DNA from: Tritonibacter horizontis
Lineage (GTDB): Bacteria; Pseudomonadota; Alphaproteobacteria; Rhodobacterales; Rhodobacteraceae
Direction of reading: 5' to 3'
DNA: 64,000 nt
Assembly: GCF_001518015.1 (NCBI RefSeq)
Contig: NZ_LPUY01000008.1
Location: 1 to 64,000 of the forward strand
The position numbers were made by a program, and so were the translations under genes. Below are positions 1 to 64,000 of the stretch, in pieces. The notes under the pieces are model-generated. The model ran no database searches. It saw nothing but the letters and a program-made list of their open reading frames with translations, and had not been told where the DNA came from. Every line of letters begins with the position of its first letter. Within the stretch, counting starts at the first letter, position 1.

Positions 1-1
1 G

Positions 2-148
2 GGAGCCGACCTGCCCAGCGGCGGCGGCTCTGGCACGGGCGGGCGACGTCGCAGCCCCGCAGGGCGAACGGTGCCGCGTGGCAAGGCGGCAAAGTCCAAG
101 CACAAGGCCGCCAAGGTCAAACGCAAGGTTGCGCGCAAACGGACCTGA
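2..148 (+). CDS. C-terminal tail of an unidentified protein (partial, 5' end outside window)
   Basis: An open frame enters from the left edge and stops at TGA 146-148. The visible 48 residues are a glycine/serine-rich stretch followed by a strongly basic Lys/Arg/Ala tail ending in RKRT. Basic low-complexity tails of this kind occur on RNA-binding enzymes such as RNase R and on topoisomerases, but nothing visible decides between them. The next features downstream are stable hairpins, consistent with the end of a transcript. That the frame is coding is an inference from its composition and position. Confidence 0.5.
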   Translation, partial: GADLPSGGGSGTGGRRRSPAGRTVPRGKAAKSKHKAAKVKRKVARKRT

Positions 149-218
149 GCCGCTCGGCCGCCAGTGCCTGATGCGGTGCCACGCCCCAGGGATTGCGCCC
201 CGGTTTCCGGTGCGCGGT

Positions 219-305
219 GGCAGGCCGCGCCTTTTGGCGCGGCCTGCCGGGCCCAAAGGGCCCGTTTGCATGTTCCATGCAAGAGGGGCGCGCGGGGAGC
301 GCCCC
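219..305. terminator. Chain of four perfect hairpins, probable terminator region
   Basis: Four inverted repeats follow each other almost without gaps. The first is a 13-bp stem (219-231 / 236-248, loop TTTT). Then come GGGCCC-AAA-GGGCCC (249-263), a 7-bp stem TTGCATG / CATGCAA (266-282), and GGGGCGC / GCGCCCC (285-291 / 299-305). They lie between the end of the first gene and the end of the convergent GST gene. The first probably terminates transcription. The function of the rest is not clear. Confidence 0.6.
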
Positions 306-344
306 CCTCCCCGCCCGGCGCCCTGTTGCACACCGTCGCCTGCG

Positions 345-1058
345 TCAGGCCACCTGTGGTAACGTCAGCGCCACCGTTGTTCTGACCCGGTCCACATAGG
401 CCAGAAGACGCGGGTATTTCTGTGCGACCGCAACGACGGACGGGCTTGCCGGGGCGCGAGACACTGCCTCCAGCATCGGCATCGCGGAACAGTCTGCTGC
501 TGTCATCGCCGCACCGAACAAATAGGGTTTGTCCCCCAGGACTCCATCCAGCGCCGTCAGATCCTGATCAAGCCGCCGGAGGCGTTCGTCCCGCGCAAAC
601 CGCCCATGGCCGACGAAATGCAACCCTGCCAGGACGCCCGCGCGAAAATCGGTCAGCGCCGCCTCCGGCACGCCTGCAAAGACCGACGACAACATGGCCT
701 CCCAGCCGTCCTGCTCCAGCCATCGCGCGCATAGCACCTGCACCCAGAGCGCTTCGTCCAGCATCCGGATAACCAGCCGCGACTGCGCCTTTTGACGGGC
801 ATCGAGCCCCGGGTCAAAGTCGATACCGCGGGCTTCCAGCCAGCCCCGGATGCCTTCGCTGTCGGGGATCAGGGCGCCCTGTTCATCCTGCAGCACCGGC
901 AATTTGCCAAAGGGCATTGCCGCCATTTCCTGCGGGTCAAACATATCCTGCCGCTGCCAGGGCTGGCCGGACAATTGCAAAAGGCAGGCCGCCTTGGTGC
1001 AGAACATGCTGTAGCTGTAGAATTCGCCGCTGCCGCCGTGGCTCAATAGGGTCAACAT
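345..1058 (-). CDS. Glutathione S-transferase family protein
   Basis: This 237-residue cytosolic protein has a GST layout. The N-terminal thioredoxin-like domain (about 1-80) contains the GKLPVL cis-proline loop at 51-56 that binds the glutathione backbone. An all-helical C-terminal domain (about 90-230) includes a TAADCSAMP segment typical of the GST helix-6 N-cap. The usual substrate is glutathione plus an electrophile, but the specific substrate cannot be read from sequence. The gene is divergent from a WYL-domain regulator, with a 15-bp palindrome between them, so regulation by that neighbour is likely. It resembles the larger Fax/metaxin-like GST group more than classic GSTs. Confidence 0.85.
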   Translation of the reverse strand: MLTLLSHGGSGEFYSYSMFCTKAACLLQLSGQPWQRQDMFDPQEMAAMPFGKLPVLQDEQGALIPDSEGIRGWLEARGIDFDPGLDARQKAQSRLVIRMLDEALWVQVLCARWLEQDGWEAMLSSVFAGVPEAALTDFRAGVLAGLHFVGHGRFARDERLRRLDQDLTALDGVLGDKPYLFGAAMTAADCSAMPMLEAVSRAPASPSVVAVAQKYPRLLAYVDRVRTTVALTLPQVA

Positions 1059-1108
1059 CTGTGATCTCCAGTTTGGGATGTGATGTCGTCCGTACTAAAA
1101 GCCGCTAT

Positions 1109-1123
1109 TGACAGTTTCTGTCA
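1109..1123. promoter_or_regulatory. Palindromic operator candidate (TGACAG-TTT-CTGTCA)
   Basis: A perfect 6-3-6 inverted repeat sits in the 112-bp divergent region between the GST gene (start 1058, minus) and the WYL regulator (start 1171, plus). YafY-type HTH-WYL regulators are commonly found next to operators of the TGACA...TGTCA kind. The position suggests it is the binding site of the adjacent regulator and controls both genes. This is inference; no binding data are visible. Confidence 0.6.
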
Positions 1124-1170
1124 TTAGGGTTCGGCTAACCTGACCCCATCACGACAAAGCGATCACAGCC

Positions 1171-1863
1171 ATGACCAAGACTGAGCGGCTCTTTCGGCTG
1201 ATGCAAAGCCTGCGACAATATCCGCCGCCGGTCACCGCCGGGCAATTGGCGGACGACCTCGGGGTGTCGCCCCGGACCATACACCGCGACATCGACGCCT
1301 TACGGAGCCTCGGCGCGGTGATCGACGGGGCGGCGGGCTTTGGCTTTACCCTGATCGAGGATGCGGTCCTGCCGCCGCTTGGCTTTCACGCCACAGAGCT
1401 GGAGGCCCTGGTGCTGGGCCTCTGCGAGGTGCAGCAAAAAGGCGATCCCGATCTGGCGGCGGCGGCGCGCACCGCCCTGAAGAAACTGCGCGCCAGATTG
1501 CCGCAAAGCCAGGCGGACAGGCTGCAACATGCGGTGCTTTCGGCGCATAGTTTCACGCCCCCCGCGCCGCCGACCGTCGACCCAGCGGTCTTGCGGCAGG
1601 CGACCTGGGAGGAAAGGGAAGTCACCTTTGCCTATCGCGATGCCAAGGGAGCAGAAAGCCAGCGTCAGGTCAGGCCGCTTGGCCTGGTCTATTTCGACAC
1701 CTCCTCGGTCCTCATCGCCTGGTGCCACTTGCGACAGGGAGTCCGGGTCTTTCGCCTCGACCGGATGACGCAGCTTGTGGTGACCGCGACCTCCTTTCGC
1801 CCGCAACGGGTCGTCCTTTACCGGGATGCGCTGGATCACCTGCAGCGACAAAATGCCCGCTGA
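1171..1863 (+). CDS. YafY-type HTH/WYL-domain transcriptional regulator
   Basis: This 230-residue DNA-binding protein has an N-terminal winged helix of the HTH_11 class at about residues 5-60, including the recognition segment VSPRTIHRDIDALRSLGAVI. A C-terminal WYL domain (about 135-215) has the family pattern RPLGLVYF...VLIAWCHLR...FRLDRM, in which the signature W-Y-L is degenerate. WYL domains sense small ligands or nucleic acids. The start ATG lies just after the divergent region holding the TGACAG/CTGTCA palindrome. The likely target is the adjacent GST gene and its own promoter. The ligand is unknown. Confidence 0.85.
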   Translation: MTKTERLFRLMQSLRQYPPPVTAGQLADDLGVSPRTIHRDIDALRSLGAVIDGAAGFGFTLIEDAVLPPLGFHATELEALVLGLCEVQQKGDPDLAAAARTALKKLRARLPQSQADRLQHAVLSAHSFTPPAPPTVDPAVLRQATWEEREVTFAYRDAKGAESQRQVRPLGLVYFDTSSVLIAWCHLRQGVRVFRLDRMTQLVVTATSFRPQRVVLYRDALDHLQRQNAR

Positions 1864-1968
1864 TGGGCAAAGCGGCGCGCAGGGGTCGCCGACAACCGGA
1901 CGCCCCTTTTTCCACAGGCCCGCGCCAGATAGGGTGGAGGCAACGAAAAACAGATGTTGAGGTTTAGG

Positions 1969-3348
1969 ATGCGCAATTGGGTCAAGACGGCGCTCTGTCT
2001 CGGGGTCGCCCTTCAGGCAGATGCGATCAATGCTGCGACGCCGGAGAATGCCGCGCCGCAAGAGGCCCCCCGGCCGCTTCTGCGTCCTGACCGGCCCGGT
2101 GCCGGATCGGGCAGCGGTGACGATCTGACGCTGGCAGCGGTTCAGGTCACGCCGCGCCCGGTTGCGCGCGCTGCCGGGACTGCGCCGCTGCAGGCGAGCC
2201 GGGCAACCAATGTGGCGGAGGCCACGGCAAACAGCCTGCTGCAGGACTGGATCGGCGATTTTCGGACCCGGGCCCGGGCGGCAGGCCTCAGCACAGCGAC
2301 GCTCGATGCGGCGTTTAAGGGGGTCACCTACGACGCCAAGGCGATCAAGCGGGACCGTAACCAATCCGAATTCACCAAGACGATCTGGGACTATCTCGAC
2401 AGCGCCGCCTCGGACGCGCGCGTTACCAATGGCAAAAGCGCGCTGGCGGCCCGCCAAGCGCTCTTGAACCGGATCGAGCAGACCTATGGCGTCGACAAGG
2501 AGGTCGTGGTCGCGGTCTGGGGGTTGGAGAGCAACTATGGCAGCTATCGGGGCGACGACGATATCGTGCAATCGCTGGCGACCCTGGCCTTTGACGGCCG
2601 CCGCGGCGCCTTTTTCGAAGCGCAGCTGGTGGCGGCGCTGAAGATCATCGAAGCCGGCGATGTGGACCCCCGCGACATGATCGGCAGCTGGGCCGGCGCG
2701 ATGGGACATACCCAGTTCATCCCCACCTCCTACCTCGATTATGCAGTGGATTTCACTGGCGATGGCAAACGCGACATCTGGTCGGACGATCCCAGCGATG
2801 CGCTGGCGTCAACCGCCGCCTACCTGAAGAAATTCGGCTGGGTCACTGGCCAGCCCTGGGGGGTAGAAGTCGCGCTGCCGCAAGGGTTTGACTACAGGCT
2901 CGCCAATCGCAAGATCCAGAAAAGCCCCGCAGACTGGGCCAAACTCGGCGTGCTTGATATGGATGGCGCCCCCGTGGCGGATCACGGCGCGGCCTCGATC
3001 CTGCTGCCTGCGGGCGGCAAGGGCGCGGCCTTCATGATCTTCAGGAACTTTGCGGTGATTGAACGCTACAACACGGCCGATGCCTATGTGATAGGCGTTG
3101 GCCACCTCAGCGACCGGCTGAAAGGCGGGCCGCGCATCAAGGGAGACTGGCCGCGCGGCGACCGGGCGCTGACCTTCGCGGAACGGCAGGAAATGCAACG
3201 GCGGCTCACCCGGGCCGGGTTCAACACGCAAGGGGTGGATGGCCGGATCGGGCCCAAGACCATTGCCGCCATTCGCGACTTTCAAAGCGCCAAAGGGTTG
3301 GTGCCCGATGGCTATGCCTCTCTCAACCTGTTGAAGACGCTGCGCTGA
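1969..3348 (+). CDS. Lytic murein transglycosylase, MltB/GH103 type, with peptidoglycan-binding domain
   Basis: The enzyme cleaves the MurNAc-GlcNAc bond of peptidoglycan, giving 1,6-anhydro ends, and is exported to the periplasm. The ATG at 1969 has a GAGG six bases upstream and is followed by a signal peptide (MRNWVKTALCLGVALQADA). An ATG at 1954 in the same frame is possible with weaker spacing. The SLT_2/MltB domain spans roughly residues 85-370, with the catalytic glutamate in GLESNYG (about residue 187) and the segment GAMGHTQFIPTSY. A PG_binding_1 domain occupies about 395-459. There is no lipobox, so it is a soluble form. A strong terminator follows the gene. Confidence 0.92.
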   Translation: MRNWVKTALCLGVALQADAINAATPENAAPQEAPRPLLRPDRPGAGSGSGDDLTLAAVQVTPRPVARAAGTAPLQASRATNVAEATANSLLQDWIGDFRTRARAAGLSTATLDAAFKGVTYDAKAIKRDRNQSEFTKTIWDYLDSAASDARVTNGKSALAARQALLNRIEQTYGVDKEVVVAVWGLESNYGSYRGDDDIVQSLATLAFDGRRGAFFEAQLVAALKIIEAGDVDPRDMIGSWAGAMGHTQFIPTSYLDYAVDFTGDGKRDIWSDDPSDALASTAAYLKKFGWVTGQPWGVEVALPQGFDYRLANRKIQKSPADWAKLGVLDMDGAPVADHGAASILLPAGGKGAAFMIFRNFAVIERYNTADAYVIGVGHLSDRLKGGPRIKGDWPRGDRALTFAERQEMQRRLTRAGFNTQGVDGRIGPKTIAAIRDFQSAKGLVPDGYASLNLLKTLR

Positions 3349-3374
3349 TCCGATCCCTCTTGCCCCCCGCAACG

Positions 3375-3406
3375 ACAAAGCCCCGCCGGTTGGCGGGGCT
3401 TTGTTG
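3375..3406. terminator. Bidirectional rho-independent terminator
   Basis: A perfect 13-bp stem (3375-3387 / 3392-3404) with a 4-base loop GGTT is flanked by a T-rich run on the plus strand and A/T-rich sequence on the other side. It lies between the convergent ends of the transglycosylase gene and the polyamine-type permease gene. Confidence 0.85.
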
Positions 3407-3433
3407 TTATAGCCGTGTCCCGGGTGGGTTCCG

Positions 3434-4609
3434 TCAGCTGGGCGACATGCCCCGCAGCCGTTCGGACCGACGCCGCAGCAGCTCTACCGTGGTCAGCAGA
3501 CAGATCGAAATCCCCACCAGAATGGTCGCCACCGCCAGAATGGTCGGCGAGATCTGTTCGCGCAGGCCGATGAACATCTGCCAGGGCAGGGTTTTTTGTC
3601 CGGCCGACCCCACAAAGAGCACCACCACCACCTCATCAAACGAGGTGATAAAGGCAAAGAGACCACCAGAGATCACACCGGGCAGAATCAACGGCATCTG
3701 GACCCGGAAGAACGTCGTCACCGGACCGGCCCCCATGTTCGCCGCCGCGCGGGTCAGCGAGTGGTCAAAGCCAACGAGCGTTGCCGTTACCGTGATGATG
3801 ACAAAGGGAATGCCCAGCGCCGCATGGGCCAGAACAACGCCCATATAGGTGCCCTGCAAACCGATCCGGCTGTAGAAGAAATACATGCCCGCAGCAGAGA
3901 TGATCAGCGGCACGATCATCGGCGAAATCAGGATCGCCATGATCGCCCGGCGGAACGGGACATGCGGCTGGCTGAGACCGATGGCCGCCAGGGTGCCAAA
4001 GCCCACCGACAGGATCGTCGCCATCGGCGCGATGCGCAGGGAATTCCACAACGCCTGCTGCCAGCCATCGTTCGACAGGAAATCGCGATAGTGTTTCAGC
4101 GAATAGCCCGCCGGATCGAACCGCAGCATCTCTGGGGTGAAGGTAAAGAAGTTCTCGGCATTGAACGACAGCGGCATCACCACGAGGATCGGTGTGATCA
4201 GGAACACGAAGATCGCGCCGCAGATCACCCGGAAGCTAAAGTGCCACAGGACTTGCCCCGGTGTCAGATAGGGCGGCAGGCGCTTGCGATAGCTGGAGGT
4301 GGCGATCCAGAAGATGAACCACCCCGTGAACCAGCCGAACAAGGCGCCAAGCACCATCGCGGGCATGCCGCCGACCAGAAACCCCAGCACGGCAAAGATT
4401 CCGAGAATGGCCCAGCGAATGGGTTTGGCCTGCGAGATCATGCCCGTCAGCACGAAGCCCATCGCCCCCAGCACAATCGCGCCGACGATGAGGCCGAGGA
4501 TACCGGACCCTTGGGCAGTGCCGACAAAGAGGCCGAATAGCGCCCCTGCCCCGGCCGCGACGGCGGCGGTGAAGGCAGGGGTTTGGTGTTGAACAGGTGT
4601 CAGTGCCAT
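3434..4609 (-). CDS. ABC transporter permease, PotC-like, with extra N-terminal membrane domain
   Basis: This 391-residue inner-membrane subunit belongs to the spermidine/putrescine class of importers. The C-terminal about 270 residues are a normal BPD_transp_1 domain, with the ATPase-contacting EAA-type loop in RAAANMGAGPVTTFFRVQMPL. Before it lies an unusual stretch of about 120 residues with roughly four Gly/Ala-rich hydrophobic segments not found in ordinary PotC proteins (about 260-280 residues). The gene starts 6 bases after the stop of the PotB-like gene and is last in the operon, ending before the 3375 terminator. The substrate is inferred from the family only. Confidence 0.88.
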   Translation of the reverse strand: MALTPVQHQTPAFTAAVAAGAGALFGLFVGTAQGSGILGLIVGAIVLGAMGFVLTGMISQAKPIRWAILGIFAVLGFLVGGMPAMVLGALFGWFTGWFIFWIATSSYRKRLPPYLTPGQVLWHFSFRVICGAIFVFLITPILVVMPLSFNAENFFTFTPEMLRFDPAGYSLKHYRDFLSNDGWQQALWNSLRIAPMATILSVGFGTLAAIGLSQPHVPFRRAIMAILISPMIVPLIISAAGMYFFYSRIGLQGTYMGVVLAHAALGIPFVIITVTATLVGFDHSLTRAAANMGAGPVTTFFRVQMPLILPGVISGGLFAFITSFDEVVVVLFVGSAGQKTLPWQMFIGLREQISPTILAVATILVGISICLLTTVELLRRRSERLRGMSPS

Positions 4610-4615
4610 GTTGTC

Positions 4616-6295
4616 TTATCCCAGCTTCACGTTGTCGATGCCGACGATCTTGTCATAGGCCCAGTACAGGAGCAGCACGACCGCCAGAAGGATGGTCCCG
4701 AGCGCCGCAGCCAGACCCCAGTTGAGCGAGGACGAAATGTGGTAGGCGATCCGGTTGGAGATAAAGACACCCTTGGTGCCGCCAACGATTTCCGGCGTGA
4801 TGTAGTACCCGATGGACAGGATGAACACGAGGATCGACCCCGCGCCAATGCCCGGCACAGACTGCGGGAAATAGACCCGCCAGAAAGCGGTCCAGTTGGT
4901 CGCGCCCAGCGATTTGGCCGCCCTCAGATACGTCGGGTTGATGGTCTGCATCACCGAATACATCGGCAGGATCATGAACGGCAGCAGGATGTGGGTCATC
5001 GCGACGATAGTCCCGAACTGGTTGTTGATCATCACAAGCCGCGCGTCATCCGCAACAAGGCCAAGCCAGACCAGCACGTCGTTGATCACGCCCTGTTGTT
5101 GCAGCATCACCTTCCACGCGGAGGTCCGTACCAGCAGCGAGGTCCAGAACGGCAGCAGCACCAGGATCATCAGCAAGTTCGCCGTGCGTGTCGGCAGGTT
5201 CGCCAGGATCCAGGCCACCGGGTAGCCCAGAAGAATGCAGGACCCGGTGATCACCAGCGACATGAACATCGTGCGCTTGAACAGCGTGATATAGATTTGC
5301 TGGTTCTCGGGCCGTGCTTCGGCACCGTCGACACCTTTTTGCATGTCGATGGAGTTCAGGAAATAACCGCTGGTGTATTTCGGGCTGTAGGTCTGGATGG
5401 TGCGCCAGTTGCCGACATCTTCCCAGTCTTCGTCGATATCGACAAAGGTCTGTTTGAAAGAAATCGGCTCCAGATCGGCCAGAGCTGCGGCTGCGGCTTG
5501 CAGTTCGGCAGCGCCCGGACCTGTATATCCCGCGATCTTTTCAGCGCCACCGGGGGCTTGGACTTCCTGTGCGAAGGCGACAAAGACGCTTTCCCAGGGG
5601 TCTTCTTCGGCGACCACATCGCCGTCCATCACAGCAACGAAGAGTGCGAAATCCGTGTAGGCGCGGGCCAGGCGGGGGAATGTCTCGGAGATGTCTGCGC
5701 CGGGCACAAATCCGATATCACCACCGAACCCTTCGCCGGTCAGCTGCGCCATCTTGCTGCGCTGCGCCTTGAGCAGTTCGGTATTGCCAGCATCGGAGCT
5801 GCCGCCGGTCATGATCTCGTACCACAGCGCCGCGTCCTTGAGGGCGCCGTCGCTGGCGTCTTCGATCGCTTCGACGTGGTCTTCGCCAAAATCATCCATC
5901 TTGCGACCACTGCTGCGGAACAGGGATGAAATGCCGGTTTGTTCGTAGTTCAGGCGGGTGCCCAGTTTCGTGTGTTCCTTGGCTTCGGCCGCCACGAAAA
6001 GATCGTAATACAGGCTTTCATAAACCGCTTCGCCCGGCGCGTCGCCGCTCATGGCGTCCCACTCTTCGAGGGTCACGACGGTTTCAGACAGCGTATCGGC
6101 AACGATGCGATTCTCGACCGAGCGGAACAACATATCCGCAATCGGGAGAATGAAGGTCAGAAGAATAAAGATCAGCAGCGGCGCGATCAGCATCAGCGCG
6201 CGGACCTTTTGCATCCGCAACGCGCGTGCAAGGCTGCGTTTCAGCGGCGTGCCGTCAGCCGAAAGGACCGGGCCGGATTGAGTTGTGTCACTCAT
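4616..6295 (-). CDS. ABC transporter permease, PotB-like, with large periplasmic insertion
   Basis: This 559-residue inner-membrane permease is about twice the length of typical PotB. TM1 lies at about 33-55. It is followed by about 270 mainly hydrophilic residues (about 58-330) before the remaining transmembrane segments. The BPD_transp_1 domain carries the EAA-type loop RAAKSLGATNWTAFWRVYFP, which couples to the ATPase. The long loop is predicted to be periplasmic and could interact with the binding protein. The ATG at 6295 has an AGGGA upstream. The gene pairs with the enlarged PotC-like permease immediately downstream, suggesting a coevolved heterodimer. The exact substrate is unknown. 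Confidence 0.88.
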   Translation of the reverse strand: MSDTTQSGPVLSADGTPLKRSLARALRMQKVRALMLIAPLLIFILLTFILPIADMLFRSVENRIVADTLSETVVTLEEWDAMSGDAPGEAVYESLYYDLFVAAEAKEHTKLGTRLNYEQTGISSLFRSSGRKMDDFGEDHVEAIEDASDGALKDAALWYEIMTGGSSDAGNTELLKAQRSKMAQLTGEGFGGDIGFVPGADISETFPRLARAYTDFALFVAVMDGDVVAEEDPWESVFVAFAQEVQAPGGAEKIAGYTGPGAAELQAAAAALADLEPISFKQTFVDIDEDWEDVGNWRTIQTYSPKYTSGYFLNSIDMQKGVDGAEARPENQQIYITLFKRTMFMSLVITGSCILLGYPVAWILANLPTRTANLLMILVLLPFWTSLLVRTSAWKVMLQQQGVINDVLVWLGLVADDARLVMINNQFGTIVAMTHILLPFMILPMYSVMQTINPTYLRAAKSLGATNWTAFWRVYFPQSVPGIGAGSILVFILSIGYYITPEIVGGTKGVFISNRIAYHISSSLNWGLAAALGTILLAVVLLLYWAYDKIVGIDNVKLG

Positions 6296-6363
6296 GATTG
6301 TCCCTGTTTTTTTCCCGCAGATCTCAGTGTCTCGGGCTTGGTCTCTCTGCCATCCGCAGGCTG

Positions 6364-6414
6364 TGGCACTGCTGTGCCAGAGAGGAGGCCGGAGAGCGCG
6401 ATACGCTCTCCGGC
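6364..6414 (-). other. Two intercistronic stem-loops after the binding-protein gene
   Basis: A perfect 11-bp stem (6388-6398 / 6404-6414, 5-base loop) lies 17 bases after the stop of the binding-protein gene. It is followed by a smaller TGGCAC/GTGCCA hairpin (6364-6379). No T-run follows on the minus strand. Such structures between binding-protein and permease genes usually act as mRNA stabilisers or partial terminators that keep the binding protein more abundant. That role is inferred. Confidence 0.6.
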
Positions 6415-6431
6415 AAAGGCATCAGGCCAGA

Positions 6432-7535
6432 TTACTTGGCCAGCCACGCCTGGAATTTCGCGTCGATGTCGTCGCGATAGTCAGCCCAGAACTCGTAGTT
6501 GTAGAGGAACGTGTTCTTGGAGTTTTCGGGATCGGTCGGCATGTGAGGCGCCATGTCGATACCCAGTTCGGCGTGCTGACCCACCAGCGGAGCGGAGGAG
6601 GCACGGGCCGGACCGTAGGAAATGTACTTTGCCTGATCCGCAAGACGCTGCGTGTCGGTGGCGAAGTAGATGTAGTCCAGGGCGCGGGCCTTGCGCTCGT
6701 CGGACAGACCGGCAGGAATGATCCAACCGTCAAGGTCGAACACCTGCGCGTCCCAGAGCATCGCAACGGGCTGGTCCTGCTCTTCGATCACGGAGAACAG
6801 ACGGCCGTTGTAGGTGGAGCCCATCACAACTTCGCCATCGGCGAGCAGCTGCGGTGTGTCGGCACCGGCGGACCACCAGATCACGCTGTCCTTGATGGTG
6901 TCGAGCTTGGCCAGCGCCTGCTCTTGACCTTCTTCGGTTTCCAGCACGTCATAGACGTCTTCCTTGGCGACACCGTCGCAAAGCAGAGCCCATTCCATGT
7001 TGTTGATCGGACGCTTTTCCAGCGCGCGCTTGCCCGGATAGGCTTCGAGATCGAACACATCGCAGATTTTGGAGGGCGGGGTATCGCCAACCAGATCGGT
7101 GCGATAGCCGAAGGTGGTGGAATAAACGATCTGCGGGATGAAGCAGTCGGAGACCAGCAGGTCGCCAAAGTCGTCTTCGGCAGAGGTGCCATCGGGCGCG
7201 GGGGCCAGATGCTCGTCCGGGTCGATTTCCATCGCCAGACCTTCGTCACACAGACGCATCGCGTCGGCAGCCACAACGTCAACCACATCCCAGGTGACAT
7301 TGCCCGCTTCGTTCATCGCGCGCAGTTTGGCGACCGCTTCGGCGGAGCTTTCATCGTTGATGATGGTGACGCCGGTCTTTTCGGCATAGGGCTCGCTATA
7401 CGCTTTGATCTGGGAGTTGGAGTAGGCTCCACCCCAGGACACGATGGTCATTTCGTCAGCCATATCTGCAGCAAAGGCCATCGGCGCGCAGAGGGCGGTC
7501 GTGGCGGCAAGTGCCGTCAGGTTACGCAGTTTCAT
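6432..7535 (-). CDS. ABC transporter periplasmic substrate-binding protein, polyamine class
   Basis: This exported protein of 367 residues captures the substrate for the PotB/PotC-like permeases encoded downstream. I place the start at ATG 7535, because GGAG lies nine bases upstream and the sequence begins MKLRNLTALAATTALC...AFA, a clean signal peptide. The ATG at 7550 overlaps that ribosome-binding site. The mature part starts with the SBP_bac segment VSWGGAYSNSQIKAY and carries SAGADTPQLLADGEV and YNGRLF, as in PotD-like proteins. The several cysteines (for example LCDEG, SDCF, ICDVF) could form disulfides. The ligand is not determined. Confidence 0.88.
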   Translation of the reverse strand: MKLRNLTALAATTALCAPMAFAADMADEMTIVSWGGAYSNSQIKAYSEPYAEKTGVTIINDESSAEAVAKLRAMNEAGNVTWDVVDVVAADAMRLCDEGLAMEIDPDEHLAPAPDGTSAEDDFGDLLVSDCFIPQIVYSTTFGYRTDLVGDTPPSKICDVFDLEAYPGKRALEKRPINNMEWALLCDGVAKEDVYDVLETEEGQEQALAKLDTIKDSVIWWSAGADTPQLLADGEVVMGSTYNGRLFSVIEEQDQPVAMLWDAQVFDLDGWIIPAGLSDERKARALDYIYFATDTQRLADQAKYISYGPARASSAPLVGQHAELGIDMAPHMPTDPENSKNTFLYNYEFWADYRDDIDAKFQAWLAK

Positions 7536-7633
7536 AAGTGTATACTCCATTGTTGAGACACTGATTGTTCAGGTGATTGGCCCCCCGGTCCATTGAACGT
7601 CGCCAGGGGTTCCTATGCGGTGCTGGGCGCGCG

Positions 7634-8734
7634 TCAGGCGTCCAGCGCGCGGCAGTCCTCGGGCAGCCAACCGATTTCGATTTGCTGTCCGGGCTGAAGC
7701 CGAACCTGGTCAGGGGCGTTCCGGGTCTTGATGATAAAGTCCTTGTTGCCCGCCACCCGCAGGCGCGTGCGGAAGATGTCACCCATATAGATGAACTCCA
7801 GCACCTCGGCCTTGAGGGTGTGTGCGCCTTCCTGCAGGCGTTCCTTGTTGTATTCGACACGCTCCGGGCGGATCGACACGCGGGTGCGCTGCCCGGCCTC
7901 GGAAACGTTGACCGGGGTGCAGGCGATCAGCTCGCCCCCATCCAGTTGCACCAGGGCGTGACCTTCGCGGATTTCCTTGATCACACCTTCGAGCGTGTTG
8001 TTCTCGCCGATGAACTGCGCCACGAAGCTGTTCGCGGGCTCTTCATACAGCTGATCCGGCGGCGCGAGCTGCTGGATGCGGCCATCATTGAACACCGCAA
8101 CACGGTCCGACATCGTCAAGGCTTCGGTCTGGTCGTGGGTTACATAGACCGTGGTGATGCCAAGCTGATGCGCAAGATGGGTGATTTCAAACTGCATCTT
8201 TTCGCGCAGCTGCTTGTCGAGCGCGCCGAGCGGTTCGTCCATCAGCACCAGCTCCGGTTCGAACACCAATGCACGGGCAAGGGCCACACGTTGCTGCTGC
8301 CCCCCCGAAAGCTGGGCCGGACGGCGGCCCCCAAATGTCCCCATCTCGACCATGTCGAGAGCGCGTTTGACCTTGGCCTCGCGATCCGATTTGCCCAAAC
8401 CGCGCACTTCCAGCGGAAAGCTGAGGTTTTCGGCAATCGTCATATGCGGGAACAGCGCGTAGTTCTGAAAGACCATCCCGATGCCGCGCTTGTGGGGCGG
8501 GATGTTGTTGATCGACGTCCCATCAAGGCGAATATCGCCGTGGGTCGCCGTTTCAAACCCCGCCAGCATCATCAGGCATGTGGTCTTGCCCGACCCTGAG
8601 GGCCCGAGCATTGTCAGGAACTCACCCTTCGGCAGGGAGAGATTCAAGTCTTTGACGACAAGAGTCTCGCCGTCATAGCTCTTTTGAACGCGTTCGAACT
8701 CTACGAACGCATCGGAATTAGACGCATCAGCCAA
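7634..8734 (-). CDS. ABC transporter ATP-binding protein, PotA-like
   Basis: The ATPase energises the polyamine-type importer encoded downstream. It has Walker [10 protein letters not shown], signature LSGGQQQR, Walker B VLMDEP and an H-loop in [10 protein letters not shown], with a C-terminal TOBE_2 domain (last about 90 residues). The frame is open upstream to 8839, but those residues do not look like family sequence. A TTG at 8734 has GGGGAG seven bases upstream and gives a normal N-terminus just before the ABC core ([14 protein letters not shown]). This makes a 366-residue protein. It is first in the operon ATPase - binding protein - permease - permease. Confidence 0.9.
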
Positions 8735-8949
8735 AAGCAGGCTCCCCGTGATTTTTTCTTCTTGCCGGATATGTTTCCGCGCTTCTTGCTGGAATTGTAA
8801 GCACACATGGGTGACCCGGCGCAACCGTCCCCTGTTCAATTCCGCTATTGCAGGCCGTTCGTCTCTAAAAAGCAGGCAATACAGTTCAGATTGCGCCTGT
8901 TTGATGCCGCATTTGCGCGTATGGCCTGAAATCTGAAATCAAAATGAAG

Positions 8950-9036
8950 GCGGGCTTGACCGGAAAATCAAAAGATTCGGCCGGATTAAGCCCGCGGATC
9001 AACCAAAAACGACATGTTTCTGGTTGATCCTGTCGT
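8950..9036. repeat. Two inverted repeats in the intergenic region
   Basis: Between the start of the PotA-like gene and the end of the aminotransferase gene lie GCGGGCTT/AAGCCCGC (8950-8957 / 8988-8995), with inner CCGG arms, and GGATCAACCA/TGGTTGATCC (8996-9005 / 9021-9030), nested within ACGACA/TGTCGT (9009-9014 / 9031-9036). The second may end the aminotransferase transcript, but neither has a clear T-run. The region (8735-9053) must also hold the promoter of the minus-strand transporter operon. Confidence 0.5.
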
Positions 9037-9053
9037 TTCGGAACGCCCGAAAA

Positions 9054-10448
9054 TCAGGCTGAAACGTTCAGACCTTCAGCCTCGATCTGGGCCAGGCATT
9101 CGTCCAGCGACGTGGTGGCGCGGGCGATCAACGTGTCGATCTCTGCTTCGGTGATGACCAGCGGCGGAGAGATGATCATCCGGTCGCCGACGTGGCGCAT
9201 GACGAGATTGTTGGCAAAGCACCGCTCGCGGCAGATGTAGCCCACCGTGCCGGCCTCGGCGGCAAATGCGGCCCGTGTGGACTTGTTCGGCGTCAGGGTG
9301 ATCGACCCCATCATGCCGATAATATTCGCTTCACCCACCAGCGGGTGCGCCACCAGTGCCTCCCATTTTTCCTTGAGGTAGGGAGCGGTTACGGTCTTCA
9401 CGCGCTCAACAATCTTTTCCTCTTCGAGGATCCGCAGGTTCTCCAGCGCCACCGCGGCGGCGACCGGGTGACCGGAATAGGTATAACCGTGGTTGAACTC
9501 GCCCTGCGCAATCACGCTCGCCACTTCGTCCGAAACGATGGAGCCGCCGATGGGCGCGTAGCCGGACGACAGACCTTTGGCGATGGTCATGATATCAGGA
9601 CGTATGCCCATGGTTTCGCTGCCGAACCAGGCCCCCGTGCGCCCAAAGCCGCAAATCACCTCGTCTGCGATCAACAGGATTTCGTACTTGTCGCAGATGC
9701 GCTGAATTTCCGGCCAATAGGTCGCGGGCGGCACGATAACACCGCCGGCCCCCTGGATCGGCTCGGCGATAAAGGCCGCCACGCGATCTTCACCCAGTTC
9801 CAGAATTGCCTGTTCCAGTTCTTGAGCGCAGGCCAGACCAAAATCCTCGGGCGTTGCATCGCCGCCTTCGGCCCACCAGTTCGGCTGGTTGATATGGTGA
9901 ATGTCCGGAATCGGCAGCCCGCCCTGCGCGTGCATGCCCGACATGCCGCCCAGCGACCCGGACCCGACAGAGGAGCCATGATAGGCGTTCTTGCGCGAGA
10001 TCAGAATGGACTTGGTCGGCTTGCCCTTCATCGCCCAGTAGTGGCGCACCATGCGGATATTCGTGTCGTTCGCCTCAGAGCCGGAACCGGCAAAGAACAC
10101 ATTGTTGAGGTCTCCCGGCGCCAGTTCGGCGATCTTGGCGGCCAGCGCGATGGCCGGCACATGGGTGGTTTGAAAGAACGTGTTGTAATAGGGCAGTTCG
10201 CGCATCTGACGGGCCGCAACATCGGCCAGTTCTTCGCGCCCATAGCCAACATTGACGCACCACAGGCCTGCCATGGCGTCCAGGATTTCGTGGCCTTCGC
10301 TATCGGTCAGGGTCACGCCTTTGGCCCGGGTGATGACGCGGACACCTTTCTGGGCCAATTCACCGTTGGCGGTGAACGGGTGCATATGGTGGGCGGCATC
10401 AAGCGCCTGCAGCTCTGCCGTGGGCAGGTGGTTGGTTAGGTCAGTCAT
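9054..10448 (-). CDS. Class III (PLP) aminotransferase, polyamine/omega-amino acid type
   Basis: This 464-residue cytosolic enzyme transfers an amino group from an omega-amine to pyruvate or a keto acid. The PLP lysine lies in TIAKGLSSGY. The preceding LIADEVICGFGRTGAWFGSE and the glycine-rich FFAGSGSEANDTNIRMVRHY are family signatures. The start ATG 10448 has GGAG eight bases upstream and begins MTDLTNHLPTAELQALD. Placement between two polyamine importers and beside a GntR regulator suggests a putrescine-pyruvate (SpuC-like) role. Beta-alanine or taurine-type transaminases share these motifs, so the substrate is inferred from context. Confidence 0.9.
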   Translation of the reverse strand: MTDLTNHLPTAELQALDAAHHMHPFTANGELAQKGVRVITRAKGVTLTDSEGHEILDAMAGLWCVNVGYGREELADVAARQMRELPYYNTFFQTTHVPAIALAAKIAELAPGDLNNVFFAGSGSEANDTNIRMVRHYWAMKGKPTKSILISRKNAYHGSSVGSGSLGGMSGMHAQGGLPIPDIHHINQPNWWAEGGDATPEDFGLACAQELEQAILELGEDRVAAFIAEPIQGAGGVIVPPATYWPEIQRICDKYEILLIADEVICGFGRTGAWFGSETMGIRPDIMTIAKGLSSGYAPIGGSIVSDEVASVIAQGEFNHGYTYSGHPVAAAVALENLRILEEEKIVERVKTVTAPYLKEKWEALVAHPLVGEANIIGMMGSITLTPNKSTRAAFAAEAGTVGYICRERCFANNLVMRHVGDRMIISPPLVITEAEIDTLIARATTSLDECLAQIEAEGLNVSA

Positions 10449-10472
10449 TCGAGTCACTCCAGAGCGGGCCAG

Positions 10473-10495
10473 TTTTGACCAGAATATGATCAAAA
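10473..10495. promoter_or_regulatory. 23-bp near-palindrome, candidate operator of the adjacent GntR regulator
   Basis: The arms TTTTGACCA (10473-10481) and TGATCAAAA (10487-10495) form an almost perfect inverted repeat 25 bases upstream of the aminotransferase start. The half-site RTCAAAA recurs twice in the regulator/binding-protein divergent region (11291-11297, 11311-11317). The recurrence in both promoters flanking the regulator supports a common operator. Confidence 0.5.
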
Positions 10496-10513
10496 ACGAA
10501 GCTGTCAATCGAA

Positions 10514-11200
10514 TCAGATGACCGGCGTCAGACCGGCCCGAACCTGCTCCATGCCCTGCAACACGTCTCTTTCCATCGCCAGAACAACCAGATCCGCATC
10601 CTTTTTACGCAGCCCTTCCAGAATGTCCTTATGCCGGTCCGGAAAGCTCTGGGTGCCAAAGCGACCGCAGACCACCCGCAGCGATGGTCCGAACCGCAGC
10701 CACAGCCGGTCCGCAAGATCCGCGAGAATGGGCGCGTCGGCATATTGGTTCAGGGCAGTGTGAAATTGGTAATTCAACGCCAGGTAGCCTGCCACGTCGC
10801 CGGTTGCGATGGCTTTGTCCAGGGTCAGATCCAACTGCTCCAGCGCATCAATCTCGGCCCTTGGGATCCGCGTCGCGGCCCGGCGGGCAAGCTCGCACTC
10901 AATTGTTTTTCTTGCAAAAACAAGCTCATCTATATCTTCGGCGCGCAATTCGGGAACCGAAACACGGCGGTTGCCCTGAAACACCAGCGCACCATCCGAG
11001 ATCAGCCGTCGGATGGCCTCGCGCACCGGGGTCATGCCGCTGTCCAGCGCGTCAACCAGCCCTTGTATCGTCACCGCCTGCCCCGGTGCCAGTTCCCCGA
11101 ACAGGATCTGGGCGCGCAGACGCTGATAGACCTGTTCGTGCGCGGGCTGTTTTGCGGCCCCATCAGCGGCCTGAACGGAGGGTGGATTTGACACAGTCAC
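10514..11200 (-). CDS. GntR-family transcriptional regulator, FadR/FCD subfamily
   Basis: This DNA-binding regulator has an N-terminal winged helix (EQVYQRLRAQILFGELAPGQ...GMTPVREAIRRLISDGAL) and a C-terminal helical FCD ligand domain with metal-binding-type histidines (YQFHTALNQ). The frame is open to an ATG at 11305, but no ribosome-binding site is seen there. A GTG at 11200 has GGAAGG 11 bases upstream and is my preferred, uncertain start. The gene lies between the aminotransferase and the divergent PotF-like operon, so it probably represses polyamine uptake and catabolism. The ligand could be a polyamine or a catabolite; this is inference. Confidence 0.88.
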   Translation of the reverse strand: MTVSNPPSVQAADGAAKQPAHEQVYQRLRAQILFGELAPGQAVTIQGLVDALDSGMTPVREAIRRLISDGALVFQGNRRVSVPELRAEDIDELVFARKTIECELARRAATRIPRAEIDALEQLDLTLDKAIATGDVAGYLALNYQFHTALNQYADAPILADLADRLWLRFGPSLRVVCGRFGTQSFPDRHKDILEGLRKKDADLVVLAMERDVLQGMEQVRAGLTPVI

Positions 11201-11288
11201 CGGGCTTGGGTCCTTCCATTTTTTGGGCAGCTTGCACGAAGGAATTACAGATGAAAACATAAAGTGTCTTGCCGGATGAGGCAAAACT

Positions 11289-11317
11289 TGATCAAAATAG
11301 CCCATAGCCGGTCAAAA
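11289..11317. promoter_or_regulatory. Two direct RTCAAAA half-sites in the divergent region
   Basis: The segments GATCAAAA (11290-11297) and GGTCAAAA (11310-11317) are spaced 20 bases apart, about two helical turns. They lie between the GntR gene and the second binding-protein gene. They match the arms of the near-palindrome at 10473-10495. They are candidate binding sites for the GntR regulator on the PotFGHI-like operon promoter. Confidence 0.4.
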
Positions 11318-11346
11318 AGACACTGGCACTCACAGGGGAGTTTCTC

Positions 11347-12432
11347 ATGACACTGAAAACGGTCACCATCGTGTCCACCATCGCATTGAGCGCCGCCGTC
11401 GCGTCGGCGGACGAAGTGCGGGTTTACAACTGGTCGGACTACATCGACGAATCGCTGCTGGCAAAATTCGAAGAAGAAACCGGGATCAACCTGATCTACG
11501 ACGTCTTTGATTCCAACGAACTGCTGGAAACCAAAATGCTGGCCGGAGGCTCTGGCTATGACGTGGTGGTTCCGACCGGATCGTTCCTGCAGCGTCAGAT
11601 CCAGGCCGGAGTGTTCATGCCGCTCGACAAGGACAAACTGGAAAACTACGGCAACCTCTGGGATGTGATCCAGGACCGCACCGCACGGTTTGACCCCAAC
11701 AACGACTATTCGATCAACTACATGTGGGGCACCACAGGCATTGGCGCCAATGTCGGCAAGGTGACCGAAGCCCTGGGCGAAGATGCCCCCATCGACAGCC
11801 TGTCGCTGGTTTTCGATCCGGCCAACATGGAAAAACTGGGCGAATGCGGCGTGCATTTCCTGGATGCCCCGGATGAAATGATCCCGGCGGCCCTGACCTA
11901 TCTGGACCTCGACCCGAACAGCCAGGACAGCGACGATCTGGAAAAAGCGGCCGGCGTTCTCGAAGCCGTGCGCCCCTATGTTCAGAAATTCCACTCCTCC
12001 GAATACATCAATGCGCTTGCGAATGGCGACATCTGCGTGGCGTTCGGCTGGTCCGGCGACATTTTGCAGGCGCGTGACCGTGCCGCCGAGGCCGACAATG
12101 GCGTCGAAATCGCCTATAACGCCCCGTCCGAGGGTGCGTTGATGTGGTTTGACCAAATGGCCATCCCGGTTGACGCCCCGAACCCGGAAGCCGCCCATAA
12201 ATTCATCGACTTCATCCTCGATGCAGAGAACATGGCGGCCGCTTCGAACTACGTCTACTACGCCAACGGCAACAAGGCCTCGCAAGAGTTCCTGGCCGAG
12301 GACGTGATCGGCGATCCGGCGATCTACCCGACCCCGGCGGCGCTGGACAACACCTACATCAAAGGCCCCTACCCGCAGAAGGTGCAGCGCGTTGTCACCC
12401 GTCTGTGGACCCGCGTGAAATCCGGCACCTGA
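11347..12432 (+). CDS. Periplasmic putrescine/polyamine-binding protein, PotF/PotD-like
   Basis: This 361-residue exported protein has signal peptide MTLKTVTIVSTIALSAAVASA and a mature start DEVRVYNWSDYID, the hallmark of PotD/PotF proteins. Further family segments are GGSGYDVVVPTGSFLQRQ, YSINYMWGTTGIG and GALMWFDQMAIP. It delivers a polyamine, most likely putrescine or spermidine, to the permeases encoded downstream. The ATG at 11347 is preceded by GGGGAG. It is first in a five-gene operon (binding protein, ATPase, two permeases, oxidoreductase) divergent from the GntR regulator. Unlike the first transporter's binding protein, it fits the canonical family closely. Confidence 0.92.
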   Translation: MTLKTVTIVSTIALSAAVASADEVRVYNWSDYIDESLLAKFEEETGINLIYDVFDSNELLETKMLAGGSGYDVVVPTGSFLQRQIQAGVFMPLDKDKLENYGNLWDVIQDRTARFDPNNDYSINYMWGTTGIGANVGKVTEALGEDAPIDSLSLVFDPANMEKLGECGVHFLDAPDEMIPAALTYLDLDPNSQDSDDLEKAAGVLEAVRPYVQKFHSSEYINALANGDICVAFGWSGDILQARDRAAEADNGVEIAYNAPSEGALMWFDQMAIPVDAPNPEAAHKFIDFILDAENMAAASNYVYYANGNKASQEFLAEDVIGDPAIYPTPAALDNTYIKGPYPQKVQRVVTRLWTRVKSGT

Positions 12433-12452
12433 TCGCTTCAGGCTGATCCATC

Positions 12453-12477
12453 CGGCAGGGCGCACGTCGTCCTGCCG
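12453..12477 (+). other. Intercistronic stem-loop after the PotF-like gene
   Basis: CGGCAGG (12453-12459) pairs with CCTGCCG (12471-12477) 20 bases after the binding-protein stop, followed by TTTC. It is in the same place as the 6388-6414 hairpin of the first transporter operon. It probably sets the ratio of binding protein to membrane components by partial termination or mRNA protection. Confidence 0.5.
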
Positions 12478-12530
12478 TTTCAAACATACGACGACGGGTA
12501 GACCATTGTGCTGCCCGCTTGGGGGCAGAC

Positions 12531-13658
12531 TTGGCTACACCGGTATTTGAACCCTGGAACGATCCCGACGAAAAACCGTTGATCCAGTTCCAGAACGTCA
12601 GCAAACGCTTTGGCGATTTCACGGCGATTGACGACCTCACCATCGACATCTTTGAACGCGAATTTTTCGCGCTGCTTGGGCCTTCGGGCTGTGGCAAGAC
12701 GACGATGATGCGAATGCTCGCCGGGTTCGAAGCCCCGACTGAGGGCAAGATTTTCCTTGCCGGTCAGGATATTGCCCCGGTTCCGCCAAACCAGCGCGCA
12801 GTGAACATGATGTTCCAGTCCTACGCGCTGTTTCCGCATCTGAGTGTCTGGGAAAACATCGCCTTTGGCCTGAAACGCGAAGGCATGCCCCGCAACGAAA
12901 TCAACGCACGGGTTGATGAAATGCTGCGGCTGACCCGACTGGAAAAATTTGCCCGCCGCAAACCGCATCAGATCTCCGGTGGTCAACGCCAGCGGGTCGC
13001 CCTGGCGCGCAGCCTCGCCAAGGCACCGAAACTGCTGCTGCTGGATGAACCCCTCGGCGCATTGGATCGCAAGTTGCGCGAAGAAACCCAGTTCGAGCTG
13101 ATGGACATCCAGGAAAAGACCGGCACCACCTTCGTCATCGTGACCCACGATCAGGAAGAGGCGATGACCGTCGCCAGCCGCGTCGCCGTGATGGACAACG
13201 GCCAGGTCAAACAGGTCGCAACCCCGGCGGATATCTACGAGGCGCCGAATTCAGTTTATGTTGCTGATTTCATTGGTGATGTGAACCTGATCGAGGGCAA
13301 GGCGACGGCGACGGGCAAAGGCAGCTACGCGCTGCACTGGCGCGATGGGGTCGAGCCGCTGACCGTGGAATCGCAGAACATCTTTTCCGACGGGCAAACC
13401 GCGCATCTTGCGATTCGGCCGGAAAAGGTCACCATCAGCGCGGACCGTCCTGCCAAGGCCGCCAACGCGGTGCAGGGCAAGGTTCTGGATATCGCCTATC
13501 TCGGGAACCTGTCGACCTATCACGTTGAATTGCCGACCGGCGATGTGATCAAGGCGCAAACCGCAAACACTCGCCGGATCTCGCGGCGGGCCTATACCTG
13601 GGAAGACACCGTCTGGCTGTCCTGGACCGCCTCTGGCGGCATCTTGTTGGCGAACTGA
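12531..13658 (+). CDS. Polyamine ABC transporter ATP-binding protein, PotA/PotG-like
   Basis: The ATPase of about 375 residues powers the PotF-dependent importer. It has Walker A GPSGCGKTT, signature ISGGQRQR, Walker [12 protein letters not shown], an H-loop in VIVTHDQEEAM and a C-terminal TOBE domain. No ATG fits. A TTG at 12531 (giving MATPVFEPWNDP, preceded by a G-run five bases away) or a TTG at 12519 are the options, and I take the first. The stop overlaps the next start by one base, so translation of the two is coupled. Confidence 0.9.
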   Translation: MATPVFEPWNDPDEKPLIQFQNVSKRFGDFTAIDDLTIDIFEREFFALLGPSGCGKTTMMRMLAGFEAPTEGKIFLAGQDIAPVPPNQRAVNMMFQSYALFPHLSVWENIAFGLKREGMPRNEINARVDEMLRLTRLEKFARRKPHQISGGQRQRVALARSLAKAPKLLLLDEPLGALDRKLREETQFELMDIQEKTGTTFVIVTHDQEEAMTVASRVAVMDNGQVKQVATPADIYEAPNSVYVADFIGDVNLIEGKATATGKGSYALHWRDGVEPLTVESQNIFSDGQTAHLAIRPEKVTISADRPAKAANAVQGKVLDIAYLGNLSTYHVELPTGDVIKAQTANTRRISRRAYTWEDTVWLSWTASGGILLAN

Positions 13659-14539
13659 TGCGCCGGTTCCTCCTGATCTCCGTCCCCTACATCTGGCTGC
13701 TGGCGCTGTTTCTGGTGCCTTTTGTCATCGTTTTGAAAATCTCGCTTTCGGATGCGGCCATCGCCCGTCCGCCCTATATGCCCACCTTTGACTGGGCCGA
13801 GGGGATCTGGGCGTTTCTGTCTCAGCTGGACCTTGAAAACTTCACCTGGCTGATCGAGGACGACCTCTATTGGAAGGCCTATCTAAGCAGCCTGAAGATC
13901 GCGCTCACCTCGACCATCCTGACCCTCTTTGTGGGCTACCCGATTGCCTATGGCATGGCCCGCGCCCCGGAAGAGTGGCGTCCGATGCTGATGATGCTGG
14001 TGATTCTGCCGTTCTGGACTTCGTTTCTGATCCGCGTCTACGCGTGGAAGGGCATTCTGGCGAATGAGGGTTTTCTCAATCAGTTCCTGCTGTGGACGGG
14101 TCTGGCCACCGAACCCTTGCAGATCCTCAACACCACCACGGCGGTCTATATCGGCATCGTCTATACCTATCTGCCCTTTATGATCCTGCCGATTTATGCG
14201 GCACTGGACCGGATGGACGACAGCCTGATCGAAGCAGCCGAAGATCTGGGCTGTTCGCGCATGTCTGCCTTCTGGCTGGTGACCATTCCGCTGTCCAAAG
14301 GCGGCATCATCGCCGGCTGTTTCCTGGTCTTTATCCCGGCCATGGGTGAATTCGTGATCCCCTCCCTGCTGGGCGGATCCGACACGCTGATGATCGGCAA
14401 GGTCCTGTGGGAAGAGTTCTTCTCAAACCGTGACTGGCCGGTGGCAAGCGCGGTGGCGGTGATCCTGCTGCTGATTCTGGTGGTCCCGATCGTGTTGTTC
14501 CAACGCAACCAGCAAAAGGAACAGGAGAGCGACACATGA
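13658..14539 (+). CDS. Polyamine ABC transporter permease, PotB/PotH-like
   Basis: This 293-residue inner-membrane permease has about six transmembrane helices and a BPD_transp_1 domain. Family features are ILPFWTSFLIRVYAWKGIL and the EAA-type coupling loop EAAEDLGCSRMSAFWLVTIPLSKGG. It forms the transport channel with the next gene product. The ATG overlaps the ATPase stop by one base, and its own stop overlaps the next start by four bases. The length is normal for the family, in contrast to the 559-residue paralogue at 4616-6295. Confidence 0.93.
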   Translation: MRRFLLISVPYIWLLALFLVPFVIVLKISLSDAAIARPPYMPTFDWAEGIWAFLSQLDLENFTWLIEDDLYWKAYLSSLKIALTSTILTLFVGYPIAYGMARAPEEWRPMLMMLVILPFWTSFLIRVYAWKGILANEGFLNQFLLWTGLATEPLQILNTTTAVYIGIVYTYLPFMILPIYAALDRMDDSLIEAAEDLGCSRMSAFWLVTIPLSKGGIIAGCFLVFIPAMGEFVIPSLLGGSDTLMIGKVLWEEFFSNRDWPVASAVAVILLLILVVPIVLFQRNQQKEQESDT

Positions 14540-15354
14540 AACGTCTAAGCGCCTTCAACGTGGTCTCCTTGACCCTCGGATTTGCCTTTCTTTACATTCC
14601 GATGCTGATCCTGATCCTGTTTTCTTTCAACGAAAGCAAGCTGGTAACCGTCTGGGCCGGGTTCTCGACCAAATGGTACGGCGAGCTGATGCAGAACGAG
14701 GCGATGCTGCAGGCCGCCTGGGTCACCATCAAGGTCGCGGTGTTTTCTTCCACCATTGCGACCGTGCTTGGGACGATGGCGGCCTATGTTCTGGTGCGCA
14801 GCGGGCGCTTCCTGGGGCGGACGCTGTTCTCCGGCATGATTTATGCCCCGTTGGTGATGCCTGAGGTGATTACTGGCCTGTCTTTGCTGCTGCTGTTCAT
14901 CGGCATCGGCCTGGATCGTGGCGTTCTGACCATCGTTCTGGCCCATACGACCTTTGCCATGTGCTATGTCTCCGTGGTGGTCTCCTCACGGTTGGCAACC
15001 TTTGACCGGTCGCTGGAAGAAGCGGCGCTGGATCTGGGCTGTTCGGCGGCAGAAGCGTTTCGGCTGGTCACCCTGCCGATCATCGCCCCCGCCGTCGTCT
15101 CCGGCTGGCTTCTGGCCTTTACCCTGTCGCTCGATGATCTGGTCATTGCCTCCTTTACCACCGGTCCTGCGGCCACCACCCTGCCGATCAAGATCTTTTC
15201 GGCGGTGCGTCTGGGCGTTTCGCCAGAGATCAACGCGCTTTCGACCATCATGATCGGGATTGTGACCGTAGGTGTGATCAGCGCCTCGCTGGTCAGCAAG
15301 CGGGCGCTGGTCAAACAGCGACAAGAAGAACAGGAAGCGGTGCGAACCAGCTGA
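14536..15354 (+). CDS. Polyamine ABC transporter permease, PotC/PotI-like
   Basis: This 272-residue inner-membrane permease is the partner of the preceding PotH-like subunit. It has about six transmembrane segments, with the EAA-type loop EEAALDLGCSAAEAFRLVTLP and the family segments LIFSFNES-like (LFSFNESKLVTVW) near the N-terminus and LSLDDLVIASFTTGP near the end. It overlaps the preceding gene by four bases and the following oxidoreductase start by one base. Length and motifs are those of standard PotC/PotI. Confidence 0.93.
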   Translation: MKRLSAFNVVSLTLGFAFLYIPMLILILFSFNESKLVTVWAGFSTKWYGELMQNEAMLQAAWVTIKVAVFSSTIATVLGTMAAYVLVRSGRFLGRTLFSGMIYAPLVMPEVITGLSLLLLFIGIGLDRGVLTIVLAHTTFAMCYVSVVVSSRLATFDRSLEEAALDLGCSAAEAFRLVTLPIIAPAVVSGWLLAFTLSLDDLVIASFTTGPAATTLPIKIFSAVRLGVSPEINALSTIMIGIVTVGVISASLVSKRALVKQRQEEQEAVRTS

Positions 15355-16661
15355 TGATGCGCCGCATTTTTTCTGACTACGCCTATGGCCCTGGCCCGCG
15401 GCACGGTTGCTGGTGGGACGAAACCTGCCCGGCGCCGGTCTGGCCAGAACTGGACGGCACCCAACACGTCGATGTCGCCGTGATCGGCGGAGGTTTCACC
15501 GGAACCTCTACCGCCCTGCACCTGGCAGAGGCCGGGCTGGAAGTGGCGGTACTGGAAGCAGAAACACCCGGGTGGGGTGCTTCGGGGCGCAACGGTGGTT
15601 TTTGCTGTCTCGGCGGTGCAAAACTCGGTGCGGCCACAATGGCACGGCTGCACGGGTCTAGGGAGACGCAGACCTATCACGCGGGCGAAGAAGAAGCGGT
15701 CCATCTGGTGCAACGCCTGATCGCCCGCCATGGGATCGACGCCGATACCCATTCGCACGGGGAAACCGTGATGGCCCATTCCGCCAAGTCTGGCAAAGCG
15801 TTGCAGGCGGAGGCCGAAGCATCGGGTGGCGATTTCGTCGCGCGGCAGGATCTTGCCGCGCAGGGGTTGGGCAGCGGGTTTCACGGCGCGCTCACGACCC
15901 CGGTTGGCTTCGCGCTCAACCCGCGCAAGTATCTCTTTGGTCTTGGTCGTGCCGCGCAGGCAGCCGGGGCACGCTTTTACCAGAACAGCCCGGCCGCGGA
16001 CATCACGCAGGATGCCAGCGGTTGGCAGATCAAAACCCCTCAGGGCCATCTTCGGGCCGCGCGTCTGGTGATCGCCACCAACGGCTATTCCAGCGAAAAC
16101 CTGCCGCGCTGGCTTGCCGGACGCTACATGCCTGCGCAATCCACCGTCATGGTAACCCGTGCGATCTCAGCCGAGGAACAGGCCGCGCAGGGCTGGACCA
16201 GCGCCCAGATGGCCTATGACACCCGGCACATGCTGCATTATTTTCGCCTGATGCCAGACGGGCGGTTCCTGTTTGGCATGCGGGGTGGCCTGATTTCATC
16301 CCCCCGATCAGAAGAAAAAATCCGCGCGCTTCTGCGCCGCCATTTTGACGGGCTGTTTCCAGCCTGGTCCCACATCGAGACGACACATAGCTGGTCCGGC
16401 ATGGTCTGCCTGTCCCGCACCCTGATGCCCTTTGTTGGCGCGGTGCCGGATCATCCCGGCTTGTTTGCCGGCCTGTGCTACCACGGCAACGGTGTGGCGA
16501 TGGGCAGCTATGCCGGCTACCTGCTGGCGGATCTGGTTCGGAACAAGACTCCTGACGTGCCCTATTCAAAGCTCATGCAGCGATTGCCCCGGTTCCCCCT
16601 GGGGCGGGCCCGCCGTCTGCTGATGCCCCCGGCCTATGCCGTTCTCGGCCTGATGGATTGA
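15354..16661 (+). CDS. FAD-dependent amine oxidoreductase (DAO family, PuuB-like)
   Basis: This 435-residue flavoenzyme has the dinucleotide-binding motif VIGGGFTGTSTALHLAEAG near residue 43, followed by GWGASGRNGGF, typical of the D-amino acid oxidase / gamma-glutamylputrescine oxidase group. A C-terminal GLCYHGNGVAMGSYAGYLLADL completes the FAD site. It is translationally coupled to the polyamine permease gene, so oxidation of a polyamine or gamma-glutamylated polyamine is the likely role. No gamma-glutamylputrescine synthetase gene is present in the window, so a PuuB assignment is tentative. Its 3' end overlaps the convergent phosphotransferase gene by 28 bases. Confidence 0.87.
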   Translation: MMRRIFSDYAYGPGPRHGCWWDETCPAPVWPELDGTQHVDVAVIGGGFTGTSTALHLAEAGLEVAVLEAETPGWGASGRNGGFCCLGGAKLGAATMARLHGSRETQTYHAGEEEAVHLVQRLIARHGIDADTHSHGETVMAHSAKSGKALQAEAEASGGDFVARQDLAAQGLGSGFHGALTTPVGFALNPRKYLFGLGRAAQAAGARFYQNSPAADITQDASGWQIKTPQGHLRAARLVIATNGYSSENLPRWLAGRYMPAQSTVMVTRAISAEEQAAQGWTSAQMAYDTRHMLHYFRLMPDGRFLFGMRGGLISSPRSEEKIRALLRRHFDGLFPAWSHIETTHSWSGMVCLSRTLMPFVGAVPDHPGLFAGLCYHGNGVAMGSYAGYLLADLVRNKTPDVPYSKLMQRLPRFPLGRARRLLMPPAYAVLGLMD

Positions 16662-17437
16662 AGCGCCGCCCGCTCCAGCGCCAGCGCCCGGCGGTCGTTA
16701 CGCCACAGGCAATAGGCCGCCATACGCCAATGGAACCAAGGCTTTAGGGCGAAATACCGGGACACAACCCGTCGATCCGGATAGGCGGCCACGAATTCTG
16801 TCTCCTCCAGCGCGCTCAACGGTCTGCCGCGGTACAAAAGCTGCATCGCCGGAGACAGAAACAACGCCAGATCTTCCGCCGGGTCCCCCCGTTGCGGGCA
16901 TTGCCAGTCAATCAGTGCCAGGGTTCCGTCGTGCACCATCAGGTTTCCCGGCACGGGATCGCCATGGATAAGCCCGGTCTGCAGGGTCTCCGGCACCCGA
17001 CCCAGCGGGCGCTGTGTCATCAGTTCTGCGCTTTCAGCGGAATCTGTGACGGCCAGAATCGCCTCCGTCTGCGCCTCTAGCGCGACCGACCCATTGACCC
17101 CATCCGGCAGTCCGGCAAAGACGGCCTGATCGTGCAAGATCCCCAACAGGCGTGCAACATGCGCGGTATCCTGGGTCCAAGGGCCACCCGCCAGATGGGT
17201 GTAAATCAGCCAGTCCCGATTTTGCCAGTAACCGTGCGCCACATAGCGCGGCACCATTCCCGTACCGCTCAACTCCCTCAGGCTTTGGCGTTCCCGGCTC
17301 GGATCATTTGCAAACAATGGGTTTTGTCGGTCAGGCTGGTAGAGTTTGACCACCACGCGGCCCGCACGCCAGACCTGATTGCTGCGCCCTCCAGAAAGAC
17401 GCCGGGGGTCACAAAGGCGCCAGCCCTGCTGCGCCAA
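16634..17437 (-). CDS. Phosphotransferase of the aminoglycoside/choline kinase family
   Basis: This kinase-fold protein of about 267 residues has the Brenner-type catalytic motif LIHGDPVPGNLMV and the metal-binding LIDWQCPQRGDPAEDLA. An N-terminal SGGRSNQVWRAG forms the nucleotide-binding loop and VVVKLYQ carries the ATP-positioning lysine. The start appears to be TTG 17437; the frame is open further upstream but lacks ATG or GTG. The family phosphorylates choline, aminoglycosides, sugars or other small alcohols, and the substrate cannot be told here. It converges on, and overlaps by 28 bases, the amine oxidoreductase gene. Confidence 0.82.
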   Translation of the reverse strand: MAQQGWRLCDPRRLSGGRSNQVWRAGRVVVKLYQPDRQNPLFANDPSRERQSLRELSGTGMVPRYVAHGYWQNRDWLIYTHLAGGPWTQDTAHVARLLGILHDQAVFAGLPDGVNGSVALEAQTEAILAVTDSAESAELMTQRPLGRVPETLQTGLIHGDPVPGNLMVHDGTLALIDWQCPQRGDPAEDLALFLSPAMQLLYRGRPLSALEETEFVAAYPDRRVVSRYFALKPWFHWRMAAYCLWRNDRRALALERAALQSIRPRTA

Positions 17438-17560
17438 ATAGCGAAACAGGGCTGTTTCTGTGTCATCGATTGCGTCTGTCGGGGCTGTCAGCGGGTCACT
17501 CCCTCATCGGATCTCCGCCTCTCCCCGGCGATCATGGGGATCGGTCCCAAACGCCTGTAT

Positions 17561-18253
17561 TCAGGAAGCACCCGCGAGGGTGTCGCGTTCCCGCAGGGCC
17601 GTGACCGAAGTGGCCAGAATGGCGCTTCCGCTTTCCATGATCAAGGCGACCTCGCCCTCAATGTTCTGGGTTTCCTTTACCAGACCATACACTTCGGCAA
17701 TCTCGGAGAGGATCACTTTGTCTTTCGAGTAGCTTTCAACGACGAAGGTATAATTGCCCTTCTCCAGCATATCGCCATCCTTGCCTTCGCCATTCCACAT
17801 GTAGGGTTCTGCGGAGACAGGCAGATCGATACGACCAACCTCTGATTCGGCCTCATCAAAAATGACGAGCTGGACAGTATCTGCGACTGCAGCAGGATTC
17901 GGAGCCACGGCGATGGGTGTCGACCCATCATAATGCGCCGCGGCCTGTGCCCGCACTTCCTTGCCCACCCAGCCGGTCAGCTGAGACATGTTGGTCAGGG
18001 ACAATTGCGTCAGCATGCTGCCGAGCGTGTCATTGGTCAGGACCTGCTGTTCCACCGAGGAGAACTGCGCCAGCTGGGCCGTGTAATCCGAAGCGTCCAT
18101 CGGCTCCAGCGGATCCTGATATTTAGCTTGTGTCGTCATCAGGTTGAGGAACGTTTGAAAATCAGAGGTCAGCGCCGCAGTTGCCGATTGGGTTGCGGTC
18201 GATTTCGTCGCACCGGCAGCGGTCGCGGCGGTCAAAGCGGAAACGTCAGTCAT
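17561..18253 (-). CDS. flgD: Flagellar hook assembly scaffold FlgD
   Basis: FlgD caps the growing hook and is shed when the hook is complete. This 230-residue protein has the N-terminal FlgD signature (FQTFLNLMTTQAKYQDP, then AQFSSVEQQVLTNDTLGSM) and a C-terminal Ig/tudor-like domain ending with FVVESYSKDKVILSEIAEVYG. It begins at ATG 18253 with an AAGGA-type site and lies four bases downstream of the fliK stop. Hook cap and hook-length control are therefore co-transcribed. Confidence 0.93.
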   Translation of the reverse strand: MTDVSALTAATAAGATKSTATQSATAALTSDFQTFLNLMTTQAKYQDPLEPMDASDYTAQLAQFSSVEQQVLTNDTLGSMLTQLSLTNMSQLTGWVGKEVRAQAAAHYDGSTPIAVAPNPAAVADTVQLVIFDEAESEVGRIDLPVSAEPYMWNGEGKDGDMLEKGNYTFVVESYSKDKVILSEIAEVYGLVKETQNIEGEVALIMESGSAILATSVTALRERDTLAGAS

Positions 18254-18257
18254 TCTA

Positions 18258-20048
18258 CTAAATCCTTATGTCCAGCCCGTCGGCCGATATGTTGAGGTGT
18301 TGTGCCAGAGGCAGCGTGTCCGCCTCCATGGCGTCGCCATCGCCCGATCCGGATGATCCACCGGAGCGGCCGGAGGTTTCCGTATCATCAGACTGGCCCG
18401 GACGGGTGTCAGAGCCGAATTGGAAGGAAATATCGGAAAAGCCCATTTCCTTGAATTCGCGTGCAAGATCCTGGATATGACGACGCATCAGATCTTCTGT
18501 CTCAGGCCGTTCCGCCTGAATGAAAACCATCACACCGGTGTCGGTGGTGGACACACGCATATTGACGTGGCCAAGTTCCCGCGGGTTCAGAGAAACATCC
18601 ACATTCCGTTTGCCATTGGTTGCAACCGCCTCAGCAAGCTGTTGGGCGACATGACGGGGTGTTTCGGCCCGAAAACTCGACGCTCCCGAACGCACCGAAG
18701 CCTCGGCCAGCAACTGCGGAAGCGCAAAACTCTCCGCGCCCCGCTGGGTCAGCACATCGTCGCCCGTCGCGCCACCGTCTGCATTCGCAAAGACCTCGGA
18801 CACCACGGCGGACGTGTTTTTCAACATCGCTTCTGCATTGATCTGCTGCGCCGTTTGCAGGCTAGTGTTGGCCGATACACCTCCCGTGGTCCGATTTGAC
18901 GCCAAGGCCTGGGTCCGCACATCAAATGACGCCGCATATGTCTGTGCCTGACCGGACGCTTGCGCGGCAGCTGCCGCCGGGACCTGGTCACCGGTACGCC
19001 CAGAACCCGGCGTCAACGCCGGTGTTGTCGCCGACGGGGTCGGGGGTCGGGCCTCATTTGGAATGGGCGTGGCTGTGGCGGCTGTCACGTCCGGCTTTCG
19101 CCCGGACGTATTTTGCCCCTCAGTTGGCATTACACCAAGCGGCGTCCCTTTCGGTAAGTCGCGCCCCTCACTCGGCATCCCACCAAGCGGGGTTCCTTTG
19201 GACAAGGCCTGTGCACGGCTGTCGGGCTGGCCGTCGGTCGCCGCAGCGTCATCAACGAGGGTCCCGGCAAGCAGCGCGGACGAACCCTCGGGCGTTTTTC
19301 CCGCCGCTGATTGCGTATTGAGGGCAACGACATTGGCGCCATCCAGTCCGCCGCCGCGCCCGGCCACGCCGGTCGCAGGCGTGTTTGACGCAGCCATGGC
19401 ACCGGATTGGGCGCGCTCATCTTCACCGGTCTGAATGTTTGGGCGATCCGCTGTGGATTTATCCGCCAGCTCGGCAGGCGACGTTGCAACATTCGACGGC
19501 TCTCTATCAGCGGCCGTCATTTGCCCTTGCTGAATGTTGCCGCCCTCGCCCCCTTTCGGGGCTACGGTGTCAGCCGGCAGTCGCGTGATCGCGTCTGCCT
19601 CTTCGGGGGCATCCACATCACCCGCCTGCCATGCCAGAGCCGTTTCAGATGAACCGGCAGCGGCGTCGATCCTGACTCCCACGCCCGCGGCTTCGGGCTG
19701 AGCCTTTGTCAGCTGCGGATCTTGCCCTGTGAACGCGAAATCGTCGTGAGACAGCTCTGCGGCCGCAGGATCATCCGCCAGCCCGTTCCCGGTTTTTTCA
19801 GGTGCAGGATCGCCGTGTCTCGATTCTTCATGCGGTGGGGGATTTTCAGACCCATCAGAAGCGGGCGCGCTGTTGCCCTTAGATTCTGGCTCAAATGATG
19901 CGGCTTCGGGATTTTGCTTTGCTTCATCTGGCGAACGGTTCACGACCGCCTCGAACGACTCGCCGGAGCGGCGGGACGACTGGGAGCGTTGCGTCGACTC
20001 GCCTGGCGTACTGCCAACCGACTGTGTCGAAAGGATATTCGTAATCAT
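18258..20048 (-). CDS. fliK: Flagellar hook-length control protein FliK
   Basis: FliK measures the hook and switches export specificity. This 596-residue protein has a long, disordered, Ala/Gly/Ser/Thr-rich N-terminal part (about 1-440). The conserved Flg_hook domain near the C-terminus shows VDVSLNPRELGHVNMRVS, a motif very typical of FliK. About residues 280-311 comprise two tandem 16-residue repeats (KGTPLG.MP.EG), encoded by a 48-bp duplication at 19115-19210. The ATG at 20048 faces the divergent flgJ gene, with a CtrA-like box in between. Confidence 0.9.
   Translation of the reverse strand: MITNILSTQSVGSTPGESTQRSQSSRRSGESFEAVVNRSPDEAKQNPEAASFEPESKGNSAPASDGSENPPPHEESRHGDPAPEKTGNGLADDPAAAELSHDDFAFTGQDPQLTKAQPEAAGVGVRIDAAAGSSETALAWQAGDVDAPEEADAITRLPADTVAPKGGEGGNIQQGQMTAADREPSNVATSPAELADKSTADRPNIQTGEDERAQSGAMAASNTPATGVAGRGGGLDGANVVALNTQSAAGKTPEGSSALLAGTLVDDAAATDGQPDSRAQALSKGTPLGGMPSEGRDLPKGTPLGVMPTEGQNTSGRKPDVTAATATPIPNEARPPTPSATTPALTPGSGRTGDQVPAAAAAQASGQAQTYAASFDVRTQALASNRTTGGVSANTSLQTAQQINAEAMLKNTSAVVSEVFANADGGATGDDVLTQRGAESFALPQLLAEASVRSGASSFRAETPRHVAQQLAEAVATNGKRNVDVSLNPRELGHVNMRVSTTDTGVMVFIQAERPETEDLMRRHIQDLAREFKEMGFSDISFQFGSDTRPGQSDDTETSGRSGGSSGSGDGDAMEADTLPLAQHLNISADGLDIRI
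19115..19210 (-). repeat. 48-bp tandem duplication inside fliK
   Basis: Two adjacent diverged copies (19115-19162 and 19163-19210) share the core CACCAAGCGG and translate on the minus strand to two 16-residue units of the form LxKGTPLGxMPxEG. Such duplications in the FliK spacer change protein length without breaking the frame. Confidence 0.7.
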
Positions 20049-20097
20049 TTTCCACCGGATGTTCTATCTCGTGTGACCCATGATTATCGCAAATCAG

Positions 20098-20113
20098 TTA
20101 CGTTATTTTTAAC
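20098..20113. promoter_or_regulatory. CtrA-like box between fliK and flgJ
   Basis: TTAC-N7-TTAAC matches the CtrA consensus TTAA-N7-TTAA with one mismatch. It lies 61 bases before the flgJ start and 49 bases before the fliK start on the other strand. These distances match those of the boxes before motB, flgE and fliF. It is a candidate for joint control of both divergent units. Confidence 0.5.
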
Positions 20114-20173
20114 CGCTTTTTGCGAAAACTGAAAAATCGAAGAATTCGACACAAATGAAGGACAGAGGCAAAA

Positions 20174-20464
20174 ATGCCTATACCAAGTGTTTCGCTCCCC
20201 GCGTCGGTCGCCCCGTTGCAGAACGCCGCAGATCAAAAAGATGCAGCTCTTCGACAGGCTGCACTCGACCTAGAAGCATCCTTTCTTTCCGAAATGCTAA
20301 AAGCAGCCGGCCTTGGCAAGGCGCCAGAAGCCTTTGGCGGTGGCGCTGGCGAAGATCAGTTTGCCGGGCTTCTGGTCAATGAACAGGCCCGCGCCATGGC
20401 CGAGAGCGGCGGCATCGGACTCGCCGAATCCATCTACAACTCACTGAAGGACACTCAGGAATGA
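20174..20464 (+). CDS. flgJ: Rod-binding protein, FlgJ N-terminal type
   Basis: This 96-residue protein corresponds to the rod-capping half of enterobacterial FlgJ and lacks the muramidase half, as is usual in alphaproteobacteria. The conserved part is LEASFLSEMLKAAGLGK followed by EDQFAGLLVNEQARAMAESGGIGLAESIY. It acts in the periplasm as scaffold for rod assembly. AGAGG lies upstream of ATG 20174. The stop overlaps the next start (ATGA). Confidence 0.88.
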   Translation: MPIPSVSLPASVAPLQNAADQKDAALRQAALDLEASFLSEMLKAAGLGKAPEAFGGGAGEDQFAGLLVNEQARAMAESGGIGLAESIYNSLKDTQE

Positions 20465-20829
20465 CCATGCTGACTGACCAAACCCCACAGGCCCTCATCC
20501 TCGCACTTGACGAGATTCTGGATGAGGAACGCGCCGCCCTTAAAGCGGGTGAACTTCACAAACTGGAAGCACTTGTTGCCCGCAAAGAGATCTTGTTCGA
20601 CCAGCTCAACGCAATCCAGGATCTGGAGCAGGCGGCGCTCATCGGTGTGAACAACAAAGTTTCCCGCAACCAGGAGCTGTTGAGCAGCGCGATGCAGGGG
20701 ATCAAGGCCGTGGCCAACCGGATGTCAGAGTTGCGCAAGGTTCGCCGTGGGTTGGAGGTCTATAACTACGCAGGACAGAAAACGCGGTACACAACCAGAG
20801 GCAGTGTGCGTCTCGAAAAGCGCGCATAA
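20461..20829 (+). CDS. FlgN-like flagellar export chaperone
   Basis: This small helical cytosolic protein of 122 residues resembles FlgN in its N-terminal half (LILALDEILDEERAALKAGELHKLEALVARKEILFDQLNAI). FlgN holds the hook-filament junction proteins FlgK and FlgL before export. It overlaps flgJ by four bases. Sequence identity in this family is always low, so the call rests on length, helical pattern and position. Confidence 0.7.
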   Translation: MTMLTDQTPQALILALDEILDEERAALKAGELHKLEALVARKEILFDQLNAIQDLEQAALIGVNNKVSRNQELLSSAMQGIKAVANRMSELRKVRRGLEVYNYAGQKTRYTTRGSVRLEKRA

Positions 20830-20873
20830 ACCACCGGGAATTGGAGACAATTTTAAAAATGCAAATTGGACCA

Positions 20874-20901
20874 TTAGCACTCTCTTAGCACCTGATAGCA
20901 C
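20874..20901 (+). promoter_or_regulatory. Three phased TAGCAC repeats upstream of the flagellin gene
   Basis: TAGCAC occurs at 20875, 20886 and 20896, about one helical turn apart, and the first two are extended to TTAGCAC. The region 20830-21044 is otherwise gene-free and must contain the flagellin promoter. The phasing suggests contacts by an activator on one DNA face, possibly CtrA-like given the TTAG-N7-TTAG spacing. This is inference. Confidence 0.4.
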
Positions 20902-21044
20902 AAGGTCGCGTTGCATCTCGACTGAGGTGGCGCGGATACCGAAAGGTGAAGCACGGTCAGAAAGACGACAGAGAGAGCTTCGGCAACGAAGCTGGGATTT
21001 AAAAATCTGGGGCTAAATTGCCCTACATCAAAGGAACTCATGCT

Positions 21045-21893
21045 ATGTCCAGCATTCTGACGAACAATGGCGCAATGGTTGCACTGCAGACACTGAAGTC
21101 TGTCAATGATGACCTGAACACCACCCAGTCCAATATCTCCACCGGTAAAGAAATTGGTTCCGCAAAAGACAACTCCGCTGTATGGGCGATCTCCAAAACC
21201 ATGGAATCCGACATCGCCGGTTTTGAAGCGATCGAGGAAGGCCTTGCGATCGGCGAAGCCACTGTTGCGGTTGCCTCCGCCGGTGCCGAGCAGATCGTTG
21301 AAAAGCTGACAGAAATCAAGGAACTGATCGTTTCTGCACAGTCCGAGAACGTCGATCACGAGAAGATTCAGACAGATATCACATCGAAAGTCGAGCAGGT
21401 CGAGGCCATCATTTCCGCAGCGCAATTCAACGGTGCAAACCTGCTGGCAAGTGACATCGACGGCAACACCACTACTCAAATGGGTGTTCTTGCGTCTCTC
21501 GACCGTGAAGGTGCCGGCGGTACCGTGACAGCTGTGGAAATCACCATCGCAACTGTCGACTTCGAATCCAGTCTGGATCTGACCGCCGATCTGACGTCGA
21601 TCTCTGACACGGACACTGCCGCGTCCGCGCTCGAAGACATCGAAACCTTCCTGCAGACCGCCATCACCGGCGCTGCTGCTCTCGGTGCGTCCGCCGCCCG
21701 TCTGGAAGATCAGTCCATGTTCGTGGCAAATCTCGTCGACTCCATGACCTTGGGTGTTTCGACAATGACCGACACCAACATGGAAGAAGCATCCGCACGA
21801 CTGAGCGCGCTGCAAACCCAACAAGAACTTGCAGTTCAATCGCTAACGATTGCGAACGAAGCGCCGGGCTCGCTGTTGCAGCTCTTCCGATAA
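21045..21893 (+). CDS. fliC: Flagellin
   Basis: This structural subunit of the filament has 282 residues. The N-terminal D0/D1 helices (MSSILTNNGAMVALQTL to about residue 130) and the C-terminal D1/D0 helices (from about 215, ending SLTIANEAPGSLLQLFR) are canonical. The centre is very short, so D2/D3 surface domains are largely missing. The ATG at 21045 has AAGGAA upstream and fits homologues better than an in-frame start nine codons earlier. A strong terminator follows. flaF and flbT, which control flagellin translation, lie just downstream. Confidence 0.95.
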   Translation: MSSILTNNGAMVALQTLKSVNDDLNTTQSNISTGKEIGSAKDNSAVWAISKTMESDIAGFEAIEEGLAIGEATVAVASAGAEQIVEKLTEIKELIVSAQSENVDHEKIQTDITSKVEQVEAIISAAQFNGANLLASDIDGNTTTQMGVLASLDREGAGGTVTAVEITIATVDFESSLDLTADLTSISDTDTAASALEDIETFLQTAITGAAALGASAARLEDQSMFVANLVDSMTLGVSTMTDTNMEEASARLSALQTQQELAVQSLTIANEAPGSLLQLFR

Positions 21894-21902
21894 TAGCCTT
21901 TC

Positions 21903-21934
21903 ACCTGGGGCGCTCTCGCGCGCCCCAGGTTCTT
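21903..21934 (+). terminator. Terminator after flagellin gene
   Basis: A perfect 11-bp stem ACCTGGGGCGC / GCGCCCCAGGT (21903-21913 / 21920-21930) with a 6-base loop is followed by TTCTT. It lies ten bases after the fliC stop and separates abundant flagellin mRNA from flaF-flbT. Confidence 0.85.
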
Positions 21935-21975
21935 ACATCCTGAGAATCAGTGAAAATAATACGTTAGGATAACTC

Positions 21976-22347
21976 GTGAATGCCCTTCTAAAGGCGAAGA
22001 GCGCCTATGCGGCGGCAAAAGCCCCGACCCGTACAGCACGAAACACAGAGTACGAAATCCTTGCACGCCTCACTCATCGTATGATTGTGGCCAACAGCAA
22101 AGGTTCGGACGGTTTCAAGGAGCTTGTCGCAGCGGTTTCCGATAACCGAAAACTCTGGACACTCTTCACTTCGGATCTGGCCAAGGAAGGCAACAAGCTG
22201 CCGCCCGAGCTGAAACAACGCTTGTTTCATCTGGCCCGCTTCACGCGTGAGCACAGCAGCAAGGTCTTGGCTCGAAAGGCCACAGTCCAGCCGCTTGTAG
22301 AGATCAACACGGCCATTATGCGTGGCCTCAGAAGCGGAGCGTCCTGA
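21976..22347 (+). CDS. flaF: Flagellin biosynthesis regulator FlaF
   Basis: FlaF is needed for flagellin secretion and synthesis in alphaproteobacteria and acts opposite to FlbT. This 123-residue cytosolic protein shows family features ARNTEYEILARLTHRM and LWTLFTSDLAKEGNKLP. The start is GTG 21976 with TAGGAT five bases upstream; the overlapping ATG is out of frame. The stop is followed two bases later by flbT. Confidence 0.92.
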   Translation: MNALLKAKSAYAAAKAPTRTARNTEYEILARLTHRMIVANSKGSDGFKELVAAVSDNRKLWTLFTSDLAKEGNKLPPELKQRLFHLARFTREHSSKVLARKATVQPLVEINTAIMRGLRSGAS

Positions 22348-22349
22348 AA

Positions 22350-22754
22350 ATGAGTGGATTGGTCCTTAAACTCGCGCCAAAAGAGCGCGTCTTGGTCAAT
22401 GGTGCCGTGATCGAGAACGGAGATCGCCGCAGTCGCTTGTCGATCGTAACCCCTGATGCGCATATTCTGCGTCTGCGGGACGCGATCCATCCAGAACAAG
22501 CGAATACGCCGGTGCGCCGTGTCTGTTATGCGGCCCAATTGGTTCTCTCCGGGGACGTCGACCCTGAGGAAGACCGTTTGCCGATGCTGCGTCGCATCGA
22601 AGAGCTGAGCCAGGTGTTTACAGACTCAGACAGCCGGGCCGCGCTTGCGGAAGCAACTGAATCGGTGATTGGCAACAACCACTATCGCTGCCTCAAAGCC
22701 TTGCGCGCGCTGTTGCCGCGGGAGGAACGGCTTATGGCCGTCAGATCGCAATGA
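22350..22754 (+). CDS. flbT: Flagellin translation repressor FlbT
   Basis: In Caulobacter, FlbT binds the 5' untranslated region of flagellin mRNA and destabilises it until the hook is finished. This 134-residue protein starts MSGLVLKLAPKERVLVNGAVIENGDRRSRL, the typical FlbT N-terminus, and contains RRVCYAAQLVLSGD. The long untranslated region upstream of fliC (about 20830-21044) would be its target; that is inferred. The end overlaps the next gene by four bases. Confidence 0.93.
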   Translation: MSGLVLKLAPKERVLVNGAVIENGDRRSRLSIVTPDAHILRLRDAIHPEQANTPVRRVCYAAQLVLSGDVDPEEDRLPMLRRIEELSQVFTDSDSRAALAEATESVIGNNHYRCLKALRALLPREERLMAVRSQ

Positions 22755-24727
22755 GTTACACACCGCTTATTCCGTCATCGGGGGTCGCGGGCTGGAATTT
22801 TTTGCAATCGACCTATGACCGGCAGTACGAGGCTTTTGTCCAGGCCGGTCAGTTAAAAAACGATACAGAGTACTTTGCCGAGAATATCGGCAAAGTCACC
22901 TCATCCGATGATCTTCTAAACGACCGCCGCCTGCTTCAGGTGGCGGTCAAGGCGTTCGGATTGGAGGAAGAAATCAACTATCGCGCGTTGCTGCAGCGCA
23001 CCTTGAACGAGGGCACAACAGCCGACGACGCGCTTGCAAACAAAATGAACGACGAACGCTATGTGAAATTTTCCGAAGCGTTTGGTTTTGGACCCGGACA
23101 GTCTGCAAAGACGGCGGACTCCAAAGCTATGCAAGAAGTCATCGACAGTTTTCAATCAGCCTCCTTTGAGGAAGCGGTCGGCAATGTAGACGAGACCATG
23201 CGCACCGCGCTTTTTGCAAAGCGCGCAATGCTCGAAGTGTTTGGCGAGCCGGACGAAGACGATGTTTCTCAGCTCAGCGTCAAGGAACGTGCGCTTCGGG
23301 AATTCGATCTGACATTGCAGGAAATCAACGGCGATGAAGACGAAGAACTGGGCGTAAAATCTGTTGAGGATCAATGGAAAGAGATTGTCCAGCGGGATGT
23401 ACTGACCGATTTCCTCAACACGACGCTGCGGATGCCAGTCGCGACGGCGGGTCTCGACGATGATGAAAAGGTTCAGGCCTATCGCGACCGCGCAACGATC
23501 GTTTTTGGTAGCGACGACCCAACGGTTTTCTTCTCGCCAGACAATAAGGAGGCCGTCCTGTCGGCCTATCGTTCACGGGCAACTGTCGCGGGCGAAACGA
23601 GTGCAGATATTGCCAAGACGTCTGATCTGTCAGAGCGCATTCTCGATCAGCTGGTCGCACGCGGATCTGCCTTGAATGAGGAATGGGATTTCATTTCCCG
23701 ACAGGAACCGCTGGCGGATTTCATGAAGATCGCATTGGATCTGCCTGACGACATCGCCAACCGAGACACGAGCGAAGCCATGCGGATCTATCGCGAAAAG
23801 GCGATCGAGATTTTCGGCACAGACGATCCGAACGTTTTCGCCAATGATGCCAATGTGGACGAAGTTCTGTCGATCTACCGCGAAAAGGCCTCCGAGTCGG
23901 GCATGCGCAACAGTGAAATTTCTTCCAATGTGCGGACAGTGGAAACGATCCTCAAATTCACCTATGGGGATGAAGACGCAATCACGAATGACAGCCCTGA
24001 ACAAATAACAGCTGAAATCGATGCTGGCTGGTTCAGTGTCATGGGCCAAACCGGCGTGCCGCGTTTTCTGAACACCGCGCTTGACGTGAATGGCGCCGTA
24101 GACGACCTGATTGCCGCAGGTGATCTGGAGGCGGGCTCTACCTTTGATGGGCTTAGCATCGATGAAAAACTGAGCATTTACAAAGATAAAGCCACAGAGC
24201 TCTTTGGCACAGACGACCTGAAGGAGCTGACCGGCCCCTATCAGATCGGTATCGTAAGCGATACCTATCGCACCAATGCGGCCGCCAACGGTGAAAGCTC
24301 ATTCTTCATCAACTACTACGCGCAAATTGCAGAGCGCGAGCTGGATGTGTTGTTCCAATCCGACGATACGGATGCCGAGCAGGCCTTTGAGGAGGCGTTG
24401 GAGCGCCTTCGCACCATGAATGACGAAGACGACGGCCCGAGTGCGAATTCTCAGTGGTTCACCATCATGGGACAGCAGGCCATGACCGATTTCATGCAGG
24501 TCGCTCTTGGGTTGCCAAAGGAAGTTGGGCAGATGGATATCGACCAGGCGGTTGAGGTCTATAAACGTAAGGCAGAGCAAGTCCTTGGGACTGACAAGCC
24601 ATCAGAGTTCATTTCCGGCGACAAGATGGATGACCTGGTCAACCTCTACCTGACACGTTCCCAGATGCGTTCTATTGGCAGCGGCTACAGTTCTGGCAGC
24701 GCCGCGCTGATGATGCTGCGCCGGTAA
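22751..24727 (+). CDS. DUF1217-type flagellar-cluster protein with four tandem C-terminal modules
   Basis: This 658-residue acidic protein has no signal peptide. Residues about 1-150 match the N-terminal DUF1217 layout (EYFAENIGKVTSSDDLL, QVAVKAFGLEEE, YVKFSEAFGFGPG). Then a module normally present once occurs four times, at about 206-285, 309-385, 423-515 and 566-640. Its pattern is W..I..Q..L.DF...AL.LP...YR.KA...FGTDDP...F. Usual family members are about 200-270 residues. The gene is translationally coupled to flbT and ends at a strong terminator. The role is unknown; a structural or secreted flagellar function is only suggested by context. Confidence 0.75.
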   Translation: MSYTPLIPSSGVAGWNFLQSTYDRQYEAFVQAGQLKNDTEYFAENIGKVTSSDDLLNDRRLLQVAVKAFGLEEEINYRALLQRTLNEGTTADDALANKMNDERYVKFSEAFGFGPGQSAKTADSKAMQEVIDSFQSASFEEAVGNVDETMRTALFAKRAMLEVFGEPDEDDVSQLSVKERALREFDLTLQEINGDEDEELGVKSVEDQWKEIVQRDVLTDFLNTTLRMPVATAGLDDDEKVQAYRDRATIVFGSDDPTVFFSPDNKEAVLSAYRSRATVAGETSADIAKTSDLSERILDQLVARGSALNEEWDFISRQEPLADFMKIALDLPDDIANRDTSEAMRIYREKAIEIFGTDDPNVFANDANVDEVLSIYREKASESGMRNSEISSNVRTVETILKFTYGDEDAITNDSPEQITAEIDAGWFSVMGQTGVPRFLNTALDVNGAVDDLIAAGDLEAGSTFDGLSIDEKLSIYKDKATELFGTDDLKELTGPYQIGIVSDTYRTNAAANGESSFFINYYAQIAERELDVLFQSDDTDAEQAFEEALERLRTMNDEDDGPSANSQWFTIMGQQAMTDFMQVALGLPKEVGQMDIDQAVEVYKRKAEQVLGTDKPSEFISGDKMDDLVNLYLTRSQMRSIGSGYSSGSAALMMLRR

Positions 24728-24749
24728 CACCCTTTGCCAGATTGGAAAA

Positions 24750-24772
24750 TGCCCCCGGACAAACCGGGGGCA
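24750..24772. terminator. Bidirectional terminator
   Basis: A 9-bp perfect stem TGCCCCCGG / CCGGGGGCA (24750-24758 / 24764-24772) with loop ACAAA is flanked by A- and T-rich sequence. It lies between the convergent DUF1217 and fliI genes. Confidence 0.8.
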
Positions 24773-24840
24773 TTAAATCTGCAGGAGCGCTACCGAAGCG
24801 CAGGCTCGTTGGCATCCCCGCCTTTGGGCAAACTGCGCCT

Positions 24841-26169
24841 TTAGCGGCCCGACCCGGCGCGTCGCAACAACAGCGCAAGCCGGTTGAAGCTCCCCTTGAT
24901 CCCTTCCGGTTCCGCGCGACCAAAAAACGCGTCCAGCTCTGGCCAGATTTTCACGGCTTGGTCGAGCACTAGGTCGTTGCCCTCGGAGTAAAGACCCGCA
25001 CGGATCATCACCTCGGATTGCTCATAGGCGCCCAGAAATTTGCGAACGGCGAGAATCATTTCGTTCTCTTCTTTTGTCGCGGCGGATGGCAAACTCCGCG
25101 AGACAGAGCGGGACACGTCAATTGCCGGGAAACGACCACGCTCGGCGATCTCCCGGTTCAGAACGATATGCCCATCCAGAACCCCCCTCAGGATATCTGC
25201 GATCGGCTCGTCCATGTCGGACCCCGCGACAAGCACGCTGAACACCGCCGTGATGTCGCCCTGCCCGTCGGCACCCGGTCCAGCACGCTCGCACAAACCG
25301 GTGATAAGCGGCGTCACGGAGGGCGGGAACCCACGCAACGCCGGGGCTTCGCCTGATGCCACCGCGATTTCACGATGCGCTTCAGCAAATCGGGTAATAG
25401 AATCCGCCATGAACAACACGTTGAGACCCTGATCACGGAAATGTTCCGCAACAGTCATTGCCGCCCAGGCGCAGCGGCGGCGGACCAGCGCGGATTGATC
25501 CGACGTCGCCGCGATCACCACCGCCCGCTTCATCCCTTCAGGCCCGAGAACCTCTTTCACGAAGTGGTTCACCTCGCGCCCCCGTTCCCCGATCAGCGCC
25601 ATGACGACGACATCCGCCTCCATGTTCTGGGCCAGTTGCGCCATAAGCGTCGATTTGCCCACGCCAGAGCCCGCAAAAAGCCCGACACGCTGCCCCGTGA
25701 CGATGGGCAAAACGGTGTTCAGAATCGAGAGGCCACTGGAGAGACGTTTCCCCAAACCCCGGCGCGACGCCGCTTTTGGCGGGCCGGCCATCAGGTCCCG
25801 ATTCTCGACCCCACGCAACATCGGCTTGCCATCCAACGGCTCCCCAAATGGGTCAATCAGGCGCCCGATCCAGGTGTCATCCGGTGCAAAATCCGGCGTC
25901 GGGAACAGCAAGACCGCATCCCCGATCGAGGCGCGTTCAGGTGCTGTGTCAGGCAACATACGGATATGATCGGCACCAATTGCGAGCACTTCGCCGTGCA
26001 AATCGTCCTTTTTTCCGCGCCGCAGGACCAGCCTGTCGCCGATCCGGGCCTGTCGCTCCAGACCCGACACCTCGATCTCTCCGCCGGCAATTCCAGTCAC
26101 GCGGCCCATCGGTGCAGAGAGCCGGGTATTTGCCAGCTCTTGGCTGAGCGCTTGGATCGATTTCATCAT
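24841..26169 (-). CDS. fliI: Flagellar export ATPase FliI
   Basis: FliI is the hexameric ATPase at the cytoplasmic base of the flagellar type III export apparatus. Walker A is GLFAGSGVGKST (about residue 162). The segment ALIGERGREVNHFV and the catalytic DSITRFAEAHREIA match the F1-beta/FliI family. About 442 residues is normal. A TTG 15 bases upstream extends the frame, but ATG 26169 has GGAG nine bases upstream. It is transcribed alone, divergent from flgB. Confidence 0.95.
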   Translation of the reverse strand: MMKSIQALSQELANTRLSAPMGRVTGIAGGEIEVSGLERQARIGDRLVLRRGKKDDLHGEVLAIGADHIRMLPDTAPERASIGDAVLLFPTPDFAPDDTWIGRLIDPFGEPLDGKPMLRGVENRDLMAGPPKAASRRGLGKRLSSGLSILNTVLPIVTGQRVGLFAGSGVGKSTLMAQLAQNMEADVVVMALIGERGREVNHFVKEVLGPEGMKRAVVIAATSDQSALVRRRCAWAAMTVAEHFRDQGLNVLFMADSITRFAEAHREIAVASGEAPALRGFPPSVTPLITGLCERAGPGADGQGDITAVFSVLVAGSDMDEPIADILRGVLDGHIVLNREIAERGRFPAIDVSRSVSRSLPSAATKEENEMILAVRKFLGAYEQSEVMIRAGLYSEGNDLVLDQAVKIWPELDAFFGRAEPEGIKGSFNRLALLLRRAGSGR

Positions 26170-26219
26170 CTGTGGGTTCTCCAACCATCCTCTGAAAACA
26201 ATTTCTAAAGGAATCAGGG

Positions 26220-26234
26220 TTAAGCCTTGATTGA
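26220..26234. promoter_or_regulatory. Weak CtrA-like box between fliI and flgB
   Basis: TTAA-N7-TTGA on the plus strand (TCAA-N7-TTAAC on the minus strand) departs from the CtrA consensus in one base. Read toward fliI, it lies 50 bases before the ATG, like other boxes of the cluster. Toward flgB it is only 23 bases away, which makes fliI the likelier target. Confidence 0.35.
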
Positions 26235-26257
26235 AATTGATCGAGGGAGAAGCCCCG

Positions 26258-26647
26258 GTGTTCGAAAGACTGAATGTTTTTAATATCGCCTATTCCATGG
26301 CGACCCATGCAGGTAAGCGTCAGGCGCTTGTCTCGGAAAATATCGCGAATGCGGATACCCCCGGGTATCACGCAAAGGATATCAAACCGTTCAAAGAGGT
26401 TTTTGCAGCAAGCAACACGCAAGGCGACATGGTTTCGTCTCGCGGATCGCACCTGCATGGAACCGATGCCAACGGTCTTGATTGGGCTGTCATCACCGAC
26501 GAGTCCAACGTCAATCCCAACGACAACTCCGTTTCCGTTGAAGAGCAGATCCTCAACGGCGTCGAGGCCAAGCGGCAGCACGATCGTGCCCTCGCCGTGT
26601 ACCGGTCATCCATGAACATCCTGCGCGCCAGCCTTGGCCGCAGCTGA
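26258..26647 (+). CDS. flgB: Flagellar proximal rod protein FlgB
   Basis: This rod subunit of 129 residues has the N-terminal segment SENIANADTPGYHAKDIKPF shared by all axial proteins and a C-terminal helix RQHDRALAVYRSSMNILRASLGR. The start is GTG 26258 (MFERLNVF), preceded by GAGGGAGA. An in-frame TTG at 26231 would be too far upstream of that site. It is first gene of a nine-gene operon to the fliL-like gene at 30849. Confidence 0.94.
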   Translation: MFERLNVFNIAYSMATHAGKRQALVSENIANADTPGYHAKDIKPFKEVFAASNTQGDMVSSRGSHLHGTDANGLDWAVITDESNVNPNDNSVSVEEQILNGVEAKRQHDRALAVYRSSMNILRASLGRS

Positions 26648-26662
26648 TCCGGAGGTAGATAG

Positions 26663-27055
26663 ATGAGCGATTTTGCAAAATCCCTGGCCGTCACTGCAAG
26701 CGGTCTGCGTGCCCAGGCTGCACGCCTGAGCCACGTATCCGAGAATATCTCGAATGCTGACACACCTGGATATCGCCGCAAAACGGTGTCGTTCCAGTCT
26801 GTGCGAGATCTGTCCACCGATGTCAGCGAAGTCCGCGTTGGCCGGGTTTCACTGGACAACAGCAACCTCGAAGAAATCTACGATCCGTCGCACCCCCTGG
26901 CCGACGAAAGCGGTCACTACGAAGGATCAAATGTCGATCTGATGATCGAAATCGCGGACGCGCGCGAAGCGCAGCGTACCTACGAAGCAAACCTGAAAAT
27001 GTTCGATCAGACCCGGCAAATGTCGGCCTCACTGATGGACCTTTTGCGTCGCTAA
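26663..27055 (+). CDS. flgC: Flagellar proximal rod protein FlgC
   Basis: This rod subunit of 130 residues has the axial-protein N-terminus (RLSHVSENISNADTPGYRRKT) and the typical C-terminus DAREAQRTYEANLKMFDQTRQM. GGAGG lies seven bases before ATG 26663. It is located between flgB and fliE in the standard rod-gene order. Confidence 0.95.
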   Translation: MSDFAKSLAVTASGLRAQAARLSHVSENISNADTPGYRRKTVSFQSVRDLSTDVSEVRVGRVSLDNSNLEEIYDPSHPLADESGHYEGSNVDLMIEIADAREAQRTYEANLKMFDQTRQMSASLMDLLRR

Positions 27056-27078
27056 CCTGAACTGATTGGAGATCCAGA

Positions 27079-27375
27079 ATGGATATTCGTTCGATTGCCG
27101 CCACATCCGGCTATACCGCTGCACGCCCTGCCACGCAGGTTGACCCAGAATACACCCCGGGTTCAATCCAGGAACAGGCCAAGACCAGCTTTGAAGATTT
27201 CACCAACACGCTCGCGCATAGCGAACAGGTTTCTGTTCAGGCGATGACCGGAAACGCTGATCCTCACGCTCTTGTGCAGGCGCTCGCCCAGACCGAACTC
27301 GCAGTGGAAACCGCGGTAACGGTGCGCAACAAAGTTGTTGAAGCATACCAAGAAATTCTTCGGATGCCGGTCTAG
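27079..27375 (+). CDS. fliE: Flagellar hook-basal body protein FliE
   Basis: FliE joins the MS ring to the rod. The 98-residue length and the C-terminal part (NADPHALVQALAQTELAVETAVTVRNKVVEAYQEILRMPV-type) fit the family. GGAG lies upstream of ATG 27079. fliQ follows three bases after the stop. Confidence 0.92.
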   Translation: MDIRSIAATSGYTAARPATQVDPEYTPGSIQEQAKTSFEDFTNTLAHSEQVSVQAMTGNADPHALVQALAQTELAVETAVTVRNKVVEAYQEILRMPV

Positions 27376-27378
27376 GCC

Positions 27379-27651
27379 ATGATGAGCGAAGGCGTTTTCT
27401 ACGACACCCTGCGCCAGGCCATTCTGACGGGCATCACTATGGCCCTGCCGATTTTGATCGTGGCTCTGGTCGTTGGCTTGATGGTCGGACTGTTCCAGGC
27501 TTTGACCTCGATCCAGGAGATGACACTGACGTTTGTGCCAAAGCTGGCCACGATCATGGTCGTCTTCTGGCTGACGATGGGGGTCATGACGCAAGCGCTC
27601 GTAGGTTTTTTTGACGGGCAAATTATCCCACTTATCCAGGAAGGTTTCTGA
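27379..27651 (+). CDS. fliQ: Flagellar export membrane protein FliQ
   Basis: FliQ is a 90-residue, two-helix inner-membrane subunit of the export gate. LPILIVALVVGLMVGLFQALTSIQE and the second hydrophobic segment are characteristic. An ATG directly follows the first ATG, so the start may be 27379 or 27382. The stop overlaps flgF by one base. fliP lies in a different operon at 43385. Confidence 0.94.
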   Translation: MMSEGVFYDTLRQAILTGITMALPILIVALVVGLMVGLFQALTSIQEMTLTFVPKLATIMVVFWLTMGVMTQALVGFFDGQIIPLIQEGF

Positions 27652-28367
27652 TGAGCGAGATCGGCTATACCACCTTATCGCGTCAATCCGGCCTGCTGAA
27701 TGAAATGCGGCTGGTGGCGAACAACATCGCGAACTCTGCAACCACCGGCTATCGTTCGGAAGGGCTGATTTTCTCGGAGTACGTGCAATCGGCTCCGGGC
27801 CAGGAAAGCGTTTCCATGGGGCGTGCGAACATTCGCAACACCTCGTTGGAACAGGGCACCCTGAGCCAGACCAATGGCACCTTCGATCTGGCAATCGAGG
27901 GCGATGGTTTCTTCATGGTGGAAACACCGGCGGGCAATCGTCTGACCCGTGCGGGCAACTTTTCCCCGAACGCACAGGGCGATCTCGTCACCGTTGACGG
28001 GTATCGGGTGCTGGACAACGGCCAGGCTCCGCTGTTCATTCCCGGCGATGCGCGTTCGGTTTCCTTCGGTGCCGATGGCACCCTGAGCGCCGACGGCCAG
28101 CAATTGGGCCAGATCGGTCTGTTTCTCCCGGAAGAGGAAGCTCAGATCCTGCGCGAGGACGGTGTGATGTTCCGCGTCGAAGGTGAAACTGTTGCCGCGA
28201 CCGAAGCAAAGGTGCTGCAGGGCTTCGTCGAAGGGTCAAACGTCAACACCATTCATCAGCTAGCCCGCATGATCGAAGTGCAGCGGGCCTATGAAATGGG
28301 CCAGAGCTTTCTTGACCACGAGGATAAACGCATCCGCGCGGCCATCGACAACCTTATGAAATCATAG
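27651..28367 (+). CDS. flgF: Flagellar rod protein FlgF
   Basis: This proximal-rod subunit of 238 residues shows NEMRLVANNIANSATTGYRSEG at the N-terminus, the FlgE/F/G core FDLAIEGDGFFMV, and the C-terminal motif FVEGSNVNTIHQLARMIEVQRAYEMGQ. It precedes flgG by nine bases, the standard order. Confidence 0.94.
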   Translation: MSEIGYTTLSRQSGLLNEMRLVANNIANSATTGYRSEGLIFSEYVQSAPGQESVSMGRANIRNTSLEQGTLSQTNGTFDLAIEGDGFFMVETPAGNRLTRAGNFSPNAQGDLVTVDGYRVLDNGQAPLFIPGDARSVSFGADGTLSADGQQLGQIGLFLPEEEAQILREDGVMFRVEGETVAATEAKVLQGFVEGSNVNTIHQLARMIEVQRAYEMGQSFLDHEDKRIRAAIDNLMKS

Positions 28368-28376
28368 GAGATAAAC

Positions 28377-29162
28377 ATGCGTGCACTTAAAATTGCCGCC
28401 ACGGGGATGAGCGCGCAACAACTGCGCGTCGAAACGATCTCCAACAACCTGGCGAATATGAACACCACGGCGTACAATGCGCGGCGCGCGGAATTTGCTG
28501 ACCTTCACTATCAACAGGTTTCCCGCGCGGGCACCGTGAATGCTTCCGACGGTACGGTTTTGCCGACAGGCGTTCAGGTGGGCCTCGGTGTGCGGACCTC
28601 TGCGGTTTCGATCTATCTGAAGCAAGGTGCATTGTCCCAAACGGGCAACGACCTGGATATTGCCATCGACGGCAATGGGTATTTTGAGGTCACCCTGCCC
28701 TCTGGCGACACCGCCTATACCCGCGACGGGTCGTTCAAACGCTCTGCCGAAGGTCTGGTCGTGACCAACGATGGCTACCCCGTGTCGCCGGAAATCACCA
28801 TTCCAGACGACGCGACCTCCATCTCTGTGAACGCAGACGGGGAGCTTTACGCCTATTTCGATGACAGCATCGAAGCCGAACTGCTGGGGCAATTCACGAT
28901 CTCCGGCTTTACCAACCCCAAGGGGCTGGAAGCGGTGGGCAGCAACCTGTTCAAACAGACCGAAGCCTCTGGCCAGCCAGTCACGACGGACCCCGGCACA
29001 GATGGGCTTGGCACGATGCGGCAAGGGTATCTGGAGGACAGCTCGGTTGATGCGGTGCGTGAAATTACCGAACTGATCGAAGCCCAGCGCGGTTACGAAA
29101 TGAACTCCAAGGTCATCTCGGCCGTCGACCAGATGATGTCGGCAACCACGCAGGTGCGCTAA
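28377..29162 (+). CDS. flgG: Flagellar distal rod protein FlgG
   Basis: This distal-rod subunit has 261 residues, exactly the usual length. It shows LRVETISNNLANMNTTAYNARRAEF near the start, the central LDIAIDGNGYFEV, and the C-terminal LIEAQRGYEMNSKVISAVDQMM. The stop TAA is directly followed by the flgA start. Confidence 0.96.
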   Translation: MRALKIAATGMSAQQLRVETISNNLANMNTTAYNARRAEFADLHYQQVSRAGTVNASDGTVLPTGVQVGLGVRTSAVSIYLKQGALSQTGNDLDIAIDGNGYFEVTLPSGDTAYTRDGSFKRSAEGLVVTNDGYPVSPEITIPDDATSISVNADGELYAYFDDSIEAELLGQFTISGFTNPKGLEAVGSNLFKQTEASGQPVTTDPGTDGLGTMRQGYLEDSSVDAVREITELIEAQRGYEMNSKVISAVDQMMSATTQVR

Positions 29163-29582
29163 ATGAGATACCTGCTCGCCATCATCATTGGGGCGTTCCT
29201 TGCCCAATCCGCTCTGGCCGAGATCCTCGTGCCGGTCCGGACGATCCGGGCCAAGGAAACCATCACCGCCGAGGATTTGATGTTCAAGAATGTCCAGTCC
29301 CCCGGCGCGCTGAGCGACCCCGAGGAGGTGATCGGGCAGGAAGCGCGCATCGCGCTCTATGCAAGCCGCCCCATCCACGCCGGAGATATCGGCCCGCCAG
29401 CGATTGTCGACCGCAATGATCTGGTCAAGCTGGTTTTCCGTCAGGGTGGACTGGAAATCACCACAGAAGGCCGCTCGCTCGGCCGCGGCGCGGAAGGCGA
29501 ATACATCCGCGTCATGAACCTGTCCTCGCGCACCACGGTCACCGGCCGGATCAGGGCGGACGGCAATATTGAGGTAAATTGA
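29163..29582 (+). CDS. flgA: P-ring assembly chaperone FlgA
   Basis: This periplasmic chaperone for the P ring (FlgI) has 139 residues, a signal peptide ending at about residue 20 (QSALA) and an SAF-type domain with IRAKETITAEDLMFKNV. The C-terminal GEYIRVMNLSSRTTVTGRI matches the FlgA family. It is short, lacking the extra N-terminal domain of enterobacterial FlgA, as is usual in alphaproteobacteria. The stop overlaps the flgH ATG by one base. Confidence 0.9.
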   Translation: MRYLLAIIIGAFLAQSALAEILVPVRTIRAKETITAEDLMFKNVQSPGALSDPEEVIGQEARIALYASRPIHAGDIGPPAIVDRNDLVKLVFRQGGLEITTEGRSLGRGAEGEYIRVMNLSSRTTVTGRIRADGNIEVN

Positions 29583-30319
29583 TGAAACCCATTCTCGCAG
29601 TGAAATGTGCAGTTGTTGGCCTTGGGCTCCTTGGTGGATGCGCGCGCATGGATCACATTGGCAAACCGCCAAGTTTCACACCTGGAAATGAAACCCAGGA
29701 ACATGTGGCGATGCTCTACCAGGGGCTGCCTTTGACCTCGCAGACTCAGCGGGCTGTCGACAGTGCGTCCCTTTGGAGTGGCTCGCGTCAATCCTTGCTC
29801 GGGGATCGGCGCGCCACGAAGAAAGGCGACATTCTGACCGTCGTTATCGAAATCGACGAAGAAGCCTCCATTTCCAACGATACCTCCCGCTCGCGCAACG
29901 CTTCAGAAAGCTTGCAGGTTCCGCAACTCCTGGGACTGCCGCAGCGCCTGAACGAAGATCTGCCAACCGGTGCCAGCAGTGCGGAACTGGTCGATCTTGG
30001 TAGCTCCTCGTCCTCCGGCGGCAGCGGATCGGTAAGCCGGAGCGAAAAATTGGAATTGCGGGTCGCCGCAACCGTGGTTGACGTGCTGCCAAACGGCGTA
30101 CTCGCGATCAATGGATCGCAGGAACTGCGGGTGAACTTCGAACTGCGGGAGCTCCTCGTTTCAGGCTATGTCCGCCCGGACGACATTTCCCGTCAAAACG
30201 AAATCACCTATGATAAGATTGCGTCAGCCCGCGTATCCTATGGCGGACGTGGTCAGATCACCGATGTGCAGCAACCCCGCTACGGTCAGCAGGTTCTTGA
30301 CGCTGTCCTGCCCTTCTAA
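29582..30319 (+). CDS. flgH: Flagellar L-ring lipoprotein FlgH
   Basis: This outer-membrane ring protein of about 245 residues has a lipoprotein signal with lipobox LGGC near residue 20. The family core includes SLWSGSRQSLLGDRRATKKGDILTV and ISRQNEITYDKIASARVSYGG, ending in a beta-rich tail. ATG 29582 shares one base with the flgA stop. An in-frame TTG one codon earlier is less likely. Confidence 0.94.
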   Translation: MKPILAVKCAVVGLGLLGGCARMDHIGKPPSFTPGNETQEHVAMLYQGLPLTSQTQRAVDSASLWSGSRQSLLGDRRATKKGDILTVVIEIDEEASISNDTSRSRNASESLQVPQLLGLPQRLNEDLPTGASSAELVDLGSSSSSGGSGSVSRSEKLELRVAATVVDVLPNGVLAINGSQELRVNFELRELLVSGYVRPDDISRQNEITYDKIASARVSYGGRGQITDVQQPRYGQQVLDAVLPF

Positions 30320-30330
30320 GGATCACGAAT

Positions 30331-30849
30331 ATGTCAAAACTGCTCCCGATACTCATGCTGATCATTGGCCTTGGTGGCGGTATCGGAGCGGGCATCATGC
30401 TCGCCCCACCGCCCGAGGAGATGGAGCATGCAATGGCAGGCGACGCCGAGGGTCATGACAAAACCTCAGGCGAAATGGACGAGGATCATGCCGACGACAC
30501 CGGCGATTCGGGTGAAGAGACGACTCCAAACGAGTTTATCAAGATCAACAGCCAGTTCGTGATTCCGGTGGTCGAACGTGATCAACTCGCGTCGCTTGTT
30601 GTTGTCTCTCTCAGCCTGGAAACCAAACCCGGCATGGCGTCCAAGGTTCATTCCTTTGAACCGAAGCTGCGGGATGTATTCCTGAGAGTTTTGTTCGACC
30701 ACGCAAACATGGGAGGCTTTCGCGGCGCGTTTACCCGGTCTGAAGTGCTCGACCCGCTCCGCACCTCTTTGCGTGAAGAAGGTCGCCGCTATCTCGGCAA
30801 GGATCTGATTGACGTTCTTATTCTGGAAATTACCCGTCAGGACGTTTGA
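30331..30849 (+). CDS. FliL-like basal-body protein (first of two)
   Basis: This 172-residue single-pass membrane protein has a transmembrane segment at about 4-26 (LLPILMLIIGLGGGIGAGIML), an acidic linker with Asp/Glu/His-rich composition (about 30-65) and a periplasmic domain. The domain contains KINSQFVIPVVERDQLASLVVVSLSLE and the C-terminal RRYLGKDLIDVLILEITRQ, which follow the FliL pattern weakly. A clearer fliL lies at 40177-40701. This one ends the rod-gene operon. It may be a divergent paralogue with a distinct stator or basal-body role. Confidence 0.7.
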   Translation: MSKLLPILMLIIGLGGGIGAGIMLAPPPEEMEHAMAGDAEGHDKTSGEMDEDHADDTGDSGEETTPNEFIKINSQFVIPVVERDQLASLVVVSLSLETKPGMASKVHSFEPKLRDVFLRVLFDHANMGGFRGAFTRSEVLDPLRTSLREEGRRYLGKDLIDVLILEITRQDV

Positions 30850-30904
30850 TCCCGAGGGCCCGCCAATGTTCTTCGGTCCCTGAGGACGCCACCCAGCCAA
30901 CAGC

Positions 30905-30937
30905 AAAAGCCGCCTTCTTTGTCGAAGGCGGCTTTTT
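30905..30937. terminator. Bidirectional terminator
   Basis: A perfect 13-bp stem (30905-30917 / 30924-30936) with a 6-base loop has AAAA before and TTTTT after it. It ends both the rod operon (plus) and the flhA-fliR-flhB-fliJ-like operon (minus). Confidence 0.9.
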
Positions 30938-30972
30938 GCGGTCGGGACTTTGAATTTCAATAGATGTCGATA

Positions 30973-31377
30973 TCAGTCCAGGTTCATCAACCGATCAAAC
31001 AGCATCTTGTTGCGCCGTTCTTTCGCGTTGCTCTTATGCTGATTTTCCATCGTCTCGACAGCGTGTTTTCGGCCAAAAGCCTGGCGCAATTTGTCCATAG
31101 CGCGCAGTTTTTTCGCCGTTACCTGCGCCAGTTCCGAGTTGATATCGCGGCGGGCGTTCGTATGCCATTTCTGCCACTGCAAATCGACGCCCAGCGCTTT
31201 CATTTCATGGCTCTTGTCGATCAGCTCCCGGGATTGCTCAACCTGTTGCTTCAGCATCGTCAGCTGGCCCCGCAACTTTGCCTCGTGGTCCAGGATTGGT
31301 TTCACCTTGGCATGCTCACGCAGGTAGACCGCATTGGTCACCGATCTCATCTGAGCAAGCATCTTGTCCTGTTTCAT
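30973..31377 (-). CDS. Small coiled-coil protein, FliJ candidate
   Basis: This 134-residue, very basic, wholly helical protein is rich in Lys, Glu, Gln and Met (LREHAKVKPILDHEAKLRGQL and KLRAMDKLRQAFGRKHAVE). It is the last gene of the flhA-fliR-flhB operon and overlaps flhB by four bases. FliJ, the antiparallel coiled-coil stalk of the FliI ATPase, has this size and composition and is otherwise missing from the cluster. No sequence motif proves the identity, so the call is positional. Confidence 0.55.
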   Translation of the reverse strand: MKQDKMLAQMRSVTNAVYLREHAKVKPILDHEAKLRGQLTMLKQQVEQSRELIDKSHEMKALGVDLQWQKWHTNARRDINSELAQVTAKKLRAMDKLRQAFGRKHAVETMENQHKSNAKERRNKMLFDRLMNLD

Positions 31378-32465
31378 AGCGCGCTATCCTTTGCACGTTT
31401 TCGCATCTCTTCCGCAAACCGGACCGCTGCCGCAACTGGCGCATAATGTTCTTCCGCAATCTCTTCCCCAACCTCGACCGTCGCATAGAGGGCCCGTGCG
31501 GTTGGAGGATCGCTGTGCAGCGGCACCCCGTGTTCCTGGGCGATCTCCCGGATGATTGCAGCAACGTCATCGACGCCTTTTGCAACACATTCGGGCGCGC
31601 TGCCGGAAATGCGGCTCCATTTCAAAGCAACCGCATAATGGGTCGGGTTCACGATCACGACGTCAGCAGTCGTCACCGCTGCCTTGATCTGTTTTGCCAC
31701 GATCTGACGACCCTTTTGTTTGCGCTGCCCCTTGGTATGCGGATCACCTTCAGAGTTCTTCATTTCATCCGTGACGTCTTTGCGTGACATCATGTTTTTG
31801 CGGATGAACTCGGCCTGCTGGAACGGTGCGTCGATCAGTCCGATCCCAAGCGAAATGATCAACGTCAGAAGAAGAAATTCCATACCAAGCTGAACAAGAA
31901 ACGGCACCACCGTATAGGGGCTGGTCCCAACCGATGCGATCATTTCCGGCACGCGCCAGCTCAGATACACCCCAAGCGCGACAGAATAAAGCAGCAGCTT
32001 GGCAAAGCTTTTTGCGAATTCGAACAAACCACCACGTCCGAATTTGTTTTTGGCGTTTTTGATTATGGACAATCGAGACAGTTTTGGTTCGATCCGCTTT
32101 GGTGCAAAGACCATTGCGCGTTGCGCAAAGACAGCCAACAACACAAGAGCCGCGGGCATGACGAACCACGGCAAGACGGATTTGAACGCGGTGGTGATGA
32201 ACTGACCCGAGATCGGCGCCGCCATACCCTCGCCAAAAAAGACGGGCGCCAAACGGTCTGGCTGGTCGATCATCGACATCAAGACCGTACCAAGTTGCTC
32301 GATACTGGATCTTCCAGCAGTATAGAACGCAATCAGCGTCCCCATATAGCCTGCAGCCTGAAGAAGATCGTTCGACTTTGGAACGTCCCCTTCAAGTCGC
32401 GCTTTTCGCAATTTCTCCGGTGTTGGCTCAAATGACTTGTCTGAGTCGTCTGAATCGTCGCTCAT
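31374..32465 (-). CDS. flhB: Flagellar export switch protein FlhB
   Basis: This 363-residue export-gate protein has four transmembrane helices in the first about 210 residues and a cytoplasmic autocleaving domain with VIVNPTHYAVALKW (Asn-Pro-Thr-His near residue 273). Cleavage between Asn and Pro switches export from hook to filament substrates, acting with FliK. The N-terminus MSDDSDDSDKSFEPTPEKLRKARLEG is typical. It overlaps fliR by four bases and the FliJ-like gene by four. Confidence 0.96.
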   Translation of the reverse strand: MSDDSDDSDKSFEPTPEKLRKARLEGDVPKSNDLLQAAGYMGTLIAFYTAGRSSIEQLGTVLMSMIDQPDRLAPVFFGEGMAAPISGQFITTAFKSVLPWFVMPAALVLLAVFAQRAMVFAPKRIEPKLSRLSIIKNAKNKFGRGGLFEFAKSFAKLLLYSVALGVYLSWRVPEMIASVGTSPYTVVPFLVQLGMEFLLLTLIISLGIGLIDAPFQQAEFIRKNMMSRKDVTDEMKNSEGDPHTKGQRKQKGRQIVAKQIKAAVTTADVVIVNPTHYAVALKWSRISGSAPECVAKGVDDVAAIIREIAQEHGVPLHSDPPTARALYATVEVGEEIAEEHYAPVAAAVRFAEEMRKRAKDSAL

Positions 32466-33241
32466 GGCATTCCCACACCTGGATCTGCAAAGAACATCAG
32501 AAGGTTACGGCTCCACACCTCAAGAATCATGGGTGCGCCGATCATCAACAGCGCCAAACCACCAAAGGTAATGGCGGGCGCCCCGATGAAAACAACCATA
32601 AGCTGTGGCATTGCCCTGTTCACCACGCCAAGGGTCAAGTTGTAGATCACCGCGGTGATCAGAAACGGGGCCGCGAGCGTAAAGGCGATGGAAAAGGTTT
32701 CCGAGACCCTGTGGACGCCCCACCGTGAAAAATTTGCCGCGTCGGGAAACTCTCCAACAGGGAACAAGTCATAGGATCGGATCAACAACTCTGCGGCGCG
32801 AATGTGAAGGTCCAGCATCACAGCCAGCGTTATCCCGGAAATCCACAAAATGGCGCCCAATGCAGGCATTGGATCGGCACCCGCACCGCCGAGAACCTGA
32901 CTGAGAGATGTGCTCTGGGCTGCGATAGACCCTGCCGTTTGCAACATGTGCATGAACATACGCAGCGCCATTCCGAAGCCGAGGCCGACCACGACCTCTG
33001 TCGCGATAAGCCCGGCGTATTGCATCACGGTCTGCGGCATCGGTATTTGTTGGATCGCCGGTGCGACGATCGCCGTGAACACCAGCCCAATCACCAAACG
33101 GATCTGAGTTGGAACAAACGTTTCGCCAAATGCCGGCATGATCGAGGTCATTGCACCGACCCGCAGGAAGACAATGGCGGCATGCCAGAACCCGGCGCCG
33201 AACAGCGCCATAAGTTCCGGAGTGATGCCAACGAAATTCAT
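32462..33241 (-). CDS. fliR: Flagellar export membrane protein FliR
   Basis: This 259-residue polytopic protein is part of the FliPQR export channel. Family segments include FLRVGAMTSIMPAFGETFVPTQIRLVIGL and QTAGSIAAQSTSLSQVLGG. It starts four bases inside flhA and ends four bases inside flhB, indicating tight translational coupling. Confidence 0.95.
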   Translation of the reverse strand: MNFVGITPELMALFGAGFWHAAIVFLRVGAMTSIMPAFGETFVPTQIRLVIGLVFTAIVAPAIQQIPMPQTVMQYAGLIATEVVVGLGFGMALRMFMHMLQTAGSIAAQSTSLSQVLGGAGADPMPALGAILWISGITLAVMLDLHIRAAELLIRSYDLFPVGEFPDAANFSRWGVHRVSETFSIAFTLAAPFLITAVIYNLTLGVVNRAMPQLMVVFIGAPAITFGGLALLMIGAPMILEVWSRNLLMFFADPGVGMP

Positions 33242-35328
33242 GCGGCGACCATGCCGACCAATGCGGGACGTGCCTCGAGGCCGATTTCCTCGAAGGAGAG
33301 AACCGGATTTTGGATGCCACGCGATCTCAGGATGGTCCGCAGATACCGGCGACGGCGGGTCGAGGTAACAATCGCGGCAAAAATGCCTTGTTCGGTCACC
33401 TGATTTATCTTCTCGCTCATCGCGTCAACCAACTTGTTGAACGTGTCAGGCGGCAGCGCGATATCGAGGCCCGACTGGGTTTCGACCTGATAAGTGTTAA
33501 ACGCATCTTCCCACTCCGGCGCGAGTTGCACCAAGGGAATAGTCCCATCATCGCGCTTCATTTCAGCAACCAATTGGAACCCAAGCCGCTGCCGCACGTG
33601 TTCTGTGATCAGTTCAGGCGCGGTGGTACGCAGGCGGGCTTCGGCAATGGATTCCAGAATGAGCGGCATGTTTCGGATCGAAACGCGCTCTTCGAGCAAA
33701 TAGCGCAACACAGAATGCAGCGTATCGATCGGCACCTTGTCCGGAATAAGCTCTTCAAGCAGTTTCTTGTTGCCGTTGGCCCGGAACTCGTCAGTCAGTT
33801 CTGTCATCTCACGCAGCAGACGGCGCAGCGCTTTGAGTGTCAGCAAACGCGGGAAACTTTGCTTCACAACTTCCAGAAGATGGGTCGCGAGAATCTCTGG
33901 TGGCGACACAACGGTGGCGCCCATCAAGGCCGCGTCTTCCTGATGTTTGGTGGCGATCCAGCGCGCAGGCGCGCCATAGACCGGCTCCGTCACGTCGTTG
34001 CCAGACGGCAACGCCGCATGGTTGTCGGGCATCAAAGCCAGGACCATGTCGGGATGCAGCTCTCCACGGGCTTGTTCCACGCCTTGGATCCGAATGACAT
34101 ATGTTCCGTTGTCCAGCTCCGCTTCGTCCGTCAGTCGAATTTCCGGCAGGATCAGGCCAAACGTCGTCGCCACATGGGTCCGCATATTGGCAATTCGCGC
34201 ATCCAGACCCGTGCCTGGATCCAGAACCATTGAGACGAGATCTTGAGAGAATTCGAGATGCAGATCATCCAGATCAAGGATATCGCCAAGAGCCTTGGTT
34301 TTTTCCGGAGATTTTATCTCTTCGACTTTTGCGTCGATTTCTTTCTGCTCATCCGCCGCTTTCTTCTGGTACATGCGGTAGGCCAGATAACCGAGCCCCG
34401 AACCGCCGCAGATAAACGGCAAAAAGGGAAGGCCCGGCACCAGCGCAAAGAGCGACATCAGGACGGCGACAGTCGCCAGCGCCCCGGGGTGTTTGCCCAA
34501 TTGGGAAAAGATCGCTGTATCAGTCGCACCGGTCGCCCCGCCACGTGCCAGCAACAAAGCCGCCGCGATTGAAATGATGACCGAGGGTATCTGCGACACC
34601 AGTCCGTCGCCCACGGTGAGGATCGCATAGGTCTCAAAAGCGGTCCCAATCGGCATGCCGTGGACCAAAAGACCCATGATCAGCCCGACGATCAAATTCA
34701 AAAGGGTGATCAGCAGGCCGGCAATTGCGTCGCCTTTCACAAACTTTGACACACCATCCAACGAGCCGAAGAACGTCGTTTCACGTTGTTCTGTCTCGCG
34801 GCGCTCTTTGGCCGTCGCGTGGTCAATTGCCCCGGCGGACATGTCACTGTCGATCGCCAACTGTTTGCCAGGCATGCCATCGAGCGCAAAGCGCGCGCCA
34901 ACTTCGGCCATTCGCGCGGCACCTTTGGTAATCACCATGAAGTTGACGATCAACAGGACCCCGAAGACCACAAGTCCAAGGAAGACATTGCCGTCCATCA
35001 CGAAGTTCGCGAAGCCCTCGATCACGTTGCCGGCCGCGTCGGTCCCACTATGTCCCTGGCCGATGATGAGTTTTGTTGACGAAACGTTCAACGAGAGACG
35101 AAGCATCAACGACCCCAAGAGGATCGTCGGAAAAGATGAGAAGTCTAATGGGCGCTCAATGAATAGCGTGATCGTGAAGATCAGGATCGCGAGCGCGAAA
35201 GAGGTCGCGAGACCAACATCCAATACCCAGGCTGGCATCGGTAAGATCATCATGACAATGATCGCCATGAGCGCCATGGCGAGCAGTATGGTCGGGTTGA
35301 AAAGCTCTTTGACTGACAGTTTCGGCAC
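33238..35328 (-). CDS. flhA: Flagellar export gate protein FlhA
   Basis: This 696-residue export-gate protein has about eight N-terminal transmembrane helices, with the FHIPEP-region pattern (RARFALDGMPGKQLAIDSDMSAGAI) near 150. The large C-terminal cytoplasmic domain contains ATVVSPPEILATHL and RNMPLILESIAEA. The start is GTG 35328; an in-frame stop lies four codons upstream and the ribosome-binding site is weak. It is first in the operon flhA-fliR-flhB-fliJ-like. The 375-base region upstream holds the promoter but no CtrA box that I can see. Confidence 0.95.
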   Translation of the reverse strand: MPKLSVKELFNPTILLAMALMAIIVMMILPMPAWVLDVGLATSFALAILIFTITLFIERPLDFSSFPTILLGSLMLRLSLNVSSTKLIIGQGHSGTDAAGNVIEGFANFVMDGNVFLGLVVFGVLLIVNFMVITKGAARMAEVGARFALDGMPGKQLAIDSDMSAGAIDHATAKERRETEQRETTFFGSLDGVSKFVKGDAIAGLLITLLNLIVGLIMGLLVHGMPIGTAFETYAILTVGDGLVSQIPSVIISIAAALLLARGGATGATDTAIFSQLGKHPGALATVAVLMSLFALVPGLPFLPFICGGSGLGYLAYRMYQKKAADEQKEIDAKVEEIKSPEKTKALGDILDLDDLHLEFSQDLVSMVLDPGTGLDARIANMRTHVATTFGLILPEIRLTDEAELDNGTYVIRIQGVEQARGELHPDMVLALMPDNHAALPSGNDVTEPVYGAPARWIATKHQEDAALMGATVVSPPEILATHLLEVVKQSFPRLLTLKALRRLLREMTELTDEFRANGNKKLLEELIPDKVPIDTLHSVLRYLLEERVSIRNMPLILESIAEARLRTTAPELITEHVRQRLGFQLVAEMKRDDGTIPLVQLAPEWEDAFNTYQVETQSGLDIALPPDTFNKLVDAMSEKINQVTEQGIFAAIVTSTRRRRYLRTILRSRGIQNPVLSFEEIGLEARPALVGMVAA

Positions 35329-35360
35329 GGATTTTTTCTCTTATTTGAAAGCGATCAGGA

Positions 35361-35416
35361 GCAGGCCGGACGACCCGGCCAATGTGAAGCCTGCCTTTTC
35401 GGTCCCGGTCGTCCGG
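35361..35416. repeat. Overlapping inverted repeats upstream of flhA
   Basis: CCGGACGACC (35366-35375) pairs with GGTCGTCCGG (35407-35416). The alternative pair GCAGGC (35361-35366) / GCCTGC (35389-35394) overlaps it, so the two hairpins exclude each other. They lie 33-88 bases before the flhA GTG, in the presumed 5' leader. Apart from this and the 35656 terminator, 35329-35703 shows no gene. Confidence 0.45.
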
Positions 35417-35655
35417 GATTGAAAACGCGGTTCAGGAAAGCGACCCAACTCTCAAAACGTGCAGAATATTGTAGCGAAACGACCAAAGGCCGCGTCAACA
35501 AGCGAGGAGCGTGTTGCACGGCGACAGGATTGGCGGGCGGTTGCCCGGTTTTTATACTCGGTTTCACTGGCATTCTGCCTGTTCCAAATCAGGATTCTTC
35601 CCTGTCCCCCACGCTAGGCTGCGAGCCTTTACAAAGTGTTATCAGCGCAAAAGGA

Positions 35656-35681
35656 ATTGGCCGCCCCTAGGAACGGCCAAT
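35656..35681 (-). terminator. Terminator of the stator operon
   Basis: ATTGGCCG / CGGCCAAT (35656-35663 / 35674-35681) forms an 8-bp stem. On the minus strand it is followed by TTCCTTTT. It lies 23 bases after the stop of the TPR protein gene. Confidence 0.7.
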
Positions 35682-35703
35682 CAACCAGTATCAGGCTTAA
35701 TAC

Positions 35704-38145
35704 TTACTCTTCTGGTGGTGTTCTTTCGACGCGACGCAGCAATTCCTCGATGGAACTTCTGGCCCCGGCACTGCTTTCGAGTAATGCACGTGCTTCGGCA
35801 AGAGGAGGCAAACCTTCAGGCTCACGCACCGCAGTATCGATCTGGTTTGTCAAATCCGCCACCGCCCGAAAGGGGGCCACTTCCGTGTCCAGACTTTCCG
35901 CCGATTCCAAATTCTCCGAATGCCAGAAACCCCGCGCTGCTGCGTTCAAATCCTGGGCAGACATCATGTATTCGCTCGCGCGCTCATATTCCTTGTTCCG
36001 CCACAAAGCACGGGCGCGCATGCGGTCTGCCTGCTCCCCCTCCAGCCCCATCAGTTCGACCAGGGCCCGCTGTGGCTGATCCATCGCAAGCAGCGCTTCG
36101 GCACTCATCATGCGGCGGTTTTCATTGTCAGGTTCCAAGCTCATTTTCCGCAACAGCGTCTCGGCTTGCTGCGGGAACCCCAAATCCAGCAGACGCTCCG
36201 CCACCAAATCTCCGACTTGGCCAGCGCGTGTCGCACCCGCTTCTTCGGCGAAAATCAGGGCATACTTCAGAAATGTCACATCGTTGGCATTCTCGGTCAG
36301 CAGGATCATGAGTGGCGCGTTAACGCTGTTGCGTGCCCCGATTCCATCTCGGCGTTCCAGTTTATCAAATCTGGAGAACGCCTCGTCAAAACGGCCGGCC
36401 AGGGCGAGTGCCGTCACTTCGGCCAAACGCAGCTCTGCCCCCAGTGCAGTATCTCTGCTTTCCAGTTCGTAGGACGCCGTCAGATCCGGGACATCTGGCG
36501 ACAGGGCCCGGCGCTCCCGAAAGCTAAGATTGATCAGTTCGATCAAAGCCATCGGAGTATTTTCGCTTTGCTCCGCCACTTCTTCTGTCAGGTTTCGCGC
36601 CACGGCTTCTGTGTTGCCTTCAAGTTCAGCAATCGCTGCTTCTGCCAGATTGCGGTCCGGGACCGTTTCAATGCCGGTCCGGTCAACCGCGCGCAAGGCT
36701 GCTTTTGCCACATGAGGGTCGCCCGCCGTCGCAAAAAGCGTGCTCATGCGGGGGCCAAGCTGAACCCGCAGATGAGGCGGCAACTTCGCAAATGCCTGCT
36801 GAATGGCATCCGTATTTGCACTCTTCTTTACAACACCATCGGCCATTGCCGCCCAGAAAGCAGAGTCTCCGCCGCAGGTCTGTTGGCCGGTAAAGATCGT
36901 ATTCACCGGCAGGTCTGCGGCATCAACAATGCTTCCCATTGTCATCATGATTTCGCGAGACGTCTCATCGAAACGATCTTCGGGGATCATCCGCATCGTG
37001 GCGCGGGCTTCGGCCCCGAATCCAAAGTATAGATAGGTCCGAGCCAATTTCAGCACGACATTGCGGTCAACCTGGTCGAACTCACCGAGCATCTTGCTTC
37101 GGAGCGCGCCAATCTGCTCTGCAAACGCAGCCTCACCGCCCCATTTGTGGATTGCAACCTCACGGTCCTGAATGCAGTGCGTGTCTTCAGAATCCCCGTC
37201 CCCACCAATGGCAAGCAATCCGGTCTCGCGGTCGATGGCAGACGTTACAGAGATGTTGTCCAAGGGGTTAAGCGGTCGGTTTTGATTGCCGCGTGGATTG
37301 AGCTGACTGTTTTCGCCGCTCTCTTCGGTCGTTTTGAGCAGCCCCTGTTCGCTGGCCCGGCCGATTTGCTGTAGCAAGCGAGACTCTGAATCATTCACCA
37401 TCGCTGCGCGCCGATTCTCGTCGAAATCCATGAGAAGGCTTGCATCTGCGCCAATGGCTTCAGGCTCGGATTTACCATCTTCGGACTTTGTCGGTTTTGG
37501 CTCTTTGGGCTGCGCCTCTGCGACTTGTTTTGTGTCACCTTCGGCGGAGACGTCACCGAGGGTTCGCGCCTCTGACTGCATCAGAAGTGGCAGTTCGATT
37601 GGCCCCGTTTGCGAGGGTCGCTGCTGAGATGACCCAAAGGTAGCCTCCACAGCATCTTCGAGGTCCATTGCGACGCGGGCACTGGCCAGATCCTGCCGCC
37701 CCAGGTTGAAGCTGAAGCTATTGTTTCGAACCGGAAAGGTCAGTGGCAAGCTGGCCGGGTCGCTCGGTTCCGCCAGCGCCAAAGGACGCCCTTCCCTGAC
37801 ATCGAGCACCAGGTAGCCATCCGCCTGCTGGTAATAATCGACCACACATTCACAGCCCAATTCGATCCGGAGCGGCTGCCCCGGACCGTTTTGAGAGACC
37901 GTTTGAATGCGCGTGCGCGGGATGAGGTCAAAGATGCCCCGGGTATTGAAGACTGCAGTCGGCGAACCGAGATTGACGGTGGCGATTCGGTCGCTTTGCG
38001 TCAGCGACCATTCCACCCCGTCTGGAATTCGCATAACCAGTCGTGTGAAGTCATCATGCTCTCCCGAGCGCGTGACGATCGTTTGTGCTTCTGCATATCC
38101 GGCCACCACTACTGCGGCGGCAAATGCGATTGCTCGCGGTATCAT
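35704..38145 (-). CDS. Large periplasmic TPR protein of the stator operon
   Basis: This 813-residue secreted protein has a signal peptide (about 1-20, ending GYAEAQ). The N-terminal domain of about 120 residues has alternating beta strands (FTRLVMRIPDGVEWSL, PLRIELGCECVVDYY, GYLVLDVREG), reminiscent of AMIN domains. A long acidic linker follows, then helical repeats of TPR type to the end (for example LLRKMSLEPDNENRRMMSAEALLAM). It overlaps the motA stop by four bases, so it is made together with MotA and MotE. Rhizobial MotC is a periplasmic partner of the motor in a similar operon, but I see no sequence kinship. The function is unknown. Confidence 0.75.
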   Translation of the reverse strand: MIPRAIAFAAAVVVAGYAEAQTIVTRSGEHDDFTRLVMRIPDGVEWSLTQSDRIATVNLGSPTAVFNTRGIFDLIPRTRIQTVSQNGPGQPLRIELGCECVVDYYQQADGYLVLDVREGRPLALAEPSDPASLPLTFPVRNNSFSFNLGRQDLASARVAMDLEDAVEATFGSSQQRPSQTGPIELPLLMQSEARTLGDVSAEGDTKQVAEAQPKEPKPTKSEDGKSEPEAIGADASLLMDFDENRRAAMVNDSESRLLQQIGRASEQGLLKTTEESGENSQLNPRGNQNRPLNPLDNISVTSAIDRETGLLAIGGDGDSEDTHCIQDREVAIHKWGGEAAFAEQIGALRSKMLGEFDQVDRNVVLKLARTYLYFGFGAEARATMRMIPEDRFDETSREIMMTMGSIVDAADLPVNTIFTGQQTCGGDSAFWAAMADGVVKKSANTDAIQQAFAKLPPHLRVQLGPRMSTLFATAGDPHVAKAALRAVDRTGIETVPDRNLAEAAIAELEGNTEAVARNLTEEVAEQSENTPMALIELINLSFRERRALSPDVPDLTASYELESRDTALGAELRLAEVTALALAGRFDEAFSRFDKLERRDGIGARNSVNAPLMILLTENANDVTFLKYALIFAEEAGATRAGQVGDLVAERLLDLGFPQQAETLLRKMSLEPDNENRRMMSAEALLAMDQPQRALVELMGLEGEQADRMRARALWRNKEYERASEYMMSAQDLNAAARGFWHSENLESAESLDTEVAPFRAVADLTNQIDTAVREPEGLPPLAEARALLESSAGARSSIEELLRRVERTPPEE

Positions 38146-39011
38146 GCTGCGTCCTGTTTCACCGAATTCAAGGCTTCCTCCAGCTCGGAGAACCCGGGCC
38201 GGATGTGGGATGGCGTATTCTGACGCCCCACTTCGATACAGATGGCTGCGGCGTGGTTATGAAGGTTCGCCACAAGAACCTCGCGGATCAGCTGGTAGAA
38301 ATGCGCGTCTTCTTCAACGACGGCTTTTACCTTGCCCGCAAAAGGTGCAACCAGACCGTAAGACAGGAACACCCCGAGGAAGGTCCCGACCAAGGCACCA
38401 CCAATCATCTTGCCAAGAACTTCAGGGGGCTGGTCGATCGAGGCCATAGTCTTGATCACACCAAGAACAGCCGCAACAATCCCGAGGGCGGGCAAGCCGT
38501 CCGCCATGGTCTGCAAGGCATGACTGGAATGCAGCGCATGATGCAGGTTTGCTTCGATCCGTTTTTCCAGCACCTCTTCAACCTGGTGCGGGTCGTCGTA
38601 GTTCATCGACGCAGACCGCATGGTATCGCTGATCAGGTTGATCGCTTCTTTATCAGCGAGAATTTTGGGGTACTTTCCAAAAACCGGGGAGTTTTCAGGG
38701 TCTTCAATGTGTTGCTCAACCTCAACCGGGTTGGCTCGGGCAATTCGGATCAAAGCAAACAGCAGGCAGAGCAGATCTTTGTAATCTTCGGGCAGCCATT
38801 TCGGCCCTTTGAAGACCTTGCCCATATCCTTGATCGTATGCTTCACCCCGCCCATGTCGTTGCTGATAAGAAAAGCCCCGACCGCAGCGCCACCAATCAT
38901 CATCATCTCGAAAGGCAATGATTTGACGATGATGCCCAGCTTGCCACCTGCGAGCAGGTAGCCACCAAACACCATGGCAAAGATCACAATGATCCCTACA
39001 ATCCCTATCAT
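38142..39011 (-). CDS. motA: Flagellar motor stator protein MotA
   Basis: This 289-residue proton-channel subunit has four transmembrane helices: two near the N-terminus (IVGIIVIFAMVFGGYLLAG, MMMIGGAAVGAFLIS) and two around residues 170-225 (LPALGIVAAVLGVIKTM, IGGALVGTFLGVFLSYGL). The cytoplasmic loop with the charged residues that contact FliG lies at about 80-165. motB is not adjacent; it lies 11 kb away at 49608. The order is motE, motA, TPR protein. Confidence 0.95.
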   Translation of the reverse strand: MIGIVGIIVIFAMVFGGYLLAGGKLGIIVKSLPFEMMMIGGAAVGAFLISNDMGGVKHTIKDMGKVFKGPKWLPEDYKDLLCLLFALIRIARANPVEVEQHIEDPENSPVFGKYPKILADKEAINLISDTMRSASMNYDDPHQVEEVLEKRIEANLHHALHSSHALQTMADGLPALGIVAAVLGVIKTMASIDQPPEVLGKMIGGALVGTFLGVFLSYGLVAPFAGKVKAVVEEDAHFYQLIREVLVANLHNHAAAICIEVGRQNTPSHIRPGFSELEEALNSVKQDAA

Positions 39012-39085
39012 GGGTAAGCTCCAAATATTGTCACTGGTTTGAAGGTAGGCCAGTCATGTTAAAAAAGGCTGAGTGAGAAGCCGAG

Positions 39086-39697
39086 TTACTCCTTCGGCAC
39101 TTCACCATTTCGTCCAGCCAGGACCACGCTGATGGTATATGCGGCTTCAGGACTAAGTCCTGCCATCACGCCAGCGGCGGCCTCCGGGCGCATCCGGGCC
39201 AGAAAACCGGCGGCAAAGCTTGGGTCCATCTCTTCAAACAGCGCGGCGGCATCCTTGGGCTTCATCTGTTCGTAAACAGTTGTCAGCTTCGACACGTCCT
39301 GCTCTGCGGCGCCATCAGCCAACGAGAGGGTTGCAAGCAATTTGGCTTCGGCATCCTGCAAATCCTGGAGCTTTTTTTCAATCGCCTGATCCGCGATCTC
39401 GAGCGCCTTCATGCGATCTTCGATCTCGGCCTCGCGATCCGCCAGCATCATTTCACGTTTCTTGAACGCAGCGATCATCGCCTGCATCTCGGCAGAGTTG
39501 GGCACGTCGGAATTGCCCGCCTGGCGCGCAAGGGTAGGATCGGTTTCGGATTTCATACCTGCGACCTCCCGTGCGATCGCAGGCGCCGCTTCGAGCGCGA
39601 TCCGGACAACCGCAGACGCCATGAGGAAGACAGCGAGCAACATCAAAGTGCCGCGCTTGGCCTTGTGCATCTTCTTGGATTTGTCTGCCTTGGCCAT
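39086..39697 (-). CDS. MotE-like motility chaperone
   Basis: This 203-residue protein has one N-terminal transmembrane helix (about 14-33), a coiled coil (about 75-125, ADREAEIEDRMKALEIADQAIEKKL) and a C-terminal MgtE-N-like/MotE domain (YEQMKPKDAAALFEEMDPSFAAGFLARMRPEAAAGVMAGL). In rhizobia MotE is a periplasmic chaperone of MotC. ATG 39697 shares one base with the upstream stop. GTG 39700 is an alternative. Confidence 0.82.
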   Translation of the reverse strand: MAKADKSKKMHKAKRGTLMLLAVFLMASAVVRIALEAAPAIAREVAGMKSETDPTLARQAGNSDVPNSAEMQAMIAAFKKREMMLADREAEIEDRMKALEIADQAIEKKLQDLQDAEAKLLATLSLADGAAEQDVSKLTTVYEQMKPKDAAALFEEMDPSFAAGFLARMRPEAAAGVMAGLSPEAAYTISVVLAGRNGEVPKE

Positions 39698-40167
39698 CAC
39701 GCTACCCGATTCTGATTTCGGTTGTGACGCACAAACATCAGTCCGGACGGCTTGGCTTCTTCCTGCGTTTCGGCCGCCTGAGGTACAGTTTCTGGCACAT
39801 CTTCGTCATAAGCGACTGCAAGCGCATCGTTCTCCTCGGTACGCGGCGATTCGGCCTGAGACCGTGTCGAAGCCTGTGACTGCGGCGCGATATCATGCAT
39901 CGAAGCCATCATCAGTTCGAGCTTCTGCGACACCGATTCGGCGCGCCCGGTCAACTGTTCCAGCGCCTTACTGGATCCGTCGGACATCTGCCGCGCGGCG
40001 ACCAGCGATTTATTCAAGTCATCTACTTGCGAAGAAAGCACCGCGACAGCCCCACCGACCCCTTTTTCAAGGTCGTTGAACCGCTTCAATCGGCGCGACA
40101 GCACCAGGCAATAAAACCCGGCACCAAGTGCTCCAGCTGCAAGCAGGATATCAGCTATAAGTTCCAT
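39697..40167 (-). CDS. Membrane-anchored coiled-coil protein, DUF6468-like
   Basis: This 156-residue protein has an N-terminal transmembrane helix (MELIADILLAAGALGAGFYCLVL) and a basic stop-transfer RRLKRF. A heptad-rich region follows (about 32-95, VAVLSSQVDDLNKSLVAARQM), then a variable tail. It resembles the DUF6468 proteins that accompany fliL in alphaproteobacterial flagellar clusters. It lies between fliL and motE and probably acts at the basal body or stator. The function is not known. Confidence 0.65.
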   Translation of the reverse strand: MELIADILLAAGALGAGFYCLVLSRRLKRFNDLEKGVGGAVAVLSSQVDDLNKSLVAARQMSDGSSKALEQLTGRAESVSQKLELMMASMHDIAPQSQASTRSQAESPRTEENDALAVAYDEDVPETVPQAAETQEEAKPSGLMFVRHNRNQNRVA

Positions 40168-40176
40168 CCTGTCCTC

Positions 40177-40701
40177 CTAGTTGAGTACGAAATCCATGAT
40201 CAGAAGATCACGCACGCGTCCTTGACCGGTCGCAATGTTGATCCGCCGTAGCATCTGTGCGCGCAGCTTGGGCAGAGCCATCGGATCTGTAAGATCGTCA
40301 AGCTCCAGCGCCCGCAGGTAACTGTTGAGGACATCGACAACTCTGGGGAGGACTTTTTCAACCTCGACCTGATCGGCCAGGTTGACCTCGAGTTGCGCAC
40401 GGAACCGCAATTGGCTGATTCCGCTGGCTTTGCGCAGCGTAATCACAATTGGCTCCATTTCGATAAAGGCTAAGTTGGCGATTTCCTCCGCCGACTCACC
40501 CTTGTCCACGCCTTCTGGCGCCGCTTTGGCGACATCTTCAGCACTTGGTGCTGCTGTGTTGCCAAAGGGAAGAAGGCCTGACTGAACGGCAAAAAAACCG
40601 CCCCCTGCACCCGCAATACAAAGCACAAGCCCTATGATCAGGGGCAATTTGCTCTTCTTCGCGGATCCATCTGTTTCTATGTCAGCTACAGCGTCTGTCA
40701 T
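40177..40701 (-). CDS. fliL: Flagellar basal-body protein FliL
   Basis: FliL surrounds the stator and strengthens the motor. This 174-residue protein has one transmembrane helix (LPLIIGLVLCIAGAGGGFFAV, about 18-38) and a periplasmic domain with LAFIEMEPIVITLRKASGISQLRFRAQLEV and LLIMDFVLN at the end, the standard FliL signature. ATG 40701 has AGGGA six bases upstream; an in-frame ATG at 40734 lacks one. A CtrA-like box lies in the divergent region shared with fliF. Confidence 0.93.
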   Translation of the reverse strand: MTDAVADIETDGSAKKSKLPLIIGLVLCIAGAGGGFFAVQSGLLPFGNTAAPSAEDVAKAAPEGVDKGESAEEIANLAFIEMEPIVITLRKASGISQLRFRAQLEVNLADQVEVEKVLPRVVDVLNSYLRALELDDLTDPMALPKLRAQMLRRINIATGQGRVRDLLIMDFVLN

Positions 40702-40747
40702 GGCTATCCCTAAAACGTCGTGCAACTCGTTCATAACCCGACAGGAA

Positions 40748-40762
40748 CTAACCGAATGTTAA
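40748..40762. promoter_or_regulatory. CtrA-like box between fliL and fliF
   Basis: CTAA-N7-TTAAG on the plus strand (TTAA-N7-TTAG on the minus strand) matches the CtrA consensus with one mismatch. It lies 58 bases before the fliF GTG and 46 before the fliL ATG. These distances resemble those upstream of motB and flgE. It probably drives both divergent operons. Confidence 0.55.
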
Positions 40763-40820
40763 GGCCAATCGGAGAAAAGGGTTGCAGGCCGGAGAGAACG
40801 CCGGTGCGACGGAGGTTAAT

Positions 40821-42503
40821 GTGCAGCAGATCAAGAATGTCTGGGCAGGTTTGGACACGCGGAAGCGGATGATGGCAATCGGGGCGACAATCGCCGTGAT
40901 CCTGACCTTTCTTCTCATGTCCATGGTGGCCAACAAGCCGACCATGCAACTATTATATGCCGGGCTGGAAAGCAGCACGGCCGGAGATGTTGTCTCCGCT
41001 CTGGAACAGAGCGGTGTCGACTATGAAGTGCGCGGGGGATCCATCTATGTCCCTGGCGCAAGACGGGATGAACTGAGAATGACGCTCGCCAGCCAGGGTC
41101 TGCCTGCGAACGGCGGCAAAGGGTATGAGCTGCTTGATTCGCTCAGCGGGTTCGGAACCACCTCTCAGATGTTTGACGCAGCCTATTGGCGCGCCAAAGA
41201 AGGAGAATTGGCCCGAACAATCGTGGCAAACCCACATATCAGTCAGGCCCGCGTACATATTGCCAATACTGGCAATAACCCATTCCAACGGACCATCGAA
41301 CCGACAGCGTCGGTATCGGTCACGCCAATGGGCACACCGATCACACCGGCGCAGGCCAATGCCGTGCGGTTCCTGATTGCCTCGGCTGTCGCGGGGCTTG
41401 CGGTCGACAATGTCGCAGTGATTGACGCAAACGGCGCGCTGATCGGCTCTCCCGAGGCGGCCGCGGCCGCTGGGGCCGGCACAGATAACCGGACCCAATC
41501 GATTCGGGAACGTGTGTTGCGTCTCGTCGAAGCGCGCGTGGGCCAAGGCAACGCGGTCGTCGAGGTCAGTGTCGAAACGGTAACCGATACCGAGTCGATT
41601 CGTGAAAAGACCGTTGACCCGGAAAGCCGCGTCGCCGTCAGCACCGATGTCGAAGAGCGGACCGACACCTCGCAGAATCAGGCCGGTGAAGTCACCGTGG
41701 CCTCGAATATCCCCGACGGCGATGCGGGCACCGGCGAAGGGTCGCGTGCGAACACCAACGCCACCCGCGAACGCATCAACTATGAGGTTTCTGAAACCGA
41801 AAAGGAGATCATTCGTGGCCCTGGTGCGATCAAACGACTGACCGTAGCTGTCCTTGTGAACGGTGTGAGAACCGAAGTTGCTGATGGGCCGGACCAGTTT
41901 GAGCCGCGCCCAGAGGATGAACTGGATGCCCTGCGGGATCTGATCTCTGCCGCCATTGGCTTTGATTCGACGCGGGGTGACGTGATCACACTGAAATCAA
42001 TGGACCTGCCGGACATTGAACCCAAGGGCACCGCTGCCGTGGCTTCTATGTTCGACAATCTTTACTTCGATGCCATGTCGATCATTCAGATGGCTGCCCT
42101 CGCGATCGTTGCCTTGGTGCTGGGGCTCTTCGTGGTGCGCCCGATCCTGGCTGGAAACGGCTCGAACGTTATGGCTCTGCCGTCACCCAATGGCGCGGCT
42201 GCAGGCGCAGGATTGCCGGATCTCCCAGATATGTCGGGTGGGGACGGCGGCTTCATGATGAATCCGAATCTCGGTGCCAATATCGCCCTGGATGGTGAAA
42301 TCGAGAACGGTGACACTGGCCAATTTGAACCCATGGGCGGCTTGCCCGGAATGGGTGACGGCCTGGCCAACTTTGGTGCCGGCGGCGGCGGCATGGGAGG
42401 TGATCCGGTAGACCGGTTGCGCTCCATGATCGGCGACCGCCAAGAAGAGACCGTGCAGATCCTGCGCGGGTGGTTGGAAGAAAACAACGAGGAGCGTGCC
42501 TGA
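40821..42503 (+). CDS. fliF: Flagellar MS-ring protein FliF
   Basis: This 560-residue ring protein has two transmembrane helices (about 16-37 and about 418-440) enclosing a periplasmic part. The ring-building motif region EGELARTIVANPHISQARVHI and the C-terminal FliG-binding tail (VDRLRSMIGDRQEETVQILRGWL) are present. GTG 40821 has GGAGG five bases upstream, so I prefer it to a TTG 13 codons earlier. It is first gene of fliF-fliH-fliN-fliP. fliG, which usually follows fliF, is not here. Confidence 0.95.
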   Translation: MQQIKNVWAGLDTRKRMMAIGATIAVILTFLLMSMVANKPTMQLLYAGLESSTAGDVVSALEQSGVDYEVRGGSIYVPGARRDELRMTLASQGLPANGGKGYELLDSLSGFGTTSQMFDAAYWRAKEGELARTIVANPHISQARVHIANTGNNPFQRTIEPTASVSVTPMGTPITPAQANAVRFLIASAVAGLAVDNVAVIDANGALIGSPEAAAAAGAGTDNRTQSIRERVLRLVEARVGQGNAVVEVSVETVTDTESIREKTVDPESRVAVSTDVEERTDTSQNQAGEVTVASNIPDGDAGTGEGSRANTNATRERINYEVSETEKEIIRGPGAIKRLTVAVLVNGVRTEVADGPDQFEPRPEDELDALRDLISAAIGFDSTRGDVITLKSMDLPDIEPKGTAAVASMFDNLYFDAMSIIQMAALAIVALVLGLFVVRPILAGNGSNVMALPSPNGAAAGAGLPDLPDMSGGDGGFMMNPNLGANIALDGEIENGDTGQFEPMGGLPGMGDGLANFGAGGGGMGGDPVDRLRSMIGDRQEETVQILRGWLEENNEERA

Positions 42504-43099
42504 TGACAATTGCGCATCTTCTAGAAGACTTTGGTATGAAAATGCCTGTTGAACCAGCGGGCACCTTTTCCGAGGAGGTGATCGAGGATGCCAAGCTTGT
42601 CTCCTTTGAGAAGGGGTATACGGCTGGCTGGGACGACGCAATCGACGCAAAAGACAAGGAGGTCACCCGTGTTTCTGCCACGTTGGCGGGCTCTCTCGAG
42701 GACCTCAGCTTCACCTATCATGAAGCACAGACTCAATTGATCGATTCGCTGGATCCGATGTTCAAGGTACTGACCTCCGTGATCTTGCCAGACACGATGG
42801 CAGCAACCTTTGGCCATCATATCATCGATCAACTCAACGATATGGCAAAAGGCCAGATCAACGAGCCGATGGAAATCGTCGTCGCAGCGGGCGAAGGCAA
42901 TGCGGTCCGTGCACTTCTTGGCGACGAACCCAAGGTCGAAGCGCGCGTCCGTGAGGACGCAAACCTGTCGTCCGGCCAGGCGCAACTCCGTGTCGGCAAG
43001 AGCGAAAGAGAACTGAACTCCGAGGCCTTGATCGAAGCCATTCGTGATTCGATTGACGCCTTCTCCTATCAATTCAAAGAGGAAAGCAACTATGGATGA
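42503..43099 (+). CDS. fliH: FliH-like regulator of the export ATPase
   Basis: This 198-residue cytosolic helical protein begins MTIAHLLEDFG and overlaps the fliF stop by one base. The N-terminal segment AKLVSFEKGYTAGWDDAIDAKDKE matches the FliH-type motif with small residues spaced along a helix. FliH keeps FliI inactive and tethers it to FliN. Position between fliF and fliN matches Caulobacter (flbE). Overall conservation is weak in this family. The end overlaps fliN by eight bases. Confidence 0.8.
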   Translation: MTIAHLLEDFGMKMPVEPAGTFSEEVIEDAKLVSFEKGYTAGWDDAIDAKDKEVTRVSATLAGSLEDLSFTYHEAQTQLIDSLDPMFKVLTSVILPDTMAATFGHHIIDQLNDMAKGQINEPMEIVVAAGEGNAVRALLGDEPKVEARVREDANLSSGQAQLRVGKSERELNSEALIEAIRDSIDAFSYQFKEESNYG

Positions 43100-43388
43100 G
43101 ACCGGCGATCTGAACCCGAAATCCGCCGATACCAGCAATCCGTTTGTCTCCGTTCCGGTCGAGGTCATAGTATCCGTTGGCAAAGCGCGCCCGCTGATCC
43201 GTGATTTGGTCAATCTGGGCGAGAACGCGATCCTGACCCTCGACAAAAAGGTCGAAGATCCTGTCGATCTTTATGTCGGCGACCGCCTGGTGGCGCGGGG
43301 CCAATTGGAAGAAATGGAAGGCGATCAAGCCGGGCAACTGGCAGTTCGCCTGACGGAAATCGCCGATTTGCAAAGCGGGCTGGGATGA
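43092..43388 (+). CDS. fliN: Flagellar motor switch protein FliN
   Basis: This C-ring subunit of 98 residues is essentially only the SpoA/FliN_C domain: VPVEVIVSVGKARPLIRDLVNLGENAILTLDK followed by VDLYVGDRLVARGQLEEMEG. ATG 43092 lies within the end of fliH and ends four bases inside fliP. The fliM and fliG genes needed for a complete switch are not in the window. Confidence 0.93.
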   Translation: MDETGDLNPKSADTSNPFVSVPVEVIVSVGKARPLIRDLVNLGENAILTLDKKVEDPVDLYVGDRLVARGQLEEMEGDQAGQLAVRLTEIADLQSGLG

Positions 43389-44131
43389 CACGGAAATTTT
43401 TCGCTCTGGGCGCATTGGCAGCAGTTCTGCTGCTGATGCAGCCCCAGGTAGCGCTGGCGCAAGAATTGAGCCTTAACCTTGCCGATGGTCAATCGATTTC
43501 GGCCCGTACCATCCAGCTAATTCTCCTGATCACCGTGCTAAGCGTCGCGCCTGGCCTGTTGATCATGATCACCTGCTTTCCGTTCCTGGTCACGGTTTTG
43601 TCGATCCTGCGCCAGGCAATCGGTCTGCAACAAGCGCCGCCAAATATGCTGATGATCAGCCTGGCGATGTTTCTGACCTACTTTGTGATGGAGCCGGTTT
43701 TTACTGAAGCCTGGGAAACCGGAATTGCCCCCCTTCTTGATGAGCAGATCGAGGTTGTTCCCGCCCTGGAGCGTGCCGTCGAGCCATTCCGTGTCTTCAT
43801 GGCAAACCGGCTCGACCCGGATACATTCTATGCCATTGCGGATCTGCGGCCGGGAACACAGGGCATAGATCCCACAGAAGAGGCGCCCCTTTCGGTCCTG
43901 ATACCAAGTTTCATGCTCTCGGAAATCACCCGCGCTTTCCAGATCGGGTTCCTGGTGTTTCTCCCGTTTCTTGTGATCGACCTGGTGACAGCGGCGACCT
44001 TGATGTCGATGGGTATGATGATGGTGCCCCCGGCCTTGGTTTCCTTGCCGTTCAAGCTGGCCTTTTTTGTCGTGGCTGACGGCTGGAGCCTGATCGCGAG
44101 CGCCCTTGTTCGAAGCTACTATCCCAACTGA
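43385..44131 (+). CDS. fliP: Flagellar export channel protein FliP
   Basis: FliP forms the core of the export channel with FliQ and FliR. This 248-residue protein has a cleavable signal peptide (ending VALAQ at about 26). It contains the family segments LSVAPGLLIMITCFPFLVTVLSILRQAIGLQQAPPN-type and MMMVPPALVSLPFKLAFFV. It overlaps fliN by four bases. I see no fliO gene between fliN and fliP. Confidence 0.95.
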   Translation: MTRKFFALGALAAVLLLMQPQVALAQELSLNLADGQSISARTIQLILLITVLSVAPGLLIMITCFPFLVTVLSILRQAIGLQQAPPNMLMISLAMFLTYFVMEPVFTEAWETGIAPLLDEQIEVVPALERAVEPFRVFMANRLDPDTFYAIADLRPGTQGIDPTEEAPLSVLIPSFMLSEITRAFQIGFLVFLPFLVIDLVTAATLMSMGMMMVPPALVSLPFKLAFFVVADGWSLIASALVRSYYPN

Positions 44132-44156
44132 TCAAGACTGATAGGTGAGTACCAAT

Positions 44157-44188
44157 AGCCCCGTCCCAGAAATGGTTCGGGGCTTTTT
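44157..44188 (+). terminator. Terminator of the fliF-fliP operon
   Basis: AGCCCCG / CGGGGCT (44157-44163 / 44178-44184) with a 14-base loop is followed by TTTTT. It lies 25 bases after the fliP stop. Confidence 0.8.
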
Positions 44189-44245
44189 GTTGGTACCCAT
44201 GCGGTTTCCGCCGTCACGGCCTAAGATCCCGTCGGTGCCTGGTGG

Positions 44246-44300
44246 CAACCGCCAACCGCCAACCGCCAACCGCCAACCGCCAACCGCCAACCGCCAACCG
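44246..44300. repeat. Heptanucleotide tandem repeat (CAACCGC)7.9
   Basis: Seven perfect copies of CAACCGC run from 44246 to 44294, followed by six matching bases of an eighth. The repeat sits in the 440-base gap between the convergent fliP and flgI genes. The rest of the gap (44301-44511) is GC-rich with a run of nine C at 44497-44505 and no believable gene. Repeat number is expected to vary by slippage. Confidence 0.9.
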
Positions 44301-44511
44301 AGGACACGCATCCCACAGGAAAACTCAACCCGCTAATCCGATTGTCTTCACATCCGGGCCGGGCTGCATACCAGCGCACCCAGCATCTGTGCCGTCCGGC
44401 TCCACCCCTCGGGGCTTTGGGTTCCGTAGCGCGGACCGACCTTCCAAGGAACAGGGTGGCGCGATCATACCAGCGGACAACAGGCCGCCAGGAGCGCCCC
44501 CCCCCACACAC

Positions 44512-44546
44512 AAAGACACCCCAGGGACGGCCCCCGGGGTGTCTTT
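44512..44546. terminator. Terminator hairpin after flgI
   Basis: AAAGACACCCC / GGGGTGTCTTT (44512-44522 / 44536-44546) is an 11-bp perfect stem lying 26 bases after the flgI stop on the minus strand. The stem ends in TTT on both strands, so it can work bidirectionally. Confidence 0.75.
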
Positions 44547-44571
44547 ACTACATTCGTTTTACAGGGTTCTG

Positions 44572-45675
44572 CTAGCGCACGATGAATTCCGCGTGCAAGG
44601 CACCTGCCGCTTTGAGGCTCTTTAGAATATCGATCATGTCGCGTGGTGAAACGCCCAGCGCGTTCAGGCCGCCAACGACTTCCGACAGGGATGTCGTCTC
44701 CCGCACCTCCGCCAACTGAATGCCGGGATCCTCTTCCAAAGCGGCACCGGTCCGCGGCACCACAACCGTTTCGCCATCCGCAAAGGGGTTGGGTTGCGAG
44801 ACAAGCGGGCTTTCCTCAACCCTGAGTGTCAGATTGCCCTGCGCCACAGCCACATGCGAAATGCGCACATCGCTGCCCATCACGATTGTTCCGGAGCTCT
44901 GATCAACCACCACTCGCGCCTTTCGCTGAGGCTCGACCAGGACGTTCTCCATCCGGCCGACGGCATGCGCGGTCGATCTGGCATTTGTCCGCGGGATATT
45001 GACCTCGACCGTGCCGGAATCTTTCATCACCGCGACATTGCGGCCAAACTCGGAGTTAATAGCCTGTTCGATCCGGCCAGCGGTCGTAAAGTCCGGCTCA
45101 CGCAGGGCGAGCCTCATTGAACTAAGAGACGAAAGATCAAAATCAATCTCCCGTTCGACGCGAGCACCGGAGGGAATGACGCCCGAGGTCGGCACACCTT
45201 TTGTCACAGTCGCGGCTTCTCCTTCGGCCACCGCCCCGCCGGCCAGGATTGTCCCTTGTGCAACGGCATAAATCTGACCATCCGCGGCATTCAGCGGCGT
45301 CATGATCAATGTGCCGCCCAACAGACTGCTTGAATCGCCGATCGCGGAAACGGTTGCATCGATCGTGCCTCCGACGCGCGCAAACGGGGGCAGGGTTGCG
45401 GTGACAAAGACGGCCGCCACGTTATTGGGGCGGAACTGCTCGCCGCTCACGTTGACGCCGAGCCGTTCAAGAATGTTGGTCATGATCTCTTCGGTAAAGG
45501 GCGAATTTCGCAGCCCGTCACCGGTGCCGTTCAAGCCGACAACGAGACCATAGCCGACGAGATCATTGCCTCGGACCCCGTCAAATTCAACGAGATCCTT
45601 GAGGCGGATTGCATTGGCCTGCGCCAGCGTTGGCAGGAGCAGGCAGGTGAGGAATATTTGGATAAACTTACGCAT
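44572..45675 (-). CDS. flgI: Flagellar P-ring protein FlgI
   Basis: This periplasmic ring protein of 367 residues has a signal peptide (about 1-21, ending LAQANA). The family core RLKDLVEFDGVRGNDLVGYGLVVGL and the C-terminal TTSLSEVVGGLNALGVSPRDMIDIL are present. It is the last gene of flgE-flgK-flgL-flgI. The start overlaps the flgL stop by one base. Its chaperone FlgA is encoded at 29163. Confidence 0.96.
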   Translation of the reverse strand: MRKFIQIFLTCLLLPTLAQANAIRLKDLVEFDGVRGNDLVGYGLVVGLNGTGDGLRNSPFTEEIMTNILERLGVNVSGEQFRPNNVAAVFVTATLPPFARVGGTIDATVSAIGDSSSLLGGTLIMTPLNAADGQIYAVAQGTILAGGAVAEGEAATVTKGVPTSGVIPSGARVEREIDFDLSSLSSMRLALREPDFTTAGRIEQAINSEFGRNVAVMKDSGTVEVNIPRTNARSTAHAVGRMENVLVEPQRKARVVVDQSSGTIVMGSDVRISHVAVAQGNLTLRVEESPLVSQPNPFADGETVVVPRTGAALEEDPGIQLAEVRETTSLSEVVGGLNALGVSPRDMIDILKSLKAAGALHAEFIVR

Positions 45676-46682
45676 TACATGTAATTCAGCAGGTTAAGTT
45701 GCGAGGACCGGACCGTCACCGTATAGAGCGCCTCCAGTTGAAACTGGACCTCTTCGATGCGGCTCGCGGTTTCTGCCGGATCGGCGAGGATCAAGTCATT
45801 CAGCGTGGTCCCGAGCGACGTGAGAGCCGCAGAGTTTCGGGTTTGCGTTTCCTCGATCCTGGCCTCGATAAAGCCGATGTTGGACTGGATATCAGTCAGC
45901 TCGGATTGGGTGGTCATCAGTTCTTCGCCTGCCCGCGCAACCAGATCCGCGGCTTCAACCGTCGACAGATGGCTGAGGTAATCGCCGCTTGCCAAACCGC
46001 CAAGAGCGAAGCTTTTCATTGCCTGTTTGAAGGCCTCATCATCCGCGCGGAGCGAAAAATTGACCTCTTCGCTGGCACCGATACGGACGGAACTCATGCT
46101 GTTGGTCGACCCGTTGTACATGATCGCATCAAATCCGCTTGGATCATCGAACCAATCCTGCACCGCTTGGGCAATGTCATCGACATCGGTCAAAGTACCG
46201 ACTTCCGTGACAAGCGCCGCCATCATCGTATCCGCGCTTTCCAACGGGACGGTGCTGGTGTCGGTCCCTGCAAACAAGCTGCGTCCTGAAAGCTGACCAT
46301 TCAGATTGTTGATGGTCTCTTTCAGAAAGGACACCGACTGCTGCGCCAGTTCTTCAGCCGTGGTGGCATTGGCGGTGCTGGTCAGCGCCAGGATATCGGA
46401 GCCAAGATCAAGCGCATTGTTATTGATACGCTCCATGTAGCCCTGCGCGGTGGAAGCAAATAGCGCCGATTCCTGCGCGGCCACCTGGTAGCTGTCGAGT
46501 TTTGAAATCGACCGTTCCAGATCCGCGACGAACCCAAGATCCCCGCCCAGTTTGGTCGGCAGGTCAGAGGCAATACCGGTGCTCATTTCCTGCGTCAGAG
46601 TATCCAGTTGCTTGGTCAGATCGACGGATCTGTTGCGCAGGAAGAGATACTGCGCCATGTCACCAAAAGACGTCACATTCAT
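45675..46682 (-). CDS. flgL: Hook-filament junction protein FlgL
   Basis: FlgL (HAP3) joins the hook to the filament. This 335-residue protein resembles flagellin in its N-terminal (LTQEMSTGIASDLPTKLGGD) and C-terminal helices (SLGTTLNDLILADPAETASRIEEVQFQLEALYTV). GRSLFAGTDT in the centre is a recognisable FlgL segment. It lies between flgK and flgI. Confidence 0.92.
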   Translation of the reverse strand: MNVTSFGDMAQYLFLRNRSVDLTKQLDTLTQEMSTGIASDLPTKLGGDLGFVADLERSISKLDSYQVAAQESALFASTAQGYMERINNNALDLGSDILALTSTANATTAEELAQQSVSFLKETINNLNGQLSGRSLFAGTDTSTVPLESADTMMAALVTEVGTLTDVDDIAQAVQDWFDDPSGFDAIMYNGSTNSMSSVRIGASEEVNFSLRADDEAFKQAMKSFALGGLASGDYLSHLSTVEAADLVARAGEELMTTQSELTDIQSNIGFIEARIEETQTRNSAALTSLGTTLNDLILADPAETASRIEEVQFQLEALYTVTVRSSQLNLLNYM

Positions 46683-46685
46683 AGC

Positions 46686-48131
46686 TTAGAGCCTCATCAA
46701 TTCCTGCATCATTTCATCGATCGCCTGGAGCATCCGGGCGTTCGCAGCGTAAATGGTTTCGAGCATCATCAACGTCTGAAGCTCCGCGTCGGTATCGACG
46801 CCTTGTTCTAATTCACGGGACTGCATGTCGGAGAATATGGCAGAGGAGAATGCTTGCTCCTGCTCCGCCCAGGTGAACTCCTGCGTGAAACTCGTCATCA
46901 GGTTTGCGGCGATCGCGTAGGCGCTGAAATCACCCGAGCCGAGACCCGGTGATGAAATCGTATTGGTGGCTTCCAATGCATCGCCGTAGTTGTTGAGGAT
47001 GGTGGTATCGCCCCGCTCGCCGACTGCAGTGGCGTTCAAACCATCCCGCAATCGCCAGGTCTCTGCATCGCCGCTCATTGAAATCGTGCTGTTGATCACG
47101 ATCCGGTTGGCGATACCCAGTTCATCGGAGGTGTCGTAGAAACCACCTTCATCCGTGAATATGCCCGGATCCGTAGCGCCAAGAGTGGTGTCCACCGTCG
47201 GATCCTGGAACCGGAGGATCAAATCCCCGGCCATCGTATCAAGATCTTCCTGCGCCTGGACGGCTGAAACGTCGCGGATATGGAACTGTGCCGCCAGGCT
47301 GCCACCGCCGATCTTGCCATTGATCGACGTGTTGATGGGGTTTCCGTCAATTTCCAGTCCAGAAAGTTGACCGTTGTCAACTGTCATATATGGCGTGACG
47401 AGAGATGTTTCATCAAAGGTGAATTCCGCCACGGAGCCGTCCAGAAGTTTGACACCGGCTTGAGTATAAAGGGCGATCTGATCGTTGTCGCGTTCGTAGA
47501 TCTGAACCGGAATGACCTCATTGATCGAGTCGATGAGGTTGTCACGCTGATCTTCCAAACCAGCGGTATCCAGGCCACGGACACGCGCCGCCAGGATCTG
47601 ACCATTCATCTCGTCCAGATCTTCCAGATCGGATTCCAGGCCCGCGATCAGGGACGCGATGGAATCCTCTGCCTTGTTGCGCAGATCGGACAACCCGTCT
47701 GCGGCTTCTTTTATCGATTCAGCAAGCTCCTCCGCTTGCATCGAAAAGTCATGGAGGCGTGCATCCGAGTTTGGCAGTGACGTCGCCTCGATCAGCGCCG
47801 CCTCCATGTCGTTCATTCGCTGTGCGATGGAGTAGCCATCATTCACGGTTCCGACGAGGTCGGAAAGCCGCGAATAGAAATCCGCCGACACAGTGGTCGA
47901 TGCGTAGCTTGCTTCCGCTGATCGGACGCTCTTCTGGATCGCAGGATCAACATTTCGCTGGACCGAGCCGATACGCACGCCGCCTGCATCACCGTTGGAC
48001 TGCAGGTCAAGCGTTCGGCGATAATACCCCTCGGTCAGGGCATTCGCGAGGTTGTCCGATACGACGGAAGTCGATCTGCCGGCGGCCGACAGACCGGTCA
48101 TCGCATTGCTTAAAGCGGACGATAGGGACAT
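46686..48131 (-). CDS. flgK: Hook-filament junction protein FlgK
   Basis: FlgK (HAP1) is the first junction protein. This 481-residue protein has the axial N-terminus (STVVSDNLANALTEGYYRRTL-type), a long coiled middle and the C-terminal segment LMMLETIYAANARMLQAIDEMMQELM. It is shorter than enterobacterial FlgK (about 545), which is common in alphaproteobacteria. Three bases separate it from flgL. Confidence 0.93.
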   Translation of the reverse strand: MSLSSALSNAMTGLSAAGRSTSVVSDNLANALTEGYYRRTLDLQSNGDAGGVRIGSVQRNVDPAIQKSVRSAEASYASTTVSADFYSRLSDLVGTVNDGYSIAQRMNDMEAALIEATSLPNSDARLHDFSMQAEELAESIKEAADGLSDLRNKAEDSIASLIAGLESDLEDLDEMNGQILAARVRGLDTAGLEDQRDNLIDSINEVIPVQIYERDNDQIALYTQAGVKLLDGSVAEFTFDETSLVTPYMTVDNGQLSGLEIDGNPINTSINGKIGGGSLAAQFHIRDVSAVQAQEDLDTMAGDLILRFQDPTVDTTLGATDPGIFTDEGGFYDTSDELGIANRIVINSTISMSGDAETWRLRDGLNATAVGERGDTTILNNYGDALEATNTISSPGLGSGDFSAYAIAANLMTSFTQEFTWAEQEQAFSSAIFSDMQSRELEQGVDTDAELQTLMMLETIYAANARMLQAIDEMMQELMRL

Positions 48132-48183
48132 CCGATATCACCTTCTGTGATTGTTTATGGCGGAGTGTCAGGCGCTGACTTTA

Positions 48184-49476
48184 TCAGCGCTTGATATTGG
48201 TTGTTTCCTGCAGCATCTCATCAACGGTCTGAATGACCTTGGCGTTGGAAGAATAGGCGCGCTGGGTCTGGATCATCGAGGTCAGTTCCCCCGCAACGTC
48301 CGTATTGGATTCTTCCTGACGGTAGGCTGCCACTGTCCCGGTTGGACCGGTTCCCGCATCCCAGAGGTAGAACGGGCCGCTTCCGGTAGAGGGCATGTAG
48401 GTCTGGTTGCCCATGGAAAGCATGCCATTGGCGTTCGGCATATCGGCGACCGGAACCTGGTAGACGATCCGGCTGGTGCCGTTGTTGTAGAGAACGCTGA
48501 CGAACCCGCCGTCGTCAATTTCGACACCAGAATAGCTCGCCGCTTCGGAGCCGTCCTTCTCGATCGTGGCTGCCACAAAGGTATCTGACAATTGGGTCAG
48601 ACCATTGTCCTCACCCGGGATGCCGATTTCCAGCTCGATCGGGCCGCCGTCGACGGTTACAATAATTGTCCCCTCGGTGGCGTCATAAGTGCCGCCGGTC
48701 GTGGTCACCACGGACGAAATCGTGCCGCCGCCGGTGCGGCTGTCTGCGAATGTCACCGTGTATTCCCCGATCACCGTCGCACCGGCATTTGTGGCCGAGT
48801 CGGTGATGGTCATGGTCCACTCGTTGGCGTTACCGGTGGCCTGATACTCGATATCGAGGCTCTCAGCCTTGCCAAGGTTATCGTAGTATTCGGTGGACAT
48901 TGTATGCGGATCAGCTGTCGACCCGGCAACACCATCCGTCGCAGGCAGGTTGACGCCCAGGCGAATTTGCGTCGTTGGCGTGCCGGTTAGCTGGTTCACA
49001 TTGAACTGGATCGGTTCAAGTTCTTCAGAGGTATCGCGCGCCACGGTTGGGATGGTCTCATCATCGCCCGCGGACCAGCCCATCAGAACCAGGCCAGAGG
49101 AGGTGGTCAGATACCCCTCGTCATTGGTTTCAAACGATCCCGTGGTGGTCAGCATCATCTCAGGTGTTTCACCGGATTCGACTTCGGCCATGCTTGCAAC
49201 AGGCAGGAAGCCGCGACCTGAAATGGCAAGGTCCGTTGCATTGGCTGTCGAGATCAGAGAGCTGCGGTCAGCGATCATGCGCGTGTTGCTGACCGAGACA
49301 CCGCCAGCGGCGTAGGTCCCACCGGATTGCGACACAACCATTGACTCAAAGGTCGTCGAAACACGCTTGTAACCAGCGGTAGATGCGTTTGCGATGTTAT
49401 CGGAAATTGCTGCCAGTCGGCTGGCGTTCGCATTCAATCCGGATACACCGGCATTCAGCGAAGAGGAAATAGTCAT
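48184..49476 (-). CDS. flgE: Flagellar hook protein FlgE
   Basis: This structural hook subunit of 430 residues shows NASRLAAISDNIANASTAGYKRV at the N-terminus and ELTSMIQTQRAYSSNAKVIQTVDEMLQE at the C-terminus, the conserved ends of hook proteins. The middle domain is Thr/Gly/Asp-rich and variable. A CtrA-like box with a motif shared with motB lies 62 bases upstream. It is first gene of the hook/junction/P-ring operon. Confidence 0.94.
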   Translation of the reverse strand: MTISSSLNAGVSGLNANASRLAAISDNIANASTAGYKRVSTTFESMVVSQSGGTYAAGGVSVSNTRMIADRSSLISTANATDLAISGRGFLPVASMAEVESGETPEMMLTTTGSFETNDEGYLTTSSGLVLMGWSAGDDETIPTVARDTSEELEPIQFNVNQLTGTPTTQIRLGVNLPATDGVAGSTADPHTMSTEYYDNLGKAESLDIEYQATGNANEWTMTITDSATNAGATVIGEYTVTFADSRTGGGTISSVVTTTGGTYDATEGTIIVTVDGGPIELEIGIPGEDNGLTQLSDTFVAATIEKDGSEAASYSGVEIDDGGFVSVLYNNGTSRIVYQVPVADMPNANGMLSMGNQTYMPSTGSGPFYLWDAGTGPTGTVAAYRQEESNTDVAGELTSMIQTQRAYSSNAKVIQTVDEMLQETTNIKR

Positions 49477-49537
49477 TAGATACGCCTTTCTGCTGCATCT
49501 TCATTTTTCTTCACAGAAAGGCTTACCGCGTTGGTAC

Positions 49538-49562
49538 TTAACGTGCGGCTAACAGATAAAAT
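49538..49562 (-). promoter_or_regulatory. CtrA-like promoter box of flgE
   Basis: Read toward flgE: TTAG-N7-TTAAG, with ATTTTATCTG directly before it. The same arrangement, including the identical 13 bases ATTTTATCTGTTA, precedes motB at 50498-50522. It is 62 bases before the flgE ATG. The box overlaps the left arm of the 49545-49583 hairpin. Confidence 0.6.
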
Positions 49563-49589
49563 CCTATGCAATCTGTTAGCCGCTTTTTT
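49545..49589 (+). terminator. Perfect 13-bp inverted repeat between motB and flgE
   Basis: GCGGCTAACAGAT / ATCTGTTAGCCGC (49545-49557 / 49571-49583) with a 13-base loop is followed by TTTTTT on the plus strand. The T-run suits plus-strand transcription, but the neighbouring genes run minus. On the minus strand it would still form a hairpin 24 bases after the motB stop without a U-tract. It may insulate flgE from both sides. Confidence 0.6.
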
Positions 49590-49607
49590 CAGTGGTGGAT
49601 GGCGCGA

Positions 49608-50447
49608 TTACTTGCGCAGGAGCGTGATTTCGATCCGGTTGTTGCGGACCGACATCGGGTTCGCAGAGGACAGATCGCGATCAGCATGGCCTGTGACGCG
49701 GGAGATTCGCTTGGCTTTCAGGCCACCGGTTTCCAGCAACTCACGGGTGGTGTCGGCCCGGGCATGGGACAGAGCCCAGACAGGGTTCTTGGCGATCACA
49801 ACCGGCGTCGAAGCAACATGGCCCCCAATCGCGGCGTTGTTCTCGACCGAGGATGTGACACGGGCCACCATACGCAGCAGGTCACGCAGCAGAGCGGTCG
49901 GACGCTCGGTGCCATCTTCGAACAGCTTGGCATCTTCGGTCTCGAAAAGCTCGATGATCAGACCTTCGTCGGTCACACGGGTCACGATGTGGCGCGCCAT
50001 ATCAATGCTGACCATGCTCTCGCCACCGCGGCCTTTCAGCTCTTCGGCGATCTCGCGGAAGCTGGCTTCTTCAGCCGTGTCGTTCTTCTGATTGTCAGCA
50101 ACACCGGAGTCACCCTGCGCCCTGGAGGCATCTGTCGGGTTTTCCTTGGTGGCGCCAATGCCGTTCTGCGGCTTCACGTCTTCTGTAAACATCGTGTCGC
50201 CCTGGAAGGCGCCGTTGCCGCCGCCGGACACGCGGCTGAGAGGGATAGACGGAGAAAAATAGTCCGCCAGACCCTTGCGCTGTTTTTCCGTGGTTGCGTT
50301 CAGCAGCCACATCAGAAGGAAGAAGGCCATCATTGCTGTCACGAAGTCAGCATAGGCCACTTTCCATGCGCCACCGTGGTGTCCATCACCACCGACAACC
50401 TTTTTTCTCTTGATAATAATAGGAGCTTCGTTGCTTTGAGCCGTCAT
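49608..50447 (-). CDS. motB: Flagellar motor stator protein MotB
   Basis: This 279-residue peptidoglycan-anchored stator subunit has the N-terminal KRKKVVGGDGHHGGAWKVAYADFVTAMMAFFLLMWLL, with the proton-carrying aspartate in YADFVTAMMAF. The OmpA-like domain has RADTTRELLETGGLKAKRISRVTGHADRDL near the end. ATG 50447 follows a GGTGGTGGGA stretch; a GTG at 50471 is in frame. A perfect CtrA box lies 51 bases upstream. It is transcribed apart from motA. Confidence 0.93.
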   Translation of the reverse strand: MTAQSNEAPIIIKRKKVVGGDGHHGGAWKVAYADFVTAMMAFFLLMWLLNATTEKQRKGLADYFSPSIPLSRVSGGGNGAFQGDTMFTEDVKPQNGIGATKENPTDASRAQGDSGVADNQKNDTAEEASFREIAEELKGRGGESMVSIDMARHIVTRVTDEGLIIELFETEDAKLFEDGTERPTALLRDLLRMVARVTSSVENNAAIGGHVASTPVVIAKNPVWALSHARADTTRELLETGGLKAKRISRVTGHADRDLSSANPMSVRNNRIEITLLRK

Positions 50448-50497
50448 GTTCCCACCACCTTTTCTGTTCACCCAAAACTGGGATACAGAGGGGTTTC

Positions 50498-50522
50498 TTA
50501 ACTAGGTCTTAACAGATAAAAT
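50498..50522 (-). promoter_or_regulatory. Perfect CtrA box of motB
   Basis: TTAA-CTAGGTC-TTAA (50498-50512) fits TTAA-N7-TTAA exactly. Read toward motB it is preceded by ATTTTATCTG and followed by G, as at flgE. It is 51 bases before the motB ATG. This is the best CtrA site in the window. Confidence 0.75.
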
Positions 50523-50643
50523 TGCCCCAAGTATCAACCGTAAATCACTGGTTTATAAGGCAAAATCGAGGCCATCCTGGCTTTTTCGGGGTCGGGTCAA
50601 GGCAAACTTCAGGCAGCAATGTGGCAGCTTCAAGGCGGGGTGT

Positions 50644-50670
50644 GAGGCGGGTCAAATTCCCGCCTCTTTT
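50644..50670. terminator. Hairpin after the acyl-CoA synthetase gene
   Basis: GAGGCGGG / CCCGCCTC (50644-50651 / 50659-50666), loop TCAAATT, is followed by TTTT on the plus strand. It lies 12 bases after the stop of the minus-strand synthetase gene. On the minus strand the tail is AC-rich, so efficiency is uncertain. Confidence 0.6.
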
Positions 50671-50677
50671 GCCTCCC

Positions 50678-52291
50678 TCACAGGAGTATTTCACCATACG
50701 ATTCGCGGAGCTTGTTTTTCTGGACCTTGCCGGTTCCACCGAGGGGCAGCATCTCGACGAACACAACTGCATCCGGGACCTGCCAAGACGCGACCTTGCC
50801 AGCATAGTGTTTAAGAAGCTCTACCTCGGTCAGGCGCTCGTCGGATTTCACAACGATCAGGACAGGGCGTTCATCCCACTTGGGATGACGCGCAGCGATA
50901 GCAGCGGCCTGGGCAACACCGGGATGCGACATTGCGATGTCTTCAAGCTCCACGGTCGAAATCCATTCGCCGCCGGACTTGATGATATCCTTGGCGCGAT
51001 CCCGTATGATCATGTAACCATCCGGATCAATGGTGGCCACGTCGCCGGTGTCGAACCAGCCATCCGGGGTCAGGCAAGGGGCCTCCTGTCCAAAGTAACT
51101 GCCGATGATCCAATGACCACGAACCTGCAGGCGACCCTGGGTCTGGCCGTCTTCGGGCAGTTGGGTGCCGGTTTCGTCCACGAGACGCAACTCCACGCCA
51201 AACGGCGGGCGCCCCTGACCTTCCCGGATGTTCCGCTGTTCCGCGTCGCTCAGATGGCTGTGTTTTTGCAAGAGTTGGTTCAGAGTTCCAAGAGGGCTGG
51301 TTTCGGTCATGCCCCAGGCATGAATCAGGTCCACCCCGTAGCGGTCGCGGAAGGCCGGGATCATAACCGTTGGCAGAGCAGAGCCGCCCACCACGGTCCG
51401 TTCCAGGCTTGGGATCTTGCTGCCCGTGGTTTCCAGCGCCTTCAACAGCCCCATCCAGATGGTTGGCACGCCCAATGCAATGGTGACTTCTTCGGCGTCG
51501 ATCAGGCGCACGAGGCTCTCACCATCCAGGTTCGGGCCCGGCAAAACCAGCTTCGAGCCGACAGCCGCCGCCATATATGGGACACCCCAGGCATTGACAT
51601 GAAACATCGGGACAACGGCCATCACACTGTCCCGGGCGGCCAGCGCCAACCCATCCGGTTGATTGCCCCCGAGGGTGTGCAACACGGTGGACCGGTGCGT
51701 ATAGAGAACGCCCTTGGGGTTTCCCGTGGTGCCCGAAGTATAACAAAGACTGGACGGCGTCATCTCGTCCAGTTCCGGCCAGCAGTAGTCGCCGCTCTCC
51801 GCCTCCAGCAGCGTATCATAGAACAAGAGGTCCTCGATCTGCGCCGAAGCAGACGCGTCCTCGGGCCCCATCAACACGATATGCCGCAGATTGGGGAGAT
51901 GGGCGCGCAGTTGAGCCACCGCAGGAACAAAGGTCGCGTCGATAAACAGCACCTCATCCTCAGCGTGGTTGAGAATGTAGATCAACTGTTCGGGTTTCAG
52001 GCGGGGGTTCAATGTGTGGCACACATAACCTGCCCCGGCGACGCCAAAATAGATTTCCAGATGCCGACGGTTATTCCAGGCGATGGTTCCGCAACGGGTC
52101 GTGGGTTTCAGCCCGAGCCGGTCAAGCGCCGCTGCCAGCTTGCGGGCGTTGTTGGCCACCTCTGCCCATGTCGAACGGCTGACACCGCCAGTCGTCTCGA
52201 CCGAGGCAACCACTGTCCCCGCATGGTATTTCCCGGCATGCTCAATCAGCGAGCTGATGGTCAGGGGCTGCGTCATCATATGTCCCAACAT
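50678..52291 (-). CDS. Acyl-CoA synthetase (AMP-forming), long/medium-chain fatty acid type
   Basis: This 537-residue cytosolic enzyme activates a carboxylic acid to its acyl-AMP and then its acyl-CoA. The AMP-binding motif is SLCYTSGTTGNPKGVLYTH, followed by HAWGMTETSP and the hinge GYMIIRDRAKDIIKSGGEWIS with the C-terminal catalytic lysine in GGTGKVQKNKL. The N-terminus MLGHMMTQPLTISSLIEHA is common to roseobacter homologues. It stands alone and is unrelated to motility. The exact acid cannot be told. Confidence 0.92.
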   Translation of the reverse strand: MLGHMMTQPLTISSLIEHAGKYHAGTVVASVETTGGVSRSTWAEVANNARKLAAALDRLGLKPTTRCGTIAWNNRRHLEIYFGVAGAGYVCHTLNPRLKPEQLIYILNHAEDEVLFIDATFVPAVAQLRAHLPNLRHIVLMGPEDASASAQIEDLLFYDTLLEAESGDYCWPELDEMTPSSLCYTSGTTGNPKGVLYTHRSTVLHTLGGNQPDGLALAARDSVMAVVPMFHVNAWGVPYMAAAVGSKLVLPGPNLDGESLVRLIDAEEVTIALGVPTIWMGLLKALETTGSKIPSLERTVVGGSALPTVMIPAFRDRYGVDLIHAWGMTETSPLGTLNQLLQKHSHLSDAEQRNIREGQGRPPFGVELRLVDETGTQLPEDGQTQGRLQVRGHWIIGSYFGQEAPCLTPDGWFDTGDVATIDPDGYMIIRDRAKDIIKSGGEWISTVELEDIAMSHPGVAQAAAIAARHPKWDERPVLIVVKSDERLTEVELLKHYAGKVASWQVPDAVVFVEMLPLGGTGKVQKNKLRESYGEILL

Positions 52292-52621
52292 CTGGGCTCC
52301 TCCTTTTTGTCACTTCCAACGCTTCGGTCCAACGCAGGTGTGGCGCAGAGACGTCCAAGCTGTCGAAGCTTGCATTTTCCACCTCTCCGGCCTGCACGTG
52401 AAACGGTTCGGCTGTCCACTTTTACGGTACGTCATACGGGGGCACCGCCAGCATTCTCGCGAAATATCAATTTCCGAAACTCTTCTCGCCCCGCGGCCCC
52501 CCGATCCACCGTAAAACTATTGAAAATAGAACACCTTAGCGCCGCAACTCAAGCGGTTTGAACGAACGTTTAACCCACTTTTGATAGCGACGGAGCAGAT
52601 AAACTCTACTCGAGGGCCGCG
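52292..52621. other. Intergenic region between divergent synthetase and chemoreceptor genes
   Basis: These 330 bases contain no believable gene. They must hold the promoters of both neighbours. TTAA-N7-TTGA at 52571-52585 is a weak CtrA-like match about 37 bases before the chemoreceptor ATG; I give it little weight. No hairpin stands out. Confidence 0.4.
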
Positions 52622-54790
52622 ATGACTTTCCAAGTTTCAATCCGAATTGCCATTTTGTCGATCGTTGGCCTGGCGGCAGCGATCATGTTCGCCCTCATCG
52701 GTCTGTCCTTTTATACCCATACTGAAAGAGACACTTTTCAAGCGAGAATCGAACGGATCGAACAGCTGGACGCGACGGTCGCGGAGTTGGAGATCTCATT
52801 CCTGCAGGCCCGTCGCGCGGAAAAAGATTTCCTGCTGCGTTTGGACGAAAAATTCATAGACCGCCACGCTCAGGTCATCGTCGACTTAAAAGACATCCTG
52901 GCATCCGCCAACGCGCAGATAGCGGCCTTGCCCGCTATCGCCGAAGATTTGGTTCAGCTGGAGGCATTGGAACCTGCAATCGACGACTACGCGGCAAGTT
53001 TTGCAGACGTGGTGGCCAGCTATCAAACGCTCGGATTTGACGAAACTCTGGGTCTGCAGGGCCAATTGCGACAGTCCGTTCATGAGGTCGAGGAAAGCCT
53101 TAAGGCAACGAGCTATCCTGAGTTGCAGGTCAAAATGCTGATGATGCGCCGACATGAAAAGGATTTCATCATGCGCGGCGATACCAAATACCTCGACCGG
53201 CTGAACGCCCGTGTTGAAGAGTTCCGCGCCTTCCCTGCCGCCTATTTCAACAGCGCCGCACAGCAAGCAGAAATTGATACCCTCCTTGGCCAGTATCAAT
53301 CCGCTTTTTCCTCCTTTGTCGAAGAGTCGCTTGCCGTCAGCGAGCTGACCAAAATCCTGTCAGCCCGTTATGCGGCGGCAGAACCCATGCTCAGTTCCTT
53401 GCGCGAGCAAATCAGCCAGCAGGCCAGAGAAATAGGGGCCCAATCCAGGGCCGCACAGCAAGATCTGGTGCAAAGATCCGCATTGGCCGGGGTCTGTGGA
53501 TTGCTCGTCTTTGTCCTGCTTGCGGTGATCTTGTCACAACGCATTGCCGGGCCCCTGCTGCGGGTCAAAACGGTTCTCGAACACATGATCGATGGTCGGT
53601 TTGACGAAGAACCCCCAAAATCATCCATTCGCGAAATCAAGGCGGTCTGCGTTGCGATTGAAAACTTCCGCCGGGCGCAGGTCGAAAAAGACCGCCTCTC
53701 CAGCGAGATTTCCAAAGTCATCAGCGCCTGTGCCGAAGGTGATTTTTCGCGACGCATCCAGATCCTGGACACCCAAAGCGACTTCGCGGTCCTGGGGCAC
53801 GGAATCAACTCCATCGGCGACGTGGTTCAAAAGGGGCTGAGTGACGTCCGTGAAACCGTAGACGCACTGGCACAGGGCGATTTGACAGAACGCATGCCTC
53901 CGGATCACAAGGGTGTTTTTGCTGAAATCTCGGTTGCGGTGAATACCCTTAGCTTGACGCTGACAGATGTCATCAAGCAATTGGCCGACAGCAGTATGAC
54001 CCTCAACAATACAGCCAATGAAATTGCGGCCGCAGCCCTGGAAGCGTCTAAACGAGGTGAAGATTCTGCCGCGTCTCTGGAAGAAACGGCCGGCGCTATT
54101 CAGGTCCTGACCAATGCTGTGAATGATACGGCCGGGAACTCCAAGCAAGCGCATGAATATGTTCAGGATGCGCAAACCCGTGTGACCTCCTCGCTTGCAG
54201 TGGCCGCGGAAACAACCGAGTCAATCAACCGGATCAAGGACGCCTCGGAAGCGATCAGCAAGATCACCGGCCTCATCGAAGGCATTTCGTTCCAGACCAG
54301 CCTGCTTGCGCTGAATGCCGGCGTTGAAGCCGCCCGCGCGGGGGAGGCCGGCGCAGGATTTGCCGTTGTCGCATCCGAAGTTCGCGCGCTTGCACAACGC
54401 TCTGCCACCGCCACTCAAGAGATCAACGAGCTCATCCGAGATTGCGGCATCGAGGTCCTCCAGGGGGTTGAACTCATGCGTCGTACCGGCAGTGAATTGG
54501 ATGCGATCAAGGACACTGTCGGAAGTATGGTTCTGATGATCGACCAAATCGCCGCAGCGGCCGTGGATCAGTCCAGCAGTTTGACCGAAGTCAATTCGGC
54601 GGTCACCCACCTCGATCAAGGGTCTCAACAAAACGCAGCGATGCTCGAAGAGACCGCAGCATCGACCCAACTCCTTCGGGACGAAGCGGCCAAGCTGGTT
54701 CAATCGGTCAAACGCTTCAAGATCGAAAAAGATAGCGACTCTGTTGCAAACCACGACACCTGGGAAGCCCCAACAGATCGCGTGGCCTGA
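52622..54790 (+). CDS. Methyl-accepting chemotaxis protein with HBM-like sensor domain
   Basis: This 722-residue transmembrane chemoreceptor has TM1 at about 8-31, a helical periplasmic sensor at about 32-285 and TM2 at about 287-306. HAMP and HAMP-like segments follow to about 440 (including EGDFSRRI and QGDLTERM), then the signalling domain. The sensor has the paired [10 protein letters not shown] and [13 protein letters not shown] motifs typical of helical bimodular (HBM) domains. The CheA/CheW-binding tip is [23 protein letters not shown], with Ser where Asn is usual in [18 protein letters not shown] is a methylation region. The ligand is unknown; organic acids are known for some HBM receptors. 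Confidence 0.92.
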
Positions 54791-55027
54791 CAACGCCGAT
54801 CAACGGGCCGTGGAAATCCCGCCATTCCGGCAGATGTCGACGCCATGATCGGCTGTCGACGACTGGCGCATTACGTTAGACAGTGTCAACATCACGCAAA
54901 ATCAAGCGTCCGCCACACTGGGTAGATTGGGCTGGATCGCTCTGGAAAAACTCCGGCGACAGGTCCGGCATTTCCTACGAATTCATTTTATTAGAAGACG
55001 TTACTTACCACAGCTGGAAGAAGATTG

Positions 55028-55103
55028 TGGTGCCTCAAGAGGGACTCGAACCCCCGACCTTGTCCTTACGAAGGACTTGCTCTACCAGCTGAGCTATTGA
55101 GGC
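55028..55103 (-). tRNA. tRNA-Thr (anticodon CGT)
   Basis: This 76-base cloverleaf is encoded on the minus strand, with acceptor arms GCCTCAA/TTGAGGC, discriminator A and an encoded CCA. The D arm is GCTC/GAGC and the T loop is TTCGAGT. The anticodon loop TTCGTAA gives CGT, reading ACG. The anticodon stem has an A-A mismatch at its first pair (27-43). The flanking regions 54791-55027 and 55104-55312 contain no gene that I can support. Confidence 0.95.
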
Positions 55104-55312
55104 GGTGCCGCGACGGTTTAAACGCAACCTGCGATCCGTTCAAGTCAGTTTGACACCGGAACACAACAGGTTTTCTGTCGATACCGATACCAAAAACCAG
55201 CCGGATCAGACTGCTACAGGGGCTGTTGTGCCGGCGCGGCCTCGCATTTCGTTGCAGATCAGGGCGCGTGTCTCTTGTCGCGGACCGCCTGCAACGTCAC
55301 GAAGGCACTTGG

Positions 55313-56815
55313 CTACTTGATATCTTCTCCCGCCGTTGCGTCAGTATGTTCGGGGCCGTCCGGATTTGGTCCCACGGGCTGGGATGGCGCTGCCAGTTCT
55401 GGCTCGATAATTGTGAGCGGGCCGTGCCCGACCGACGCGGACGCGCCCGTCATCAAGGCCAACATCGCCGCGCCGGTTGCAGAGCTATATTCAGGTGTAT
55501 CCGGACGTCTCCAACTCAGCGTATCGAAACTTGCGCAATTCTCACAGACCGGCATCCAGTCGGCGTGAATGTGATTGCAACTGTCACACAGCCATTGCGG
55601 GCCGCGCGGTGCGCTCAGCGCTCGGGTCAGCCACCCCTGCACAAGCGCATCTGCGCCGCCCTCTCCCTTTTCAATCGCAGCCATCAAGGTCAGCGCGCGG
55701 GCGTCCGGTGCCCGATCCACGAGATCACCCAGCGCCCGGCGTGCTTCGGGAAAATCTTCAGCAACAATCAGAAGTTCAGCTCTGACGAGGCGTGTCTCAT
55801 CATGGTCCGGCTTCAACCGAAGCAACGGTTCAAAACGCTTGACCCGCTCACCGGGCGTTTCCATCGGTTCGATTTCCGCAAATGCATGGGCAAGGTCCGG
55901 ATGAGGCTGGGCCTCCCAGGCTTTTTTCAGGATCCGCACCGCGTTGCGGGGCTTGCCTTTGGCAATGTAGCCCCGCGCCGCCAGTGCTGCGGCCGGGACA
56001 AGATCGGGCGATAGCCGGTTCGCCTCGATCGCTTGGTCTTGTTGCTCTGGCGTTGCATCTTCCGCCAGAAGCGCCTTGGACGAGGACAGCGCCAGGACCG
56101 CATCGCGCCGTTTGAAAACCTCGCGTGGCAGGGTTCCGGTCTTGAGCTTTGTCGCCAGTGTTTGACGTGCGCCGGCCCAATCTTCTGCCTGAGCCTGCAA
56201 ACGCAGCAACGTATCTTGCACTTCCTCATGTTTGGGACGCAGGGCGAGCGCCTTCTCGGCCAATTGCCGGGCGGTCTCCGTATCCCCTTCCGACAGCTTT
56301 TGCTTCATGATGCCCCGCACCCCCACAAACCGGGTGGATTGATCCGACAACAGGCGTTTGTAGGCTTCGGACGCTCTGCGGGTGTCGCCCGCCATTTCGG
56401 CTGCCTGGGCCACCACCAAATCTGTAAGGGCTGGATCTTGCAGGTATTTCTCGGCGCGCGCGGCTTTGGATAGCGCGCTCCGGCCTTCACCAACAGCCAA
56501 GGCCATCAGACTATCAGCCAGGGCCTGGTAGCCGCGACGCTCCCGTCCTTTGTCGAAGTAGCGAGACAGCGCGGTCTCGTCCCCGTTCAGGAACCTCAAC
56601 GTCGCGAAAAGCAGCGACAGCAGTTTCAAAAACAACCATGTCAGCGCCATCAGACCAAGCAGCGCGAGGACAGAGGTCAATGCACCAAGCGTATATTCGG
56701 TGCCTGCGACGGTGACTTGGACCCCCCCCGCCGTTTCCATCAGGACGCCCGCGCCAAAGGCAAGGAGCGCGACGAGCGAAACAAAAACAAGTATCTTCAA
56801 CAATGACCAGAGCAT
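55313..56815 (-). CDS. hemY: HemY-type membrane TPR protein with C-terminal zinc ribbon
   Basis: This 500-residue inner-membrane protein has two N-terminal transmembrane helices (about 4-24, 43-70) forming the HemY_N region, and TPR-like helices from about 100 to 400. Near the C-terminus WLCDSCNHIHADWMPVCENC has four cysteines in two CxxC pairs, a zinc-ribbon or rubredoxin-like knuckle resembling that of LapB/YciM. It is named for the hem operon; this type is not protoporphyrinogen oxidase. It is encoded downstream of hemD and the mitofilin-like gene on the same strand, ten bases after the latter. Confidence 0.85.
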   Translation of the reverse strand: MLWSLLKILVFVSLVALLAFGAGVLMETAGGVQVTVAGTEYTLGALTSVLALLGLMALTWLFLKLLSLLFATLRFLNGDETALSRYFDKGRERRGYQALADSLMALAVGEGRSALSKAARAEKYLQDPALTDLVVAQAAEMAGDTRRASEAYKRLLSDQSTRFVGVRGIMKQKLSEGDTETARQLAEKALALRPKHEEVQDTLLRLQAQAEDWAGARQTLATKLKTGTLPREVFKRRDAVLALSSSKALLAEDATPEQQDQAIEANRLSPDLVPAAALAARGYIAKGKPRNAVRILKKAWEAQPHPDLAHAFAEIEPMETPGERVKRFEPLLRLKPDHDETRLVRAELLIVAEDFPEARRALGDLVDRAPDARALTLMAAIEKGEGGADALVQGWLTRALSAPRGPQWLCDSCNHIHADWMPVCENCASFDTLSWRRPDTPEYSSATGAAMLALMTGASASVGHGPLTIIEPELAAPSQPVGPNPDGPEHTDATAGEDIK

Positions 56816-56825
56816 GATGGCGTCC

Positions 56826-58088
<1,263 letters not shown>

Positions 58089-58139
58089 AGTGGCGTCCCC
58101 CGATTCCCCAAAACATACACGTCCCGATCATCTGCGACC

Positions 58140-58877
58140 CTAGTCGCCGGGCTGACCGGTCTCAACCCGCACGAAAGGCGCAGCAACGTCGCGCAGCAAC
58201 TCCGCCATCGCTATTGCTGTCGGAGCTTTACTTACGTGTACAGAGTGACTTTGCAAGCGCGGCAAAGCTTCGGCAACCGCATCGCTCATCGCAATCAGGA
58301 TCAAATGGGACATATCTGGACACAAGCTGACAAAATGCGCAGCTGTTCGCGGCGAAAAGAGAGGCACAATCAAAGGGATTTGGGCCGTTACCGCTGCCAT
58401 TGCCTCTGGTGTAAAATTTCTGAGCCTCTGCTGATAGATGACTTGGTCGTGACAATTCAGCCCGCTCTGCGCCAATCGCTGCGCAATCTTCCCTCGGGTG
58501 CATTCGCCATGAAGATGGATGAATTTTCCCACAGGGCGGTTCGTCAGGAACCAGTCTACCAGATCATCGGACTGTGCGCCCACATAGTCCGCAGCCCAGC
58601 CGGCAGCATGCGCGTATTCGGTGGTCCGACGCCCGACGCAAAATGCCTTTGGCCGCAGATTCGTTTTTTCGCTCGCCACGCGCACCCCTTCCCCAGAGGT
58701 GAAGATGACCGCAGAACATGCGTTCAAATCCAGACCATCCGCGACGGGAACAATGTCCAGCAGCGGCGACTGGATCACCGCGAGGCGGCTCAGCATATCT
58801 TCTGGCAGCAGACCCAGAAACCGGGTGTTCGCATCCCGAGGCCGGGTCATCAAAAGGGTGGCTCCGGTCCTCATCAC
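58140..58877 (-). CDS. hemD: Uroporphyrinogen-III synthase HemD
   Basis: This cytosolic enzyme of 245 residues inverts ring D of hydroxymethylbilane and closes the macrocycle in heme and bacteriochlorophyll synthesis. It shows the HEM4 pattern: MTRPRDANTRF near the N-terminus, AVIFTSGEGVRV, AFCVGRRTTEYAHAAGW and a late PLFSPRTAAHFVSL. Conservation is low in this family, but the hemD - mic60 - hemY order supports the call. It is divergent from tsaD, with 74 bases between the starts. Confidence 0.88.
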   Translation of the reverse strand: MMRTGATLLMTRPRDANTRFLGLLPEDMLSRLAVIQSPLLDIVPVADGLDLNACSAVIFTSGEGVRVASEKTNLRPKAFCVGRRTTEYAHAAGWAADYVGAQSDDLVDWFLTNRPVGKFIHLHGECTRGKIAQRLAQSGLNCHDQVIYQQRLRNFTPEAMAAVTAQIPLIVPLFSPRTAAHFVSLCPDMSHLILIAMSDAVAEALPRLQSHSVHVSKAPTAIAMAELLRDVAAPFVRVETGQPGD

Positions 58878-58951
58878 CTGTGCGCTCCCGGGATTGTTTG
58901 CGGCATCTCTAGGTGGTAGCCCCGCAACAAAAAGGATGCAACGATAGTCCC

Positions 58952-60049
58952 ATGACGCAAACGCTCACATTTCTCGGGCTGGAAAGCAGCTGTGACGACA
59001 CGGCGGCCGCTGTGGTGCGGCAATGTGGGACCGCTCCGGCCGAAATCCTGTCCTCTGTGGTCTTCGGTCAGACCGAGTTGCACAGCGCCTTTGGCGGCGT
59101 GGTTCCGGAAATCGCGGCACGGGCCCACGCAGAAAAGCTCGATACCTGTGTGCGTGATGCCCTGGTCCAGGCGGATCTGACGCTAGATGACCTGGACGCG
59201 GTGGCGGTGACGGCAGGTCCCGGACTTATTGGGGGTGTGTTGTCTGGCGTTATGTGCGCCAAGGGGATTGCTGTTGCCAAAGGCCTGCCATTGATTGGCG
59301 TCAACCACCTGGTCGGGCACGCGCTGACACCCCGTTTGACGGATGGGATAGACTATCCCTATCTCATGCTTCTTGTTTCGGGCGGGCACTGTCAGTATCT
59401 GATCGCGCGCGGGCCAGAAGATTTTACCCGGCTTGGCGGCACGATCGACGATGCCCCAGGCGAGGCATTTGACAAAACGGCACGGCTGCTTGGTTTGCCA
59501 CAACCGGGTGGACCTTCGGTTCAGGCCGCCGCTAAGCTGGGCGACCCCGACCGTTTTAAATTTCCGCGCCCATTGCTGAACCGACCGGATTGCAACCTTT
59601 CATTTTCGGGTCTGAAAACCGCGTTGATGCGCATGCGCGATCAGATCGTCGCCGAGCAGGGCGGGCTGACCCGAAAGGACAGAGCGGATCTTTGTGCCGG
59701 TTTTCAATCTGCGGTCGTCGATACGTTGATCAAGAAAACCGAACGTGCGTTAACCCTGTATCTGGCCGAAAGCCCGCGAAATCCGACCCTCGCCGTTGCG
59801 GGTGGTGTCGCTGCCAATACGGCGATACGAGAGGGTTTGATGACCCTTTGCGCCCAATTAGAGACTGATTTTCTCGCGCCGCCCCTCGCCTTGTGCACAG
59901 ATAATGCTGCAATGATTGCCTATGCCGGGATAGAACGGTTTCGCGCCGGCGCCCGTGATGGCATGGCGCTATCAGCACGCCCAAGATGGCCGTTGGACAA
60001 AACAAGCCCTGCCCTCCTCGGGAGTGGCAAGAAAGGTGCAAAAGCATGA
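58952..60049 (+). CDS. tsaD: tRNA N6-threonylcarbamoyladenosine transferase TsaD
   Basis: TsaD transfers the threonylcarbamoyl group to A37 of ANN-decoding tRNAs. This 365-residue protein has the ASKHA-fold N-terminus [15 protein letters not shown], the metal-binding histidines in [22 protein letters not shown] and the later [11 protein letters not shown]. The start at ATG 58952 matches homologues; the open frame extends upstream but is not family-like. The stop overlaps the gpsA start by four bases. Confidence 0.96.
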
Positions 60050-61008
60050 GCGTCGCCGTGCTGGGTGCCGGTGCCTTTGGCACGGCGCTGGCAATCTCGC
60101 TGGCGAAAAAGGCACCGGTCACCCTGTGGTGTCGCAGCGAAGATCACGCCAACGATATGCGGATCAACCACGAAAACACACGCCGCCTTGCTGGTGCGCC
60201 ATTCCCAGATGCGCTGGCAATCACGTCGGCCCTGGATGACGTGCAGGACCATGAAACACTGCTGCTGGCAGTTCCCATGCAGCAAATCCGTCGCTTTCTG
60301 GAAGAGAACCAAACCCGGCTTCGACAAGCGCGTATCGTGGCCTGCTGCAAGGGGATTGAGCTGGACACCGGGCTTGGTCCGGCGTCGGTTATTCAGGACG
60401 TCCTGCCCCATGCGTCAGTGTCGCTCCTGACCGGTCCGAGTTTCGCCGCCGATATTGCGCGGGGATTGCCCACGGCCCTGACACTTGCCTGCGCCGATCG
60501 CGAACAGGGCACGGCGCATCAGACCGAACTGTCCACCGACAATCTGCGCCTCTATCGCACGACAGATCTGATCGGCGCCGAAATTGGTGGCGCGCTGAAG
60601 AACGTGATCGCCATCGCCTGTGGTGCCGTGATCGGTGCAAAACTGGGCAATAGTGCTCGGGCGGCTCTGATGACGCGGGGCTACGCGGAGATGCAGCGCC
60701 TTGCACTGGCTCGTGGCGCCCAACCAGAGACACTCGCGGGGCTGTCCGGCTTTGGCGACCTGGCGCTAACCTGCACCTCGGAACAATCTCGCAATTTCCG
60801 ACTCGGCCTCAGCCTTGGGCGCGGTGAGGAATTTGACCCCAGCGTGACAGTCGAAGGTGCCGCAACCGCGCGGGCCACCGCAAAAGCGGCTGCCATTGCC
60901 GGTCTTGATATGCCAATCACCCAAACGGTAACCAATTTGCTGGATCGACGGTTGACGATCGCCGAGGCTGCGGATCAATTACATAAAAGACCACTAAAAG
61001 AGGAATAA
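60046..61008 (+). CDS. gpsA: Glycerol-3-phosphate dehydrogenase (NAD(P)+) GpsA
   Basis: GpsA reduces dihydroxyacetone phosphate to sn-glycerol 3-phosphate for phospholipid synthesis. This 320-residue enzyme begins [20 protein letters not shown] (Rossmann GxGxxG). It has [18 protein letters not shown], the catalytic lysine in [13 protein letters not shown], and [12 protein letters not shown]. It overlaps tsaD by four bases and is followed by a YciI gene after one base. Confidence 0.96.
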
Positions 61009-61009
61009 A

Positions 61010-61282
61010 ATGCTCATTGCATTGATTGCACGCGACAAACCGGACCATTTGCAGACGCGTCTCGACAATCGCGCTGCCCATCTGACCTACCTCGAAGAAA
61101 CCGGTGTGGTAGCGCAGGCCGGACCGCTTCTGGATCAAGCCGGCGACATGGTTGGATCCTTGATTATCCTCGACGTGGAAGACATGGCCGCGGGCGAAGC
61201 CTGGGCAGCCAACGATCCCTACAACAAGGCCGGTCTGTTCGAAGCGGTAGAACTAATTACCTGGAAGCGAGTGATCGGCTGA
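61010..61282 (+). CDS. YciI-family protein
   Basis: This 90-residue protein has a ferredoxin-like alpha-beta fold of the YCII family. The conserved His/Asp pair appears as RAAHLTYLEETG and the C-terminal DPYNKAGLFEAVELITWKRVIG is typical. GAGGA lies upstream of ATG 61010. The biochemical role of most YciI proteins is unknown. It overlaps the next start by one base in the tsaD-gpsA operon. Confidence 0.88.
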   Translation: MLIALIARDKPDHLQTRLDNRAAHLTYLEETGVVAQAGPLLDQAGDMVGSLIILDVEDMAAGEAWAANDPYNKAGLFEAVELITWKRVIG

Positions 61283-61704
61283 TGTCCTATTGGTTGTTCA
61301 AGTCCGAACCCAATAACTGGGGCTGGAACGACCAGGTTGCCAGAGGCGACGAGGGCGAAGAATGGGACGGTGTCCGCAACTATCAGGCCCGCAATTTCAT
61401 GCGTGAGATGAAGCTGGGGGACCGGGGGTTTTTCTATCATTCGCTGAAGGAGAAATCCGTCGTCGGTATTGTAGAGGTTTGCGCCACCGCGCATCCAGAC
61501 AGCAAGACCGACGACGCCCGTTGGGAATGCGTGGATATCAAGGCGGTCAGACCCTTCACCAAGCCGGTTTCGCTGGACGAGATCAAAGCCAACGCCGCCC
61601 TGTCCGAGATGGTCCTGGTGAAAAACTCGCGCCTGTCGGTTCAACCGGTGACCGAGCAGGAATGGCGTGAAATCTGCAAAATGGGGCAGACAGAAGCCGA
61701 CTAG
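61282..61704 (+). CDS. EVE-domain protein
   Basis: This 140-residue PUA-like protein begins MSYWLFKSEPNNWGWNDQ. It includes the family segments WDGVRNYQARNFMREMKLGDRGFFYHS and GIVEVCATAHPDSKTDD. EVE domains are thought to bind modified nucleotides in DNA or RNA. It is the last gene of the tsaD-gpsA-YciI-EVE unit. There is no restriction or defence gene nearby, so a housekeeping RNA-linked role seems more likely than defence. Confidence 0.9.
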   Translation: MSYWLFKSEPNNWGWNDQVARGDEGEEWDGVRNYQARNFMREMKLGDRGFFYHSLKEKSVVGIVEVCATAHPDSKTDDARWECVDIKAVRPFTKPVSLDEIKANAALSEMVLVKNSRLSVQPVTEQEWREICKMGQTEAD

Positions 61705-62083
61705 CGCGACACTCTCACCCTATACCATTCGGGAGAATGGGGCGGAGATGGGGTCTACTCGAAGCGCGCCGGCCGCGCCCAACGCAGCTATTGTCGTCGG
61801 CATGGCCGACTATGGACTTCTGGCGTTTCTCTTGAGGCCTGCTGCAGGCATCTCGCGCGACAGACCCGACGGTGACGCAAAAGGCCGCAGACTAAACTGC
61901 GGCCTTTTTCCACTACGCCCACTCCCACATGTGCGTTCGAGATCAGCAAGAAACAATCTCTTCACTAAAATCTACGCTGAAGGTATCAGAACGAGCAAGT
62001 ATTTAACTTGTACAATATCTATAAAAGCCTACCCATCTCAGCTCTTGGTTGTAGATCAGGTGATTTGAGACACCACCGAGAGC
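61705..62083. other. Intergenic region after the EVE gene
   Basis: This 379-base gap between convergent genes holds the strong terminator at 61879-61909. An open frame runs across it, but the translation has no recognisable family, so I do not call a gene. Bases 61930-62070 are A+T-richer than their surroundings. Confidence 0.4.
61879..61909. terminator. Bidirectional terminator
   Basis: AAAAGGCCGCAG / CTGCGGCCTTTT (61879-61890 / 61897-61908) is a 12-bp perfect stem with loop ACTAAA and a final T-run. It lies between the EVE-domain gene and the convergent DUF2853 gene. Confidence 0.88.
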
Positions 62084-62425
62084 TCAGGCGTAATGCGCCT
62101 CTTTTCCAAAGTGCTTGGTCAACATGTAGTAGACGACAGCGCGATACTTGTTCCGCTCCGACTGGCCGTAGGTCTCAACCACTTTTGCAATGGCATCCAT
62201 CAGCTCTGGCCCATCCGAAAGGCCCAGTTTCTTGATGAGAAAATTGTTTTTCACCGTTTCCAGTTCGCCCGGCTGGCTCGATGCGACAGTAGACGCATCC
62301 GCGTTGTAGATGGCCGGTCCACAGCCGATTGTCACTTTTGTCAGCAGATCCATATCCGGCTCCATGCCGCATTTGGACTTCAGGTCATCTGCATATTGCG
62401 CAATCAACTCTTCACGCTTTCCCAT
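62084..62425 (-). CDS. DUF2853 family protein
   Basis: This small cytosolic protein of about 113 residues matches the conserved family closely: KREELIAQYADDLKSKCGMEPDMDLLTKVTIGCGPAIYNAD and NKYRAVVYYMLTKHFGKE. It starts at ATG 62425 with GGGAGA upstream; the frame is open further up, but that extension is basic and unlike the family. The function is unknown. It stands alone between two terminators. Confidence 0.85.
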   Translation of the reverse strand: MGKREELIAQYADDLKSKCGMEPDMDLLTKVTIGCGPAIYNADASTVASSQPGELETVKNNFLIKKLGLSDGPELMDAIAKVVETYGQSERNKYRAVVYYMLTKHFGKEAHYA

Positions 62426-62581
62426 TGTCTCACTCTCCCGTCTATCAAGCAGTCGCCCTTCTGGCGTATATTTCGGTAGTCTGACGGTACGGCGAATTCG
62501 GAGACGGACAAAGGATTTTCTGTCTTCAATCTGGACGGAGAAGCCGATGCGCAAAGTCACACCTTTTTATTCGCCATGAAA

Positions 62582-62605
62582 AAACCCGGCGCTAAGGCCG
62601 GGTTT
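62582..62605 (-). terminator. Terminator of ahcY
   Basis: AAACCCGGC / GCCGGGTTT (62582-62590 / 62597-62605) has a 6-base loop, and on the minus strand a TTTTTT run follows. It lies 24 bases after the ahcY stop. Confidence 0.85.
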
Positions 62606-62629
62606 AACACATTCAGTTCGTTCGCAAAT

Positions 62630-64000
62630 TCAGTAGCGATAGTGCTCCGGCTTGAACGGGCCTTCAGGTTTGACGCCGATATAGGCCGCTTGCTCCGGTG
62701 ACAGCTTTGTCAGCTTGGCACCAACACGATCAAGGTGCAGGGCCGCAACCTTTTCATCAAGATGCTTCGGCAGGATATAGACGTCGTTTTTGTAGTCATC
62801 GCCCTTGGTCCACAGCTCGATCTGGGCCAGAACCTGATTGGTGAAGGAAGCCGACATCACGAAGGACGGATGCCCCGTGGCATTGCCGAGGTTCAACAAA
62901 CGGCCCTGAGACAGCAGGATGATCCGATTGCCCGAAGGCAGCTCGATCATATCCACCTGTTCCTTGATGTTGGTCCACTTGTGGTTTTTCAGGCTCGCGA
63001 CCTGAATTTCATTGTCGAAGTGGCCGATGTTGCCGACGATGGCCATATCCTTCATCTCGCGCATATGCTCGATGCGGATAATGTCCTTGTTACCCGTGGT
63101 GGTGATGAAAATGTCCGCGTCCAGGGCCTCTTCCAGCAACACAACTTCGAAACCATCCATTGCCGCCTGAAGGGCACAGATTGGATCTGCTTCGGTAACC
63201 TTGACGCGTGCACCAGCGCCGCTCAGGGATGCTGCAGAGCCTTTACCGACGTCGCCATAGCCGCAAACCACCGCAACCTTGCCCGCCATCATGGTATCTG
63301 TGGCGCGGCGGATACCGTCCACGAGGCTCTCTTTACAGCCGTATTTATTGTCGAACTTGGACTTGGTGACAGAATCGTTCACGTTGATCGCCGGGAACGG
63401 AAGCTGCCCTTGCTTGACCAATTCGTACAGACGGTGAACGCCCGTCGTGGTTTCTTCCGACACGCCAACAATCTGGTCGCGCATCTTGGTGAACCAGCCC
63501 GGCGATGCCGCCATCCGTTTCTTGATCTGCGCCTTGATCACTTCTTCTTCTTCCGAGGTCGGCACCGCAATCACGTCCTCGCCCGCCTCCGCGCGTGCGC
63601 CCAGCAGCACGTAGAGGGTGGCGTCGCCGCCATCATCAAGGATCAGGTTCGGCCCTTCGGGAAACTGGAACGACCGGTCCAGATAATCCCAGTGTTCTTC
63701 CAGGCTTTGACCTTTGATTGCGAACACAGGCACACCGGATTCGGCGATAGCCGCGGCAGCGTGATCCTGAGTGGAATAGATGTTGCAGGACGCCCAGCGC
63801 ACATCAGCGCCCAGGGCGACCAATGTTTCGATCAGAACAGCCGTCTGGATGGTCATGTGCAAGGAGCCGACAATGCGCGACCCGGTCAGGGGTTTGGCCT
63901 CACCGTATTCACTGCGCAGCGCCATCAGACCCGGCATTTCAGTTTCGGCGATATCCAGCTCTTTGCGGCCAAAGCCCGCAAGCGCGATGTCCTTGACGAT
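62630..64000 (-). CDS. ahcY: Adenosylhomocysteinase (partial, 5' end outside window)
   Basis: This enzyme hydrolyses S-adenosylhomocysteine to adenosine and homocysteine with bound NAD. The frame is open to the right edge, reading [24 protein letters not shown], so only a few N-terminal residues are missing. Motifs include [15 protein letters not shown], the substrate-site segment [17 protein letters not shown] and the NAD-binding [13 protein letters not shown]. The C-terminus [13 protein letters not shown] is canonical. About 457 residues are visible. Confidence 0.97.

Follow-up and report, generated by a model that had tools for sequence, protein, structure and literature searches.

A DUF1217 protein enlarged by repeated C-terminal modules beside flbT is, by synteny, CP1 of the Rhodobacterales flagellum

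The window, a 64,000-nucleotide stretch of Tritonibacter horizontis DNA (contig NZ_LPUY01000008.1, positions 1 to 64,000), carries a DUF1217 gene of unusual length directly after flbT, which raises the questions of what this protein is, how it became so large, and what it contributes to the flagellum. Ordinary DUF1217 proteins have about 260-290 aa and one C module; WP_011836204.1 of Cereibacter sphaeroides 2.4.1, for example, is of the same family and also follows flbT directly, yet its gene has 789 bp compared with 1,977 bp here. The gene order in the window is fliC, flaF, flbT, DUF1217 gene, hairpin, and convergent fliI:

21045..21893, + strand: flagellin fliC (PF00669, PF00700)
21976..22347, + strand: flaF (PF07309, 122.9 bits)
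22350..22754, + strand: flbT (PF07378, 139.3 bits), with an ATGA overlap with the start of the DUF1217 gene
22751..24727, + strand: DUF1217 protein gene, CP1 by synteny (658 aa, N-C-C-C-C, 0 cysteine)
24748..24774, + strand: GC-rich inverted repeat (hairpin) without a T tract, between the DUF1217 gene and convergent fliI

The flbT stop codon overlaps the start codon of the DUF1217 gene (ATGA, 22751-22754), in agreement with the coupling to flbT proposed in an earlier sequence-only reading. That reading also set the gene between the flagellin regulators and a terminator; the regulators are where it placed them, and the terminator label is partly supported, since the hairpin is strong (stretch z -4.9) but lacks a T tract and a terminator scan downstream of the gene found none. 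The 658-aa protein matches DUF1217 (PF06748) in three stretches with 163.7 bits (curated cut-off 22.9). No other Pfam family matched it at E≤1, among them TPR and other helical repeat families, the FliD sequence family, and the N- and C-terminal helical regions of flagellin and FlgL, and NCBIfam returned 0 matches.

Tomasch et al. (PMC11974857, preprint; PMC12363192, mSystems) describe a gene order fliC-flaF-flbT-CP1 and, in the accessible text, place the C. sphaeroides set on a 124-kb plasmid. In Cereibacter sphaeroides 2.4.1, the 124,316-bp plasmid is annotated with the order flagellin, flaF, flbT, DUF1217, and because this matches the published order, CP1 is a DUF1217 protein. The same order, fliC-flaF-flbT-CP1, is present in the window, so that, judged by synteny, the window's protein is CP1 of the Rhodobacterales flagellum. 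According to the accessible text of the paper, CP1 of Phaeobacter inhibens DSM 17395 (PGA1_c23640) is essential for motility (PMC11974857, PMC12363192). Most flagellar proteins of the CP1 mutant, including FliC, are still found outside the cells, whereas microscopy showed no flagella and, in some cells, an undefined polar structure; none of CP1-4 was detected in the P. inhibens exoproteome, the authors proposed a chaperone or FlhE-like role for CP1, and they held CP1-4 to be exclusive to fla1 of Rhodobacterales (PMC11974857). The family's function, unknown to the earlier reading, is thus not a complete blank, as CP1 was already published as essential for motility, even if neither version of the paper uses the word DUF1217. 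Searches for DUF1217, PF06748, IPR010626, 2O8S, AGR_C_984p, and PGA1_c23640, whose reach ended short of supplements and most subscription journals, found no published link between CP1 and DUF1217.

The P. inhibens CP1 resembles the window's gene in family, by way of the fliC-flaF-flbT-CP1 place, and is an essential late flagellar factor. In the accessible account it lies away from the flagellar cluster, whereas the window's gene adjoins flbT, and the CP1 that was tested may differ in module number. The family itself extends beyond Rhodobacterales: DUF1217 occurs in 31 of 289 genomes of a class sample, 28 of them outside Rhodobacteraceae, it is annotated beside flgF in Phyllobacterium, and a Brucella flagellar locus lists it (PMC7410920, in its accessible part). 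The identification also places an uncharacterised essential component, CP1, in a Pfam family that has a relative of solved structure. The profile of ordinary DUF1217 members finds PDB 2o8s (AGR_C_984p, 323 residues) over positions 9-253 of 271 (E 7e-61), and 2o8s matches the N-terminal part of the window's protein (E 1.8e-17), whereas a profile of the window's C modules alone misses it.

We built N and C module profiles from 105 ordinary DUF1217 members. Where an N module and a single C module would be usual, the 658-aa protein has one N module followed by four C modules:

22859..23098, + strand: N module (residues 37-116; profile of 105 ordinary members)
23375..23599, + strand: C module copy 1 (residues 209-283)
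23702..23878, + strand: C module copy 2 (profile match at residues 318-376, envelope 312-388)
24029..24295, + strand: C module copy 3 (residues 427-515; split profile match joined across an insertion)
24452..24691, + strand: C module copy 4 (residues 568-647; matches the profile best among the four copies)

Four diverged copies had been proposed from the letters alone, with bounds (206-285, 309-385, 423-515, 566-640) that are right within about 10 residues. Pairwise scores among the four C modules are 81-159 (six pairs), and 0 of 300 shuffles reached the real score for any pair (best shuffle per pair 48-58). The N-terminal segment does not resemble the C modules: between 32 and 259 of 300 shuffles reach its scores. 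In plain self-BLASTP (word size 2) the copies are too diverged to show, and the only result was the trivial full-length match; the internal repeats, significant module by module, needed module-wise alignment to be seen. Before split matches were merged, copy 3 was broken into a pair of pieces, of which one is weak (E 0.19). The N and C halves of DUF1217 also look related: their profiles score 27.0, over 25 columns only, compared with at most 18.5 in 100 column shuffles and at most 15.5 in reversed and rotated controls. This short likeness is a lead, and it looks as if the family arose by duplication, with both halves descending from one unit.

Layouts were counted in 162 DUF1217 proteins from the genus, the family, and part of the class samples, which together are not a random sample. 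They remain from 200 ORF matches after identical or contained copies were dropped, already contain the seven named loci, and include 29 class-sample loci (L072-L100), with second places and G375 left out. The N-C layout is the commonest (128 of 162), followed by N-C4 (11), N4-C (9), N2-C (7), N5-C (4), C-only (2, both partial), and N-C2 (1); the N2-C count is that after merging of split matches and removal of overlaps, and a looser count had 19 N2-C1. The two C-only proteins, L096 and L100, were kept out of the tree and out of the 160-protein cysteine count given below. The N-C4 architecture is therefore far from usual in the family, and all 11 examples come from the window's genus. In this genus, 17 of 18 genomes have DUF1217, 11 as N-C-C-C-C (window included) and six as N-N-N-N-C. 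Across the family, 115 of 149 genomes have DUF1217, and 14 of those encode a multi-module protein (G000, G019, G025, G034, G084, G092, G102, G103, G105, G109, G142, G144, G145, and G151); G105 and G109 have an ordinary copy as well (L130 and L124, respectively).

The N-C4 proteins form one clade (SH-aLRT 100), and in a module tree of the 11 species the copies cluster mostly by position, with copy 4 falling among ordinary C modules; the expansion is thus old in the window's genus and, as the earlier reading held, not recent. The module tree has few columns and some long branches, and in the two most divergent species (L014 and L020) copies 2 and 3 sit on long branches, with copy 2 apart from the other copies 2. 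On the DUF1217 tree, a quick one made from two short joined pieces in which 76 of 157 inner branches have support below 80, at least eight changes between single and multiple modules are needed, and starred branches force six for the N-C label. Module growth so appears to have occurred several times in the family, with other lineages multiplying the N module. Module duplication has changed protein length again and again in this known but sparsely studied family, and the enlargement is a real and old one of a kind that evolved repeatedly. The idea that the window's extra C copies are the same repeats as the N copies of N4-C proteins of the same genus found no support, as the two sets match different profiles, lie in different places, and belong to separate clades (support 100).

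The place beside flbT is widely kept. Among the 86 family loci with flanks (L105-L190, of 117 places), DUF1217 adjoins flbT in 78. Two of the eight exceptions lie at contig ends (L167 and L172), one adjoins flaF in a genome without an FlbT match (L183), and five are N4-C or N5-C genes (L176, L180, L184, L186, and L188) whose genomes encode FlbT on a different contig or, in the case of G092, at a distance of about 1.2 Mb; L182 (N4-C) and L189 (N5-C) still adjoin flbT. DUF1217 directly follows flbT at seven N-C4 loci of the window's genus and at the seven named loci, which encode proteins from the same set of 11. For the six N4-C genes of this genus, seven queries matched no flagellar neighbour within about 10 kb, a situation that recalls the "distinct localization" of P. 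inhibens CP1 in the accessible text of PMC11974857. Four of these six (L191, L192, L194, and L197) have neighbours in common that, read without family searches, look like a glucokinase gene on one flank and replication and partition genes of plasmid type on the opposite flank; L193 and L196 are without these neighbours. Such neighbours may tell how the N4-C gene moved.

AlphaFold2 models of low to middling confidence predict an all-helical chain of similar units. For the whole protein, with eight close rows, the mean pLDDT is 58.9, with the first 200 residues below 50 and most blocks of the repeat region at 52-84; the last C module, with 32 module rows, reaches 72.6. A Foldseek search of both models against the PDB gave no match at E≤0.001; that 2o8s was unlisted too is uninformative on the fold. 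VIA-align with the whole model gave no convincing match (best Z 3.9). The window C-module profile returned six PDB rows that we take as chance (E 0.78-4.5), and two methyltransferase/aminopropyltransferase rows of the ordinary profile (E 0.0018 and 0.0029) were dismissed as chance as well.

From the N module onward, DUF1217 proteins are nearly devoid of cysteine, with one Cys in 51,296 residues and 159 of 160 proteins cysteine-free. As a control, we counted cysteines in flagellar genes of the window and, near DUF1217, of ten other genomes, with 2 to 11 sequences for each family, a stricter set than a wider, looser one whose ORFs included wrong starts. Flagellar families were grouped into those whose proteins are exported and those whose proteins are not. 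The exported axial families have two Cys in 19,173 aa (73 of 75 proteins free) and DUF1217 in the same set has 0 in 3,284 aa, compared with 104 in 25,582 aa for cytosolic and membrane families (44 of 101 free) and 37 in 7,356 aa for FlgH, FlgI, and the TPR protein (3 of 18 free). FlaF, FliF, and FliQ, which are not exported, are also cysteine-free in this control, a point against reading export from cysteine content (FlaF has 1.3 per 1000 in the looser set). The near-absence of cysteine, like that of exported axial proteins, nevertheless supports a probable extracellular role.

Long DUF1217 members from other families of the class offer a second, independent sequence argument for a putative extracellular role. 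Their open frames have about 785-981 aa, in which the N module and the opening portion of the C module come early, followed by roughly 500 residues or more before an end match. Close to the C-terminus, L227 shows the final part of the C module (E 0.003), L226, L228, and L229 show it weakly (E 0.75-1.9), and L230 does not, so that the insert apparently sits inside the C module. Five long proteins were read, two of them (L227 and L230) from the first ATG, with part of the N module missing. The five inserts are cysteine-free and related to each other, and their profile aligned with a profile of 86 flagellins at 95.5% (score 71.7 over 106 columns; reversed controls 24.7). Two more insert stretches, both with NLL at their end, gave weak alignments (27.9% and 17.5%) to that flagellin region. 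Against 11 FliC sequences the insert profile scores 55.1 (89%), and FlgK, at 22.6, is the highest-scoring of 28 other flagellar families; FlgL, a relative of flagellin, is not matched (19.3), which counts against the likeness. A search of 8,338 ORFs (with repeats) by the insert profile found nine long DUF1217 proteins and then two flagellins only (E 8e-4 and 2e-3). In the opposite direction, the flagellin profile matches two of the five inserts clearly (E 5e-8 and 5e-6) and leaves two unmatched, and the remaining one (E 0.25) only just beats the top-scoring copy among 105 shuffled or reversed ones (E 0.42). Flagellin_N matches two of the five at E≤1 (best 1.6e-5). The ordinary DUF1217 module profiles gave no match to flagellin, BLAST of two of the five inserts against plasmids found nothing at E≤1e-5, and the insert profile returned one PDB row only, an oxoacyl reductase (E 3e-4), which we regard as spurious. 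No flagellar neighbours of the long genes were recognised in six loci that span up to 20 kb, save MotA in one, and the long DUF1217 genes may therefore do something else. The near-total absence of cysteine in DUF1217 and the flagellin-like insert in long members of other families are the new observations here. One locus (L236, in G179) has two long DUF1217 proteins in tandem (5386-8328 and 8408-11326, both - strand), each of which matches the insert profile or gave an insert.

The lack of fliD in the window, pointed out in the earlier reading, extends to the whole genome, in which FliD_N has no match. FliD is likewise absent from P. inhibens (PMC11974857) and Rhizobiaceae (PMC6913195), and its loss in other bacteria leaves no flagella (PMC5072837), as far as the accessible parts of these sources go. 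In the family sample of 149 genomes, 113 have DUF1217 and FlbT, two DUF1217 alone (G075 and G100), one FlbT alone (G071), and 33 neither; FliD_N is found in eight, three of which also have DUF1217 (G056, G068, and G114). In the class sample, cross-counted by hand from lists, DUF1217 is in 31, FlbT in 99, and FliD_N in 57 of 289 genomes; DUF1217 occurs with FlbT in 28 and with FliD_N in two (G287 and G375). The 71 genomes with FlbT and without DUF1217 comprise three with FliD_N (G202, G216, and G427) and 68 without it. Whether or not DUF1217 is present, genomes with FlbT thus seldom have FliD, a pattern that fits a FliD-free flagellum and not a one-for-one replacement of FliD by DUF1217, an idea that the 68 class genomes with FlbT and with neither DUF1217 nor FliD_N weaken.

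What, then, does the protein do? The reading we favour, in which we place about as much trust as doubt, is that CP1/DUF1217 is an exported, late filament-assembly component outside the cell whose middle grows. It would leave the cell probably via the flagellar type III apparatus and act late, at the hook-filament junction or the filament tip, where secreted flagellin would need it to become a filament. A late structural factor at such a site is suggested by three things taken together, namely that flagellin exits the CP1 mutant and no flagellum forms, that the family looks extracellular, and that the ends are kept and the middle grows. The ancestral body would comprise the start and the last C module, leaving the middle free to gain three extra C modules here, extra N modules elsewhere, and a flagellin-like insert in the long relatives; extra helical modules would lengthen the body of the factor. 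We infer export, location, and the effect of the extra modules from these patterns. The earlier suggestion of a filament, hook, or cap accessory agrees in part with this reading: CP1 synteny, the mutant phenotype, cysteine depletion, the inserts, and the absence of FliD speak for it, whereas the missing CP1 in the P. inhibens exoproteome (PMC11974857, accessible text), which also counts against export, the lack of a fold match, and the lack of a one-for-one replacement of FliD do not.

Alternatively, the protein could stay in the cytosol as a chaperone or checkpoint for the export of flagellin or a hook-associated protein, working with FlaF and FlbT and holding its clients with helical modules, which we think somewhat unlikely. 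The operon with flaF and flbT, the modules predicted to be all-helical, and a FlaF that is cysteine-poor too are consistent with this role, as are the exoproteome result and the authors' own suggestion of a chaperone or FlhE-like function (PMC11974857, accessible text). The same source reports, however, that loss of CP1 still lets FliC and the majority of flagellar proteins into the medium, and the near-absence of cysteine in DUF1217 proteins as long as about 900 aa and the flagellin-like insert of relatives also count against a chaperone. A regulator of flagellin synthesis in the FlaF/FlbT circuit, without a structural role, would explain why the gene follows and overlaps flbT, but we regard it as very improbable: the CP1 mutant makes and releases flagellin (PMC11974857, accessible text), 11 of 13 N4-C and N5-C genes lie away from flbT, and Pfam finds no DNA- or RNA-binding family in the protein.

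A true filament cap that replaces FliD, with a ring of subunits at the tip folding flagellin into the filament, would account for the likeness between the CP1 mutant and FliD loss, either of which leaves no flagella (PMC11974857, PMC5072837, in their accessible parts). It would also suit the absence of FliD from P. inhibens, Rhizobiaceae, and the window's genome, the rarity of FliD_N in the family sample, and a window that encodes FlgK, FlgL, FlgE, FlgD, and a rod-binding FlgJ-like protein. We nevertheless judge a cap rather improbable, given the class genomes with FlbT and without DUF1217, most of them also without FliD_N, and the two that carry DUF1217 together with FliD_N. The accessible parts of the literature point the same way, since Azospirillum has both FliD and DUF1217, in different species (PMC12826043), and a review lists a FliD gene for Brucella, which also has DUF1217 (PMC8781033). 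Nor did Pfam or the fold searches with the predicted models find any likeness of the window's protein to FliD.

Returning to the late extracellular component, a bolder version of it, which we hold to be doubtful, is that DUF1217 proteins would form a separate class of extracellular tip or junction proteins in mostly FliD-less flagella. Their cysteine-free helical body, made of two halves from one unit, would grow by repeating either half or by gaining flagellin-like units, and secreted flagellin would be folded or anchored there. Either version would bear on how filaments are built in FliD-less flagella such as those of P. inhibens (PMC11974857) and Rhizobiaceae (PMC6913195), going by the accessible text of both sources.

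Two further observations concern the rest of the window. Two ORFs after flgH (30331-30846 and 30964-31443, both + strand) are without a Pfam match at E≤0.01. The genes at 35707-40167 (- strand) resemble, by their order beside motA, CP4, CP3, and CP2 of P. inhibens:

35707-38145, - strand: TPR-like protein, CP4-like by order beside motA
39089-39700, - strand: weak MgtE_N/FliG_M match, CP3-like by order beside motA
39700-40167, - strand: weak DUF6468 match, CP2-like by order beside motA
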